This document shows positions 1 to 48,317 of a stretch of DNA of 48,317 nt, piece by piece. Below the pieces are notes generated by a model. That model worked only from the letters and a program-made list of their open reading frames with translations, searched no databases and was not told the origin of the DNA. Position 1 is the stretch's first letter. Every line of letters starts with the position of its first letter. This DNA is from Asanoa iriomotensis (lineage in GTDB: Bacteria > Actinomycetota > Actinomycetes > Mycobacteriales > Micromonosporaceae). The stretch covers positions 1 to 48,317 of the forward strand of contig NZ_BONC01000062.1 of NCBI RefSeq assembly GCF_016862515.1. Reading direction: 5' to 3'. Made by a program: the position numbers and the translations under genes.

Positions 1-666
1 GGTGTCGTCGACGACTGCCTGTTCGACGATTCGAGTTGTAGCGACATGGGTGTGTGGGCGACGTCCTTCACGAATTGTCGCTTCGCCGGGGCGGACCTTT
101 CGTCGTCGTCGTTCGGTGCCTGGTACGAGGGGAAGGGGAACCTCTTTCAGGGTGTGGACTTCAGCCGTGCCGATCTGCGGGGCCTGGCGACCAGCACCGC
201 CAGGTACCTGGGTTGCGACTTCTCCCACGCGCGCTTGGACGGGGTCAACTTCTGGCAGTCGACGCTCGTGGACTGCACCTTCGCCGGCAGGCTGCGAGAT
301 GTCGTGTTCGACGGTCGCGTGCTCGGCGACGAGAAGCCGGACCCCAACCCGATGCTGAATGTGGACCTTTCAGCGGCACAGCTGGACGGGGTCAACTTCA
401 GAAAGGTCCCGTTCGACAACGTGAAGTTGCCGGCGGACCCGGACGTGTTACCGGTGTCATCCGTGGGCAAGCTCGACAGCGCCCTTGCCCGTGTAGCCGG
501 TCGGGACGACGTCGGTGCCAAAGTCGTCCGCTCCCGCTTCGGACGCATGAAGCTGACTTTGGAGTCCGGCGAACCACAGGTGCTCATCAATGTACGCGAC
601 CTACGACGGACCTCCCCGCAAGCCGAGTCGCTAGCCCGCGAGCTGCTCGGCATCAGCACTCACTAG
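1..666 (+). CDS. Pentapeptide-repeat protein, 5' end missing
   Basis: The reading frame is open from the first base, so the N-terminus lies outside the window; an internal ATG at 46 is not needed as the start. The visible 221 residues carry degenerate pentapeptide (A-D/N-L-x-x) repeats such as FAGADLSSSSF, VDFSRADLRGL, CDFSHARLDGVNF and VDLSAAQLDGVNF, which in this family stack into a right-handed beta-helix. The last 80 residues lose the repeat and may be a separate cap. Cellular role is unknown; members range from gyrase-protecting proteins to structural scaffolds, and nothing here selects among them. A strong hairpin follows the stop. Confidence 0.75.
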   Translation, partial: GVVDDCLFDDSSCSDMGVWATSFTNCRFAGADLSSSSFGAWYEGKGNLFQGVDFSRADLRGLATSTARYLGCDFSHARLDGVNFWQSTLVDCTFAGRLRDVVFDGRVLGDEKPDPNPMLNVDLSAAQLDGVNFRKVPFDNVKLPADPDVLPVSSVGKLDSALARVAGRDDVGAKVVRSRFGRMKLTLESGEPQVLINVRDLRRTSPQAESLARELLGISTH

Positions 667-676
667 CTTCATAGCA

Positions 677-710
677 GCGCGGCCGGTCGACCTCCGTCGA
701 CCGGCCGCGC
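677..710 (+). terminator. Long perfect hairpin, probable terminator
   Basis: A 15-bp perfect stem (677-691 pairs with 696-710) with a CTCC loop lies 11 bases after the stop of the pentapeptide gene. It has no U-tract, as is usual for GC-rich actinobacteria. The remaining 711-962 between it and the stop of the pullulanase gene shows no convincing gene. Confidence 0.75.
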
Positions 711-962
711 CGCATATGTCCGGTGTCTGCAGGTGAGTTGGGACAGTCTGCCGCGGGGAACTGCAGGTCGTCGAGGCCTTTGCGGCAAGGCATTTGGCGA
801 CGGACAAGCAAGAGTCGCGCAGGTTCGAAGCGCGAAGGGCTGAGCCAGCCGCGCATTCGACTTTGCAAGCGCGATATTGACGGCGTGGCTAGTCGGGCAG
901 CAGAATCTTACCAACCAGGCTATACCCCGGTTGGGTATCGGTTCGTGTCGCTCCAGCGACAT

Positions 963-3587
<2,625 letters not shown>

Positions 3588-3628
3588 CCGAAGATCCTCT
3601 CATCACCGGCGCCCGCCTGGCTCCTTTG

Positions 3629-4018
3629 TCAGGCGGCGTGGATCACCGTGCAGATCGCGGGCTCGTCGTTCGTGGTTCTTACCAGGTATACGTAGCGCTC
3701 CCCCGGCACCGAGCGCCCCTGACTGTCGAGAAACTCCCACTCGACGGTGACGAGCGCGAGGGCGGGGCTGAGCTTGTCGACGTTGTCGATCCGCGCGTGC
3801 GCGGCGATGAGCTGACGATCCTGGTAGTCGGGCGCGGCACCGATGAACGAGAGGGCGACGGAGGCGGGTGAGGAGAACGTGAACGTGTACGCGTCAGCGA
3901 CCACGCTGCCGGGCAGCGCGTAACAGCCGGCGAGCGCTGGCACGTCGCCCGCGGTGAGGGCGGACCCGTACCGGTCGAAGAAGTCGGACAGGACGTCAAG
4001 GTCGGTCTTGGCGTTCAC
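3629..4018 (-). CDS. NTF2-like (SnoaL-type) small protein
   Basis: 129 residues from a GTG start; the reading frame extends much further upstream, but that part is the antisense of the divergent serpin-like gene, so the start is placed between the two genes. The opening LSDFFDRYGSALTAGDVPALAGCYALPGSVV is the usual first helix pair of the NTF2/SnoaL fold (DFF.RYG.AL..GD..ALA..Y..P), followed by alternating strands ending in YVYLVRTTNDEPAICTVI. Such proteins are small cone-shaped enzymes or ligand binders, and catalytic function cannot be assigned from this sequence. It is divergent from the serpin-like gene with about 60 bases between them. Confidence 0.6.
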   Translation of the reverse strand: MNAKTDLDVLSDFFDRYGSALTAGDVPALAGCYALPGSVVADAYTFTFSSPASVALSFIGAAPDYQDRQLIAAHARIDNVDKLSPALALVTVEWEFLDSQGRSVPGERYVYLVRTTNDEPAICTVIHAA

Positions 4019-4080
4019 GGCTGTGTAAGTTGCCGTTCGGGCGTCTGCGCAAACGTGGCCGGGCTGGCAGAGTGGTGAGC

Positions 4081-5289
4081 ATGACCACCGCGGTGGACCT
4101 GCGTGCGCCATTGGCCCGGTATGCGGGGTTGCTGCACGGCCCGGCCCTGCCGGCGCACCACGTGGCGTCGCCACTGGGAGCGTGGCTGCTGGCGGCCCTG
4201 TGCGCACCCGCCGCGGTCGGCGACGACCTCGCGACGGCCCTGGGCGTCGACCTGCGGACCGCGTCGGAGATCGCGCGCGCGCTGTTGGACGACCCGCACC
4301 CGGCAGTCCTGTCGGCAGCGGCGCTGTGGCAGTCGGGCAGCTCGACGCCGGCGCTCTCGGCGTGGCTGGCGGCGCTGCCGTCGTCGGTCTCGACGGGCCC
4401 ACTGCCGTCGCAGGCGGAGGCGGACGCCTGGGCCTCGGAGCACACGCTCGGGTTGATCAAGGAGATGCCACTCAAGATCCGCCCGGACACGCTGCTCCTC
4501 CTGGCGACGGCGCTGGCCACCAAGGTGTCGTGGGTTGCGCCCTTCGACCTGGCACCGGCCGCGCGCCTCGGCGCGGGCTCGTGGCGAGACGCGGTCTCCC
4601 ACGTGCTGTCGATGCCGTCGCACGGCCATGACGCGTTCATCGCCCGAGTGGGGGTGGGAGACGTCGCCGTGCACACGGGGTACGCGTCCGAGGGGTTGCG
4701 GGTGACCTCGGTGATCGCGCCTTCGGACGTGCCCCCGTCCGCGGTGCTGGCGGCGGCTTACGAGATCGCGGCCGCGTCTTTCACGCGCGGTGCGCTCGAC
4801 CGGCGTTCGCTGTTCGACCTTCCGGTGGGCGACGGTCCGCTGTGGACGATCACCGAGGAGTCGGTGACGACGACGGCACCGTGGGGCCGGGAGGAGGTGC
4901 ACCACGCGGTGCTGCCGGCCTGGTCGGCGGAGAGCAAGCACGACCTGGACCGCCCAGAGCTTGGCGTGCCGGCCGCGGCAGCCGCGGCTCAGGCGGCGCT
5001 GGGTGTCGAGGGCTGGTACGAGGCGTCGCAGGTGGCGATGGCCCGCTACACCCGCGTGGGCTTCGAGGCCGCTGCGGTGTCGGCGATGATGGCCGGGGTC
5101 AGCGCCCCGATCCCGCAGGACGGGTTGCGGCGGACGGCGGAGTTGCGCTTCGGACATCCGTACGCGGTGGTCGCGTTGGCCGACCGCCCCTGGCGCGACG
5201 GCTGGCAACCAGACACCGCTTCGGGCGCGGCGTGGCTTGGGCTACCGGTCTTCTCCGCGTGGGTCGCCGCACCCGACGAGGCGTCGTGA
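4081..5289 (+). CDS. Serpin-like protease inhibitor family protein
   Basis: 402 residues from ATG 4081 (an upstream in-frame start at 4030 would run into the divergent promoter region). Serpin landmarks are recognisable though degenerate: LGLIKEMPL followed by DTLLLLATALATKVSWVAPF matches the breach region of serpins (…LVNAIYFKGKW..PF), and the C-terminal FGHPYAVVALADRP…GLPVFSAWVAAP matches the conserved strand s4B/s5B end (HPF.F.I.D…FMGRV..P). No signal peptide is seen. The hinge before the reactive centre loop is not clearly conserved, so inhibitory activity is uncertain; it may be a non-inhibitory or intracellular member. Confidence 0.65.
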   Translation: MTTAVDLRAPLARYAGLLHGPALPAHHVASPLGAWLLAALCAPAAVGDDLATALGVDLRTASEIARALLDDPHPAVLSAAALWQSGSSTPALSAWLAALPSSVSTGPLPSQAEADAWASEHTLGLIKEMPLKIRPDTLLLLATALATKVSWVAPFDLAPAARLGAGSWRDAVSHVLSMPSHGHDAFIARVGVGDVAVHTGYASEGLRVTSVIAPSDVPPSAVLAAAYEIAAASFTRGALDRRSLFDLPVGDGPLWTITEESVTTTAPWGREEVHHAVLPAWSAESKHDLDRPELGVPAAAAAAQAALGVEGWYEASQVAMARYTRVGFEAAAVSAMMAGVSAPIPQDGLRRTAELRFGHPYAVVALADRPWRDGWQPDTASGAAWLGLPVFSAWVAAPDEAS

Positions 5290-5455
5290 TTCAATCTGGA
5301 CGGTCTCGCAGGGGGCCCTAGATTGGCTCTCGTCGGTCTCCTCATCGCGTTGCTGCTGGCGGGATGCACGTTGATCCAGGGGATCCAACGCCACCTGGCC
5401 AAGGTCATGTCCTCGGCGGAGACGGTGAACGCCGCCGAGCACCCACCGGACGGCC

Positions 5456-5668
5456 GTGTACCTGTTCCTGTTCCTGTCCGTGATCTTCTCGGTCACGATC
5501 GCGCTCGCGCTGTGCGTCCGGACGGTGGCCCTGGACCAACCGATGCCGCAGTTCCAGACCCAGGTGGTCGTGGGAGCGCTGTGGGTCTCGTTGTCGGTGG
5601 CCGTCGTGCTGCCGGCCACGGTACTGGTCAAGGACGCGTGGCGGGCGCTCGCCGTCACGAGCCCGTAA
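5456..5668 (+). CDS. Small two-span membrane protein
   Basis: 70 residues from a GTG start, with two hydrophobic segments at about residues 2-22 (LFLFLSVIFSVTIALALCV) and 38-58. No family recognised. A second frame just upstream (TTG at 5323, reading a lipobox-like LLAGC) ends in the region where this one begins. The two could be one gene broken by a frameshift near 5460, or the upstream frame may be chance; I cannot decide. The next small gene starts at the base after this stop codon, so the two are probably co-translated. Confidence 0.45.
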   Translation: MYLFLFLSVIFSVTIALALCVRTVALDQPMPQFQTQVVVGALWVSLSVAVVLPATVLVKDAWRALAVTSP

Positions 5669-5824
5669 ATGCCGATCACGTTCAGAACGCTGCTGACAGT
5701 CGCCGGCGCGGTCGGCCTCCTCGCGCCGGCGGTGGCGCTGGTGTCGGCGACCTGGCAGCCACGGCGGGAGCGCGAACTGCGCCGCCCCCTCCGTGGTCCG
5801 CCTTCCGACCGCGTCGCCCGCTGA
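5669..5824 (+). CDS. Very small single-span membrane or secreted protein
   Basis: A 51-codon reading frame that begins immediately after the stop of the preceding small membrane gene. It encodes MPITFRTLLTVAGAVGLLAP, continues AVALVSATWQP and then has an Arg-rich tail. The N-terminus reads as a signal anchor: a charged start, a hydrophobic segment at residues 8-26, and then a positively charged tail. No homologue recognised. Support comes from the abutting start and the sensible hydrophobic/charged layout; there is no clear ribosome binding site, so coupling to the upstream gene would be required. Confidence 0.4.
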   Translation: MPITFRTLLTVAGAVGLLAPAVALVSATWQPRRERELRRPLRGPPSDRVAR

Positions 5825-5912
5825 GCCGGACTCGCGCCAACCTGTTCTCCGACGCCGGAGCCATTTGACGGGCCGTTGATGACGATCGGCGCACCCCTGG
5901 GATGCTGCGGTC

Positions 5913-6356
5913 GTGGATGTCTCCGAGATCGAGGTGCGCGACGAGGTTGGCGCCGAGCACCTGCCGCACCTAATGGACCTGTTCGCGTCCGAGTGGTGGA
6001 CGGCCGACCGGACGCCCAGCGACGTGGAACGGATGCTGGCGGCGTCCGACCTCGTGGTCGCCCTCGTCCACCGACCGTCGGGCCGGTTGACGGGCTTCGC
6101 CCGGGTCATCACGGACGGGATCTACCTGGCGATGGTCCTCGACGTGATCGTGGCGGCTGGCACGCGGGGATCGGGCCTGGGCGCGATCCTGATGGACACG
6201 GTTGTCGCGCATCCCAGCCTGGCCGGGGTCCGCAGCATCGAGCTGGTCTGCCAGCCGGAACTGGTCTCGTTCTATCAGCATTGGGGCTTCACAGAACAGA
6301 TCGGCCGATCCCGGCTCATGCGAAGAACCGCCGACCCCCTGCTGACTGACGATTGA
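5913..6356 (+). CDS. GNAT-family N-acetyltransferase
   Basis: 147 residues, GTG start. The fold signature is a single GNAT domain: strand VVALVHRPSGRLTGFARVITDG, then MVLDVIVAAGTRGSGLGAILMDTVV, which holds the acetyl-CoA pyrophosphate loop (R-G-S-G-L-G), and a final LVCQPELVSFYQHWGF typical of motif B. The substrate is unknown. It has no operon partner; the next 310 bases contain no clear gene. Confidence 0.8.
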   Translation: MDVSEIEVRDEVGAEHLPHLMDLFASEWWTADRTPSDVERMLAASDLVVALVHRPSGRLTGFARVITDGIYLAMVLDVIVAAGTRGSGLGAILMDTVVAHPSLAGVRSIELVCQPELVSFYQHWGFTEQIGRSRLMRRTADPLLTDD

Positions 6357-6666
6357 CAGTCCCTGCGGCGCACGTCTTCGGCCAAGAAACGGATCGCCGG
6401 CCGAACGACGGCCGAGGCATGGACGCCGTCGGCGAGTATCCGGCGCAACTCTTTCGTCCAAGCTGCGGATCGTGCGGTCGCTGACAACGACACCACCGCG
6501 ATCGCGGCCGAACGGCGGCCGCAGGCCGGCTTCCTCGGTCAGGCCTCGCGCAGCGACACCGCCGTCTCTCGACACAGCCATCCGCGTCTTCCGAACAAGA
6601 CGAGAAACGTCCCAACTGACTCATGTCCCGTAGGGACGATCCATGCGCGGCAGGCGGCGGTCGGGC
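6357..6666. other. Intergenic stretch without a supported gene
   Basis: 310 bases between the GNAT stop and the end of the SDR gene. Several short overlapping frames exist on the minus strand, one reading WTKELRRILADGVHASAVVRP, but none has a start with a ribosome binding site, and codon use does not favour one frame. It may be a decayed gene; I see no tRNA or repeat in it. Confidence 0.4.
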
Positions 6667-7386
6667 TCAGACGAGGACTGCGCCGCCGTCGACGAGGATG
6701 GACGTGCCGGTGGTCATTCGTTGTTCCATCGCGTAGATGTAGCTCAGGGCCACGTCCGACGGCTCGCCCACCCGGCCCACCGGCAGGCGGGACGCGAGGT
6801 CCGCGTACATGGCCTCCTCCTGGTCCGGTGACATGCCGGACCAGAGCGGACTCCGGGTGATGCCCGGCGCGACCGCGTTGACGCGGATCGGGGCCAGTTC
6901 CAACGCGAGTTGCCGCACCAGCGCCTCGATCGCGCCGCAGACGCTTGCGCCCAGGGCCCAACCAGGCGCTGAGCGCTGCGACGCGTTGCCGCCGGTCAGG
7001 ACGACCGAGGCGCGGATCGCGCCGGCCATCGAGGCCGCGCGGATCACGCTGAGTGCGCCGACGAAGCGGGTCTCCCAGAAGCGGCGCACCGTGTCCGGCG
7101 TCAGGTCCGGCATCATCGTGATGCGCAGTGGCTCACCTGCTGTGTAGACCAGGTGGTCGATCGGTGCCGCGTACCCGATCAAGCGGTCGATCGAGTCGGG
7201 ATCCGTGAGGTCGACCGTGGCACCTAGCGCGCCCGACGGCAGGGTCCCGAGCGCCCGGTCGACGCTTTCCTGCCGCCGCGAGGCCACGATCGGCGTCGCG
7301 CCTCGTTCCGCGGCCGCTGCGGCGACGCTCAGGCCCAGACCCGACGTGCCACCGACGACCAGCACGCGGGTTCCGTCGAGTGCCAT
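6667..7386 (-). CDS. Short-chain dehydrogenase/reductase
   Basis: 239 residues from the ATG at 7386 (an in-frame ATG six codons upstream is possible). The Rossmann NAD(P) motif GGTSGLGLS is at residues 12-20, ASRR after beta-2 suggests NADPH preference, and the C-terminal LPVGRVGEPSDVALSYIYAM…GTSILVDGGAVLV is typical for the family. The usual YxxxK catalytic pair is not evident at its expected place (GWALGASVCGAIEALVRQLALEL), so it may be a divergent or non-catalytic SDR. It lies just downstream of an HTH-only LysR-type gene on the same strand, which suggests regulatory linkage. Confidence 0.85.
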   Translation of the reverse strand: MALDGTRVLVVGGTSGLGLSVAAAAAERGATPIVASRRQESVDRALGTLPSGALGATVDLTDPDSIDRLIGYAAPIDHLVYTAGEPLRITMMPDLTPDTVRRFWETRFVGALSVIRAASMAGAIRASVVLTGGNASQRSAPGWALGASVCGAIEALVRQLALELAPIRVNAVAPGITRSPLWSGMSPDQEEAMYADLASRLPVGRVGEPSDVALSYIYAMEQRMTTGTSILVDGGAVLV

Positions 7387-7396
7387 GCGACCATCA

Positions 7397-7675
7397 TCAG
7401 CCACACACCGACCCTGAGCAGGTGCGACGCGCGGCGGCGTGGACCGCCTCGGCCGCGGCCAGGGCCGCCCGGGCCGTGTCCAGGGTGGCGTGTCCCAGCT
7501 TGGTCAGCTCCACGTGGTGGTTGGTGCGGGCGAACAGCGGGTTGCCCAACTCGCGCTCGAGGGCCTGGACCGTCCGGGAGACCGCGGACTGCGCGGTCCG
7601 CAGGCGGGTCGCGGCGCGGGAGAAGCTGCGCTCCTCCGCCACCGCCACGAAGGTGCGCAGGTGCCGCAACTCCAC
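7397..7675 (-). CDS. LysR-type HTH domain only (truncated regulator)
   Basis: 92 residues from GTG 7675. The sequence VELRHLRTFVAVAEERSFSR followed by AATRLRTAQSAVSRTVQALE is a textbook LysR winged helix-turn-helix, but the roughly 200-residue effector-binding domain is absent: the frame stops after AARRTCSGSVCG, ten bases before the SDR start codon. The start nearly abuts the stop of the CGNR gene (7678), so both are probably co-transcribed. It is either a truncated pseudogene or a stand-alone DNA-binding protein; the C-terminal segment does not resemble LysR. Confidence 0.7.
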   Translation of the reverse strand: MELRHLRTFVAVAEERSFSRAATRLRTAQSAVSRTVQALERELGNPLFARTNHHVELTKLGHATLDTARAALAAAEAVHAAARRTCSGSVCG

Positions 7676-7677
7676 GA

Positions 7678-8166
7678 TCAGGCCACCTTTCGCCGGCTGC
7701 GGTAGGCGCGCATCGACGCCTGCGACGAGCACGCCGGGCTGCAGTGGAGCGCCGACATGTTGCGGGTCTTGTCGAAGAAGCCCCGGTGGCAACCGTCGTT
7801 CTTGCAGACCTTGACCCGCGGCCAGGCGCCCCGGTAGGCGAGGTCCGTGACCGCGCCGAGCACCCGGGCGAAATGGCCGAACGCGCCGCCCTGCGCCGGC
7901 TCGAGCGTGCATGCGTCCGCGCCTACCACCGGGACCAGCGGGTAGCGGACCGCCACCTGCCGCAGATGATCTTCCGCCTCGGTCACCGCGGTCGGCGGCA
8001 ATGTGCAGCCGGAGTGTTGCCGCAACAGCACGACCAGGCTCTCCCGCAACTCCCCTGCCGCGGCGACGTCCGAGGCGGGGCCGAACCGGGCGTCGGGGGA
8101 CTCCGCGTTGACGAACGAGAGCACCAGGTCGCTGGCCTCGCAGACGACCGGCGGACAGTTCTCCAT
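7678..8166 (-). CDS. CGNR zinc-finger / ABATE-domain protein
   Basis: 162 residues from ATG 8166 (MENCPPVV). The N-terminal two thirds fit the ABATE domain common in actinobacterial regulators; the C-terminus VKVCKNDGCHRGFFDKTRNM followed by CSPACSSQASMRAYRSRRK is the CGNR zinc finger with C-x4-C…C-x3-C ligands. In this copy the eponymous CGNR tetrad has drifted to CSSQ. The family is thought to bind DNA. It heads a minus-strand cluster with the LysR-type HTH and the SDR. Confidence 0.8.
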   Translation of the reverse strand: MENCPPVVCEASDLVLSFVNAESPDARFGPASDVAAAGELRESLVVLLRQHSGCTLPPTAVTEAEDHLRQVAVRYPLVPVVGADACTLEPAQGGAFGHFARVLGAVTDLAYRGAWPRVKVCKNDGCHRGFFDKTRNMSALHCSPACSSQASMRAYRSRRKVA

Positions 8167-8282
8167 GGTGAGGAGCGTAGCTCGATAGAACCTCACCGCT
8201 ATGCCCAAAGAGCATCACGACGTGAGGGTCTACACCCGTAAGGTTGCAACGTCATGATGGCCTGAAAGGGAGCAGACGTACC

Positions 8283-8960
8283 ATGTCATCAGTTCTGATC
8301 GTTTTGTCCGGTGCCCGCTTCTGGACCCAGCTCGACGGCACCCAGCGCCCCACCGGCTTCTGGGCCGAGGAGTTCGTCGCACCGCACCGGATCCTCACCG
8401 AGGCCGGCGTCAACGTCACGATCGCCACCCCGGGCGGCCGCGTCCCGGTCGCCGACGAGGTCAGCCTCGACGACGAAAACCTGAAGACCTATCTGGCGGG
8501 CGTACGCGACACGCTGGAGTCGCCGGCGCGGCTCGCGGACGTCGACCCGGCCGACTACGACGCGGTGCTGATCCCGGGCGGGCACGGCCCCATGCAGGAC
8601 CTCGCCGTGGACCCGGACGTCGCCCGCATCCTCGAGGCGATGCTCCCCGACGAGACGAAGACCGTCGCGGCACTCTGCCACGGCGTGGCGGCGTTCCTGC
8701 CGGCCGGCGCGCCCGACGGCGGCTGGCTCTTCCGCGGCCGCCGGATGACCTCGTTCGCCGACGTCGAGGAAGACCAGGTGGGCCTGGCCGCCAACGCACC
8801 GTGGCTGCTGGAGTCCCGCCTGCGCGCGGCGGGCGCGGTGCACGAGACCGGCCCGGCCTTCACGTCCTATGTGGTCGTCGACGGCAACCTCATCACCGGC
8901 CAGAACCCCCAGTCGGCGCAGGCCGCCGGCGACGCCCTCCTGAAGGCGCTCCCGGCCTAG
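8283..8960 (+). CDS. Type 1 glutamine amidotransferase-like (DJ-1/PfpI) protein
   Basis: 225 residues from ATG 8283. The nucleophile elbow is ALCHGVAAF with the reactive Cys; the preceding YDAVLIPGGHGPMQDL and the late TGQNPQSA are characteristic of the Hsp31/PfpI-like branch that NCBI names type 1 glutamine amidotransferase domain proteins. Family activities include glyoxalase III-like detoxification and protein/nucleotide deglycation; which applies here is not shown. It is divergent from the CGNR gene, with about 115 bases for both promoters. Confidence 0.88.
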   Translation: MSSVLIVLSGARFWTQLDGTQRPTGFWAEEFVAPHRILTEAGVNVTIATPGGRVPVADEVSLDDENLKTYLAGVRDTLESPARLADVDPADYDAVLIPGGHGPMQDLAVDPDVARILEAMLPDETKTVAALCHGVAAFLPAGAPDGGWLFRGRRMTSFADVEEDQVGLAANAPWLLESRLRAAGAVHETGPAFTSYVVVDGNLITGQNPQSAQAAGDALLKALPA

Positions 8961-8972
8961 TCAGCTCGGCGT

Positions 8973-9004
8973 GGCGCCCGTCGCGACCACCAGCGGCGGG
9001 CGCC
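8973..9004. terminator. Hairpin between convergent genes
   Basis: GGCGCCCG (8973-8980) pairs perfectly with CGGGCGCC (8997-9004). It lies between the stop of the PfpI-like gene and the stop of the hydrolase gene and could serve both. Confidence 0.6.
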
Positions 9005-9013
9005 GGCGCTTGC

Positions 9014-10276
9014 TCAGATGCGGCCGGCGGCCATGTCCATCAAGCGGGCCAGGACGTTGCCTTTGGATACGGCGCCGCCGTCGTGTTCGTACTCGTTGGT
9101 TACCCACGTGCGGACGTTGCCGACCGCGCTCGCCGTCGACAACGAGAGGTCCGCGTCCACGTACATGTCGTCGAAGTAGACCGCCGCCGCCACCGGGACC
9201 TCGTTGGCGGCCAGCCGGGCCACGTCGTAGAGCGCCGGCCAGTCGTCAGCCTCGGCCAGCAGGTCGGCGGCGCCGGCGAACGGGCGCAGTGCGGCGATGT
9301 CGCGGAACATCCACGGGTACATCATCTCGCCGGTGAAGAGCAGCGGTGTCGCGTCCGGCGCGAACTCCGGCCGCGGGTGGATGGCGCGTTCCGCCGCCCA
9401 GCGGCTGGGCCGGCCGGGACCGCCGTAGCAGTATTCCTGCAGCGCGAACAGGGGCGAGTCGATGAACCCGGTCCGGGTCATCACCTCGTGCCGGAACAGG
9501 TCCGACAGCGAGTCGCCGTGCCAGGCGTCGTCCAGCAGCCAGTGCAGGCGCTCGTAGCCGTCGCCCATGCCGAAGGCGTTGCCCAGCACGCGGAAGCGGT
9601 CAACCGTCAGGCGGTCGCCGTCCGGGAGGCGCACGTCGTCGGCCGACAGGCGGTCCGCGATGCGCCGGACCGCGGCCACGTCGTCCGGGTAGCGCGCGTA
9701 GTAGGCCGCGTTCTTCGCCGCCACCCGCGGATACGTCCGGGCGTACACGTCGTCCGCCGTCGCCGTCAGACCCGGCAGACCGCCCGTGATGTAGCACGAC
9801 CGCAACCCCGACGGAGCCAGGCTGAGGTACGTCAGCGTGATGAAGCCGCCGTAGCTCTGCCCCAGCGACTCCCACTGGCCGTCGCCCAACAGGTGCTTCC
9901 GGATCACCTCCGCGTCCCGGACGATGCTGTCCGCGCGGAAGAGCTTGAGGTAGTCGGCGAGCTGCTGGTCCGTCTGGCCCGCGACCGTGCGCGCGCTGAT
10001 CGGCGTGCTCCGTCCGGTGCCGCGTTGGTCCAGCAGGAGCACGCGGTGCGTCTTCAGCGCACGGCCGAACCAGCTCTCCGCCGGCCCCGGCGGCCGCGGC
10101 GACTTCGCTCCCGGGCCGCCCTGGAAGAAGATCAACCACGGCAGGTCGTCGCCGGCGCGGTCCGTCGCGGCCACCGAGCGGGCGAAGACCGAGATCGTCG
10201 GGCCGTCGGGATCAGCGTGGTCCAGGGGCACCGTGAACGTGTGGTCGGTCAGGGCCAGGCCGGGGATGCGGATCAC
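9014..10276 (-). CDS. Alpha/beta hydrolase, peptidase S33 (proline iminopeptidase-like)
   Basis: 420 residues, GTG start. The oxyanion motif FFQGGPGAKSP and the DQRGTGRSTPI segment are typical for S33 peptidases; the nucleophile elbow is GQSYGGF, and a helical lid domain follows. Such enzymes release N-terminal proline or act on small ester/amide substrates. The papain-like gene lies immediately upstream on the same strand with only about 10 bases between, so they probably form an operon. Confidence 0.88.
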   Translation of the reverse strand: MIRIPGLALTDHTFTVPLDHADPDGPTISVFARSVAATDRAGDDLPWLIFFQGGPGAKSPRPPGPAESWFGRALKTHRVLLLDQRGTGRSTPISARTVAGQTDQQLADYLKLFRADSIVRDAEVIRKHLLGDGQWESLGQSYGGFITLTYLSLAPSGLRSCYITGGLPGLTATADDVYARTYPRVAAKNAAYYARYPDDVAAVRRIADRLSADDVRLPDGDRLTVDRFRVLGNAFGMGDGYERLHWLLDDAWHGDSLSDLFRHEVMTRTGFIDSPLFALQEYCYGGPGRPSRWAAERAIHPRPEFAPDATPLLFTGEMMYPWMFRDIAALRPFAGAADLLAEADDWPALYDVARLAANEVPVAAAVYFDDMYVDADLSLSTASAVGNVRTWVTNEYEHDGGAVSKGNVLARLMDMAAGRI

Positions 10277-10286
10277 CGCGCCAACG

Positions 10287-10943
10287 CTACGGGATCTCCA
10301 CCGCGATCTCGTCGCCGAGCTTCGCGCCGCCTTCCAGGCGCAGCTCGTCGCCGCTCCAGAACCGGCCGGGGTCGTACCAGTTGGGGCGCCGGCCCGCCGG
10401 CAGCAGGCCCATCGCCTCGTAGGTGACCGCGACCACCTCCGCGCAGTACGCCGTCTCCAGGCGCGCGTCCGGTGGCGCGCCCGCCGCCTGCGAGTCGCCC
10501 GCGAAGAAGCCGCTGCGCAGGTCGGGCACCCGGCCGCGGGCCCAGCGCCACGCCAGCCGGGTCGTCGACGGGAAGGGCGTGCCGTCCAGGCGCGCCACGG
10601 TGCGCAGGACCGCGTTCTCCATCTCCGGCGAGACCGGCGTCTGGAGTTGCCGCAACCACGCCCGTTGCCCGTAGCGGCGGGCCCACAGCAGCACCGCGTC
10701 CCGCAGGTCGTGCAGCTGCACGCCGCGCTGGAACGTGCCGGTCCAGTGGTCGCGCAACGATCGACCGAGCTCCGCGTGCCACATCAGCGCCGGCAGGTCT
10801 TCGATCACCACCGACATGCCGACGTGGTTGACCGGGCTGTTGGTGGCGAGGCGGATCGCGCGGTCCGGGACCGAGCTGCCGCGGAACAGCCACACGTCGC
10901 CCGTGCGCGTCTGCTCGACCGCCGCATCCAGGGTGATGGCCAT
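10287..10943 (-). CDS. Permuted papain-like (YiiX/NlpC-type) cysteine protein
   Basis: 218 residues from ATG 10943. TGDVWLFRGSS early, then SPVNHVGMSVV (His40) and late TAYCAEVVAVTYEAMG give the His-first, Cys-later order of the permuted NlpC/P60 (YiiX, LRAT-like) superfamily. No signal peptide or transmembrane segment is obvious. The natural substrate is unknown; members cleave amide or acyl bonds. It is followed closely by the S33-type hydrolase and is divergent from the small membrane gene at 10963. Confidence 0.75.
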   Translation of the reverse strand: MAITLDAAVEQTRTGDVWLFRGSSVPDRAIRLATNSPVNHVGMSVVIEDLPALMWHAELGRSLRDHWTGTFQRGVQLHDLRDAVLLWARRYGQRAWLRQLQTPVSPEMENAVLRTVARLDGTPFPSTTRLAWRWARGRVPDLRSGFFAGDSQAAGAPPDARLETAYCAEVVAVTYEAMGLLPAGRRPNWYDPGRFWSGDELRLEGGAKLGDEIAVEIP

Positions 10944-10962
10944 GCCTACTACCCTAAGTGGA

Positions 10963-11112
10963 ATGCGGCTGTGGAAGGTCCTGGGAATTGCCGGGCTTGT
11001 CGGCGTTGCGGCAACCGGCGTCGTCGTCGCGCGTGCGGAGCGTAAGCGGCGCGCCTACACTCCGGAAGAAATCAAGGCGAAACTTCGCGAAAGGGCGAAA
11101 GCGGTCAGCTGA
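10963..11112 (+). CDS. Small single-span membrane protein
   Basis: 49 residues beginning MRLWKVLGIAGLVGVAATGV, continuing into a basic segment (RAERKRRAYTPEEIKAKLRERAK). Layout is one membrane helix at residues 4-22 followed by a cytoplasmic, probably helical charged tail. The 3' end overlaps the end of the convergent gene by 8 bases. I believe I have seen close relatives in other Micromonosporaceae genomes, but no function is known to me. Confidence 0.6.
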   Translation: MRLWKVLGIAGLVGVAATGVVVARAERKRRAYTPEEIKAKLRERAKAVS

Positions 11113-11593
11113 CCGCCGGCACCTCTTCGAGCTCCGTCGCGCCCTTGCGCTGCACGGCGATCGGGTCACAGACAACCGTGATCCGGTACGAGACCGCGAC
11201 GTTCGACAGGATTTCCCCGCGGATCCACAGGCAGACCCCGACGCCCTCGGCGCCCTCGGGGTGCTCGTAGAACTCGACCTCCGGCGCCGTCAACGCGCCC
11301 AGCAGGCCCTGCGTGCCCCGATCGGTCTGGGCGACCTGGAGCACACCCGCGGTGACCTGCACCTCGACGCTCTCGAGCTGGTCGGCGTCGTACCAGTGGG
11401 TGTCGGGCAGGAACAGCCGCGAGTCGACCGAGCGCTTCGCGTACGCGCCGCCCATGAGACCCGTCTCGGGGTCGGGCTCGTCGCCGATGTAGGCGACGCC
11501 CGCGTAGTCGGTGCGCAGGCGACGCTCCTCGGTGTCGTAGTCCGTCACCAGGACGTCGATGCGCGGCTGCGGCTCAAGGTGCAGGTCGGTCAC
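11105..11593 (-). CDS. Uncharacterised actinobacterial protein
   Basis: 162 residues from GTG 11593; the frame upstream of this is open but overlaps the VOC gene in antisense. Predicted mostly beta (PRIDVLVTDYDTEERRL…DADQLESVEVQVTAGVLQVAQ…SNVAVSYRITVVCDPIAV). There is no membrane segment or known motif, and I do not recognise a family. Confidence 0.55.
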   Translation of the reverse strand: MTDLHLEPQPRIDVLVTDYDTEERRLRTDYAGVAYIGDEPDPETGLMGGAYAKRSVDSRLFLPDTHWYDADQLESVEVQVTAGVLQVAQTDRGTQGLLGALTAPEVEFYEHPEGAEGVGVCLWIRGEILSNVAVSYRITVVCDPIAVQRKGATELEEVPAVS

Positions 11594-11628
11594 GCGCCGC
11601 ACCCTAGCACCGTGCCGACACCCGCCGT

Positions 11629-11988
11629 TCACGCGGTGGGTTCGAGGAACTCCAGCCGGTTGCCGTGCGGGTCGTGGGTGTGGAAGCGCCGGAACCCCGG
11701 CAACTCGTCGTTGGCCCACACCACGTCATGCCCAACGGCCTCCAAACGCCCCGCCAACGCGGCCAGGCCAGACTCCCAGAGCAGCCCCGGATGCGCCTTC
11801 CGGGCAGGCCGGAAGTCGTCCTCGACGCCCAGGTGGAGCTCGATCCCATGACCCACGAACCAGCACCCGCCGCGCGACACCAACGCCGCCGGCTTCGGCT
11901 TCTCGGCGAGACCCAGCACACCCGCGTAGAAAGAACGGAGGACATCCTCGGTGCCCCTGGGGCAGGCGATCTGCACGTGATGAATCAT
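11629..11988 (-). CDS. VOC-family (glyoxalase/bleomycin-resistance fold) protein
   Basis: 119 residues. MIHHVQIACPRGTEDVLRSF starts the first beta-alpha-beta-beta-beta module with a metal-type His at residue 4; the second module ends FHTHDPHGNRLEFLEP with the conserved Glu. A single VOC domain of this size usually dimerises. The substrate is unknown. It is divergent from acnA and shares the 138-bp intergenic region that holds the acnA operators, so it could respond to the same regulators. Confidence 0.88.
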   Translation of the reverse strand: MIHHVQIACPRGTEDVLRSFYAGVLGLAEKPKPAALVSRGGCWFVGHGIELHLGVEDDFRPARKAHPGLLWESGLAALAGRLEAVGHDVVWANDELPGFRRFHTHDPHGNRLEFLEPTA

Positions 11989-12008
11989 GCGGACAGCATC
12001 ACCCTGGG

Positions 12009-12037
12009 TTGACCAGAAAACAAGACGGACGTACGGT
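12009..12037 (+). promoter_or_regulatory. Predicted promoter of acnA
   Basis: TTGACC (12009-12014) and TACGGT (12032-12037) are separated by exactly 17 bases, matching a housekeeping sigma promoter (TTGACN, TANNNT). The -10 element lies inside the AcnR-type operator, and the iron box lies just downstream of the expected transcription start. Prediction from pattern only. Confidence 0.5.
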
Positions 12038-12043
12038 TTAAAT
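12021..12043 (+). promoter_or_regulatory. AcnR-type operator in the acnA promoter
   Basis: This 23-base stretch contains the core ACGTACGG and matches 18 of 23 bases of the sequence at 26272-26294 in front of the acnR-like TetR gene (shared parts CAAG, CG, ACGTACGG, TT and AT in fixed spacing). It overlaps the predicted -10 element, as expected for a repressor site. The assignment to AcnR is inference from the shared site and the identity of the regulator. Confidence 0.6.
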
Positions 12044-12046
12044 GCT

Positions 12047-12065
12047 TGCGGTTAGCCGAACCTAA
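12047..12065 (+). promoter_or_regulatory. IdeR/DmdR-like iron box
   Basis: TGCGGTTAGCCGAACCTAA matches 16 of 19 positions of the actinobacterial iron box TTAGGTTAGSCTAACCTAA, including the whole GGTTAG half and the AACCTAA half. It lies 62 bases before the acnA start and directly after the AcnR-type site, a sensible place for iron-responsive control of an Fe-S enzyme. Confidence 0.55.
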
Positions 12066-12126
12066 GCCCGGCCAGCCCAGCCTGCTGCGAAAGACTTGAG
12101 TGAAACAGGCGGAGAAGGAGTACGAC

Positions 12127-14901
12127 GTGGCGAGCCTCGACACCTTCGGTGCGAAGAGCCAGCTACGCGTCAACGACGCGAGCTACGAGATTTTCAAGAT
12201 CACGACGGTGGACGGGCACGAGCGGTTGCCCTACAGCCTCAAGATCCTGCTGGAGAACCTGCTCCGGACCGAAGACGGCGCCAACATCACCGCCGACCAC
12301 ATCCGGGCGCTGGCGGGGTGGGACCCCGACTCCGAGCCGAGCGTGGAGATCCAGTTCACCCCGGCCCGCGTGCTCATGCAGGACTTCACCGGCGTGCCCT
12401 GCGTGGTCGACCTGGCCACCATGCGCGAGGCGGTCAAGGAGCTGGGCGGCGACGCCACCAAGGTCAACCCGCTGGCGCCGGCCGAGCTGGTCATCGACCA
12501 CTCGGTGATCGCCGACCTGTTCGGCCGCGAGGACGCGTTCGCCCGCAACGTCGAGCTCGAATACAAGCGCAACCGCGAGCGCTACCAGTTCCTGCGGTGG
12601 GGCCAGACCGCGTTCAACGAGTTCAAGGTCGTCCCGCCGGGCACGGGCATCGTGCACCAGGTCAACATCGAATACCTGGCTCGTACGATCATGGAGCGCA
12701 ACGGCCAGGCCTACCCCGACACGGTCGTCGGCACCGACTCGCACACCACGATGGTCAACGGCCTGGGCGTCGTCGGCTGGGGCGTGGGTGGCATCGAGGC
12801 CGAGGCCGCAATGCTCGGCCAGCCGGTGTCGATGCTGATCCCGCGGGTCGTCGGCTTCAAGCTCTCCGGTGAGATGCCGGCCGGCACCACCGCGACCGAC
12901 CTCGTGCTGACGATCACCGAGATGCTGCGCAAGCACGGCGTCGTCGGCAAGTTCGTCGAGTTCTACGGCCCGGGCGTGGCCGCGGTGCCGCTGGCGAACC
13001 GCGCCACGATCGGCAACATGAGCCCGGAGTACGGCTCGACCATCGCGATCTTCCCGATCGACGGCGAGACGATCAACTACCTCGAGCTGACCGGCCGCGA
13101 CGCGCAGCAGGTCGCGCTCGTCGAGGCGTACGCCAAGGAGCAGGGTCTCTGGCACGACCCCGACCGCGAGCCGGTCTACTCCGAGCGCCTCGAGCTCGAC
13201 CTGGCCACGATCGAGCCGTCGCTGGCCGGCCCCAAGCGCCCGCAGGACCGCGTGCCGCTGGGCAGCGCCAAGCCGATCTTCCGTTCGGTGCTCACCGACT
13301 ACGTCCCGACGATCGGCGCGGCCGACGAGGCCTCCGAGGAGTCGTTCCCGGCCAGCGACCCGCCGGCGCTCGACCACGACGACCCGGCCGACCAGCCGCG
13401 CGACTACGAGTCGGCCGCCCGCGGCGCCAATGGCCGCACCACCAAGCCGGTCAAGGTGACCGGTGACGACGGCACCGAGTTCGAGCTCGACCACGGCGCG
13501 GTCGTGATCGCCGCGATCACCTCCTGCACCAACACCTCAAACCCGCAGGTGATGATCGGCGCGGCGCTGCTCGCCCGCAACGCCGTCGACAAGGGCCTCA
13601 ACCGCAAGCCGTGGGTCAAGACCACGCTGGCACCGGGCTCCAAGGTCGTCATGGACTACTACGAGCGCGCGGGCTTGACGCCGTACCTGGAGAAGCTCGG
13701 TTTCCACCTCGTCGGCTACGGCTGCACGACGTGCATCGGCAACTCCGGCCCCCTGCCCGAGTCGATCTCGGCCGCCGTGTCCGAGCACGACCTGTCGGTG
13801 GTGTCGGTGCTGTCCGGCAACCGCAACTTCGAGGGTCGGATCAACCCCGACGTCAAGATGAACTACCTGGCGTCGCCGCCGCTGGTCGTCGCGTACGCGC
13901 TGGCCGGCTCGATGGACATCGACCTGGTCAACGAGCCGATCGGGGTCGGGTCCGACGGGCAGCAGGTGTTCCTGCGCGACATCTGGCCGTCGGCCGCCGA
14001 GATCGAGGAGGTCATCGGCCGGGCGATCGCCAGCGAGATGTTCACGCGCGACTACGCGGACGTGTTCGCCGGCGACGAGGCGTGGCAGAGCCTGCCGACG
14101 CCGAGCGGTGACACGTTCTCCTGGGACGCCGAGTCGACCTATGTGCGCAAGCCTCCCTACTTCGAGGGCATGGCCCGCGAGCCGCAGCCGGTCAACGACA
14201 TCCACGGCGCGCGGGTGCTCGCCAAGCTCGGCGACTCCGTCACGACCGACCACATCTCGCCGGCCGGCTCGATTAAGCCGGACTCGCCCGCGGGCCACTA
14301 CCTCGCGTCGCACGGCGTCGAGCGGCACGAGTTCAACTCGTACGGTTCGCGGCGCGGCAACCACGAGGTGATGATCCGCGGCACGTTCGCCAACATCCGG
14401 CTGCGCAACCAGCTCGTGCCGGGCGTCGAGGGCGGCGTGACGGTCAACCACCTGACCGGCGAGCAGACCACGATCTACGACGCTTCCGTCGCGTACGCGT
14501 CCGAGAACGTGCCGTTGGTCGTCCTGGCGGGCAAGGAGTACGGCTCGGGCTCCTCGCGCGACTGGGCGGCGAAGGGCACGATGCTGCTGGGCGTGCGGGC
14601 CGTGATCGCCGAGTCCTACGAGCGGATCCACCGCTCCAACCTGATCGGCATGGGCGTGCTGCCGCTGCAGTTCCCGGCGGGCCAGAACGCGGAGTCCCTG
14701 GGCCTGACCGGCACCGAGACCTTCGAGTTCACCGGTGTCGAGGCGCTCAACGACGGCTCGACACCGCGGACCGTGAAGGTGACCACCGACACGGGCGTCG
14801 AGTTCGACGCCGTTGTGCGGATCGACACGCCCGGCGAGGCCGACTACTACCGGCACGGTGGCATCCTGCAGTTCGTGTTGCGCAAGATGCTGGCGAGCTG
14901 A
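12127..14901 (+). CDS. acnA: Aconitate hydratase
   Basis: 924 residues of the cytosolic AcnA/IRP-type aconitase, which interconverts citrate and isocitrate in the TCA cycle through a [4Fe-4S] cluster. The start is set at GTG 12127 because GGAGAAGGAG sits just upstream; an in-frame GTG at 12100 lacks this. The cluster ligands are Cys467 ([10 protein letters not shown]), Cys533 and Cys536 ([13 protein letters not shown]). The swivel domain contains [14 protein letters not shown]. An insert at residues 399-445 in the inter-domain region, rich in Asp/Pro/Ser, includes [11 protein letters not shown]. The promoter carries an AcnR-type operator and an iron box, and a 14-bp hairpin ends the unit. Confidence 0.97.
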
Positions 14902-14905
14902 ACGA

Positions 14906-14938
14906 CGATGGGCCCCCTGGACCACAGGGGGCCCATCG
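14906..14938 (+). terminator. Strong terminator after acnA
   Basis: A 14-bp perfect stem (14906-14919 with 14925-14938), loop GACCA, begins four bases after the acnA stop. It separates acnA from the DUF2630 gene. Confidence 0.85.
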
Positions 14939-14956
14939 CTGTGCAAGGCTCGTTGC

Positions 14957-15202
14957 ATGGACGACAAGACCGTGTTGACCCGGATCAACGACCTGGTCCA
15001 GGAGGAGCACCAGCTCCGCACCCAGGTGCAGTCCGGCCAGATCTCCTCGGACGACGAGCGCACCCGGCTGCGCCAGCTCGAGGAAGCCCTCGACCAGTGC
15101 TGGGACCTGCTCCGCCGGCGGCGCGCCGCCCGGGCGGCCGGTGGCGACCCTGACTCGATCAACGCGGAGCCCGTCTCCGAGGTCGAGGGCTACCTGCAGT
15201 AG
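14957..15202 (+). CDS. DUF2630-family protein
   Basis: 81 residues. MDDKTVLTRINDLVQEEHQL and the following R-x-L-x-x-L-E-E-x-L-D-Q-C-W-D-L-L-R-R-R-R stretch are the signature of the small actinobacterial DUF2630 family. It is almost entirely helical and probably a two-helix hairpin. Function is unknown. Its stop meets the stop of the convergent gene at 15203. Confidence 0.85.
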   Translation: MDDKTVLTRINDLVQEEHQLRTQVQSGQISSDDERTRLRQLEEALDQCWDLLRRRRAARAAGGDPDSINAEPVSEVEGYLQ

Positions 15203-15715
15203 TCAGAACTCCCAGCGGGTGGCGCCGTGCGGCTCGGCGGTGGCAACGCCGACCGCGCGGCGCAGGTCCAGCCGGTAGAGGTGCCACGGCGCCGGGCCGG
15301 CGCTCGGCGCGCTGAACGGAGCCGTGAACGCGTCGCCCTCGACGGTGGCCGGCCAGCCGCCACTGCGGTAGACCTCGGCGAGCCGTTCCAGCGTCGGGCC
15401 GTCCGTGACCCGATCGGCGACGCCGTCGAGTGTGAGGTCGATGCCGGGCAGGCGCACCGAGACGCTGCAGGCCGGGTTCGTCGAGAGGTTGCGGGACTTG
15501 CGGCTGCCGGGCCCGCTGGTGAAGTAGAGGGCGTCGTCCACCCAGACCGCACCCACGCCCGCGCTGTGCGGGCGGCCGTCGGGCCGCACCGTGGCGACGA
15601 AGAACGTCAGGTCGGCGGTGGGCGTCTCCTGACGCAGGCCGTCGCGGGGGCGGCTCCAAGGCAGCGCGGCGTTGCCGTACCGGTCGAGGTTGTCGGTCGA
15701 GATCGGCGTGGTCAT
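15203..15715 (-). CDS. Pyridoxamine 5'-phosphate oxidase-family (F420/FMN split-barrel) protein
   Basis: 170 residues. The split beta-barrel signature is FFVATVRPDGRPHSAGVGAVWVDDALYFTSG, then SRKSRNLSTNPACSVSV, the phosphate-cofactor binding part of the PNPOx-like family. In actinobacteria many such proteins use F420 or FMN; the cofactor cannot be told from sequence here. The start is at ATG 15715; an ATG at 15727 overlapping the upstream stop is also possible. It follows the 15720-16238 gene so closely that translation is probably coupled. Confidence 0.8.
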   Translation of the reverse strand: MTTPISTDNLDRYGNAALPWSRPRDGLRQETPTADLTFFVATVRPDGRPHSAGVGAVWVDDALYFTSGPGSRKSRNLSTNPACSVSVRLPGIDLTLDGVADRVTDGPTLERLAEVYRSGGWPATVEGDAFTAPFSAPSAGPAPWHLYRLDLRRAVGVATAEPHGATRWEF

Positions 15716-15719
15716 GCTG

Positions 15720-16238
15720 TCATTCATACCCACGCGTCGCGCGGGCACGCGGCAATTCGACCGGCCGCGCCGGCAGAGTTTCGTCGAGTGCCTCGGCGCC
15801 CAGCTCGGCCCGGGCCAGCGCGACCAGTTGCTCGTACACCTCGCGCATCCGCTCTTCGCCTTCGCCCGCGGCGTCGGCCCAGCGGGCGGTCGCCCGCCGG
15901 GCGGCCACGCTGCCGAACGTCTCGACGGCGATCTGCGCGTCGATCGACATGCGTACCCGCTCGCCTTTGGGAAAGCTCTTGTGCACCTCGGCGAGCTTCT
16001 CGTCGTCACCCTTGCGCTCGTAGCGCGCCCGCGCCAGATCGAGGCGACAAACCTTCAGGGCGGCGAGGTACGCGTCGCGGCGCTCCTGGATGGACCGCTC
16101 CCGGCGGGCGGCGTCCTCGGTGCGCTGGGTCAACCGCTCGACATGGCGGCGGCTCTGCGCCCCGGTCAACCAGGTGAAGAAGACGCCCGCCGCACCCGCG
16201 CTCGCCGTGGCGACAGGCGCCACCCACTCCCAAGCCAT
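15720..16238 (-). CDS. Membrane-anchored coiled-coil protein, function unknown
   Basis: 172 residues. A hydrophobic segment at residues 5-24 (WVAPVATASAGAAGVFFTWL) is followed by a long charged helical region (RRHVERLTQRTEDAARRERS…) likely to form a coiled coil. No catalytic motif. It precedes the split-barrel oxidase gene in a two-gene unit. Confidence 0.6.
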   Translation of the reverse strand: MAWEWVAPVATASAGAAGVFFTWLTGAQSRRHVERLTQRTEDAARRERSIQERRDAYLAALKVCRLDLARARYERKGDDEKLAEVHKSFPKGERVRMSIDAQIAVETFGSVAARRATARWADAAGEGEERMREVYEQLVALARAELGAEALDETLPARPVELPRARATRGYE

Positions 16239-16361
16239 GCCCGATTGTCTCCCGGTTTTCTGTTATCGACGAGGTCCGTCGCATGTGGACTGATGCTGCC
16301 CCCACGTGATGTGAGTCGCTTGCTACATTCGCTGTCTTGCCTTGACCAAGGAGAGATGCAG

Positions 16362-17195
16362 ATGACCGGCACGGGGGCCGAATCTGAATCCGGCGCGACA
16401 CCCGAGGGCCCGACACCTGGAGGCCCGCCGGCACCCGCCGCGCACCTCCCGGTGGCGCCGTGGGACCCGACCGCCGGGCGGGACGGTCCGGGCGGCGGGC
16501 CCACGATCCTCGCGGCCACGCTGATCGCGGCACTCCTGGCGGTGTGCATCGGAGGCTCGGTGACGGGCTTTCTCGTGCTCCGCCGCTCCTCCGGGGAGAC
16601 CGCCGCACCGGGGCCTGCGGCCCCGTTGAGCGGGCCGGCCACGAGCGGCTCGCCGGCCGTGGCCGCCTCGCCCGTCGAGGAAGGGCCGCTGCCCAGCACG
16701 TACGCGCCGGTCGACGGCAGAGACCTGGAGAAGGTCTGCGACCAGGAGGCCTACTTCCCGCTGTCGCCGAAGCGCGCCGGCAAGCCGCCGCATCCGGTGG
16801 CGCTGATGCGCGCCGGCGGACCGGGCGACACGCGCTTCCAGGACCAGACCTACTACTACGACCTCGGGCTGTCGAAAAGCGTCGAGCAGACGTGGGCGCC
16901 CGAGTCGCTCGAAAAGGTCCAACTGGTCGCCTGCCTAGACCGGGTCAGCGCGGGATCGACGATCCGCCGCTGCACGTTCGACGACCCGGCCCCGGACACG
17001 CTCCCGCTGGTGCGCGCGACCTGGCGCCTGCACGTCTACGAGATCGCGACGGGCCGCAAGCTGCTGGACAGGACGCTGGCGGGCGACGACCAGTCGTGCC
17101 CGTACGTGGTCCTCGTCGGAGCCGACCGGAAGCTCTACGCCAAGGTGAGCGACCGCGCCGTCATCGCGGCCCTCCGCGGCCTCGTGACCAGGTGA
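16362..17195 (+). CDS. Membrane-anchored extracytoplasmic protein, function unknown
   Basis: 277 residues. The ATG at 16362 is preferred over the one at 16356 because AAGGAG lies 8 bases upstream of it. A Pro/Gly-rich cytoplasmic N-terminus (about 47 residues) is followed by one membrane span (TILAATLIAALLAVCIGGSV, residues about 48-70), a Pro/Ala/Ser linker and a globular domain from about residue 120 containing four Cys (VCDQ, LVACLDR, RRCTFDD, QSCPYVV), probably two disulfides outside the cell. No family recognised. The next gene starts 9 bases later. Confidence 0.65.
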   Translation: MTGTGAESESGATPEGPTPGGPPAPAAHLPVAPWDPTAGRDGPGGGPTILAATLIAALLAVCIGGSVTGFLVLRRSSGETAAPGPAAPLSGPATSGSPAVAASPVEEGPLPSTYAPVDGRDLEKVCDQEAYFPLSPKRAGKPPHPVALMRAGGPGDTRFQDQTYYYDLGLSKSVEQTWAPESLEKVQLVACLDRVSAGSTIRRCTFDDPAPDTLPLVRATWRLHVYEIATGRKLLDRTLAGDDQSCPYVVLVGADRKLYAKVSDRAVIAALRGLVTR

Positions 17196-17203
17196 GGACC
17201 CGG

Positions 17204-17650
17204 ATGTCGAACGAGGTGGCCCGTTCGTTGCTCGGGACGCTGCACGAGTGCCAGTTCGATGTGGACGAATACGGCATCCAGCAGTGGCTCGGCTACGACT
17301 TCGGCGGCGAGTCTCAGGCGCGGACCTATCTGGAGACCTGGCGGGTCGACGACGCATGGCGTGCGGAGATCCGCAGCGCATTGGAAGTGAACCTCGGACC
17401 GGAAGTCGGCAATGCCTTCCACATCCTGCTGCTGCTGACCTTCACGCCGGAGCACGCGGTGGTCGAGTCGGTGATCGAGGCGCACCTCGACGTGGCGATC
17501 GGCACGTACGGTACCGGCTCGCACGTGCTCTACCGGCACAAGACCGAGGACCTCGACTTCGAAGACGCTCTGCGCGCGGCGCGGGAGCACGTGCGTGCGC
17601 TCTACGACGTCGAGGACTATCCGAAGACGCTCGGCCTCAGGCCGCGATGA
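17204..17650 (+). CDS. Uncharacterised protein, 148 aa
   Basis: A soluble protein beginning MSNEVARSLLGTLHECQFDV. Short helices and a strand-rich middle (AHLDVAIGTYGTGSHVLYRHKTEDLDFEDAL) give no family match that I recognise. It lies directly downstream of the membrane-anchored gene, so the two probably share a transcript. It converges on the TPP-enzyme gene with only 6 bases between. Confidence 0.55.
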   Translation: MSNEVARSLLGTLHECQFDVDEYGIQQWLGYDFGGESQARTYLETWRVDDAWRAEIRSALEVNLGPEVGNAFHILLLLTFTPEHAVVESVIEAHLDVAIGTYGTGSHVLYRHKTEDLDFEDALRAAREHVRALYDVEDYPKTLGLRPR

Positions 17651-17656
17651 GGCGCG

Positions 17657-19285
17657 TCAGTGGCCCTTGAAGGCCTCCGCCAGCCACCACGAGCCGCCGT
17701 CGGAGGTGATTTTGGCGTCGACCACCAGCGGGCGGGTCGGGGACGACGCCAGCCAGGTCTCTATGCCGGCCAGGTCGGACGCACGTCGCACCGTCAGGCC
17801 CTCGGCACCGAAGCCCTTGGCCAGCGCGGCGATGTCCGTGTCCGGGAAGACGACCGTGGACAGGTCGGCGTACGGGCCGAAGTGGTGGACCTCCGCGCCG
17901 TAGGCCGCGTCGTTGTAGATCAGGCACAGCAGCGGGAGGCCAAGGCGGACAGCCGTTTCCAGCTCCGCGATCGACATCAGGAATCCGCCGTCGCCGGACG
18001 CCAGGACCGGGAGGCGGTCCGGGCGGGCCAGGGCCGCGCCGATCGCCGTCGACAAGCCCAGGCCGATCGACTGGAAGGCCTGCGTGAAGCAGAAGCCGTG
18101 CTCGTCGGGCACGCTCAGGTAGGCGCTCGGATAACCCATGAAGTTGCCCGAGTCGATCGACACGATGCGTTCCGCGGGAAGCAGCTTGTCCAGCTCGCGG
18201 CTCAGGATCCGGGGGTCGATGCGGTCCTGGGTGGACAGGTCCTCGACAGGCTCGGCGTTCCAGCGGCCGCGGGTGGCGATCGCATCGGCCACCTCGGGGG
18301 TGCGGTAGCCCGGTCCACCGGTGCCCAAGGCGGCGAGCACCGCTTCGGCGGTGGCCGCGCTGTCGCCCACCACGCCTAAGTCCACCGGGCGGTGCAGGCC
18401 CAGTGCGGCGCCGTCGACGTCGACCTGGGCCACCTTCGCGTCCGGGCCGATCAGGCGGCCGTGGCGCATCGTCCACATGTTCAGGGCGCAGCCGAAGCCG
18501 ACGATCAGGTCCGCTTCCGAGATCAACCGAGCCGTCGTCGGCGAGGCGAACCCGCCTGAGATGCCCAGGGCGTAGGGATCCCCGTTGAACAGGCCGTTGG
18601 CCACCGCCGACGTGGCCAGCAACGCGCCCGTCGCCTCGCCCAGGCGGCGCAGCGCGTGGCCGGCATGGCGGGCGCCCCGGCCGGCCACGATCACCGGGCG
18701 CGACGCGGCCGAGAACAACGCCGCCAGCTCAGCCACCGAAGACGGCGCCGGTGCCCCGGGCGCGGGCGGAGAACCGGGCGCCGCAGCGGGATCGGCGTCC
18801 ACCGCAACGCCCTGCACGTCCAACGGCAGGTTCAACACGACGGTTCGGCGCTCGTCGCGGGCCGTGTGCCAGGCCCGCACCGTGTCCGCCACCGCTGATG
18901 GACCACTGTGGACACGTTCCGCCACCGCACCGACGGCGACGGCGAAACCCGCCTGGTCCATCGCGAAGTTCGACGTCGCCCCCGTCGCCTCGGCGGCCAG
19001 CACGACCAACGGCGTCCGGCTCTTCGCCGCCTCGCAGATGCCGGTCGCCGCGTTGGTCAGGCCGCAACCCTGGTGCACCGACAGCACCGCGACCGTGCCC
19101 GACATCCGGGCATAGGCGTCGGCCATCGTGGCCGCGCCGGCCTCGTGCCGGGTCGTCGTGAACGGCACCCCGCCGGCGCGCAGCGCGTTGGTCACGCGGA
19201 AGTTGCCGCTGCCGACCACACCGAACGCGTGACCGACGCCGAGGGCGGCCAACGTCTGGCCGACCACGTCGGCCACGGTTGGCAC
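17657..19285 (-). CDS. Thiamine-diphosphate-dependent enzyme (acetolactate synthase-like)
   Basis: 542 residues from GTG 19285, which overlaps the cyclase stop codon by one base. The Pyr domain contains TTTRHEAGAATMADAYARMSG with the catalytic Glu; the central domain binds nucleotide in typical members; the PP domain has GDGGFLMSIAELETAVRLGLPLLCLIYND, the Mg-ThDP motif (GDG…N). The sequence is closer to the broad acetolactate synthase/benzoylformate decarboxylase group than to IlvB; no small subunit is present. Pairing with a cyclase/formamidase-family gene suggests a catabolic or 2-oxoacid step rather than branched-chain amino acid synthesis. Confidence 0.85.
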   Translation of the reverse strand: MPTVADVVGQTLAALGVGHAFGVVGSGNFRVTNALRAGGVPFTTTRHEAGAATMADAYARMSGTVAVLSVHQGCGLTNAATGICEAAKSRTPLVVLAAEATGATSNFAMDQAGFAVAVGAVAERVHSGPSAVADTVRAWHTARDERRTVVLNLPLDVQGVAVDADPAAAPGSPPAPGAPAPSSVAELAALFSAASRPVIVAGRGARHAGHALRRLGEATGALLATSAVANGLFNGDPYALGISGGFASPTTARLISEADLIVGFGCALNMWTMRHGRLIGPDAKVAQVDVDGAALGLHRPVDLGVVGDSAATAEAVLAALGTGGPGYRTPEVADAIATRGRWNAEPVEDLSTQDRIDPRILSRELDKLLPAERIVSIDSGNFMGYPSAYLSVPDEHGFCFTQAFQSIGLGLSTAIGAALARPDRLPVLASGDGGFLMSIAELETAVRLGLPLLCLIYNDAAYGAEVHHFGPYADLSTVVFPDTDIAALAKGFGAEGLTVRRASDLAGIETWLASSPTRPLVVDAKITSDGGSWWLAEAFKGH

Positions 19286-20061
19286 TACTGGCCGTCCACG
19301 AGCGCCAGCACGCGGGTCGGGCTGCCGGTCCCACCGACGATCGGCAGCGGAGCGACGATCAACACGGCGCCGGTCGGCGGCAGGGACGCGAGGTTCTGCA
19401 ACGACGTGAGGCCGTACTTGTCGTTGCCCAGCAGGTGGAAGTGCGCCGGGAACGGCGGGTCGAAGCCGCCCGCGTTGCCCGCGTCGATGCCGACGGTCTC
19501 GACGCCGAAGCCCGAGATCGGCGTGCTGGTCGCCAGCCACTCGGCACACGCCGCCGAGATGCCGGGCGTGTGCGAGCCGGTCTCGTCGGCGTTCAGGAAC
19601 CGCTCCTGGTCGTCGGCGAACCGGTCCCACCCGGTCCGAAACAGCAGCCAGGTGCCCTCGGCCAGCTCACCGTGCTCGGCGATCCAGCCCTTGACGTGGT
19701 CGATCTCGAGCAGGAAGTCGGGATCAGCCGAAGCCTCCGCGCTGAAGTCCATCACGGCTGCCGGACCGACGAGCCGAGCGGGCGGGATCTGGGAGACGTC
19801 GTGCCCCTCCCGCCCGGTGACCCAGTGCACGGGCGCGTCGAGGTGCGTCCCGATGTGCTCCCCGGTCCGGATGTTGTGGTGCTTCCAGAACGGCCCGGGG
19901 GCGTCGTAGGCGCTGACCTGCTCCAGACTGAAATCGATCAGATTGGCAAACGGCTCCGGCAGCCGCAACGTCGGCGTCGACGCCGACAGCTTGTTGGTCA
20001 GGTCGACCACCCGGACAGCGCCGGACCCGAGAGCGGCGACCAGATCCGCGACAACCGTCAT
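19285..20061 (-). CDS. Cyclase-family protein (kynurenine formamidase-like)
   Basis: 258 residues from ATG 20061, preceded by GCAGGAGG. The metal-binding motif GEHIGTHLDAPVHW (H-x-G-T-H-x-D-x-P-x-H) identifies the cyclase/KynB fold, and SGFGVETVGIDAG and PAHFHLLGNDKYGL contribute the remaining conserved positions. Family members hydrolyse N-formylkynurenine or related amides and lactones. No tryptophan-degradation genes are nearby; the direct partner is the TPP enzyme, which is translationally coupled to it. Confidence 0.85.
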   Translation of the reverse strand: MTVVADLVAALGSGAVRVVDLTNKLSASTPTLRLPEPFANLIDFSLEQVSAYDAPGPFWKHHNIRTGEHIGTHLDAPVHWVTGREGHDVSQIPPARLVGPAAVMDFSAEASADPDFLLEIDHVKGWIAEHGELAEGTWLLFRTGWDRFADDQERFLNADETGSHTPGISAACAEWLATSTPISGFGVETVGIDAGNAGGFDPPFPAHFHLLGNDKYGLTSLQNLASLPPTGAVLIVAPLPIVGGTGSPTRVLALVDGQ

Positions 20062-20164
20062 GGCATGCCTCCTGCGACGAACATCCGCGACCGAACGTGC
20101 TCTGCGCGACATCCTGCCACCACGCGGAACCAATTTCGATCTCCCGCGTACGTACGATCTTGCG

Positions 20165-20644
20165 ATGCCCATCCGCTTCGGTGACCGCTCCACCTTCGCC
20201 ATCGAGGTCGGCGCACACGAATCGCCTCGACTGCGGGTCGTCGACCTCTGGGCCGCGGACGTGCGGTTGACCGTGCACGACAACGTGGCCTACGTCCCGT
20301 CCTTCTGCCATTTGATGCGGCGCACGGCCGACGACGTCAACCGCGGCGAGATCGAGCGGTCCCCGTATCCGGGACGCTCGCCCGAGGAGACCTACCGGCT
20401 CCTCGGTGAGGGCGACGCGGAGTTTCGCGAACGATTCTGGTTCATGCGCTGGGGCGAAACGGTCGACAACCTGTCGCCGTTGGCCTACCTCGACGGCGAC
20501 CTCGTGCTGATGTTCAGCTTCTTTCGCGACACGCATCCGAATCCGGAACAGCTCGGCAAGGTGTTCGTCGCGAGGATCGCGCCCGAGACGTTCGTGAAGA
20601 CGATCGAGGATGCGGTCGACCTGCTCACGCGCGAGTCGGGCTGA
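20165..20644 (+). CDS. Uncharacterised protein, 159 aa
   Basis: Starts at ATG 20165 in the short gap divergent from the cyclase gene. Soluble, mixed alpha/beta (MPIRFGDRSTFAIEVGAHES … LAYLDGDLVLMFSFFRDTHP). The overall pattern resembles small immunity-type proteins, but no toxin gene lies nearby and I cannot assign a family. Followed by a clear terminator hairpin. Confidence 0.6.
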   Translation: MPIRFGDRSTFAIEVGAHESPRLRVVDLWAADVRLTVHDNVAYVPSFCHLMRRTADDVNRGEIERSPYPGRSPEETYRLLGEGDAEFRERFWFMRWGETVDNLSPLAYLDGDLVLMFSFFRDTHPNPEQLGKVFVARIAPETFVKTIEDAVDLLTRESG

Positions 20645-20653
20645 CCGGCGCGC

Positions 20654-20680
20654 GGGCCGCTCCCTCGGCAGGAGCGGCCC
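20654..20680. terminator. Bidirectional terminator
   Basis: GGGCCGCTCC (20654-20663) pairs perfectly with GGAGCGGCCC (20671-20680) between the convergent ends of the 20165 gene and the kinase gene at 20691. Confidence 0.8.
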
Positions 20681-20690
20681 GACCCGGGCG

Positions 20691-21620
20691 TCAGCGGACG
20701 CCGGCTTCGTCGAGGAGGCGGCGGGTGATCTCGTCGGGGTCCTGGGTCAGGCCGCGGGCCGCGAACCAGGACGTCACGTTGCGGACGTCGCGGGCCAGCA
20801 GGCCCGGGCCGTTCGGGTTGGCGATCACGTCGACCACCTGCGGCAGGTCGATCACCACCAGGCGGTCGCCGTGGACCAGCAGGTTGTACGGCGACAGGTC
20901 GCCGTGTGCGAGCCCGGCGCGGGCCAGCACCATCAGCGCGTCCATCAGTTGGTCCCACAGCGACTTCAGCTCGCCCGGCTCCGGCCGCAGCTGCGCCAGC
21001 CGTGGCGCAGCCAGGCCTTCCTCGGCGTCGCCGACGAACTCCAGCATCAGTTCCGTGCCGATGAGCTGCACCGGGTACGGGACCGTGATCGTGCCGTACG
21101 ACGAGGCGACCTCCCACAGCCGCGACAGCGCCGCGAACTCGGCCGCTGCCCACTGGCCCGCGATCAGCTCACGGCCGAAGGCCGTCCGGCTGGTCATCGC
21201 CCGCATCTCCCGGGACCGCCGGACGCGCCGACCCTCGAGATAGCCGGCGTCCCGGTGGAACATCCGGTGGTCCGGGTCGCGATATCGCTTCGCGGCCAGG
21301 AGACAGCTCCGGGAAGAGTCCGGGATACCTCGCCTGACCAGGAAGACGTCGGCTTCCTTGCCCGTCTTCAGGATGCCGAGCTCGGTGTCGACGGCGGCCA
21401 GTTCGGTGACCACCCACGACGGTCGCGGCAACGGTCCCTGCAACGCGGATTCCCACGATGACCAGGCGTCACCGGCGGGAGGGGCGTCGACGTCGGCGTT
21501 GGTGTCGAACGCGACCGGGGTGCGGTGTCGGGCGCGCTTCAGGAACTGCGGGTCGTCGTCGTCGAAACGACGCTTGCTCGAGCGGGCGCGTGGGGCCGGC
21601 TCGGAATCGTGCTCACGCAA
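20691..21620 (-). CDS. RIO1-type serine protein kinase
   Basis: 309 residues from a TTG start. After a charged N-terminal tail comes GILKTGKEADVFLVRRG, a glycine-poor nucleotide loop typical of RIO kinases, then the catalytic loop LAHGDLSPYNLLV and the metal loop VVIDLPQVVDV, where Asp-Leu-Pro-Gln replaces the DFG motif, as known for RIO proteins. Substrates in bacteria are largely unknown; a ribosome-related role as in archaea and eukaryotes is only an analogy. Monocistronic between two terminator-flanked regions. Confidence 0.88.
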   Translation of the reverse strand: MREHDSEPAPRARSSKRRFDDDDPQFLKRARHRTPVAFDTNADVDAPPAGDAWSSWESALQGPLPRPSWVVTELAAVDTELGILKTGKEADVFLVRRGIPDSSRSCLLAAKRYRDPDHRMFHRDAGYLEGRRVRRSREMRAMTSRTAFGRELIAGQWAAAEFAALSRLWEVASSYGTITVPYPVQLIGTELMLEFVGDAEEGLAAPRLAQLRPEPGELKSLWDQLMDALMVLARAGLAHGDLSPYNLLVHGDRLVVIDLPQVVDVIANPNGPGLLARDVRNVTSWFAARGLTQDPDEITRRLLDEAGVR

Positions 21621-21797
21621 CGGAGGAACTCCAGAGTCGAGAAGGAGGAAGAGGGCAGCGAGAAGCGACCGACAACGACAGCCACAGGACTCACCCCTTC
21701 CGTCTCGACGACCGCGGGCGCGCGGGTCAGGCGCGGCCAGAGTCTGGTTCCAACTAGATCGCGAGCATCGCCCAACCGGCGACGCCGCGCAAGCGAA

Positions 21798-22442
21798 TTA
21801 TCCCGCCAGCACCGCGGCGATGCCGGGGATGATCCCCCCGGCCTGGGCGGTGGGCTCGAAGCGCGACTCCATCCACTGTCGGCCCCGGTGCAGCCAGACG
21901 CTGGGCAGGCCCATCTCGGCCGCGGCGCCGATGTCGGTCTCCGGGCTGTCGCCGATCACCCAGGCCCCGCGCATCCGCATGCGGACCCGTTCCGCGGCGA
22001 GCGCGAAGATCCGCGGGTTCGGCTTGCTGACGCCGACCTCCTCGGAGATCACCCAGTCGGCGACGTAGCGGTCGAGGCCCGTGCGCCGGATCGTGGTGTC
22101 TTCCTGACGCGTAGCGCCGTTCGTGACCAGCACCGGCACCCAGCCCGCGTCGTCGGCGATCCGCAGCGCGCAGGCGACCAGCGGGTCGAGCCTGCTGTTG
22201 GCGACGACGCCCTCGCGCATCTCGTCGACCAGGTCCACCGACGAGGTGCTCAAGCGGTAGCGGTCGCGGATCGCGTCGGCGACGTCCCACCGGTCGGTCA
22301 GGCCGTCGGCGTCGACGGACATCAGCCAGTCGAGGTCAGGTGACGGTGCCCCGATCCCGTCCAGGAATCCCTCGGCCCAGGATCGGAAGGCGCCCGTCCG
22401 GTCCAGAACGGTGTTGTCCAGGTCGAGGAACATGAGGGGCAC
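21798..22442 (-). CDS. HAD-family hydrolase (phosphoglycolate phosphatase-like)
   Basis: 214 residues. Motif I is FLDLDNTVLDRT, motif II LVTNGAT, the motif III Lys lies in EEVGVSKPNPRIFALAA, and motif IV is VIGDSPETDIGAA. A helical cap inserted after motif I makes it a C1 subclass HAD enzyme. It probably dephosphorylates a small phospho-metabolite; the substrate is not predictable. Confidence 0.88.
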   Translation of the reverse strand: MPLMFLDLDNTVLDRTGAFRSWAEGFLDGIGAPSPDLDWLMSVDADGLTDRWDVADAIRDRYRLSTSSVDLVDEMREGVVANSRLDPLVACALRIADDAGWVPVLVTNGATRQEDTTIRRTGLDRYVADWVISEEVGVSKPNPRIFALAAERVRMRMRGAWVIGDSPETDIGAAAEMGLPSVWLHRGRQWMESRFEPTAQAGGIIPGIAAVLAG

Positions 22443-22529
22443 TCGCGCACAGTACGGGACAGCACCGATTCGTCAAAACCCCCGCAATGTAAACAATCTT
22501 GGGCCACTGGTCGACCGCCGGTGACGGAC

Positions 22530-22562
22530 GATCGCCGGCCCGCATCACGCGGACCGGCGATC
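22530..22562 (-). terminator. Terminator of the GntR-ABC operon
   Basis: GATCGCCGG (22530-22538) pairs with CCGGCGATC (22554-22562), and the interior continues the stem with CCGC/GCGG around an ATCAC loop. It lies 20 bases beyond the permease stop on the minus strand. Confidence 0.75.
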
Positions 22563-22581
22563 CCCTGGTGGGGTCCGTTGA

Positions 22582-23277
22582 TCAGGCGTTCGTCCGCCGG
22601 ATCGCCGCCATTCCCCCGAGGGCGGCCACCGCGGCCACCAAGGCGGGCCAGCCCACCAGCAGGCTGATCTGGTGCTGTGTGCTCAACCAGTGCCAGATGT
22701 CGCCCCACCAGTTCTGCCAGCTGATCAGCGCCGCGAGCAGGCCGAAGATCAGGATCGTGGCGGCGACGGTGGCGAACAGGCCGTTGGTGCCGAAGCGCAC
22801 GAACAGGATCGCCACGAACATCGTGACGAAGTTGATGAACAGCAGGGGCGCCGCGTACACGGCGATCTGCAGGAGTCCATTGGAGACATCCACGTACGGC
22901 ACCCGGAAGAAGTGCAGCCCGATGCCGAAGCCGTCGGTGCCACCCTCGATCAGGTTGAGGATGTAGAGCAGCACACCGTAGAGGAGCGCCTGCGTCACGT
23001 TGACCAGCGCGGTGGCCAGATAGAACGTGCGCCGCGTGACGCCCATCCCCAATGCGAACGGGAAGATCTGGCTGATCGCGATGGCCGCCGCGATCGCCGA
23101 GACGATGTAGATGCTCGACAGGCCGCCGGTGCTGGTCTTGCCCGGCGCGGCCTCGTCGATCGAGAGGAAGATCAGGTAGTTGGCGGACAGCGAGATGAAC
23201 AGGATCAACCACGGCCAGATGAACTGGTTCCACCAGACCACGGTGTGCAGCCGGGCGACGGCGAGGATGCGGTTCAT
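22582..23277 (-). CDS. ABC transporter permease
   Basis: 231 residues, about six membrane spans (FIWPWLILFISLSANYLIFL, SAIAAAIAISQIFPFALGMG, ALYGVLLYILNLIEG and others). It overlaps the ATPase gene by ATGA and ends the three-gene operon GntR-ATPase-permease. Such YtrA-linked exporters are often induced by cell-envelope-active antibiotics; that role here is inference. Confidence 0.82.
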   Translation of the reverse strand: MNRILAVARLHTVVWWNQFIWPWLILFISLSANYLIFLSIDEAAPGKTSTGGLSSIYIVSAIAAAIAISQIFPFALGMGVTRRTFYLATALVNVTQALLYGVLLYILNLIEGGTDGFGIGLHFFRVPYVDVSNGLLQIAVYAAPLLFINFVTMFVAILFVRFGTNGLFATVAATILIFGLLAALISWQNWWGDIWHWLSTQHQISLLVGWPALVAAVAALGGMAAIRRTNA

Positions 23278-24152
23278 CGGACGGCGTTCCTTTCCATCGT
23301 CAGGCGCACGACGGCCTGCTGGAGCGAGACCGGCTCCAGGTCGATCCCGAGCTTCTTGGCCTTCAGGCGCTCGGCGTTGTCGAAGGACCCGCGCAGGGTG
23401 ACCCGCACGGTGCCGCCGAGTTGTTCGCGGTGCAGCACGAGCCGCGAGGCCGCGAACTCGTCGACCACGGCGGCGGGCCCGGTCGCGTCCATCACCTCGC
23501 CGCGCAGTTCCTCGCTGGGCGCGTCCAGGAGCAGCTTGCCCTTGTCGAGCAGCAGCACGTGCTCGATCAGGTCCGCGACCTCGTCGATCAGGTGGGTGGA
23601 GAGCACGACCGTGCGCGGGTGCGCGGCGTAGTCGGCCAGCAGCCGGTCGTAGAAGAGCTGCCGGGCAACGGCATCGAGGCCGAGGTACGGCTCGTCGAAG
23701 AACGTCAGCTCCGCCCGGGCCGCCAGACCGACCGTCACGCCGAGCGCGGACGTCATGCCACGCGACAGCTTGCGCACGTCCCGGTTGCGCGGCAGGTTGA
23801 AGTCGTCCACAAGGGACTGCGCGAACTCCTCGTCCCAGTTGGGAAACAGGCGGCCCGCCATCGTCAGCACGTGCTTCACCTTGTAGCCGCTGGGGTACTT
23901 CTGGCTCTCCTTGATGAAGACCACCCGCATGAGCGCCTGCTCGTTCTCGAACGGGTGCTCGCCGAACAGCCGCAGCTCCCCCGAGGTGACGGTGTTCTGC
24001 CCGGTGATGAGCTGCATCAGCGTGGTCTTGCCGGCGCCGTTGCGGCCGAGCAGACCGTAGATCGCGTTCTCCTCCAGCGAGAAGGAGACGTCGTCGAGAG
24101 CGGTCACGTCGCCGAACCGCTTCGTGAGGCCCGCGGCCGCCACGACGCTCAT
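23274..24152 (-). CDS. ABC transporter ATP-binding protein
   Basis: 292 residues. Walker A GRNGAGKTTL, a signature KLSRGMTSALGVTVGLA (LSRGM rather than LSGGQ), Walker B ELTFFDEPYLGLD and the H-loop VVLSTHLIDE are all present; a C-terminal 70-residue extension follows. Start and stop overlap both neighbours by ATGA, which indicates strict coupling. It pairs with the permease gene. Confidence 0.92.
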   Translation of the reverse strand: MSVVAAAGLTKRFGDVTALDDVSFSLEENAIYGLLGRNGAGKTTLMQLITGQNTVTSGELRLFGEHPFENEQALMRVVFIKESQKYPSGYKVKHVLTMAGRLFPNWDEEFAQSLVDDFNLPRNRDVRKLSRGMTSALGVTVGLAARAELTFFDEPYLGLDAVARQLFYDRLLADYAAHPRTVVLSTHLIDEVADLIEHVLLLDKGKLLLDAPSEELRGEVMDATGPAAVVDEFAASRLVLHREQLGGTVRVTLRGSFDNAERLKAKKLGIDLEPVSLQQAVVRLTMERNAVR

Positions 24153-24529
24153 CGCTGTTCCTCCCAGGTCTCGATGAGTTTCTTGAGTTCTTCGGTGCCG
24201 ATGCCCAACTTGCGCGCCTCTTCGATGAGCGGCCGCACGTACTGGGCGGAGAAGTCGAGCCGGCGACGCTCCCGAAGCGTCTCGCGGGCTCCCGTCGCCA
24301 CGAACATCCCGATTCCCCTGCGCTTGTAGAGAGTTCCGTCATCGACCAGGCGGTTGATCCCCTTGGCCGCGGTCGCCGGGTTGATCCGGTGAAACGCCGC
24401 CAGTTCGTTGGTGGACGGCACCTGGGACTCCTCCGCGAGCGTCCCGTCGATGATCGAGTTTTCGATCAGCTCCGCGATCTGGACGAAGATCGGGCGGTCG
24501 TCATCCATCGTCTCGGCTCGTTGGTTCAT
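24149..24529 (-). CDS. GntR-family regulator, YtrA type
   Basis: 126 residues. The winged HTH (PIFVQIAELIENSIIDGTLA … VPSTNELAAFHRINPATAAK) is followed by only about 50 residues of C-terminal helices, which is the compact YtrA subfamily usually found in front of ABC genes. A palindrome covers its start codon, consistent with autorepression of the operon. The start at ATG 24529 would give a leaderless or very short leader mRNA. Confidence 0.9.
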   Translation of the reverse strand: MNQRAETMDDDRPIFVQIAELIENSIIDGTLAEESQVPSTNELAAFHRINPATAAKGINRLVDDGTLYKRRGIGMFVATGARETLRERRRLDFSAQYVRPLIEEARKLGIGTEELKKLIETWEEQR

Positions 24530-24546
24530 TACTCATGTAACTAACC
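24523..24546 (-). promoter_or_regulatory. Palindromic operator over the GntR start codon
   Basis: Read on the minus strand, GGTT-AG-TTAC-ATGA-GTAA-TG-AACC is a palindrome with eight of ten base pairs. The ATG of the regulator lies inside it, so a bound repressor would block transcription of the whole operon. Confidence 0.5.
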
Positions 24547-24594
24547 ATGCAACCGACGAACCGCTGACGTCAAGGGGCAGCGGTCACAGAAGTT

Positions 24595-25443
24595 CTAAAA
24601 AGCCGTCAGGGTACGGCGGGCGCCCAGTTCGCGACGGTCGCGCAGCATCGTGTGGGCCGATCGCACCCGGGCCAGTTCGGCCGGGTCGAGGGTCGCGACC
24701 ACGACCGCCTCCCCCTCGTCGGCCGCCCGGACCACGGGCCGGCCCTCGGGGTCGTAGACGGCCGCGCCGCCGTTGAACGACCAGTCGCGGTCGCCACCGA
24801 CGGAGTTGGCGAACACCACGTACATCGTGTTGTCGAGGGCACGGGCGGCGTAGTAGACGTCGCGCCGGTGCGCCGAGCCGACCACGTAGCCGCTGGGCAC
24901 CAGATAGCCGTGCGCCCCGTCGTCGGCCGCGGCCCGGCCGTGCTCCGGGAAGCAGCCGTCGTAACAGATGCCCAGACCCAACCGCCAGCCGTCGACCACC
25001 AGCGTCGCGCCGGTGGTGCCGGGCGTGAACAGCGCGTTCTCCTCAGGACCCCAGAGCAGTTGCTTGTCGTACGCGGAGGTGGTGTTGCCGGCCCGGTCCA
25101 CCAGCACGGCCGAGCAGGTGCGCCGACCGTCCGCGTGCCGGACGGAAGCGCCGACCACGACCACGACGGAGCGCTCGCGCGCCGCGGACCGCAACGGGTC
25201 GAGGCGGCCGTCGCCGATCTCGCCCGCGGCGCTCGCCGGCAGATCGGCCGACGGGTCGGCGTGCAGGGTCGGCGGGTGGTAGGCGCAGAGGAACAGCTCG
25301 GGCAGGACGACCAGGCGGGCGCCGGCGTCCGCGGCCTCGCGGACCAGCCGGGCGGCGACGGCCGCGTTGTGCGCGACGTCACCCGGCACCGGGGTCGCCT
25401 GCACGGCGGCCACGGTCAACGGAGTCGCCGGCGGGGTGTCCAC
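24595..25443 (-). CDS. Carbon-nitrogen hydrolase (nitrilase superfamily)
   Basis: 282 residues. The Glu-Lys-Cys triad is visible: VVLPELFLCAY (Glu), AYDKQLLWGPEE (Lys) and LGICYDGCFPEHGR (Cys). Members cleave omega-amides, nitriles or carbamoyl groups. The substrate is undetermined. It is divergent from the thioesterase gene with 29 bases between. Confidence 0.9.
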   Translation of the reverse strand: MDTPPATPLTVAAVQATPVPGDVAHNAAVAARLVREAADAGARLVVLPELFLCAYHPPTLHADPSADLPASAAGEIGDGRLDPLRSAARERSVVVVVGASVRHADGRRTCSAVLVDRAGNTTSAYDKQLLWGPEENALFTPGTTGATLVVDGWRLGLGICYDGCFPEHGRAAADDGAHGYLVPSGYVVGSAHRRDVYYAARALDNTMYVVFANSVGGDRDWSFNGGAAVYDPEGRPVVRAADEGEAVVVATLDPAELARVRSAHTMLRDRRELGARRTLTAF

Positions 25444-25472
25444 GGCGGCATCGTACGGCGAGAATCGATCGC

Positions 25473-26267
25473 GTGGAGGACGCCTTCTACCGGCCGACCG
25501 GCGACCCGACCCGGTTCGAGTCGACGCGGCACACCCAGGGGCCCTGGGGCGCTGGCCTCCAGCACGCCGGCCCGCCCTCGGCGCTGTTGGCCCGGGCCAT
25601 CGAGGCGCTGCCCAGCACGCTGGCCGGCGAGCCGCACCTGGCCCGGCTGACCGTGGAGATCCTCGGTGCGGTGCCGGTCGACGAGCTGACCGTGACCGCG
25701 ACGGTGCTGCGGCCCGGGCGGTCGGTCGAACTGGTCGAGGCGGCCGCCTCGGCGGGCGGGCGCACGGTGCTCAGCGCCCGCGGCTGGCGGATCCGGCGCA
25801 CGGAGCTCGAGCTGCCCCGGCCGGCCCGCCCGCGGATCGAGCCGGCGCCGATGCGGCCGTCGGTGGCCACGGCCTTCACCGACCCGGCCTGGCGGGGCGG
25901 CTACCTCGGCGCGGTCGAGTGGCGCTTCATCTCCGGGCATTTCGAGAAGCCCGGCCCGGCGCTGGTCTGGGCCCGGCCGCGGGTGCCGTTGGTCGCCGGC
26001 GAGCCGATGTCGCCGCTGCAACGGCTGGTCGCGCTGGCCGACTCCGGCAACGGGCTGAGCCGGGTGCTCGACATGGCCGCCTGGTGGTTCATCAACACCG
26101 AGCTGAGCCTGCACCTGCTCCGGCCGCCGGCCGGCGAGTGGATGTGCGTGCGGGCGCGGACCACCCTGTCCGAGGGCGGTGCCGGGCTGGCCACGACGCT
26201 GCTCTACGACGACGGCGGTGCGGTGGGCCAGGGCGCGCAGGCGCTGCTGGTGGGGCCGCGGACGTGA
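25473..26267 (+). CDS. Acyl-CoA thioesterase-like, double hotdog fold
   Basis: 264 residues from a GTG start. The order of elements fits the TesB-like thioesterase family: GPWGAGLQHAGPPSALLARA at the N-terminal hotdog helix, a first half ending in RGWRIRRTELEL, and a second half with WWFINTELSLHLLRPPAGEW and SEGGAGLATTLLYDDGGAVG. Likely cytosolic hydrolysis of acyl-CoA; chain specificity unknown. The acnR-like TetR gene follows 56 bases later behind its own operator. Confidence 0.8.
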   Translation: MEDAFYRPTGDPTRFESTRHTQGPWGAGLQHAGPPSALLARAIEALPSTLAGEPHLARLTVEILGAVPVDELTVTATVLRPGRSVELVEAAASAGGRTVLSARGWRIRRTELELPRPARPRIEPAPMRPSVATAFTDPAWRGGYLGAVEWRFISGHFEKPGPALVWARPRVPLVAGEPMSPLQRLVALADSGNGLSRVLDMAAWWFINTELSLHLLRPPAGEWMCVRARTTLSEGGAGLATTLLYDDGGAVGQGAQALLVGPRT

Positions 26268-26271
26268 CACG

Positions 26272-26294
26272 CAAGCCGTACGTACGGATTGCAT
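26272..26294 (+). promoter_or_regulatory. AcnR-type operator upstream of acnR
   Basis: Contains the perfect 12-base palindrome CCGTACGTACGG (26276-26287) and agrees with the acnA promoter site at 12021-12043 over 18 of 23 bases. It lies 29 bases before the TetR start, consistent with autoregulation. Confidence 0.6.
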
Positions 26295-26323
26295 CACGGA
26301 AGGCCACCTGACACGATCGACAC

Positions 26324-26902
26324 GTGCCCCGCGTGAGCCAGAACCAGCTCGACGCCCGCCGCCACGAGATCCTGGCGGCGGCGCGCGCCGCTTTCGCGCG
26401 CTACGGCTACGAGGGTGCCACGGTCCGCCGGCTCGAAGAGGAAACCGGGCTGTCCCGGGGCGCCATCTTCCACCATTTCCGTGACAAGGACTCGCTCTTC
26501 CTCGCCGTCGCCGAGGACGACGCCGCCGCGATGGTGGCCACGGTCGCCCGCAACGGCCTCGTCCAGGTGATGCGCGACCTGCTCGCCCAGGCCGCCTCGC
26601 CGGACACCACCGGCTGGCTCGGCAGCCAGCTCGAGGTCTCCCGGCGGCTGCGCACCGACCCGGAGTTCGCCAAGCGCTGGGCGGTGCACTCGGCCGCCAT
26701 CGCCGAGGCCACCCGCGACCGGCTCGCTCGCCAGCGGGCCGCGGGCGTGCTCCGCGAGGACGTCGACCTCGACGTGCTGGCCCAGTTCCTGGAGCTGGCG
26801 TACGACGGCCTGGTGCTGCACCTGGCGATGGGCCGCCCGGCCGGCGACCTCGGCCGGGTGCTCGACCTGGTCGAAGAAGCGGTCCGGCAGGCCAGCCGCT
26901 GA
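26324..26902 (+). CDS. acnR: TetR-family regulator, probable aconitase repressor AcnR
   Basis: 192 residues, GTG start. The N-terminal HTH region GYEGATVRRLEEETGLSRGA followed by IFHHFRDKDSLFLAVAEDDA is, from memory, nearly identical in pattern to corynebacterial AcnR, as are NGLVQVMRDLL, the LEVSRRLRTDPEFAKRW segment and the C-terminal VLDLVEEAVR. AcnR represses acn in response to citrate/metal and iron status. In corynebacteria the gene is next to acn; here it is 11.4 kb away, but a near-identical operator precedes both genes, which supports the identification. Confidence 0.8.
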   Translation: MPRVSQNQLDARRHEILAAARAAFARYGYEGATVRRLEEETGLSRGAIFHHFRDKDSLFLAVAEDDAAAMVATVARNGLVQVMRDLLAQAASPDTTGWLGSQLEVSRRLRTDPEFAKRWAVHSAAIAEATRDRLARQRAAGVLREDVDLDVLAQFLELAYDGLVLHLAMGRPAGDLGRVLDLVEEAVRQASR

Positions 26903-26909
26903 CGCTTCT

Positions 26910-27300
26910 GGCATCGAGGCAACACACTGGGCCGCAGTCGCGGGCTTCGGGCCGAGTCGCTGCACCCTGAGCACGTCGCCTACCTCAACGCCGGGCGGGC
27001 CGGCAAGTCGACCGAGCCGCTCAGCTTCCTGGTCGCGGTGGGTGTGATCTGGGTGGGGTTCAGCCTGTTCCGGAAGCTGGACCGCACGCGGGCGGCCGAC
27101 CGGGCGGTCGCTCACCTGAAGCGGCGGCGCTGTCCGGCGCGCTGTTCGGGCTGGGCTCGCTGGTGCTGCTCGACCCGGCGTTCGCCACGGAGGTCGAGCT
27201 GACGGAGCTGGCCCGCAAACCCGACTCGAGCAGCTCGTGCGGCGGTTGCGGGGGCGGCGACTGCAGCGGGGGTGACTGCGGTGGCGGTTGCGGCGACTGA
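26910..27300 (+). pseudogene. Decayed TIGR04222-type gene with intact Cys-Gly tail
   Basis: Two frames add up to a shortened copy of the downstream paralogues. The first frame reads LHPEHVAYLNAGRA (compare LTPEQVAFLNGGAT in the next gene), then a membrane span FLVAVGVIWVGFSLFRKLDR. Near 27125 the frame shifts, and the second frame reads LSGALFGLGSLVLLDPAFAT, corresponding to GVALFGASTLFLLDPAFAAD, and ends CGGCGGGDCSGGDCGGGCGD. The central part is deleted and no start codon is evident. The tail with five Cys is intact, so decay appears recent. Confidence 0.75.
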
Positions 27301-27370
27301 CCGGGTGACGTTTACCTCGCCGTTACCTCTGCCGGGGTCGGGCGGTCTTACGCACGGTGGCCGGGCCGCT

Positions 27371-27455
27371 CCACAATGGGCCAAACGGCGTCGCGTCGGG
27401 AAGTTGACCGAGGTCAGTCGGCGTGGCAGGCGGCGTCCACAATGGGCTCAACGGC
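27371..27455 (+). repeat. Direct repeat in the leader of the MNIO operon
   Basis: CCACAATGGGCCAAACGGC (27371-27389) recurs as CCACAATGGGCTCAACGGC (27437-27455), 17 of 19 bases identical with 66 bases between starts. It lies just upstream of the first intact TIGR04222-type gene and could be a regulator site or the trace of a duplicated start region. Confidence 0.5.
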
Positions 27456-27477
27456 CCTGCGACCACGGGAGCACGCG

Positions 27478-28392
27478 ATGACACTGGCCGCGTCCGGCGA
27501 CACCTGGGGCATCTCCGGCCCCACGTTCCTCGGGATCTACGTGGCGTTGGCGATCGTCGCCATCGTCGCCACCGCGCTCGTCCGCTCGATGCTGTCCCGT
27601 GGCCCCGAGGACGGCTGGCCCAACCTGACGCCCGAGCAGGTCGCGTTCCTCAACGGCGGCGCGACGCTGGCCCGTTACACCTCGCTCGGCGGGTTGCGCC
27701 GCGGCGGTGCGATCGGCGCCAACCCCGACCGCACGCTGGTGCCGACCGGGCCCTTGCCGGTGGGCTCGACCCCGCTCGACACCGCGGTCTACAACGCCGC
27801 GGGCAAGCGGCTGCGGACCCGGGACCTCTCCCGCGACACGTGGGTGTCGAGCGCGCTCGACGACATCCGGACCGGCCTGGAGCGGGCCGGGCTGCTGATG
27901 TCGCGCGAACGGCGGCGGCTGTCCCGGCTGGCGGCGCTGCTGCTCCTGCCGGTGGTCGTGCTCGGCGGCGCGCGGATCTCCGACGGGCTCGCCAACGACA
28001 GGCCGGTCGGCTTCCTCATCCTGCTGGTCATCGTCACGGTCGTCTGGATGCTGGTCAGCCTGACCAGGGCCGCCTACCGGACCAAGGCCGGCACCCGGGC
28101 GATCACCGGTCTGCGCAAACAGCACGGCTACCTGGCGCCGGGTGAGGCGCCGAGCTACGCCACCTACGGCGCCGGTGCGACCGCGATGGGTGTCGCGCTG
28201 TTCGGCGCGAGCACGCTGTTCCTGCTCGACCCGGCGTTCGCCGCCGACGCGGAGATCAACCGGCAGGTCAGCGGCGGCTCGTCGAGTGACGGGGGCGCGG
28301 GCTACTCCGACAGCGGCAGTGGCGGCTCGTGCAGTGGTGGCAGCTCCTGCGGTGGTGGCGGCGGCTGCGGCGGTGGCGGGTGCGGCGGCTAG
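27478..28392 (+). CDS. TIGR04222-type membrane protein with Cys-Gly tail (first copy)
   Basis: 304 residues from ATG 27478, with GGGAG 8 bases upstream; an in-frame ATG at 27376 lies within a repeat. Order: N-terminal membrane span (FLGIYVALAIVAIVATALV, about 17-36), conserved LTPEQVAFLNGGATLARYTS, a soluble domain, paired spans LAALLLLPVVVLGG and FLILLVIVTVVWMLVS, the conserved YATYGAGATAMGVALFGAST, and a flexible Ser/Gly tail ending CSGGSSCGGGGGCGGGGCGG with four Cys. The tail looks like a precursor segment rather than a folded domain. It is the first gene of the operon with the MNIO oxidase, so a modified, membrane-tethered tail is plausible. Confidence 0.85.
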   Translation: MTLAASGDTWGISGPTFLGIYVALAIVAIVATALVRSMLSRGPEDGWPNLTPEQVAFLNGGATLARYTSLGGLRRGGAIGANPDRTLVPTGPLPVGSTPLDTAVYNAAGKRLRTRDLSRDTWVSSALDDIRTGLERAGLLMSRERRRLSRLAALLLLPVVVLGGARISDGLANDRPVGFLILLVIVTVVWMLVSLTRAAYRTKAGTRAITGLRKQHGYLAPGEAPSYATYGAGATAMGVALFGASTLFLLDPAFAADAEINRQVSGGSSSDGGAGYSDSGSGGSCSGGSSCGGGGGCGGGGCGG

Positions 28393-29333
28393 CGGCGCCG
28401 GTCATCGCGGCGGGCGGCGACTGGACGTTCTCCGGTCCCGAGTTCGTCGCCCTCTACGCCGTCCTGGGTGCCATCGCCGGCGGTGCCGTCGTGCTGCTGC
28501 GGCGGAAGGTACTGCACGGGACGGCCGAGGTGCGGCTCGAGAGCATCGGGCCGCTGGAGGCGGCGTACCTCAACGGTGGTGTCGCGCTGGTGATGTGCAC
28601 GTCGCTGGCCTTCCTGCGCCGGGCGAACGCGATCCGGCCCAGGCGCGACGGCCGGCTGACGACCCTCGGCGCGGTGCCCGCAGGCGCGACGCCGTTGGAC
28701 GAGGCGGTCTTCCGCGCGGCCCGCCACCGGCGGGCCGGCGACCTGGTCGACGACCCGGAGGTGCACGGCGCCCTCGTCGACCTCCTGGTCGAGCTCCGCC
28801 GCAACGGGCTGCTGTTGTCCCGCGGCCGCCGCCGTCTCGCGCGGTTCGCGGGCCTCCTACTGCTGCCCGTGCTCGTGCTCGGCGCAGTCCGGATGCGCTC
28901 GGGCATCGTCAACGAACGGCCGATCGGCTGGCTGGCGTTCATCAGCGCGCTGCTCCTCATCGGCCTGGTGGTGAGCGTGCGCCGGGTTCCGGAGTCGACC
29001 GGCGCGGCGCGCGAGGCGCTCGAGGGGCTCAAGCTCCGCCACTTCCACTTGGCGCCCGAGCACGAGCCGAGCTACGCGACCTACAGTGTGCGGGACACGG
29101 CGATGGCCGTCGCGCTGTTCGGGGCGCCGTCCCTTTACCTGTTGGACGCGCGGATCGCCGCGGACGCGGGGCTCGCGGGCATCGTGGCCGCCACGGCGAT
29201 GGGGCCGACGGGCCCGGTCGGCTGGTGGGGCGGGTCGGATGGAGGCGCAGGCGGCGGCTGCGGTGGCGGCGGCGGCTGTGGTGGCGGCGGCTGTGGTGGC
29301 GGCGGCTGTGGTGGCGGCGGAGGTGGGCAATGA
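28380..29333 (+). CDS. TIGR04222-type membrane protein with Cys-Gly tail (second copy)
   Basis: 317 residues if it starts at GTG 28380, inside the 3' end of the first copy; the earlier in-frame ATG at 28329 would only translate the other gene's tail in another frame. It repeats the layout of the first copy: SGPEFVALYAVLGAIAGGAV, LEAAYLNGGVALVMCTS, two central spans, and YATYSVRDTAMAVALFGAPS. The tail is built of CGGGG units with four Cys and ends GGGGGGQ. Its stop overlaps the MNIO start (ATGA). Two paralogous substrates in one operon suggest different partners or dosage. Confidence 0.82.
   Translation: MRRLAAPVIAAGGDWTFSGPEFVALYAVLGAIAGGAVVLLRRKVLHGTAEVRLESIGPLEAAYLNGGVALVMCTSLAFLRRANAIRPRRDGRLTTLGAVPAGATPLDEAVFRAARHRRAGDLVDDPEVHGALVDLLVELRRNGLLLSRGRRRLARFAGLLLLPVLVLGAVRMRSGIVNERPIGWLAFISALLLIGLVVSVRRVPESTGAAREALEGLKLRHFHLAPEHEPSYATYSVRDTAMAVALFGAPSLYLLDARIAADAGLAGIVAATAMGPTGPVGWWGGSDGGAGGGCGGGGGCGGGGCGGGGCGGGGGGQ
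29250..29312 (+). repeat. 15-bp tandem repeat encoding the CGGGG tail
   Basis: GGCGGCGGCTGTGGT is present three times in immediate succession (29268-29312), preceded by one variant with TGCGGT (29250-29264) after a 3-base offset. Each unit encodes Gly-Gly-Gly-Cys-Gly. Near-identical codons indicate recent slippage expansion, so tail length is likely variable between strains. Confidence 0.85.
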
Positions 29334-30145
29334 CCGGCTACGGCGTCGGGATCGGCTGGCGGCCGGAGATCGCGGGGTTCGTGGCGGAGCTGCCGGGCCT
29401 GCGGTTCGTCGAGGTGGTCGCCGAGTCGGTGCACGATCACGCGCCCGTGCCCCAGGGTCTGGCCGAGCTGCGGGACAAGGGCGTCGCGGTGGTGCCGCAC
29501 GGGGTCAAGCTCTCCCTGGGTGGAGCGGAGCCGGTCGACCCGGTGCGGGTCACCCACCTAGCCACGGTCGCGGAGCGGCTGGACGCGCCGCTGGTCAGTG
29601 AACACATCGCCTTCGTACGCGCGGGCGGGGTCGAGGCCGGGCACCTGCTGCCGCTCCCCCGCTCCCGGGAGGCGGTCGATGCCGTGGTGGCCAACGTCGC
29701 GCGTACGAAGGCCGAACTGTCCGTCCCGATCGCCCTCGAGCCGATCGCCGCGGTCTTCGACTGGCCCGACGACGAGCTGACCGAGGCGGAGTTCCTGACC
29801 GAGATCCTGGACCGGACCGAGGCGCTGCTGCTGCTCGACATCGCCAACGTGTACGCGAATGCCCGCAACCGCGGCACCGACCCGTTCGCGTTGCTGGACG
29901 CGCTGCCGCTGGAGCGGGTCGCGTACTGCCACGTGGCGGGTGGCGCCGAGGCGGCCGGGATCTACCACGACACGCACACGCACGCGGTCCCGGAGCCGGT
30001 GCTGGCGCTGGTGTCGGCGCTGTGTGCGCGGCAGCGACCGCCGGCGCTGCTGCTGGAGCGCGACGGGTCCTACCCGGCGGCGGAGACGCTGCGGGCCGAG
30101 CTCGACGCGATCGCCGCCGCCTCGGGCTATCCGGCGATCACGTGA
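29330..30145 (+). CDS. DUF692/MNIO multinuclear iron oxidase
   Basis: 271 residues of the TIM-barrel family that includes MbnB, TglH and BufB, which oxidatively modify Cys or other residues in ribosomal peptides. The opening GYGVGIGWRPEI is diagnostic. Candidate iron ligands in conserved places are His57 (VVPHGVKLSLGG), Glu91-His92 (SEHIAF), Glu137 (LEPIAAVFDW), Asp170 and Asn173 (LDIANVYAN), His201 (CHVAGG), His213, Asp214 and His216 (YHDTHTHAV) and Glu243 (LLERDG). The start overlaps the preceding stop (ATGA) and the stop overlaps the next start (GTGA), so the modification enzyme is made together with its presumed substrates and partner. Confidence 0.93.
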   Translation: MTGYGVGIGWRPEIAGFVAELPGLRFVEVVAESVHDHAPVPQGLAELRDKGVAVVPHGVKLSLGGAEPVDPVRVTHLATVAERLDAPLVSEHIAFVRAGGVEAGHLLPLPRSREAVDAVVANVARTKAELSVPIALEPIAAVFDWPDDELTEAEFLTEILDRTEALLLLDIANVYANARNRGTDPFALLDALPLERVAYCHVAGGAEAAGIYHDTHTHAVPEPVLALVSALCARQRPPALLLERDGSYPAAETLRAELDAIAAASGYPAIT

Positions 30146-30573
30146 CCGGCGATCTCGCGGCGCGCCAGGCTGCCCTGGTTGCCACGCTCACGTCGGGCGC
30201 GCCCGTACCCCCTGGATTTGATCCACGGCTGGTGGGTGTGGCCCGGCAGGCGCTGCTCCGCAAGCGGGCCGGGGAGGTCGCGCGGACCTGGCCGATGCTC
30301 TCGGCGTCGTTCGGGGAGAGCTGGCGGGAGACGTTCGCGGCCTGGGCGGCGCAGCGGCCGACCAACGGCTCGCTGCGGGACGGCTGGGATCTGGCGCGGT
30401 CGTCTCCGCTGTCCGGCGCGGCCGCGGCGGAGCTGGCGGGACGGGAGGCGGCGTTCCGCTACGACGGCCACGGTGCCCCCGTCCCCCGCCGCCGGCCGCT
30501 GTCCGGGCGGGTCCGCCGGATCTCGCTCTGGGAGAGTGGACGGCTGTGGACGCGCTTTCGGTCGAAGGGCTGA
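30142..30573 (+). CDS. Small MNIO partner protein (SCO6045-like)
   Basis: 143 residues, GTG overlapping the MNIO stop. It reads LAARQAALVATLTSGAPVPP, then VGVARQALLRKRAGEVARTW and a helical segment to residue about 85, followed by a basic, Pro/Arg-rich end. The first half resembles what is named SCO6045-like C-terminal domain in actinobacterial annotation (from memory). By analogy with MbnC/TglI-type partners that present the peptide to the oxidase, it probably binds the substrate or the enzyme. Its 3' end overlaps the ABC ATPase start by 28 bases. Confidence 0.7.
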   Translation: MTGDLAARQAALVATLTSGAPVPPGFDPRLVGVARQALLRKRAGEVARTWPMLSASFGESWRETFAAWAAQRPTNGSLRDGWDLARSSPLSGAAAAELAGREAAFRYDGHGAPVPRRRPLSGRVRRISLWESGRLWTRFRSKG

Positions 30574-30911
30574 CCCGCCGGTTCGGCAACCTGGTGGTGC
30601 TCGACGGTGTCAGCTTCACGGTGGAGCCGGGCCAGGTCGGTGCCGTGCTGGGTGCCAACGGCTCCGGCAAGACGACCCTGCTGCGCTGCGTGGTCGGCGC
30701 CGAACGGCCGGACGAGGGCGTGGTCACGGTGGGCGGGCGCCGGATCTACGAGACGGATGCGTGGGCCCGCTCGATCATGGCGGCCGCGCTCGACGACATC
30801 GACTTCTTCCCCGACCTCTCGTGTCAAGCAGAGCTACACCTTTGTGATGCAGGCCACAACGTCTTGACCTCCAGTGGTGCACTCGGTAACCGCGTCCGCG
30901 TGGATAGGTAG
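30546..30911 (+). pseudogene. ABC ATPase, 5' part, interrupted by the integrated element
   Basis: As it stands the frame encodes 121 residues: 90 native ones followed by about 31 from the element before a stop. The native part has the A-loop and Walker A (GANGSGKT, residues 36-43) and runs to DDIDFFPD, where chromosome and element join at 30816-30817. The remaining ATPase (signature, Walker B, H-loop) is at 41939-42284. Joining them across the CT crossover gives an uninterrupted 205-residue ATPase reading FFPDLSVAEHLALLAYAHG. The truncated product cannot bind ATP productively. Confidence 0.92.
30793..30840 (+). other. attL of the integrated element
   Basis: The left half (30793-30815) belongs to the ABC ATPase gene; the predicted crossover dinucleotide is CT at 30816-30817; the right half (30818-30840) is element DNA ending in GCAGAGCTACACC. 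This arm is the inverted partner of the arm at the other end of the element (see attR). The dinucleotide is placed by symmetry, not by experiment. Confidence 0.8.
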
Positions 30912-31331
30912 CAGGCTGCCCGCCGTGCTGGCCGCTGCCAGCCTCGCAGAGCCCCAGGGTATCTGAGGTCAGGGTGGCGGGTGTGGCCCGTGAGCGTGGC
31001 CCCGACAGAGCGCTTCGCGGATGGGGCACCCTGGCAGCTCCCGTCACGGCTCGCGCACTGCGGGTGATCGCATGGGTATGCAGCCCGACGCATGCTCACG
31101 CCTGTCCATCGTGTCCGGTTCTGCCCCAGGGGGTGGGGGTATGACCTGCTCGGCGGCTAGGTAAGGAGACCGGGAGGTATATGCCCCCGGGGGTTGCGCA
31201 GGTTCTAGACTGGCGAAACGGGCGCAAATCGTTCGCATATTATGCAGTCTGACCCGGAATTCGCTGGCGGCCCCAGCCCATGTGCTGGGACTACACCCGA
31301 GACACGCACCGAGGCCGCCAGCACTAGCTGA
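30841..31331. other. Element left-end non-coding region with an RNA-like hairpin
   Basis: About 490 bases with no convincing gene. The best structure is at 31263-31322: GCTGGCGGCC pairs perfectly with GGCCGCCAGC around a 40-base interior that holds its own CCAGC/GCTGG hairpin (31273-31277 with 31084+200, that is 31284-31288). It lies directly beyond the stop of the small membrane gene at 31332, so it may terminate the leftward operon before attL. A short AT-rich palindrome, GCATATTATGC, at about 31234-31244 could be an operator or an origin part. Confidence 0.4.
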
Positions 31332-31535
31332 TCAGTAGCCCACGCGCTGGTCGAGCCCGAGGTAGGTCAAGCCGAAGATGACGATCAGCGGCTGACTCTC
31401 GGGAATGAAGTACGCGAGGGCAGTGACGCCAGCAGACGCGGCGCCAACGACGAGCCCGCGCACGGTCAGCGTGGGCTTCTGCGGGGTTTGGCTCACCGGG
31501 CCGGGGGCTCCAATGAACGGGCCAGTGACAAGCAT
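31332..31535 (-). CDS. Small membrane protein of the element (holin-like size)
   Basis: 67 residues, ATG preceded by AAGGA at a spacing of 7. After a Pro/Gln-rich start, two hydrophobic stretches follow: LVVGAASAGVTALAYFI and PLIVIFGLTYLGL, ending DQRVGY. Size and topology resemble small phage holins, but no lysin is encoded, so that role is only a possibility. Last gene of the leftward block. Confidence 0.6.
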   Translation of the reverse strand: MLVTGPFIGAPGPVSQTPQKPTLTVRGLVVGAASAGVTALAYFIPESQPLIVIFGLTYLGLDQRVGY

Positions 31536-31622
31536 AGGTATCCTTAAAGGACAATTGCAGAGTCACCCTGGCCAGGTCGGTCCACTGTAGCACGCCCGAT
31601 ATGACGAACGCGCGAGGCTAGG

Positions 31623-31781
31623 TCACCGGGCAGGAACGCGCTTGAATGCCTGTCGCGGGTAGGTTTCGCCGCAGGCACCGCCACACACCGAGGTTGCCAC
31701 CGCGTCACCGGCAGTCGCAGCCACCGGCTCAAACTCGGTCGGCGGGCAATCCGGTTTCGGGCACTTCCAGAGCTGAGCCAT
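31623..31781 (-). CDS. Small Cys-rich protein of the element
   Basis: 52 residues: MAQLWKCPKPDCPPTEFEPV … VCGGACGETYPRQAFKRVPA. Two Cys pairs (C-x4-C and C-x3-C, about 22 residues apart) look like a zinc ribbon. The frame overlaps the 3' end of the next gene upstream by 53 bases. No strong ribosome binding site, so it would rely on coupling. Confidence 0.5.
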   Translation of the reverse strand: MAQLWKCPKPDCPPTEFEPVAATAGDAVATSVCGGACGETYPRQAFKRVPAR

Positions 31782-31986
31782 GGTCGCAGACTACACATTG
31801 GATCGTGGGGCCAGCCGGATCGACGTTAACGCCGTTCATGACCAGCAACTCGGCGACCTCGATGCGGTCGCGGCAGGGCCAGAGCCGTATGCAGCCCATG
31901 CAGCGGTGCCGGTCCTCGGGATCGCGGCTGTGCTCGCGGTAGATCCGAGTCCATTCCTCGATCTGCTTGGGGCTGACCGTGCTCAC
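31729..31986 (-). CDS. Small Cys-rich protein of the element
   Basis: 85 residues from a GTG that overlaps the upstream stop (GTGA). The centre RHRCMGCIRLWPCRDRIEVA, with C-x2-C-x5-C, recurs in many actinobacterial and phage small proteins of unknown role; a second Cys pair (QCVVCDHG) lies near the C-terminus. Probably zinc-binding. Confidence 0.65.
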   Translation of the reverse strand: MSTVSPKQIEEWTRIYREHSRDPEDRHRCMGCIRLWPCRDRIEVAELLVMNGVNVDPAGPTIQCVVCDHGSALEVPETGLPADRV

Positions 31987-32204
31987 CGATGCCTCCCGGC
32001 GATCCCCTTGGGTCGGCAGTCCGCCGTGCTTGAGTGCAGCTCGTGGGCGTCGGCGGAGTCCATCAACTGACCGACGATCCGAAGCGCAGCGGCGTTGTGC
32101 TCCACATTGGCAGCGCCGTTTCCCCGCTCCGCAGCCCTGCCGGCCTCGAACGAGTGGTAAGCGAGGTCCAGGAGGCTATGCAGGAGGGTCGTTGTGTCGG
32201 CCAT
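31983..32204 (-). CDS. Small helical protein of the element
   Basis: 73 residues starting MADTTTLLHSLLDLAYHSFE. Its ATG overlaps the preceding stop (TGATG) and its stop overlaps the following GTG. Mostly helical, no known motif. Part of the leftward operon. Confidence 0.55.
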   Translation of the reverse strand: MADTTTLLHSLLDLAYHSFEAGRAAERGNGAANVEHNAAALRIVGQLMDSADAHELHSSTADCRPKGIAGRHR

Positions 32205-32392
32205 CAGTGCAACCGGCCGTTGTCGAGGAGCGTCCGGATCGCCCAGCGGAGCCGTGAGCACACGAGGACTGCCGCGTCATCGAACGGCGGGCATGCTGTG
32301 CAGGGTCCGGGAACGCCCGGGCTCAGCGGCTCCATGTGCTGCCCGACGAACCGCCGAGCGGCCCAGATCATGACTCCGTCGTCCATCGACAC
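32204..32392 (-). CDS. Small Cys-containing protein of the element
   Basis: 62 residues from GTG 32392, chosen because GGAGG lies 10 bases upstream; ATG 32386 is an alternative. Contains PGPCTACPPFDDAAVLVCSR, similar in style to the Cys motif of the 85-residue neighbour. First gene of the leftward block and divergent from the ATPase gene at 32523. Confidence 0.55.
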   Translation of the reverse strand: MSMDDGVMIWAARRFVGQHMEPLSPGVPGPCTACPPFDDAAVLVCSRLRWAIRTLLDNGRLH

Positions 32393-32522
32393 GCCGAAAC
32401 CCCCTCCGTCCGCGGCAAAGAGAGACGGAGGGGAGGAGCGATCCCCGGCTAATCGGCTATCAAGCATCCCCTGTTGGCGCGGCCGAAGGCCGCAGCTAGC
32501 CCGCTAACCGAAGGAAACCCCG

Positions 32523-33443
32523 TTGATCACCGTTCGCTCACTGGAGGACATCGCCGAAACCATGGAAGGTCAACCGCTGGCATTGGTCGACGGCTTGGTC
32601 GACTTCGCAGCCACCACCATCATCGGTCCCGCTAACGCTGGCAAGTCCATGTTGGTGTCCTCGCTAGCTTCAGCGCTAGCCAGCGGCGAACCGACCTGGC
32701 TTGACCGTCCCATCTTCAACCCCTCGCGCCGTCGCGTGGTCATCTTCACCACCGATCCCCGCGAGGATCGCCGGTATGCGGCTCGGCGAGGGGATGCAGG
32801 TCCCATCTTCGCTGCGCCGCTGTTCGGTGACTGGAGTTGGAGCGCCGTGCGTGACGTGGTGACTGAATACCGCTTCGACGTCGCCATCTTCGACAACGCG
32901 CTAGGGCTCGTCGGCAGCAGGGGCGGAGACATGAACAAGCCCGCTGACGTGCGGTCGCTGGCGACGGACCGCCTGGACGAGCTGGCGCACCTGGACGTCG
33001 TGCCGGTCCTGATGTCCCACACATCGAAGCCCGGCCCTGGCGGCATCGGAGCCAAGACGGCAACCGGATCGCTGGCCTGGACAGCATGGGCTCGTTCGAC
33101 GCTGCGACTGGAGAAGCTCGGGAGCGGAACCCACCGGCTCAACATCGAATCCCGCGATTTCGGCGACTCCACCATCAACCTCTCGCTTGCCGTCGATAAG
33201 CGCGGCACGCCGAGCTGGACCGTTGACGGCGTGGTCGAGCGCAAGGCCAAGCAGCGCGCCCAAGAGACGCACGAGCGGCATCGCGAAGCCGCCAACTACC
33301 TGATTGCCGCCGGACTGGCCAAGGCGACCGCGAGCGAGCAGGCCAAGGCGCTGGCCACCAAGTTCGACGGCACGGCCGACTCGTGGCGAACCAACAAGCT
33401 CGGTCGCGGCAAGCCGGTTCGCCTCCTGCTGGACGCGGCGTAA
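32523..33443 (+). CDS. RepA-like AAA ATPase/helicase of the element
   Basis: 306 residues from TTG 32523 with GAAGGA upstream. RecA/AAA_25-type core: Walker A IIGPANAGKS (residues 33-42), Walker B-like FDVAIFDNALGLVG, a sensor segment VPVLMSHTSKPG and a later GSLAWTAWARSTLRLEK. This family includes hexameric helicases of plasmid and phage replication (RSF1010 RepA). It is the likely replication or DNA-processing factor of the element; no primase or initiator was recognised beside it. Confidence 0.8.
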   Translation: MITVRSLEDIAETMEGQPLALVDGLVDFAATTIIGPANAGKSMLVSSLASALASGEPTWLDRPIFNPSRRRVVIFTTDPREDRRYAARRGDAGPIFAAPLFGDWSWSAVRDVVTEYRFDVAIFDNALGLVGSRGGDMNKPADVRSLATDRLDELAHLDVVPVLMSHTSKPGPGGIGAKTATGSLAWTAWARSTLRLEKLGSGTHRLNIESRDFGDSTINLSLAVDKRGTPSWTVDGVVERKAKQRAQETHERHREAANYLIAAGLAKATASEQAKALATKFDGTADSWRTNKLGRGKPVRLLLDAA

Positions 33444-33479
33444 CCGCTTTTCGACCCTCCATCCCGAAAGGACAAGTCG

Positions 33480-33721
33480 TGATCACGCTTTACCACTCTG
33501 GCGGCCTCGAATACCTCGATGTCCACGCCGTTTCCCTCCTGACTGGCGTCACCGCCGAGTCGCTTCGCAACCGACGTGCCAGGCGATCGGAACAAGTCGT
33601 TGGCATGGTCTCCGAGGAAATCTTCGGCCGCGTCGTCTACCGGCTGAGCCGCGTGGCCCGTCACCTTGGCATCACGGAGGAGGAACTGCGCGAGCGCATC
33701 CGGACCGGAGCGACGACATGA
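33480..33721 (+). CDS. Small HTH-like protein, candidate excisionase (RDF)
   Basis: 80 residues from GTG 33480 (AAAGGA just upstream). YLDVHAVSLLTGVTAESLRN followed by RIRTG-type basic ends, and VYRLSRVARHLGITEEELRE, suggest a winged-helix or MerR-like DNA-binding fold. Small basic DNA-binding proteins of this sort often direct excision by serine integrases, so it is a reasonable RDF candidate; this is inference. The stop overlaps the next start (ATGA). Confidence 0.5.
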
Positions 33722-34554
33722 CAAAGCCCGTTCCGGTCGAGATAGACCAACGCTTCGGCGCTCTCGTGGTGCTAGCCCTACGGCCCGGCCCGAAGCAGCC
33801 GAACGGGAAGGCCAGCGGTCGGATAGCCCTGGTGCGCTGTGATGCCTGCGGTCAGGAGTCAACCGCGCCGGCCCGCAAATTGGTCAAGGGCGAGCACTCC
33901 ACATGCGGGAAGTGCTCAGGCAGGGCCAACCGGCATCGCTCGGGCATCCCCGGCTACGTCGGCGCCCATCACGCGGTCGAGCGCGCCAAGGGCAAGGCAA
34001 GCGAACATCACTGCACCGTGTGCCTCGGCCAGGCCACCGAGTGGGCGCTGGATATCGCGACGCCGCACGAGCTGTACGCGGAGCCGTCAGGCCAGAACGC
34101 GGGCTTGGCCTACAGCACCAACCCCGATGCGTATGTGTCGATCTGTTCAGCCTGCCATCGACGCGTCGACCACTCGGTACCGCGCTCGGTGCGCGCCACC
34201 ATCCGCGAGTTGCTCACAGAAGACAGCCGACACACGAGAGGACCGGCCTCGATGACCACTCCCGAGCCCCGTCCGGCCCTTCCGGACGTCGTCACCACGT
34301 TCGACGCCTACGAGTCCGAAGCCGAGGCGCGCTGGATCGCCGGCATCTGCGTGTGGTGCGGGCAGCCCGGCGTCGAAGGCAGCTACTCAGCTCGGTTCTG
34401 CGCCGTCGACTGCGGTCACGAAAGTCACCGCGGACTGCCCCAGCCGCCAGAGTCGTTCACCCGCTCGCGTTGCGCTTGGGCTGCTCAGCGCCTCCGCCAG
34501 CGGCTCCAGCGGGCGGCCCGAAGCAGCGCCGCCGACCACACCCTGACTGTCTGA
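33718..34554 (+). CDS. HNH-type zinc protein of the element
   Basis: 278 residues. Two zinc pairs, CDAC (41-44) and CGKC (63-66), form a phage-like ribbon preceded by QRFGALVVLALRP. The HNH-like core is YVGAHHAVERAKGKASEHHC … TVC … ATEWALD … DAYVSICSACHRRVDH (residues 80-152). A further Cys-rich tail from residue 179 (CVWCGQPG, RFCAVDCGH) may be a separate protein, since ATG 34252 has GAGAGG upstream. Phage HNH proteins nick DNA near packaging sites; here function is unproven. Confidence 0.7.
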   Translation: MTKPVPVEIDQRFGALVVLALRPGPKQPNGKASGRIALVRCDACGQESTAPARKLVKGEHSTCGKCSGRANRHRSGIPGYVGAHHAVERAKGKASEHHCTVCLGQATEWALDIATPHELYAEPSGQNAGLAYSTNPDAYVSICSACHRRVDHSVPRSVRATIRELLTEDSRHTRGPASMTTPEPRPALPDVVTTFDAYESEAEARWIAGICVWCGQPGVEGSYSARFCAVDCGHESHRGLPQPPESFTRSRCAWAAQRLRQRLQRAARSSAADHTLTV

Positions 34555-34628
34555 GCGCCGAGACAGCCCCCCAGCCACCCGACCCGCCACGTGGCGGTCA
34601 GGGAATTACAACGAAGGAAGGAACCAGC

Positions 34629-34895
34629 TTGTCCGAAGTAGACGAGCACGAGTCCCCGAAAAGGCGGTTCGACCAAGGCCCAGCCGCCCGTGCCGAACGG
34701 CAGGAGCGCATGGAAGCGGTGAAGACCGCGCGCGTGGTCCTGGCGGGCTGGCAACGGCGCCAGTTCAAGGCCGTTGAACGGGTCCGCGAGGCTACGCGGG
34801 AAGCAGACCGTATCGACCGGCGCACCGCCGAGGCTGAGCGCGCTCTGGCCCTGCTGGAGCGGTCTGGCGGGCTGCCTGTCGCGGAAGCCGCATGA
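34629..34895 (+). CDS. Small coiled-coil protein of the element
   Basis: 88 residues, TTG start with AAGGAAGG seven bases upstream. Highly charged helix throughout (AARAERQERMEAVKTARVVL … REATREADRIDRRTAEAERA). The stop overlaps the next ATG. Role unknown. Confidence 0.6.
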   Translation: MSEVDEHESPKRRFDQGPAARAERQERMEAVKTARVVLAGWQRRQFKAVERVREATREADRIDRRTAEAERALALLERSGGLPVAEAA

Positions 34896-35284
34896 CCATC
34901 CTCGCGCCAATCGTGGCCGACTCGCTCGGCCGCTGGCTCCGCATCCCGGCGTACGTCGTGCCGGGCAAGGCGATGCCGACCGACGGTCCGATGTCCATCT
35001 ACGTCGCGTCGCTGTACCGGACCGACAAGGAGGGCACGACCAACGCGGGCAGGCCGTACGTGCAAGCCATGCTTTCCATCGGCTGGCTCGGGTTCGGCGT
35101 CGCGCCTGACTTCACCGGGGAGTGGACGGGTGCGGGCGAAGCGGTGCGCCGGCTGTACGCACCGGACGGCGTCTTGCTGTACCCGAACCCCATCGGCGGC
35201 CAGCCGAGGCGAAACGGCGACCTACTGACCGTCAAGGTGCTATTTCGCGCCGTCCAGGCGACGCAACGGGAGCGTGCGGCATGA
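34892..35284 (+). CDS. Uncharacterised element protein, 130 aa
   Basis: Soluble beta-rich protein (MTILAPIVADSLGRWLRIPA … VLLYPNPIGGQPRRNGDLLT). ATGA overlaps on both sides place it in the rightward operon. No family recognised. Confidence 0.6.
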   Translation: MTILAPIVADSLGRWLRIPAYVVPGKAMPTDGPMSIYVASLYRTDKEGTTNAGRPYVQAMLSIGWLGFGVAPDFTGEWTGAGEAVRRLYAPDGVLLYPNPIGGQPRRNGDLLTVKVLFRAVQATQRERAA

Positions 35285-36162
35285 CCCGACGACAGGCCAC
35301 CAACATTCGAGCCACCGAAACCCAGGAGAGCGACCGCATGACCACCCGCAGGCCGACCAACAAGACCACCGCCACCCCGACCGCCGAGGCGCCGACCGAC
35401 ACCATTGTCGTTGCCCATTTGCCAGACCAGGCCGCGAAGGAGGCGACCAAGGCAGCGCTGAACGCTGCCCGGGAAGCCGCCGCACGTGCCACGGAGGCGC
35501 TGGAGGCCGCGAGCGACGAGTCGGACGGATACGACGACGAGGGCGAGCCTCTGCCCCAGCCTCGCTTCGCCGAGGATGACGACCTGAACGAGTTCCTGCT
35601 CAACGGGCGCAACGAAATGAGGCTGGCCCGGCTGCGGTCCGCTGCCGTGGCCGCCAGCCGTGCTGTTGATCGGGCCGAGAAGGAGTATTTCGCAGCGTCG
35701 GGCTCGGTGAACCCCATCGGCCACCGCTTCGCGGAGCTTGTCGCGGGGGTGCTGAGCCCACGCGTCGAGCGGGCGGCCCGCCTTGCCGGGATCGTCCTCG
35801 GCCGCATCACTGTCGAGTCGATCCCGCTGGACCGTGGCCGGACACCGTCCCAGGATTCCCGGTACGGCGACACGTTCGGCCGGGCGCGGATCACCGTCGA
35901 GTCTCGCCACCTGCCGGCGCTGGTACCGCACGGCTTCATCCGTGAGGCCCTCGCAGACGTTGGCGCCAAGTCGCCGGACGGCGTTAGCACGTCGAAGTTT
36001 GACGGCGGCCCAACCGGCTACGAGTACGAGTTCGAAGGGACCATCGGAGATCCGGTCATCGTGGCCAAGGCCGAGGCCGAACGCCGGGAGCAGGAGCACG
36101 AAGCAGCCTTGGCGTCCTACGCCGTGATCAACTGGTCCAATCGGACTTCGGAGGTGTTCTGA
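35281..36162 (+). CDS. Uncharacterised element protein with Ala-rich helical N-terminus
   Basis: 293 residues if started at ATG 35281 (overlapping the previous stop) or 274 from ATG 35338, which has AGGAGAG 8 bases upstream; both are plausible. After a Thr/Pro-rich tail come long Ala/Glu helices, then a compact domain beginning VNPIGHRFAELVAGVLSPRV and ending VINWSNRTSEVF. No family recognised. Confidence 0.6.
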   Translation: MTRRQATNIRATETQESDRMTTRRPTNKTTATPTAEAPTDTIVVAHLPDQAAKEATKAALNAAREAAARATEALEAASDESDGYDDEGEPLPQPRFAEDDDLNEFLLNGRNEMRLARLRSAAVAASRAVDRAEKEYFAASGSVNPIGHRFAELVAGVLSPRVERAARLAGIVLGRITVESIPLDRGRTPSQDSRYGDTFGRARITVESRHLPALVPHGFIREALADVGAKSPDGVSTSKFDGGPTGYEYEFEGTIGDPVIVAKAEAERREQEHEAALASYAVINWSNRTSEVF

Positions 36163-36164
36163 CC

Positions 36165-36392
36165 GTGGCCGACTTTGACCCCGTCAAGGCCGCGCGGCTA
36201 CTCCGCGAGACTGGCACGCTGCACGCGACAGATTTCCAGTCCGCCGACATCCCGGAGCTTGGCCCGGAGGACGAGCTGCCCGTGCAGCCGGCCAGAATCA
36301 GGGGTGGCCTCGATCCGCACGAGCCGCTGCCTGACAGCCTCGATGTCGCCGAGCTAGCCCAACAGCTCCGCGATGGGCTGATCTATCGGTGA
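36165..36392 (+). CDS. Small acidic element protein, 75 aa
   Basis: GTG start two bases after the previous stop. Acidic and probably partly unfolded (SADIPELGPEDELPVQPARI). The stop overlaps the next GTG. Role unknown. Confidence 0.5.
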   Translation: MADFDPVKAARLLRETGTLHATDFQSADIPELGPEDELPVQPARIRGGLDPHEPLPDSLDVAELAQQLRDGLIYR

Positions 36393-36742
36393 GCGACGGG
36401 GACGGGGCCGGCGTTCAGCCCGCCGGCCCTCGGTCCCGCCGAGGTAGACCACGGACGCAACCTCCGGAGTGCACCGAGGAAGGCTGCAAGCGGCCTCCGA
36501 GGTCGCATGGGCTATGCCGGGCACACGTCCACCGGCTGTACCGCTATGCAGACCCGTCGATCCGCAAGAGGGGCAGCGATACGCCGACCCGATGCCGATA
36601 TTGCGGTCTACCCACGGAGCGCTCCCGCCAGGCATGGCCTGTCGCTCACGCGGAGTGCCATCGCGCCGGCAGGGCTCGGCGTGGGCCGCTCTGGCGCGCA
36701 TATCAGCGGCTGTTGCGCCAGTCGCGAGCGCTGGACCGCTAG
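36389..36742 (+). CDS. Cys-rich zinc protein of the element
   Basis: 117 residues. CTEEGCKRPPRSHGLCRAHV followed by HRLYRYADP is a motif I associate with small actinophage zinc proteins (C-x4-C…G-L-C-x2-H). A second set, CRYCGLPTERS…HAECHRAGRARRG, follows. Last gene before a terminator hairpin; converges on the integrase. Confidence 0.6.
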   Translation: MSDGDGAGVQPAGPRSRRGRPRTQPPECTEEGCKRPPRSHGLCRAHVHRLYRYADPSIRKRGSDTPTRCRYCGLPTERSRQAWPVAHAECHRAGRARRGPLWRAYQRLLRQSRALDR

Positions 36743-36749
36743 ACAGACG

Positions 36750-36778
36750 GCCCGCACTCCCATTGCCGGGGTGCGGGC
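36750..36778. terminator. Terminator between element operon and integrase
   Basis: GCCCGCAC (36750-36757) pairs perfectly with GTGCGGGC (36771-36778), 13-base loop, 7 bases after the stop of the Cys-rich gene and facing the integrase gene end. Confidence 0.75.
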
Positions 36779-36902
36779 TCTGTCGTTACGAGGACTGCCA
36801 GGGTATCCAGGAGTACCCCTAGGGCCAGAAGGTCGCTCAGATTTGCTCTCAACGGGCCGGCGGGGCATCTCGCGTTGGCCACCGAATCGTACGTCTGCGG
36901 GT

Positions 36903-38423
36903 TCAGGCGTCCTCGTCGTACTCAACACCCGATCCCGTGAACGGAGCGCCAAGCGGTACCCGCCTGACGTGCATGAAGCGCGTCGCGGCATTGGGTCGCT
37001 CCCCCACGTAGAAACGGAGTCCTGAGGCGAGCAGGAAATCTCGGCGCGCCGTCGGATTCGCCGACGCCACGATGCTCGGCCACACCTGCCAGAAATGGTC
37101 ACCGGTCGGCACCTCGCGCCACTCGTCGGCGCGCTGCGGCAGTGCCGCCAGCTCATCGCGCCTGGTGACCAGTGAGCCCATGCGGGTCCGGTATTCGGCC
37201 GCGTCCCGCTCGCCTCGGAACAGCCCGGCGTCGCGGTCGTCCCGTAGGTCCCTAATCGCTTGCTCAACGCGCTCCAGCTCAGCCGTGTGGTCCTCGCCTT
37301 TGACGAAATCACGTCGAACGATCGGAGTGTCGCCCAGTTCCTCCATCATGATTGTGTTGATCGCCTGGTCAATCACGACGGCTTGGGCTGATGGGTTCCC
37401 GCAGAAGTTTTTGCCTGCGCGGTTCACCGAGCTGCGGCAGCGGTACCGGGCCGACTTCGCATCCGTCGGGCGCACCGGGTACCACGGCGCCTCGCACACG
37501 TTGCAGAACAGCACGCCGCCCAGCGGAGAGACCTGCCGTGTTCGCCTAGGTGTCGCCTTCAGCGCGTCGAGCGCCGTCTGTAGTTCGGACCACTCCCCTT
37601 GGGTGTAGATGGCGGGCGCCCGCATCACCGGCAGCCCGTCGGCGCCCCGGATGACCGTGCCGTCCTTCTTCACGCTCTCGCCGAGCGTCGCCCGCGAGCG
37701 GAGCATCTTGTGCAGCGACTCGGAACGCCACCGGGCGCCCTTCGCCGCCTTGCCGGTCCGCACGTTGGCGTGATCCTGGGGACTCAGCGTGCCCGACTCG
37801 TTCAGCCCCTGGCATATCGAATTGACCGACTTTCCCGCGATGACGTCTCGCCTGATCTCGTGCAGCAGTTCGACTCGCTCGGCATCGTGGACCAGGCGCC
37901 AGCCGTCGACCACCTTCACGGGCATGTATCCGTCCGGCACCGTCCCCCCGTGGAATCTGCCCTCCCGGGTGGCCAGGCGCATTGAGTCCTGCACTCGGTC
38001 ACGGATGATGTCGCGTTCCCACTCGGCCACTACGCCGAGCAACCCGGCCATCAGGCGCCCTGTGTGCGTGCTGGTGTCGATCCCGTCTTGGAAGGCAATC
38101 ACGATCTTGTCGTGCTCGCGTGCCCAGTCGAGAAGGGCAACCAGGTTGCTGAGCGAGCGGCTCAGCCGATCGAGCTTTACGGCGGCAATCACGTCGTATT
38201 CGCCGGCCCGCTCGTCCGTCAGCCACGGCCCGAACTGCGGCCGGTCGAACGGGAGCACGGCGCCACTCACGTCTACGTCTGCGGCCACATGCACGAGGGT
38301 GGCGTCACGGCTCGCGGCGTACGCGTGCAGGTGCTCGGTCTGCCTGGTGATGCTGGTGCTCTCGTCGGTCTCGCGGGACAGCCGGGCCACGCCGAGAATC
38401 CGAAGCGTCTTCTTGCTGGTCAT
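36903..38423 (-). CDS. int: Large serine recombinase (integrase)
   Basis: 506 residues from ATG 38423; the frame continues 29 codons upstream without a better start. The catalytic domain has GVARLSRETD (Arg14, nucleophile Ser16), AAVKLDRLSRS and EWERDIIRDR in the usual order; the recombinase domain follows (GTVPDGYMPVK … LRSRATLGE). The zinc ribbon uses Cys307, Cys310, Cys329 and Cys341, and a charged coiled coil starts near residue 375. It is full length and shows no damage, so excision may still be possible. Unusually, it lies near the middle of the element rather than next to an att site. Confidence 0.95.
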   Translation of the reverse strand: MTSKKTLRILGVARLSRETDESTSITRQTEHLHAYAASRDATLVHVAADVDVSGAVLPFDRPQFGPWLTDERAGEYDVIAAVKLDRLSRSLSNLVALLDWAREHDKIVIAFQDGIDTSTHTGRLMAGLLGVVAEWERDIIRDRVQDSMRLATREGRFHGGTVPDGYMPVKVVDGWRLVHDAERVELLHEIRRDVIAGKSVNSICQGLNESGTLSPQDHANVRTGKAAKGARWRSESLHKMLRSRATLGESVKKDGTVIRGADGLPVMRAPAIYTQGEWSELQTALDALKATPRRTRQVSPLGGVLFCNVCEAPWYPVRPTDAKSARYRCRSSVNRAGKNFCGNPSAQAVVIDQAINTIMMEELGDTPIVRRDFVKGEDHTAELERVEQAIRDLRDDRDAGLFRGERDAAEYRTRMGSLVTRRDELAALPQRADEWREVPTGDHFWQVWPSIVASANPTARRDFLLASGLRFYVGERPNAATRFMHVRRVPLGAPFTGSGVEYDEDA

Positions 38424-38591
38424 GATGGCTCGCCATCCTATCGGGGTCCCTCGGATACGGGTCGGTCCTGCAAGTCCGCGGTACGTCTGATTGACGGGCG
38501 AACGGGGCATGCGTGCCTGTCCAGGCCGCTTCTGCGTGCGGGCGCGAAGGAGGCGGAGCCCAACCCGGACCCCGCCCCGCGTCTCGTGGGT

Positions 38592-39641
38592 CTAGGACTG
38601 GTTGGTTCCGACCAGTTCCAACGGCACCGTCACCGTGAAGGCGTTCCACTCACCCGAGGTGCCGAGGTCGGCACCGGCCGGGATGGTCAGCTTCAGCGGT
38701 AGCACGCGCGTCACGTTGGCCCCGTCCAGAACGTCACCGGCCTTGACCGTGTTGTACTGCTCTCCACCGGTCACGCCGTTGAACAGGTTCGCCTTCGCTG
38801 GGGCCGATGGGTCGAGCGCCACCGAGACCACGCTTACGGCTCCCGCGTTGACCGTAGGCGTACCGACCTCCACCTTGGCGACGTTGGCCGGGTTCGTCTC
38901 GGACTGCAAGCCAACGTTGATCCGGCACTCACCCCCAGGCATGGCCCGGATGAGCTTGACTGCGAAGGAGCCCCGGTCCGCGATCCTGACTGCCGCTACG
39001 CACCCACCGTTATCGGGGATGCGGACCGGCTGACCCGAGTCGAGGTCGCCGGGGTCGATGTCCAGCTCAGCCGCCAACGCGTTGTTCTGCGTCGTGGTTC
39101 CGAGGTACGTGCCGTCAACGGCCCACCGCTGAGTCACCGGCACCCACCCCCAGCCGCCATCGGCCCCGACGCTGGCCCCTTTCACGCTGCCCGAGATCGT
39201 CTTGTTGAACGCGATCACAGCGGCGAACGCGATTGCTGGGATCAACACGAACAGGATGGGCAAGGCGAACGGGATGCCGAGGATCTTCCGACGCCACCAC
39301 GGCTTGCGCTCACGCACCGGCTGATTCACCGAGTGCCGCGCCCGGTAGACGGTGCCCTTCCGTCGCTGCGGTTGCACTGGCTGGAACGTGGCCATCTGCG
39401 GCGGGAGAGGAATCATCGTGGTGACCTCGGCGTGGTCGTCATCTCCGTCCGCGTCGAGCCAGTCAGCGGCAGCGACGTTTGGGTACACCCCGGCGTCAGC
39501 ATCGGCGGCAATCTGGACGGCCGAGACCGGGATGCCTAGGCGCGTGGCCACCTTTTCGCGGTCGGTCATCGTGTCCCGGTCGGGCCCGCCTCCCGTGGTG
39601 TAGCCGAACCTCTCGTTCGACGCCTGGTTAGTCTTGTGCAC
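38592..39641 (-). CDS. Membrane-anchored surface protein of the element
   Basis: 349 residues, GTG start with AAGGAGG immediately upstream. A cytoplasmic N-terminus of about 115 residues with an LGIPVSAVQIAAD segment precedes one membrane span (LGIPFALPILFVLIPAIAFA, 121-146) and a long beta-rich outside domain with a few Cys (CVAAVRIAD, GGECRIN) ending in VTVPLELVGTNQS. No sortase motif. Could act at the cell surface, for example in exclusion or cell contact; this is speculation. Confidence 0.65.
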   Translation of the reverse strand: MHKTNQASNERFGYTTGGGPDRDTMTDREKVATRLGIPVSAVQIAADADAGVYPNVAAADWLDADGDDDHAEVTTMIPLPPQMATFQPVQPQRRKGTVYRARHSVNQPVRERKPWWRRKILGIPFALPILFVLIPAIAFAAVIAFNKTISGSVKGASVGADGGWGWVPVTQRWAVDGTYLGTTTQNNALAAELDIDPGDLDSGQPVRIPDNGGCVAAVRIADRGSFAVKLIRAMPGGECRINVGLQSETNPANVAKVEVGTPTVNAGAVSVVSVALDPSAPAKANLFNGVTGGEQYNTVKAGDVLDGANVTRVLPLKLTIPAGADLGTSGEWNAFTVTVPLELVGTNQS

Positions 39642-39727
39642 AACCCCTCCTTGAGGGTTCGAGGGACCACGGCACCGCCTTGTCAGGGGTCTCGGTGGTC
39701 GTGGTAGCGGGTCGGCCCGCTGGGCGC

Positions 39728-39751
39728 GTGCACGGCGTCTTGTCCGTGCAC
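39728..39751. terminator. Hairpin between element genes
   Basis: GTGCACGG (39728-39735) pairs perfectly with CCGTGCAC (39744-39751). It lies between the 39767 gene end and the leader of the surface-protein gene. Confidence 0.55.
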
Positions 39752-39766
39752 CACCCGGCCGGTCGG

Positions 39767-39952
39767 CTATGCGGCTGAGCGCGTCTCGTAGTTGGCCTGC
39801 GCTTCCGCGTCATTCGCTGCCAGCGTCAGCAGTCGGGCCGCTCCGATTACCGCCTGGTGCTGGCTCACGGTCACGTGCTGCGCGTCAACCCGCTGGGCGA
39901 CGCGGATGAGGCGCTGTTCTGCCTCGGTCAGCCGGCAGTACGCGCACCACAC
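39767..39952 (-). CDS. Small zinc-finger-like protein of the element, start uncertain
   Basis: 61 residues from GTG 39952: MWCAYCRLTEAEQRLIRVAQ … followed by a helical region. The same frame stays open and sensible upstream (EQLARTTEPCPPRQVWCAYC), making a second Cys pair, but has no start codon. The only ATG with a ribosome binding site (ATG 40023, ACGGAGG) is in another frame. Either the gene is broken by a frameshift between 39952 and 40023, or translation starts at the weak GTG. Confidence 0.4.
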   Translation of the reverse strand: MWCAYCRLTEAEQRLIRVAQRVDAQHVTVSQHQAVIGAARLLTLAANDAEAQANYETRSAA

Positions 39953-40117
39953 CTGACGTGGTGGACATGGCTCGGTCGTGCGGGCGAGTTGTTCGACAGG
40001 GCGGCTGAGGGCTGGCGTCGCATGGAGATACCTCCGTGGATTGCTGGTTGGGTGTGCCTGGCCTGGCCACCTCGGCTACCGCCGGACCGGGATCCGGCGA
40101 CAACCGGGGAAGTCAGC

Positions 40118-40804
40118 TCAGGCGGTCTTGCGGGTGCGGACCCTGCGAGCGACGCTCACCGCGTCCGCCTCGCTCGGCTTCAGGAGTCGACCCCCGCGCG
40201 CCTCGCGGATCGCGGTCACGGTCGCTTCGATTTGCTCGGCCAATGCGTCACGTCCGGGCGCGTCCTCGGGAAGCGCGTTCAGCAGCGCGACAAGCGCGGC
40301 CAGCGCGTTGTCGGCAAGCTGCACTGCCGTCGGAGGCTCCGAGGTGATCGGCTGTACGCTGGCACCCTCGCTACCCTCGGCCGTGTCGCCCGCACTGTCG
40401 CCTTCGCCGCCGCCGGTCGGTGCGTCGCTCTTGCCCTTGCGCGCCTTAACCTCGGCCTGCGCGTCGCGGTAGCTCCACTTCTTCGCGGCGACCAACTCAG
40501 CCCGGTCCACCTCGTTGCGGAACAGGAAGTGGACAGACCAGCCGTTCCGGTCTGAGCGCCCAGACTCGGCGTACGCCTTGCTCGTCTGGAGGTACTGGTA
40601 CATCGAGCTGCGGGCGATGCCGAGGTCTGCGGCGAACTGAGTCACGGCCGCCTCGCCGTACTCCTGGTGCTCCTGCACCTGCACCGCCAGGTCGCCGATC
40701 TTCCAGGCGCCCTTGTCGATGGCGCGCTGTGCCGACTGGCCGGTCCGAATCCAGCCCTTCCACGTCGCGGTCGTGTAGTCGGGCGGGGTGGTGGTCTCGC
40801 TCAT
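40118..40804 (-). CDS. HTH regulator of the element
   Basis: 228 residues, ATG with GAGAGGA upstream. AVTQFAADLGIARSSMYQYL (residues about 53-72) is a clear helix-turn-helix; further basic helices run to about residue 127, and an acidic Gly/Ser linker joins a C-terminal helical domain. It resembles phage immunity or KorB-like repressors in layout. A candidate controller of the element's leftward or rightward operons. Confidence 0.65.
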   Translation of the reverse strand: MSETTTPPDYTTATWKGWIRTGQSAQRAIDKGAWKIGDLAVQVQEHQEYGEAAVTQFAADLGIARSSMYQYLQTSKAYAESGRSDRNGWSVHFLFRNEVDRAELVAAKKWSYRDAQAEVKARKGKSDAPTGGGEGDSAGDTAEGSEGASVQPITSEPPTAVQLADNALAALVALLNALPEDAPGRDALAEQIEATVTAIREARGGRLLKPSEADAVSVARRVRTRKTA

Positions 40805-40887
40805 GGTCTCGTCCTCTCGTGAGGGTCTGCGGGTCCGTCTGGTCCCACTCCACGGCGCCCGGTCGGGCCGGTCACCATGGGGCAGGG

Positions 40888-41145
40888 TCAGCGCGCGGCG
40901 GTCGTCTCGCGAGCGAAGGTCACGGCCGGGTGCGCGGTCCCGTGGCCCTCATCGCCGCACACCTCGCACCGGTGCCAGCCGTAGCCGTCGCAGTTGCTCT
41001 CCTCGCCGCACGCGAGAACCACGTCGAACCCCGCCCAGTACCGGATGCCGACAGCGAACCCGTCCGCGTGGTCGGGGTCGCCGTCCCCGTTGGCCAGGTA
41101 GCAAGCGCAGCCGTGACACACGATCAGCTCGTGCACGATCTCCAT
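40888..41145 (-). CDS. Small zinc protein of the element
   Basis: 85 residues from ATG 41145 (GGGAGAG upstream). Cys/His-rich: IVCHGCACYLANGDGD, ACGEESNCDGYGWHRCEVCG. Two probable zinc sites. A repeated hairpin element lies directly upstream. Confidence 0.65.
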   Translation of the reverse strand: MEIVHELIVCHGCACYLANGDGDPDHADGFAVGIRYWAGFDVVLACGEESNCDGYGWHRCEVCGDEGHGTAHPAVTFARETTAAR

Positions 41146-41170
41146 TGGTCTCTCCCGTCGCGTACTGGGT

Positions 41171-41238
41171 GGGTGCCGACTGGCGACCCTTGGCAGGGCA
41201 CCGGTTGCCCGGTGCTCCACCAGGGGTGGTCAGGCAGG
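41171..41238. repeat. Repeated intergenic element with hairpin, copy 1
   Basis: The block GGGTGCCGACTGGCGACCCT followed by TG (41171-41192) recurs exactly at 41663-41684. Next comes a perfect hairpin, GCACCGG/CCGGTGC (41198-41204 with 41209-41215), and then CAGGGGTGGTCAGGCAGG, which is close to the second copy. It precedes the small zinc gene and overlaps the end of the 41230 gene. Confidence 0.75.
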
Positions 41239-41637
41239 CTGGCCGATCCAGCTAGCGGCGTCGATGGCGTCACGCATGACCTCGATTGCCGCGATGCGCT
41301 GGGGGTCCCGCGCTGGGCAGGCGTCGCCGTACTCCGGGCAGGGGCTTCCCCACTGGCCACGGTCGTGTGCGTCGGCGTGGTCTGCGTCGTTGATCAGGAA
41401 GGAGCACAGCGCACGGACCATGTCCCCGACTTCCTGGTTAAACCCGAGGGGCGTGCGCAGGTCGGCGCCCGTGATCGTGTGCTTGCCGTTGGTCAGTGCG
41501 TAGGTCACGGTCACGCCGTTACCGGACAGGATGTGACCCCCGCTGATCCGGAAGCCGTTGAAGGACAACGCGACCTTGACCGGACGACCGCCCGTCGTCG
41601 CTGCGGGTAGGTACTTCGTGGTGGTGATGCTGTCCAT
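41230..41637 (-). CDS. Uncharacterised element protein, 135 aa
   Basis: ATG with GGAGGGG upstream. The N-terminal half is beta-rich (SITTTKYLPAATTGGRPVKV … GNGVTVTYALTNGKHTITGA); the C-terminal half is helical, with WGSPCPEYGDACPARDPQRI holding two Cys. No family recognised. Both ends lie against copies of the repeated intergenic element. Confidence 0.6.
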   Translation of the reverse strand: MDSITTTKYLPAATTGGRPVKVALSFNGFRISGGHILSGNGVTVTYALTNGKHTITGADLRTPLGFNQEVGDMVRALCSFLINDADHADAHDRGQWGSPCPEYGDACPARDPQRIAAIEVMRDAIDAASWIGQPA

Positions 41638-41662
41638 CTCGGGTGTCCCCTCCCCAGGTGAC

Positions 41663-41728
41663 GGGTGCCGACTGGCGACCCTTGACCAGGCACCCCGTGG
41701 GATGCCCGATCAGGGATGGCCAGGTAGG
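41663..41728. repeat. Repeated intergenic element with hairpin, copy 2
   Basis: Same order as copy 1: the shared 22-base block, then a hairpin with different bases (AGGCACCCC against GGGATGCCC, one G-U pair), then CAGGGATGGCCAGGTAGG. Retained pairing with changed sequence suggests the RNA structure matters. Confidence 0.7.
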
Positions 41729-41729
41729 A

Positions 41730-41876
41730 CTACTTCCGGCGGACCGGCTTGCCAGTTGGGCCGAACAGAGCTGCCGTGGCCTTCGCCTGCGTCCACGTGG
41801 TGCCCGGCTTAAGGGCTGCGTACGACCGGCCGTCCGCCTCGGAGGTGAACTCGATGTGCGTCGGTTGGAGCTTCAC
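41730..41876 (-). CDS. Very small element protein next to attR
   Basis: 48 residues from GTG 41876: VKLQPTHIEFTSEADGRSYA … GPTGKPVRRK. It starts about 40 bases inside the attP arm; a perfect hairpin (41893-41899 with 41904-41910) lies between the arm and the start. Short basic tail; role unknown. The open frame upstream of the GTG runs across attR and is not used. Confidence 0.5.
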   Translation of the reverse strand: MKLQPTHIEFTSEADGRSYAALKPGTTWTQAKATAALFGPTGKPVRRK

Positions 41877-41913
41877 GGCGCTTCCCCTGTCCCGGCGCCC
41901 CGTGGCGCCGTCA

Positions 41914-41961
41914 GGGGTAACTCTGCTGTCCCCGGGCTGTCGGTGGCGGAGCATCTGGCGC
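41914..41961 (+). other. attR of the integrated element
   Basis: The left half (41914-41936) is element DNA starting GGGGTAACTCTGC; the crossover CT is at 41937-41938; the right half is ATPase gene DNA. The element arm matches the inverted arm in attL at 16 of 23 positions, including CTCTGCT. Joining chromosomal halves gives CCGAC-CT-GTCGG, a perfect palindrome at the centre of attB, which supports this crossover. Confidence 0.8.
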
Positions 41962-42284
41962 TGCTGGCGTACGCGCACGGCGACGGCGGTGACCCGGTCG
42001 AGGAGGTCCTCACGGAGCTGGGCCTGGCGCCGGCCCGCGACCAGCTGCCGATCACCCTGTCGAGCGGGCAGCGGCGCCGCCTGGCGCTGGCGTCATGCCT
42101 GGTGCGGCCGCGCCGGGTGTTGATCCTCGACGAGCCTGAGCAGCGGCTGGACGTGGACGGCCGGGCCTGGCTGACCGACCGGCTGCGGCGGGAGAAGGCG
42201 GCCGGGACGGCCGTGCTGATGGCGTCGCACGACGCGGAGCTGGTGGACGCGGTGGCCGACGTGCGGATCGGCATCGGCGGGTGA
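41939..42284 (+). pseudogene. ABC ATPase, 3' part
   Basis: Continues the ATPase broken at 30817: SVAEHLALLAYAHGDGGDPV, then the signature ITLSSGQRRRLALASCLVRP, Walker B RVLILDEPEQRLD and the H-loop AVLMASHDAEL. All the essential motifs absent from the 5' part are here, in frame after excision. The stop overlaps the permease start (GTGA), so insertion of the element cuts the permease and zinc-ribbon genes off from the operon promoter. Confidence 0.92.
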
Positions 42285-43690
42285 CGGCGACCACCCTGGT
42301 GCCGCCGCCGGGCGCGGCGCCGCCGCCGTCGGGCGAGCTGAAGGCCCGGCTGCGCCGGGCCCGCCGCCAGCACCGGGACCGGTCCATCGGTGACCTGCTC
42401 ACTGACCTCTACATGATCGCGTTCCTGATCGCGATCTACGGCTGGGCCGGGGTCGATTCGGTCAGCGGCTTCCTGCACCGCCAGGTGGCGGCGGCGCCGT
42501 CCGATCCCGGCGCCCGCTACTGGATCGGGGCGGGTGCGGGGGTCGCGCTCGCCGGGTTCGTCTGGCAGGGGTTGACCGCGGTCGGTCCGCTGCAGGTCGG
42601 CCCGGCGGTGCAGAGCTGGCTGGCGAGCACGCCGCTGTCGCGGCGGTCGCTGCTGGCGCCGCGGTTCGTGGGCCTGGTGCTGGCGGGGGCGTTGGGCGCG
42701 GCGCTGCTCGGCACGGCCGCGGCCGCGATCGGCCGCTCCGGTGGCTACGTCTGGGCGGGGGTGGCCGGACTCGGCTGGGGGACGGCCTTCGCGGCGGGCG
42801 CGGCCGCCGCGCAGTCGTGGCCGGGCCGGCGTCTCCGCTGGCCCGCGGTGGCGTTGGCCGGCGTCGGTGGCCTGGTGGTGCTCGCGGTGGTGCTGACGCA
42901 CGGCCTGTGGGGCTGGGCACCCGGGCGCCCACCGGTCGCGGTGCTGCCCGTGGTCGCGCTCGCCGGCCTGGTGCCGGCAGTGGTGCTGTTGGTGGTGGCG
43001 GTGCGGGCGCTACCCGGCATCGACCGGGCGTCGCTGTCGACCGGCGCCCGCTTCGCGTCGGCGGCGTCGTCGGCGGTCCTGCTGCTCGACCCGTCGATGC
43101 TCGCGGCGGTGGTGGAGAACCAGCGCTGGCGCGCGGTGGGCCGGGTCCGCAGCGGCCGCTTCCGCGGCGGCCCGCGCTGGTGGGTGCTGCTGCAGGCGGA
43201 CGTCCGCCGGGTCGGCCGCAACCGCGCCGCCCTCGGTTGGTGGGCGGTGCTGGTGCTGGCGGTGTACGCGGTGCAGGTCGCGCTCCCGTCGGTGGCCGGC
43301 GGGGTCCAGGTGGTCGCGGCCTTCCTGGCGGCGGACCGGTTCGCCGGCGGTCTGCGCGGCATCTCCCGCTCGGCGGGCTTGCGCCGGGCGGTGGGCGGCA
43401 GCGACGGCGCCCTCAAACTGACGCACATGCTGGTCCCGACGCTGGTGGCGGCCCTGTTCTGGCTGGCGACGATCCCGACGGTCGGCGCGGGCCCGCTCTG
43501 GCTCCCGTTCGTGCTGGTAGCCGGCGTAGCCGCCAGCCTCTACCGCTCAGCCACCCGCGGCGCGATGGCCTACGGCGGCGCGGTCGCCGAAACCCCGATG
43601 GGCGTGATCCCGGTAGACATGATCCGCCAGGTGATCCGCGGCCCGGACCTGCTGGCGGTCATGGTCGCGATCCATATCCTGGTGCGATGA
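42281..43690 (+). CDS. DUF6297-type polytopic membrane protein (ABC permease partner)
   Basis: 469 residues, GTG overlapping the ATPase stop. A basic N-terminus with KARLRRARRQHRDRSIGDLL precedes about ten to twelve hydrophobic spans. Two Gly/Ala-rich halves (FVGLVLAGALGAALLGTAAA … VLVLAVYAVQVALPSVAGGV) and a repeated WWAVL/WWVLL style suggest an internal duplication. Its coupling to the ATPase identifies it as the membrane part of the transporter. A likely role is export or metal handling for the modified tail, by inference. Confidence 0.75.
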   Translation: MTATTLVPPPGAAPPPSGELKARLRRARRQHRDRSIGDLLTDLYMIAFLIAIYGWAGVDSVSGFLHRQVAAAPSDPGARYWIGAGAGVALAGFVWQGLTAVGPLQVGPAVQSWLASTPLSRRSLLAPRFVGLVLAGALGAALLGTAAAAIGRSGGYVWAGVAGLGWGTAFAAGAAAAQSWPGRRLRWPAVALAGVGGLVVLAVVLTHGLWGWAPGRPPVAVLPVVALAGLVPAVVLLVVAVRALPGIDRASLSTGARFASAASSAVLLLDPSMLAAVVENQRWRAVGRVRSGRFRGGPRWWVLLQADVRRVGRNRAALGWWAVLVLAVYAVQVALPSVAGGVQVVAAFLAADRFAGGLRGISRSAGLRRAVGGSDGALKLTHMLVPTLVAALFWLATIPTVGAGPLWLPFVLVAGVAASLYRSATRGAMAYGGAVAETPMGVIPVDMIRQVIRGPDLLAVMVAIHILVR

Positions 43691-43977
43691 CTGCCGAGGA
43701 TGTGCGCGCCGCGATCGACGAGTTCGCCGCCCGCATCGACGCGCTGGCACCGGGGTCTGGCCCGCCGCTGACGGTGTCGGTGACGCTTAGCCCGGCGGCG
43801 GCCGGGGCGTTGGTCGAAGCGCTGCGCTCCTACCACGACCCGCGCGATCACGGCACCTGCGACCAGTGCGGCTCGGGCCGCCTGGACGAAACCTTCACCT
43901 GCACGGCCTGCGCCCAACCGAACGGCCTCTTCGGCCAGCTGATCCGCGAACGCCTCACCCGCCACCAGTCGGGCTGA
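43687..43977 (+). CDS. Small zinc-ribbon protein ending the MNIO operon
   Basis: 96 residues, ATGA overlap with the permease stop. An N-terminal helical part is followed by HGTCDQCGSGRLDETFTCTA with CACAQP-like continuation: C-x2-C…C-x2-C spaced for one zinc ribbon. It could be a metal-sensing or docking factor for the operon, but no family is recognised. Confidence 0.7.
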   Translation: MTAEDVRAAIDEFAARIDALAPGSGPPLTVSVTLSPAAAGALVEALRSYHDPRDHGTCDQCGSGRLDETFTCTACAQPNGLFGQLIRERLTRHQSG

Positions 43978-44004
43978 GCGGCCCGTTCCCCGGGTGGGTC
44001 GCTC
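43976..44004. terminator. Weak hairpin between convergent genes
   Basis: GAGCG (43976-43980) pairs with CGCTC (44000-44004), with an inner CCCG/CGGG pair. It separates the zinc-ribbon gene end from the DUF4265 gene end. Moderate support only. Confidence 0.35.
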
Positions 44005-44461
44005 AGGCGTCCCGCCACGCGTCGGTGATGCACCCTTCCTCGAAGGCCCACCAGCCTTCGGTCTCCCCCGACTCCAGCAGCACCTTGACGGCACCCAGGT
44101 CGGTATCGGCCGGCACGGTCAACGCCACGAACGGAAACTCCGCACTGAACGTCTCACCACCGAGGCCGAAGGGTGCGAACTTTTCGTGAACCGCTCGTGC
44201 GCTTCGTCCCAGCGGACCGTCGGGCAACGGCAGGACGCGGATCGTGCAGTTGCCCGACGCCTCGACACGCTCTACTGACCACCGCACGCCGTCGTCGTCA
44301 GTCGTGAAGCGGACCACGTCTCCCTCCGCGACGCCGTCCTGCAGGAACGGCACGTTCGCGACCCGCGCGGTGTCCGCGGTGACCAGCCGCGCCCACAAGC
44401 CCTCGGTGTCATAGGGAAGCCACCCCTCGCGTGGCACGAACCGGAACATGATCTTGACCAT
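44003..44461 (-). CDS. DUF4265-type protein
   Basis: 152 residues from ATG 44461. MVKIMFRFVPREGWLPYDTE and the later NVPFLQDGVAEGDVVRFTTD fit the DUF4265 family (first segment resembles a strand pair before a GDxV turn). It ends in ESGETEGWWAFEEGCITDAW. Function unknown; no membrane segment. Confidence 0.7.
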   Translation of the reverse strand: MVKIMFRFVPREGWLPYDTEGLWARLVTADTARVANVPFLQDGVAEGDVVRFTTDDDGVRWSVERVEASGNCTIRVLPLPDGPLGRSARAVHEKFAPFGLGGETFSAEFPFVALTVPADTDLGAVKVLLESGETEGWWAFEEGCITDAWRDA

Positions 44462-44545
44462 GCCCTGCCCGTCCCGGGTCGTTCTGTCCGGCGCCACCGA
44501 TGCCACCGCGTATCCGCCTCTCAGGTCGCCGAAGTCGGTCGCCGT

Positions 44546-44860
44546 TCATGCTCGCAGGTCCCACTTCTTGGTGTAGCAGAGGTGGAACAGGACGGTTGGG
44601 GCGCCGCGCGGAACAGCGCGACCAGGCGGGCGATCGGGTCGTCGACGTCTTCGGCGCGGATCCAGCGGTGCGCCGTCGTCGGTGCGGGCGTTCGCGGCGA
44701 TCTCGATGACCGCGCGGATCGCGGTCGGTTGCTCGGCGATGAACTCGAGGTCGGACTCGATGTAGACGGCCAGCAGCTCCGCCGGCGACGGCCCGGACCA
44801 GATCGGCCTTGTCGTCGCGTAACCCAGCTCGGCGCCGGGCACTCGCTGTGACGGAGTCAT
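44546..44860 (-). pseudogene. Remnant of a TetR-family regulator
   Basis: One frame reads AVYIESDLEFIAEQPTAIRA followed by VIEIAANARTDDG, typical of the ligand-binding half of TetR proteins. Then the frame shifts, and the other frame continues IRAEDVDDPIARLVALFRAA. The N-terminal HTH is missing and upstream sequence shows no start. A frameshifted fragment, best read as a dead regulator. Confidence 0.55.
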
Positions 44861-44935
44861 TTACCCAGTTGCGCGGCGGGCTCATGATCCGGTAGACCTG
44901 TGCGGACCGTTCGAGACGAAAGGAGGGACGAGCAG

Positions 44936-44986
44936 ATGAACGCCATCCTCGTGCCCGTGCCTTCGCTCGCGTCGCCGTCGCGCTGA
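44936..44986 (+). CDS. 16-residue leader peptide ORF
   Basis: MNAILVPVPSLASPSR, preceded by a very strong ribosome binding site (AAAGGAGGG at 44919-44927, eight bases before the ATG). A hairpin that covers the next gene's start follows 17 bases after its stop. Strong initiation of so short a frame just before a structured start region suggests translational or transcriptional attenuation. Confidence 0.55.
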   Translation: MNAILVPVPSLASPSR

Positions 44987-45003
44987 CGCGGAAGCCGAAA
45001 GAC

Positions 45004-45036
45004 GGGCACACCCCTTAGTTAGGACTCTGTGTGCCC
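45004..45036 (+). promoter_or_regulatory. Hairpin masking the GNAT gene start
   Basis: GGGCACAC (45004-45011) pairs perfectly with GTGTGCCC (45029-45036). The second arm ends directly before ATG 45037 and contains the alternative GTG start at 45031; the only ribosome-binding-like AGGA (45021-45024) is in the loop. Confidence 0.55.
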
Positions 45037-45960
45037 ATGACAACGCTGCGCCCGATCACCGGGCCGGACGAACTCGACCTCTTCTGCCAGCTCCGCTACC
45101 AGCTCGACAAGGAACTCGCCCGCGACCTCGCCGAAGGGCGGCGCCGGGCCGACTGGCTCTGGGTGGCCCTGCGGGACGACCGCGTCGTCGCCCGGGTCGC
45201 CTGGTGGACCTTCCGGGACGGCGAAGCGCCGTACGCGATGGACTTCTTCGATTTCGACGACTCGCCCGACGGCATCGAGGTCGCGCTCAAGCTGTTCGAG
45301 ACGGCCCGCGCCGCCGTCGTGCCGGCGGGCGCGGCCATGCCGCAGTACATCCGGTTCACCCCGCCCGACTGGCACGACGACCCGGTTGCCGAGAAGGCCG
45401 TCACCGACCGGGTCACCGCATTGGAAAGCACGGGCGCGCGGCTGCTCGTCGAGCGGCTGCGGCTCGAGTGGCTGCCTTCGCGGGGCGTGCCCGCGGCTGG
45501 TGGCCGGCTCTCTTTCCGCCCGCCGACCGACCGGGCCGAGCTCGTCGGGCTGATGGCCAAGGTGCTGGAGGGCACGCTCGACGCGCACAGCCAGGCCGAG
45601 CTGCGCCACATGAGCCCGGAGGAGCAGGCCGCGCAGCAGTACGACGACGAGCTGCTCGGCTATCCCTCGCCCCGCGAGTGGTGGCGGGTCGGCGTGCGGG
45701 ACGACGGCGCGCCGGTCGGCTTCGTGATTCCCGCCCGGAACTCGTACAACCCGATCATCGCCTATATCGGTGTCGTGCCCGACCACCGTGGCCACGGCTA
45801 CATCGACGAGTTGCTGGCGGAAGGCACCCGGGTGCTGGCCGCCGAGGGCGTGCCGCGGATCCGCGCGGCGACCGACGTCGGCAACGTGCCGATGGCGAAG
45901 GCGTTCGCCCGTGCCGGATACGCGGTCTTCGAGCGCCAGGTCGACATGACCTGGGAGTAG
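45037..45960 (+). CDS. GNAT-family acetyltransferase, two-domain
   Basis: 307 residues from ATG 45037 (GTG 45031 possible). An N-terminal GNAT-like half (TLRPITGPDELDLFCQLRYQ…) lacks a clear acetyl-CoA loop; the C-terminal half has the loop in YIGVVPDHRGHGYIDELLAE and the closing NVPMAKAFARAGYAVFERQV. Tandem GNATs include mycothiol synthase and antibiotic-modifying enzymes, and neither can be chosen here. Its start is covered by a hairpin after a leader peptide ORF, hinting at inducible expression. Confidence 0.85.
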   Translation: MTTLRPITGPDELDLFCQLRYQLDKELARDLAEGRRRADWLWVALRDDRVVARVAWWTFRDGEAPYAMDFFDFDDSPDGIEVALKLFETARAAVVPAGAAMPQYIRFTPPDWHDDPVAEKAVTDRVTALESTGARLLVERLRLEWLPSRGVPAAGGRLSFRPPTDRAELVGLMAKVLEGTLDAHSQAELRHMSPEEQAAQQYDDELLGYPSPREWWRVGVRDDGAPVGFVIPARNSYNPIIAYIGVVPDHRGHGYIDELLAEGTRVLAAEGVPRIRAATDVGNVPMAKAFARAGYAVFERQVDMTWE

Positions 45961-45971
45961 GAACCAGGGGT

Positions 45972-46003
45972 GCCGGCCGGCGCGTGTGTGCGCGCCGGCC
46001 GGC
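45972..46003. terminator. Strong hairpin after the GNAT gene
   Basis: A 13-bp perfect stem (45972-45984 with 45991-46003) around TGTGTG, 11 bases after the stop. It separates the GNAT unit from the DUF427 gene. Confidence 0.8.
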
Positions 46004-46025
46004 CTCGCCTTCCTACGATGGGCTG

Positions 46026-46766
46026 ATGGACTACCCGCGGATGGCCGCGGAGACGGACCGCGTCGAGCCGGCGCCGCGCCGGATCCGGGGCACGCTCGGG
46101 GACGAGCAGATCTTCGACACCACTTCGGCGCGGTACGTGTGGGAGTGGCCGAACTACCCGCAGTACTACATCCCGTTCGGCGACATCGATGCGCGTTTCC
46201 TGGTCGACGAGTCGCATTCGCAACGACTGCGGCGCGGTCCCGCACGGCGGTTCGGGTTGCGCGCCGGTGGCGTCGAGCGACCAGGCAGCGTGTGGGTCTT
46301 CGACGCCGGCGCCGTGTCCGGATATGCCCGCTTTGACTGGACCGCGCTGGACGCCTGGTACGAGGAGTCCGAGCGGATCTTCGTGCACCCCCGCAACCCG
46401 TACGTCCGCGTCGACGCCGTGCGCTCCGACCGCCACGTCCGGGTCTCGCTCGACGGCGTGGTGCTCGCGGAGACGCGTACACCCGTGCTGTTGTTCGAGA
46501 CGGGGTTGCCGACCCGCTACTACATCCCGCGCCGCGACGTCTCCTTCGCGCGCCTGACCGCTTCGCCGACGGAGACCGCGTGCCCCTACAAGGGCGTGAC
46601 CAGCGACTACTGGTCGGTCGGCGGGGCTGACATCGCGTGGTCCTACACGTTTCCCACGGCGGCGGTCGCAGCCATCGCGGACCTGGTCGCGTTCTACAAC
46701 GAGCTGGTCGACATCCAGGTCGACGGCACGCTGCTGGCCCGGCCGCACACCCACTTCGTCCGCTGA
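46026..46766 (+). CDS. Tandem DUF427 protein
   Basis: 246 residues with two DUF427 domains: GTLGDEQIFDTTSARYVWEW … YYIPFGDIDARFL in the first half, then VRVSLDGVVLAETRTPVLLF … GLPTRYYIPRRDVSFARL and CPYKGVTSDYWSV in the second. DUF427 domains are small beta folds of unknown function, common in actinobacteria. Single copies are about 95 residues; the tandem form is a known variant. Confidence 0.85.
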   Translation: MDYPRMAAETDRVEPAPRRIRGTLGDEQIFDTTSARYVWEWPNYPQYYIPFGDIDARFLVDESHSQRLRRGPARRFGLRAGGVERPGSVWVFDAGAVSGYARFDWTALDAWYEESERIFVHPRNPYVRVDAVRSDRHVRVSLDGVVLAETRTPVLLFETGLPTRYYIPRRDVSFARLTASPTETACPYKGVTSDYWSVGGADIAWSYTFPTAAVAAIADLVAFYNELVDIQVDGTLLARPHTHFVR

Positions 46767-46809
46767 GGCGCGTTTGTGGGGCTACCGGGCGGTAGGGCAG
46801 GATCCTGGC

Positions 46810-47571
46810 ATGGACCTTGGCCTGGCCGACCGCGTGTACGTGCTGACCGGCGCCACCCGTGGCCTCGGCTTCGCCACGGCGCGCTACCTGGTCGACGAGG
46901 GCGCCCGGGTGATCGTCTCGTCCCGGCACCAGGAGCACGTCGACGCGGCGGTCGCGGAGCTGGGCGGGCTCGGCAAGGTCCAGGGGATCGTGGCCGACCT
47001 CACGGCCCCCGACACGGCGGCCCGGCTGGTGGCGCTGGCCCAGTCGTCGTTCGGCCGGCTCGACGGCGCGCTGCTCTCCGTGGGCGGCCCGCCGCCCGGC
47101 ACGGCCCTGAGCGTGTCCGACGACGACTGGCGCATGTCGTTCGAGACGGTCTTCCTGGGTGCGGTGCGCACGGCCCGGGTGATCGCCGCCGCCCTGCCGT
47201 CCGGTGGCGCGATCGGCCTGGTGCTCTCGTCGTCGGCCCGGACGCCGATCGACAACCTCGGCATCTCCAACGGCTTCCGCCCGGGCCTGGTCGGCGTCGC
47301 CAAGGACATGGCGGACGAGCTTGGCCCGCGCGGGGTGCGGGTGGTCAGCCTGCTGCCGGGCCGCTTCCTCACGGACCGCACCCGGGCGGCGTACGGCGAC
47401 CCCGCCGACCCGACCCGCCCGCGCGCAGGCGCCGGCGACGACATCCCCCTGCGCCGGGTGGGCGACGCGCGGGAGTTCGGGCGGGCCGCGGCCTTCGTGC
47501 TGTCCCCGGCGGCGTCATATGTGACGGGCACGTCGATCGCGATCGACGGCGGCCTGATCCGGGCGCTGTGA
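46810..47571 (+). CDS. Short-chain dehydrogenase/reductase
   Basis: 253 residues from ATG 46810 (AGGAT upstream). NAD(P) motif TGATRGLGFATA, SSRHQEHV after beta-2 (NADPH type), and the closing SPAASYVTGTSIAIDGGLIR are standard. The active-site Ser is in VLSSSARTPI, but the usual Tyr of YxxxK is replaced in SNGFRPGLVGVAKDMADELG (Phe/Lys), a known SDR variation. The stop overlaps the mug start. Confidence 0.87.
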   Translation: MDLGLADRVYVLTGATRGLGFATARYLVDEGARVIVSSRHQEHVDAAVAELGGLGKVQGIVADLTAPDTAARLVALAQSSFGRLDGALLSVGGPPPGTALSVSDDDWRMSFETVFLGAVRTARVIAAALPSGGAIGLVLSSSARTPIDNLGISNGFRPGLVGVAKDMADELGPRGVRVVSLLPGRFLTDRTRAAYGDPADPTRPRAGAGDDIPLRRVGDAREFGRAAAFVLSPAASYVTGTSIAIDGGLIRAL

Positions 47572-48110
47572 CCAGACCGACGAAGGCCGACCTCGAGGCC
47601 GCGGCGGAGAAAACGCTGCCCGACGTGATCGCACCGGGCTTGCGGGTGCTGTTCTGCGGCATCAACCCGGGCCTGTACTCGGCAGCGACGGGGCACCACT
47701 TCGCCCGCCCGGGCAACCGCTTCTGGCCCGCCCTGCACCGCTCGGGTTTCACCGCGCGGCAGTTGGACCCGGCGGAGCAGCAGTCACTGCTGGACGTCGG
47801 GCTGGGCATCACGAACCTGGTCGACCGCGCGAGCGCCCGCGCCGAGCACCTCACCTCCGCGGAACTGGTGGCCGGCGGCACCGCGCTGGCCGCGAAGGCG
47901 GCGCGCTGGCACCCGCACTGGATCGCGATCCTGGGTGTGACGGCCTATCGCGCGGCGTTCCGCCGTCCGAAGGCCGTGGTCGGCCCGCAGCCGGAGGTTG
48001 CGGGCCCGTCTCGCCTGTGGCTCCTGCCGAACCCGAGCGGCCTCAACGCCCATTTCCAACTGGACCGCCTGGCCGAAGAGTTCGCCCGCCTCCGCGAGGC
48101 GTCCGAGTAG
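47568..48110 (+). CDS. mug: G/U mismatch-specific DNA glycosylase
   Basis: 180 residues, GTG overlapping the SDR stop. The uracil-DNA glycosylase fold is marked by LFCGINPGLYSAATGHHFAR (catalytic Asn in GINPG), then PGNRFWPALHRSGF and the late LLPNPSGLNAHFQ. It removes uracil, ethenocytosine or thymine opposite guanine. Length matches the family. Confidence 0.93.
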   Translation: MTRPTKADLEAAAEKTLPDVIAPGLRVLFCGINPGLYSAATGHHFARPGNRFWPALHRSGFTARQLDPAEQQSLLDVGLGITNLVDRASARAEHLTSAELVAGGTALAAKAARWHPHWIAILGVTAYRAAFRRPKAVVGPQPEVAGPSRLWLLPNPSGLNAHFQLDRLAEEFARLREASE

Positions 48111-48317
48111 TGGCAGCTGAACTTGTGCGCAGATGGCGGGGCGAACACGGGCCGGCCAAGGTCGCTCTCGCCGTGGCGTTGGTGCGCGGCGAGACCCGGG
48201 CCGCGGACGACTTCTCGCTTCCGTTCGGCCGGATCGACGGCAGGGCCGACCTACGCGGGCTCTCCTACGCTGGGTCGGTGGGTCGCGAACTGGCCCGGAC
48301 GGCGGGCGGTCACCGCC
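48110..48317 (+). CDS. Start of an uncharacterised gene, truncated by the window
   Basis: GTG 48110 overlaps the mug stop codon by one base. The visible 69 residues (MAAELVRRWRGEHGPAKVAL … DDFSLPFGRIDGRADLRGLS) end without a stop. FGRIDGRADLRGLSY has the look of a pentapeptide repeat (A-D-L-R-G), so this may be another member of that family, but too little is present. Confidence 0.5.
   Translation, partial: MAAELVRRWRGEHGPAKVALAVALVRGETRAADDFSLPFGRIDGRADLRGLSYAGSVGRELARTAGGHR

Follow-up and report, generated by a model that had tools for sequence, protein, structure and literature searches.

A TIGR04222–MNIO–partner operon of Asanoa iriomotensis, with Cys-Gly tails of membrane proteins as probable substrates

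The window analysed here, a stretch of 48,317 nucleotides of Asanoa iriomotensis contig NZ_BONC01000062.1, contains two adjacent genes for membrane proteins of the TIGR04222 family with Cys-rich C-terminal tails, followed by genes for an MNIO (MbnB/TglH/ChrH family) and for a small partner protein. On balance we favour the view that this is a TIGR04222–MNIO–partner modification operon, in which both membrane proteins are substrates and the Cys residues of their tails become metal-binding 5-thiooxazoles. The idea of such a modification is not new: Antoine et al. (2025; PMC12452194) suggested that MNIOs act on TIGR04222 proteins with Cys tails, together with partners of PME-type 2, and the type of gene set found here was predicted in print in 2025.

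The four genes are on the + strand and overlap. TIGR04222-A (27478..28392, ATG at 27478) encodes 304 amino acids and scores 148.8 bits against NCBIfam TIGR04222. TIGR04222-B (28380..29333) encodes 317 amino acids from a GTG start and scores 113.8 bits when scanned from 28383, so that both exceed the cut-off of 43 bits. The in-frame GTG at 28380 gives B an overlap of 13 nt with A. Each protein ends in a Cys-Gly tail with four Cys, namely SCSGGSSCGGGGGCGGGGCGG in A (28327..28389, +, with CGG at the end), which is the proposed modified segment, and CGGGGGCGGGGCGGGGCGGGGGGQ in B (29259..29330, +), identified from the sequence. The MNIO gene (29330..30145, 271 amino acids) overlaps TIGR04222-B by 4 nt, and the partner gene (30142..30573, GTG start, 143 amino acids) overlaps the MNIO gene by a further 4 nt; an ABC ATPase gene starts at 30546. 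This arrangement of adjacent four-Cys-tailed proteins, MNIO and overlapping partner had been described in a sequence-only reading of the same DNA, and all of it can be read directly in the sequence.

Upstream of A there is a gene for a TetR-family regulator (26324..26902, +; PF00440, 57.8 bits), which is a conserved neighbour: of the 74 named loci that contain TIGR04222, 61 have a TetR homolog on the same strand less than 1 kb from the start of the TIGR04222 gene. Between the two is a decayed third TIGR04222 copy (26945..27300, +), read by eye and with an approximate left edge, which has the Cys-Gly tail CGGCGGGDCSGGDCGGGCGD at its end and a stop codon within the reading that was tried. In another locus of the same genus, L247, an intact third copy occupies this position. 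Two copies of the motif CACAATG lie at −106 and −40 relative to TIGR04222-A (27372..27444, +). Among 69 loci, comprising 68 of the 74 named ones and the window, 50 have the motif in the 250 bp that precede TIGR04222, and CCACAATG is found in 33 of the 69 upstream stretches as against 0 of 69 random stretches. We infer that CACAATG is a candidate promoter element. The conserved unit is composed of TetR, TIGR04222, MNIO and partner.

The MNIO is well above the curated cut-off of PF05114 (268.3 bits, against 25), and falls below that of the NCBIfam BufB equivalog (184.8 bits, against 310). Its candidate iron ligands, reported earlier as an almost complete set, are indeed present, but the set is complete, since H57, H92, E137, D170, N173, H201, D214, H216 and E243 match all nine TglH ligand positions (His71, His107, Glu151, Asp184, Asn187, His216, Asp229, His231 and Glu258). 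The ligands were placed by alignments, with H57 coming from the 3bww alignment only. All of these positions, together with D245, are invariant in 65 aligned MNIOs (a set restricted to matches longer than 700 bases) and in the C30 copy. D245 corresponds in position to Asp249, the catalytic base of FonB; it was placed through the ERD motif in the 3bww alignment rather than by comparison with the FonB sequence itself. Among 36 MNIOs with the window's gene order, 30 have Gly, Ala or Thr as the residue after D245, which corresponds to the selectivity site Phe250 of FonB; a small residue here fits a Cys that is flanked by Gly. The enzyme would carry out an iron-dependent oxidation of a peptide.

The partner is PME-type 2-like, and its AlphaFold2 model (pLDDT 90.3) has five helices followed by a pair of strands. 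A homolog is present in all 80 named MNIO loci, which are the best 80 of at least 495 relatives, and in 68 of the 70 class-survey loci with an MNIO. No Pfam family matches the window's partner at E 0.01, and it hence has no DUF2063 signature; among 38 members of the partner family checked for DUF2063, one matches PF09836 (E 0.027). A profile search of PDB sequences with the partner gave no match, and a Foldseek search with the model gave none at E ≤0.001. The top structural match is MbnC (7dz9_C), at a non-significant E of 1.5, and neither 3dee (NGO1945) nor 8hi7 (TglI) is among the 42 matches listed.

For TIGR04222-A, three long helices are predicted, and the charge pattern suggests that the large domain of the protein is cytoplasmic. 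The last hydrophobic segment is weak, and display of the tail outside the cell is uncertain. A Foldseek search with the TIGR04222 model gave no significant match. No weight was placed on the sequence matches in the PDB to the TIGR04222 profile, which begin with MukB at E 0.029 and include microcin B17 and chains of antibodies.

The relation between Cys-Gly tails and MNIOs was surveyed across the class in 394 genomes, in which 131 TIGR04222 proteins of at least 43 bits were scored, among 150 matches listed. Cys-Gly tails are found in 58 of 79 TIGR04222 proteins near an MNIO, in 8 of 26 whose genome has its MNIO elsewhere, and in 2 of 26 in genomes with no MNIO match. In the window's own gene order they are found in 43 of 45 proteins and 39 of 40 loci; one locus of this order, G181, has an adjacent MNIO and a tail without Cys. 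Within a single family, f19, the tails are present in 15 of 15 proteins near an MNIO as against 0 of 17 away from one. The pattern that would have refuted the earlier reading, in which most Cys-Gly tails occur without an MNIO, was not seen: 66 of the 68 Cys-tailed proteins come from genomes that have an MNIO match. Of the two exceptions, one is a read-through; the other, G079, has an MNIO whose start is cut off by the contig end, which explains its Cys-Gly tail and brings the count to 67 of 68. Composition likewise shows that the tail Cys exceed chance: where the last 40 amino acids are at least 60% Gly, Ser or Asp, Cys-Gly motifs are present in 57 of 57 tails near an MNIO and in 1 of 8 without an MNIO match, this one being again G079.

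Cys-Gly tails track MNIOs, but with shared ancestry taken out the association loses its significance. On a tree of 121 of the 131 proteins, from which G079, G183 and domains shorter than 150 residues were left out, phylogenetically independent pairs gave p 0.5, with 5–6 pairs supported, approximately 2.2–2.4 in the same direction and 0–0.3 in the opposite one. When the trait was taken as an MNIO anywhere in the genome, the pairs were 0.5 and 0 respectively (p 1).

The residue that follows a tail Cys is almost always small: for 201 Cys in the window's gene order, counted over its Cys-bearing tails (two tails have none), it is Gly in 181, Ser in 13 and Ala in 6, with one Cys at the C-terminus. 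FonBC, which forms 5-thiooxazoles, prefers a small residue after Cys, and this can be called only a preference because the enzyme modified a Cys-Tyr motif once (PMC12668002). The commonest of 158 Cys spacings are C-x5-C (42) and C-x4-C (38), the latter being the spacing of the EGKCG repeats in known MNIO substrates (PMC12668002, PMC12538549). The co-occurrence with MNIOs and the fit to the FonBC preference both support the earlier suggestion that the tails are the likely modified segment.

The closest precedent is provided by the clusters of Antoine et al., who describe more than 3,500 TIGR04222 proteins, with Cys tails in a subset and Micromonospora proteins among the examples (PMC12452194). 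Their clusters combine TIGR04222 proteins bearing C-proximal Cys-rich segments with an MNIO and a partner lacking the DUF2063 signature. The window likewise has TIGR04222 adjoining the MNIO, a C-proximal Cys-rich Gly/Ser segment, and a partner after the MNIO. Three differences can be noted. The account in PMC12452194 gives a partner in at least 10% of TIGR04222 clusters, many of which appear without one, whereas here it accompanies the MNIO in nearly all loci, as given above; the Cys tails were scored here against MNIO neighbours; and the large domains are described there as periplasmic, whereas the charge pattern here suggests the cytoplasm.

Captophorins and bufferins (FonABC, MmrABC; PMC12668002, PMC12538549) resemble the present system in having an MNIO with a partner, repeated Cys followed by a small residue, Cys-Gly dyads and the C-x4-C spacing. 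A copper-binding 5-thiooxazole product is by analogy a candidate here too. They differ in their partners, which are of the DUF2063-containing PME-type 1, as compared to the short partner here without a DUF2063 match, and in their substrates, which are peptides, most of them with Sec signal peptides (PMC12452194), as compared to membrane proteins of 304 and 317 amino acids, a difference judged on size. TglHI, from the 3-thiaglutamate pathway (PMC10880893), shares the enzyme family, the ligand set, a partner with a helical domain and a C-terminal Cys as target; in contrast, TglI carries an RRE domain, the scaffold TglA is small and receives an added Cys, and TglH lacks the Asp of the ERD motif in the printed alignment (EYQ). 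In the methanobactin system MbnABC, Cys is again oxidised by an MNIO and its partner, and it is the partner MbnC that gave the non-significant structural match above. MbnA itself is a small excreted peptide. A profile of the tail gave a weak and non-significant match to microcin B17 (6grh, E 1.5). Microcin B17 has a Gly-rich core with scattered Cys and Ser, but is made by thiazole/oxazole synthetase chemistry and not by an MNIO.

In the mechanism that we propose, the TIGR04222-A and -B membrane proteins would be the substrates, and the partner would keep the substrate in place at the MNIO. The iron cluster of this enzyme would use O2 for a four-electron oxidation of each Gly/Ser-Cys-Gly site. 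The product at each site would most likely be a 5-thiooxazole, with a loss of 4 Da per Cys. Modification would probably take place in the cytoplasm, before the last hydrophobic segment inserts and carries the tail outside. The result would be a row of soft-metal ligands anchored in the membrane, with Cu(I) as the most likely metal, rather than a small free peptide. Tentatively, this product may be a membrane-anchored captophorin, a protein of the cell envelope with several 5-thiooxazoles in a Gly-rich tail spacer that often ends in a fixed Cys-Gly-Gly, immobilised as a copper buffer or sensor. No copper gene was found beside the MNIO, the search in relatives covering neighbours homologous to window genes. 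Under the captophorin reading, the post-translational heterocycle chemistry would take place on an integral membrane protein instead of a small peptide. More generally, a modified tail would mean that integral membrane proteins are among the substrates of MNIO enzymes, and it would give the large TIGR04222 family of Actinomycetota a function. A single operon would be enough to put this directly to the test, given the conserved partner, the conserved last Cys, the small selectivity residue and a specific mass shift.

The conservation of the last Cys raises the alternative that the MNIO acts on the tail in a chemically different way, which may be confined to the C-terminal Cys-Gly-Gly, for example by a carbon excision like that of TglHI, leaving the inner Cys as free thiols. 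This Cys (C302 in A) does not vary among 39 aligned proteins, whose identity goes down to 30%; all 73 of the scored tails from named loci have at least two Cys and 66 of them have CGG as their exact end (L181, included in the 73, is a read-through caused by a frame shift and is better discounted), and TglHI is a related pair that targets a C-terminal Cys. The inner Cys differ in number and spacing, yet nearly all tails retain them. In the wider class sample, moreover, CGG is the exact end in no more than 21 of the 43 Cys-Gly tails of the window's order, and in 1 of 15 in loci where the MNIO comes first, that one being cut by a contig end. D245 is kept at the place of the FonB base, where the printed TglH stretch reads EYQ. 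We consider this alternative unlikely. The same invariance across 39 proteins speaks against the tails being low-complexity repeat expansions in a GC-rich genome with functionless Cys, as does the lack of Cys-Gly motifs in seven of the eight equally Gly-rich tails without an MNIO match. The DNA of the B tail is a near-perfect repeat, as expansion would have it, and several second tails from other loci of the genus carry fewer Cys over the stretch displayed (L246 is an exception), but the A tail uses a mixture of Gly codons, and expansion is very improbable as an explanation.

It might also be that the tail is unmodified and binds metal or forms disulfides, while the MNIO modifies something else, nearby or elsewhere. 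The loci with the MNIO first lend this some weight: in 14 of 29 (L181 is not in this count) the fetched stretch holds only Cys-less TIGR04222 proteins although the MNIO is kept, and the partner has a phmmer match in 27 of the 29. A search of these 14 loci for another Cys-rich gene, swamped by wrong-frame reads, gave no firm candidate. Cys-tailed proteins far from an MNIO also exist, as in the 8 of 26 above. Against it, Cys-Gly motifs are missing from seven of the eight Gly-rich tails in genomes with no MNIO match, the eighth being explained by the MNIO cut at the contig end, and the overlapping genes of the window leave no room between them for another gene. We regard an unmodified tail as improbable, and prefer modification of the tail Cys by the MNIO and its partner.

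The remaining genes were earlier taken to complete the overlapping operon, a claim that does not hold in that form. These are an ABC ATPase, a DUF6297 permease (42281..43690, +; PF19814, 203.7 bits) and a small zinc-ribbon-like protein (43687..43977, +) with CDQC and CTAC motifs and no Pfam or NCBIfam match. Permease and zinc ribbon occur together in 1 of the 80 named MNIO loci (best 80 of at least 495 relatives, up to 8 kb on each side), and this locus, L173, is from Asanoa ishikariensis. They adjoin the MNIO in 5 of 5 same-genus loci fetched (L245–L249), which were chosen because they bear the permease and of which L248 is probably from the same genome as L173. In two genomes of the same family as the window, G095 and G196, permease homologs lie far from the MNIO. 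The three genes were found beside the MNIO only in Asanoa, and were rejected as a general part of the system.

The ABC ATPase gene is intact in relatives and split in the window by a serine-integrase element. Its 5′ part (30546..30821, +) loses homology to intact relatives at 30820–30821 and its 3′ part is at 41935..42284 (+). The inserted mobile element (approximately 30808..41934) is about 11.1 kb long, lies outside the MNIO system and gave no phage match in a near-mode search. It has TCCCCG at each end and encodes a serine recombinase (36903..38510, −; PF00239, PF07508 and PF13408), which matches the integrase phrog_95 at 4.7e-97.

The window contains four adjacent overlapping genes, encoding two Cys-Gly-tailed membrane proteins, TIGR04222-A (27478-28392) and TIGR04222-B (28380-29333, with an in-frame GTG start), followed by MNIO, a DUF692-type iron enzyme (29330-30145), and its small partner (30142-30573). 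Both membrane proteins score above the TIGR04222 cut-off and MNIO matches PF05114 with 268.3 bits. The gene set recognized in the sequence-only reading is thus real, and the tails described there, with four Cys each, are borne out for both proteins. The window is a complete contig (C62, 48,317 bases); its genome has a size of 8.57 Mb, and has two further TIGR04222 matches elsewhere (on contigs C8 and C1), both with Cys-less tails. At 26945-27300 the window also carries a third TIGR04222 copy, which is decayed and has a Cys-Gly tail; in another Asanoa locus (L247) the copy at the same place is intact.

Among the papers listed in full-text searches, only PMC12452194 (Antoine et al., July 2025) contains the term TIGR04222. 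Its passages on these proteins state that, of more than 1,000 Cys-containing proteins that lack a signal peptide and whose genes precede an MNIO gene, 40% are TIGR04222, and that some TIGR04222 proteins lack Cys or an MNIO. They propose that MNIOs modify the subset bearing C-proximal Cys-rich segments, and name short PME-type 2 partners, with Micromonospora among the examples. Because modification of such tails is already proposed there, it is not new as an idea; the same passages report no experiment on these proteins. The window operon is a genuine and well-conserved example of an already published kind of gene set.

The association was examined in a class survey of 394 genomes, with a TIGR04222 match in 135 and an MNIO match in 94. 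The 131 TIGR04222 matches of at least 43 bits were scored, and a tail was counted as Cys-Gly if at least two Cys with flanking G, S or A fell within its last 60 residues. MNIO lies within 6 kb of 79 of the 131, on the same strand in all 79. Cys-Gly tails are present in 58 of these 79 proteins, in 8/26 whose genome has MNIO elsewhere, and in 2/26 from genomes with no MNIO match (Fisher p = 2.3e-9 for near MNIO versus no match, ignoring relatedness). Of the last two, G079 has a contig end that cuts off an MNIO start, while G183 is no Gly tail but a 311-residue open frame read past a partial match. Restriction to Gly/Ser/Asp-rich tails, which holds that content alike between groups, gives 57/57 near MNIO, 7/12 with MNIO elsewhere and 1/8 (G079) with no match. 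By gene order, the tails occur in 43/45 proteins where TIGR04222 comes first, as in the window (39/40 loci), and in 15/34 where MNIO comes first; in family f19 they occur in 15/15 near MNIO versus 0/17 not near. A tree of 121 domains has at least 10 changes of the Cys trait and 11-13 of MNIO adjacency. Supported independent pairs number about 2.2-2.4 in the same direction and 0-0.3 in the opposite one (p 0.5), or 0.5 and 0 (p 1) when the trait is MNIO anywhere in the genome, which is too few pairs to decide. Cys-Gly tails track MNIO in the counts, but the association is not significant on independent pairs.

There are counter-examples. The MNIO-first order is confined to genus g28 of family f21, and the TIGR04222 proteins in the fetched stretches of its 29 loci are Cys-less only in 14, Cys-tailed only in 10, and one of each in 5. 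G181 has the window's gene order, yet its tail has no Cys. Five genomes of genus g72 (L057, L063, L093, L131, L140) have a Cys-tailed TIGR04222 away from MNIO, as do L042, L109 and L143; these are the 8/26, and would imply modification in trans. In L052, L088 and L094, where TIGR04222 is Cys-less, a zinc-ribbon-like Cys-rich frame (ECVLCR..PTE..CPVCEWQEAQR) occurs about 1-2 kb upstream of MNIO.

Close MNIO relatives were also scanned, and the best 80 of 495 were kept. The partner is present in 80/80 of these loci and TIGR04222 in 74/80, within 6 kb in 71 and about 6.5 kb upstream in three Rhodococcus; in the remaining six the MNIO match begins at most 64 bases from a contig end. All 73 scored tails have at least two Cys, although one (L181) is a frame-shifted read-through and should be discounted, and 66/73 have an exact CGG end, as do 21 of the 43 TIGR04222-first Cys-Gly tails of the class survey. 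In the latter, the residue after the 201 Cys is G in 181 cases, S in 13 and A in 6, with one Cys at the very end, and the residue before is mainly G (133) or S (60); C-x5-C (42) and C-x4-C (38) are the commonest of 158 spacings. The last Cys (C302 of TIGR04222-A) is invariant across 39 aligned proteins.

Within the same best 80, a TetR homolog occurs in 61/74 loci, and a CACAATG motif lies upstream of TIGR04222 in 50/69 (68 of these loci plus the window). The conserved unit is TetR, the CACAATG motif, TIGR04222, MNIO and partner. The window has the motif twice, at 27372 and 27438, 66 bases apart. An ABC ATPase, permease and zinc ribbon had been thought to complete the operon, which does not hold: the ATPase gene is split, and the permease and zinc ribbon adjoin MNIO only in Asanoa, among the best 80 and the same-genus loci. 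Homology of the ATPase to intact relatives stops at 30820-30821 and resumes at 41929-41949, while five same-genus loci (L173, L245, L246, L247, L249) are continuous there. The interruption is an 11.1 kb element (30808-41934) with TCCCCG at each end, encoding a serine recombinase (integrase; 36903-38510, minus strand), an AAA ATPase (32523-33443) and an HNH-like ORF (33304-34554); it has no near match in the phage collection. An SDR gene starts within 600 bases past the partner in 45 of the 62 best-80 loci with a same-strand SDR homolog (median over all 62, 106 bases), and the Asanoa module therefore probably entered between partner and SDR.

The partner was found in 60/70 class-survey loci with MNIO by single-sequence search and 68/70 by profile, and was absent from all fetched loci without MNIO. 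Its model, predicted with pLDDT 90.3, consists of five helices plus a pair of strands, and may resemble a helical domain of the DUF2063 type followed by a truncated second one. The best PDB match of the model, MbnC, the methanobactin MNIO partner (E 1.5), and the DUF2063 match of 1/38 partner members (E 0.027) are suggestive only.

By alignment with the TglH ligands given in PMC10880893, the iron ligands of the window MNIO are H57, H92, E137, D170, N173, H201, D214, H216 and E243, and these nine positions show no variation across 65 aligned MNIOs, nor in the additional MNIO of this genome, on contig C30. D245, placed via the ERD motif of the 3bww alignment, is the putative counterpart of the catalytic base Asp249 of FonB (PMC12668002). 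The neighbouring FonB Phe250 is described there as controlling selectivity around Cys; this position is Gly, Ala or Thr in 30/36 TIGR04222-first MNIOs and Asp or Glu in 29/29 MNIO-first ones. According to the same paper, FonBC favours a small residue after Cys (Ala alone worked among its repeat variants at that position), although it modified one Cys-Tyr motif once.

In the best-supported mechanism, the partner would dock the C-terminal part of the membrane protein onto MNIO, which would oxidize tail Cys to 5-thiooxazoles ahead of tail export, and the modified tail would then bind Cu(I) or a similar metal at the membrane. That the tail is an MNIO substrate with this class of chemistry is moderately likely; confidence is lower for its metal binding and its topology. 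The TIGR04222-A model (pLDDT 85.7) has long helices at 14-40, 143-172 and 178-196; the first two enclose a folded domain, and from 266 on the tail has pLDDT below 50. No K/R precedes the first helix, and 5.7 K+R versus 1.5 D+E follow the third, a pattern that suggests a cytoplasmic folded domain, in contrast to the large periplasmic domains described for TIGR04222 proteins in PMC12452194. Hydrophobicity is weak in the last segment, 230-252 (median 1.42 versus 2.05-2.48 for the other segments), so an outside location of the tail would require that segment to cross the membrane.

The window MNIO shares 90% identity with its counterpart in Asanoa ishikariensis (L173), so the window probably comes from an Asanoa (Micromonosporaceae). 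The C30 MNIO (L001, 25252-26037) is closer to BufB (238.2 bits, against a cut-off of 310), and downstream of it is a 290-aa protein with weak likeness to ApyI (E 2.2e-5).
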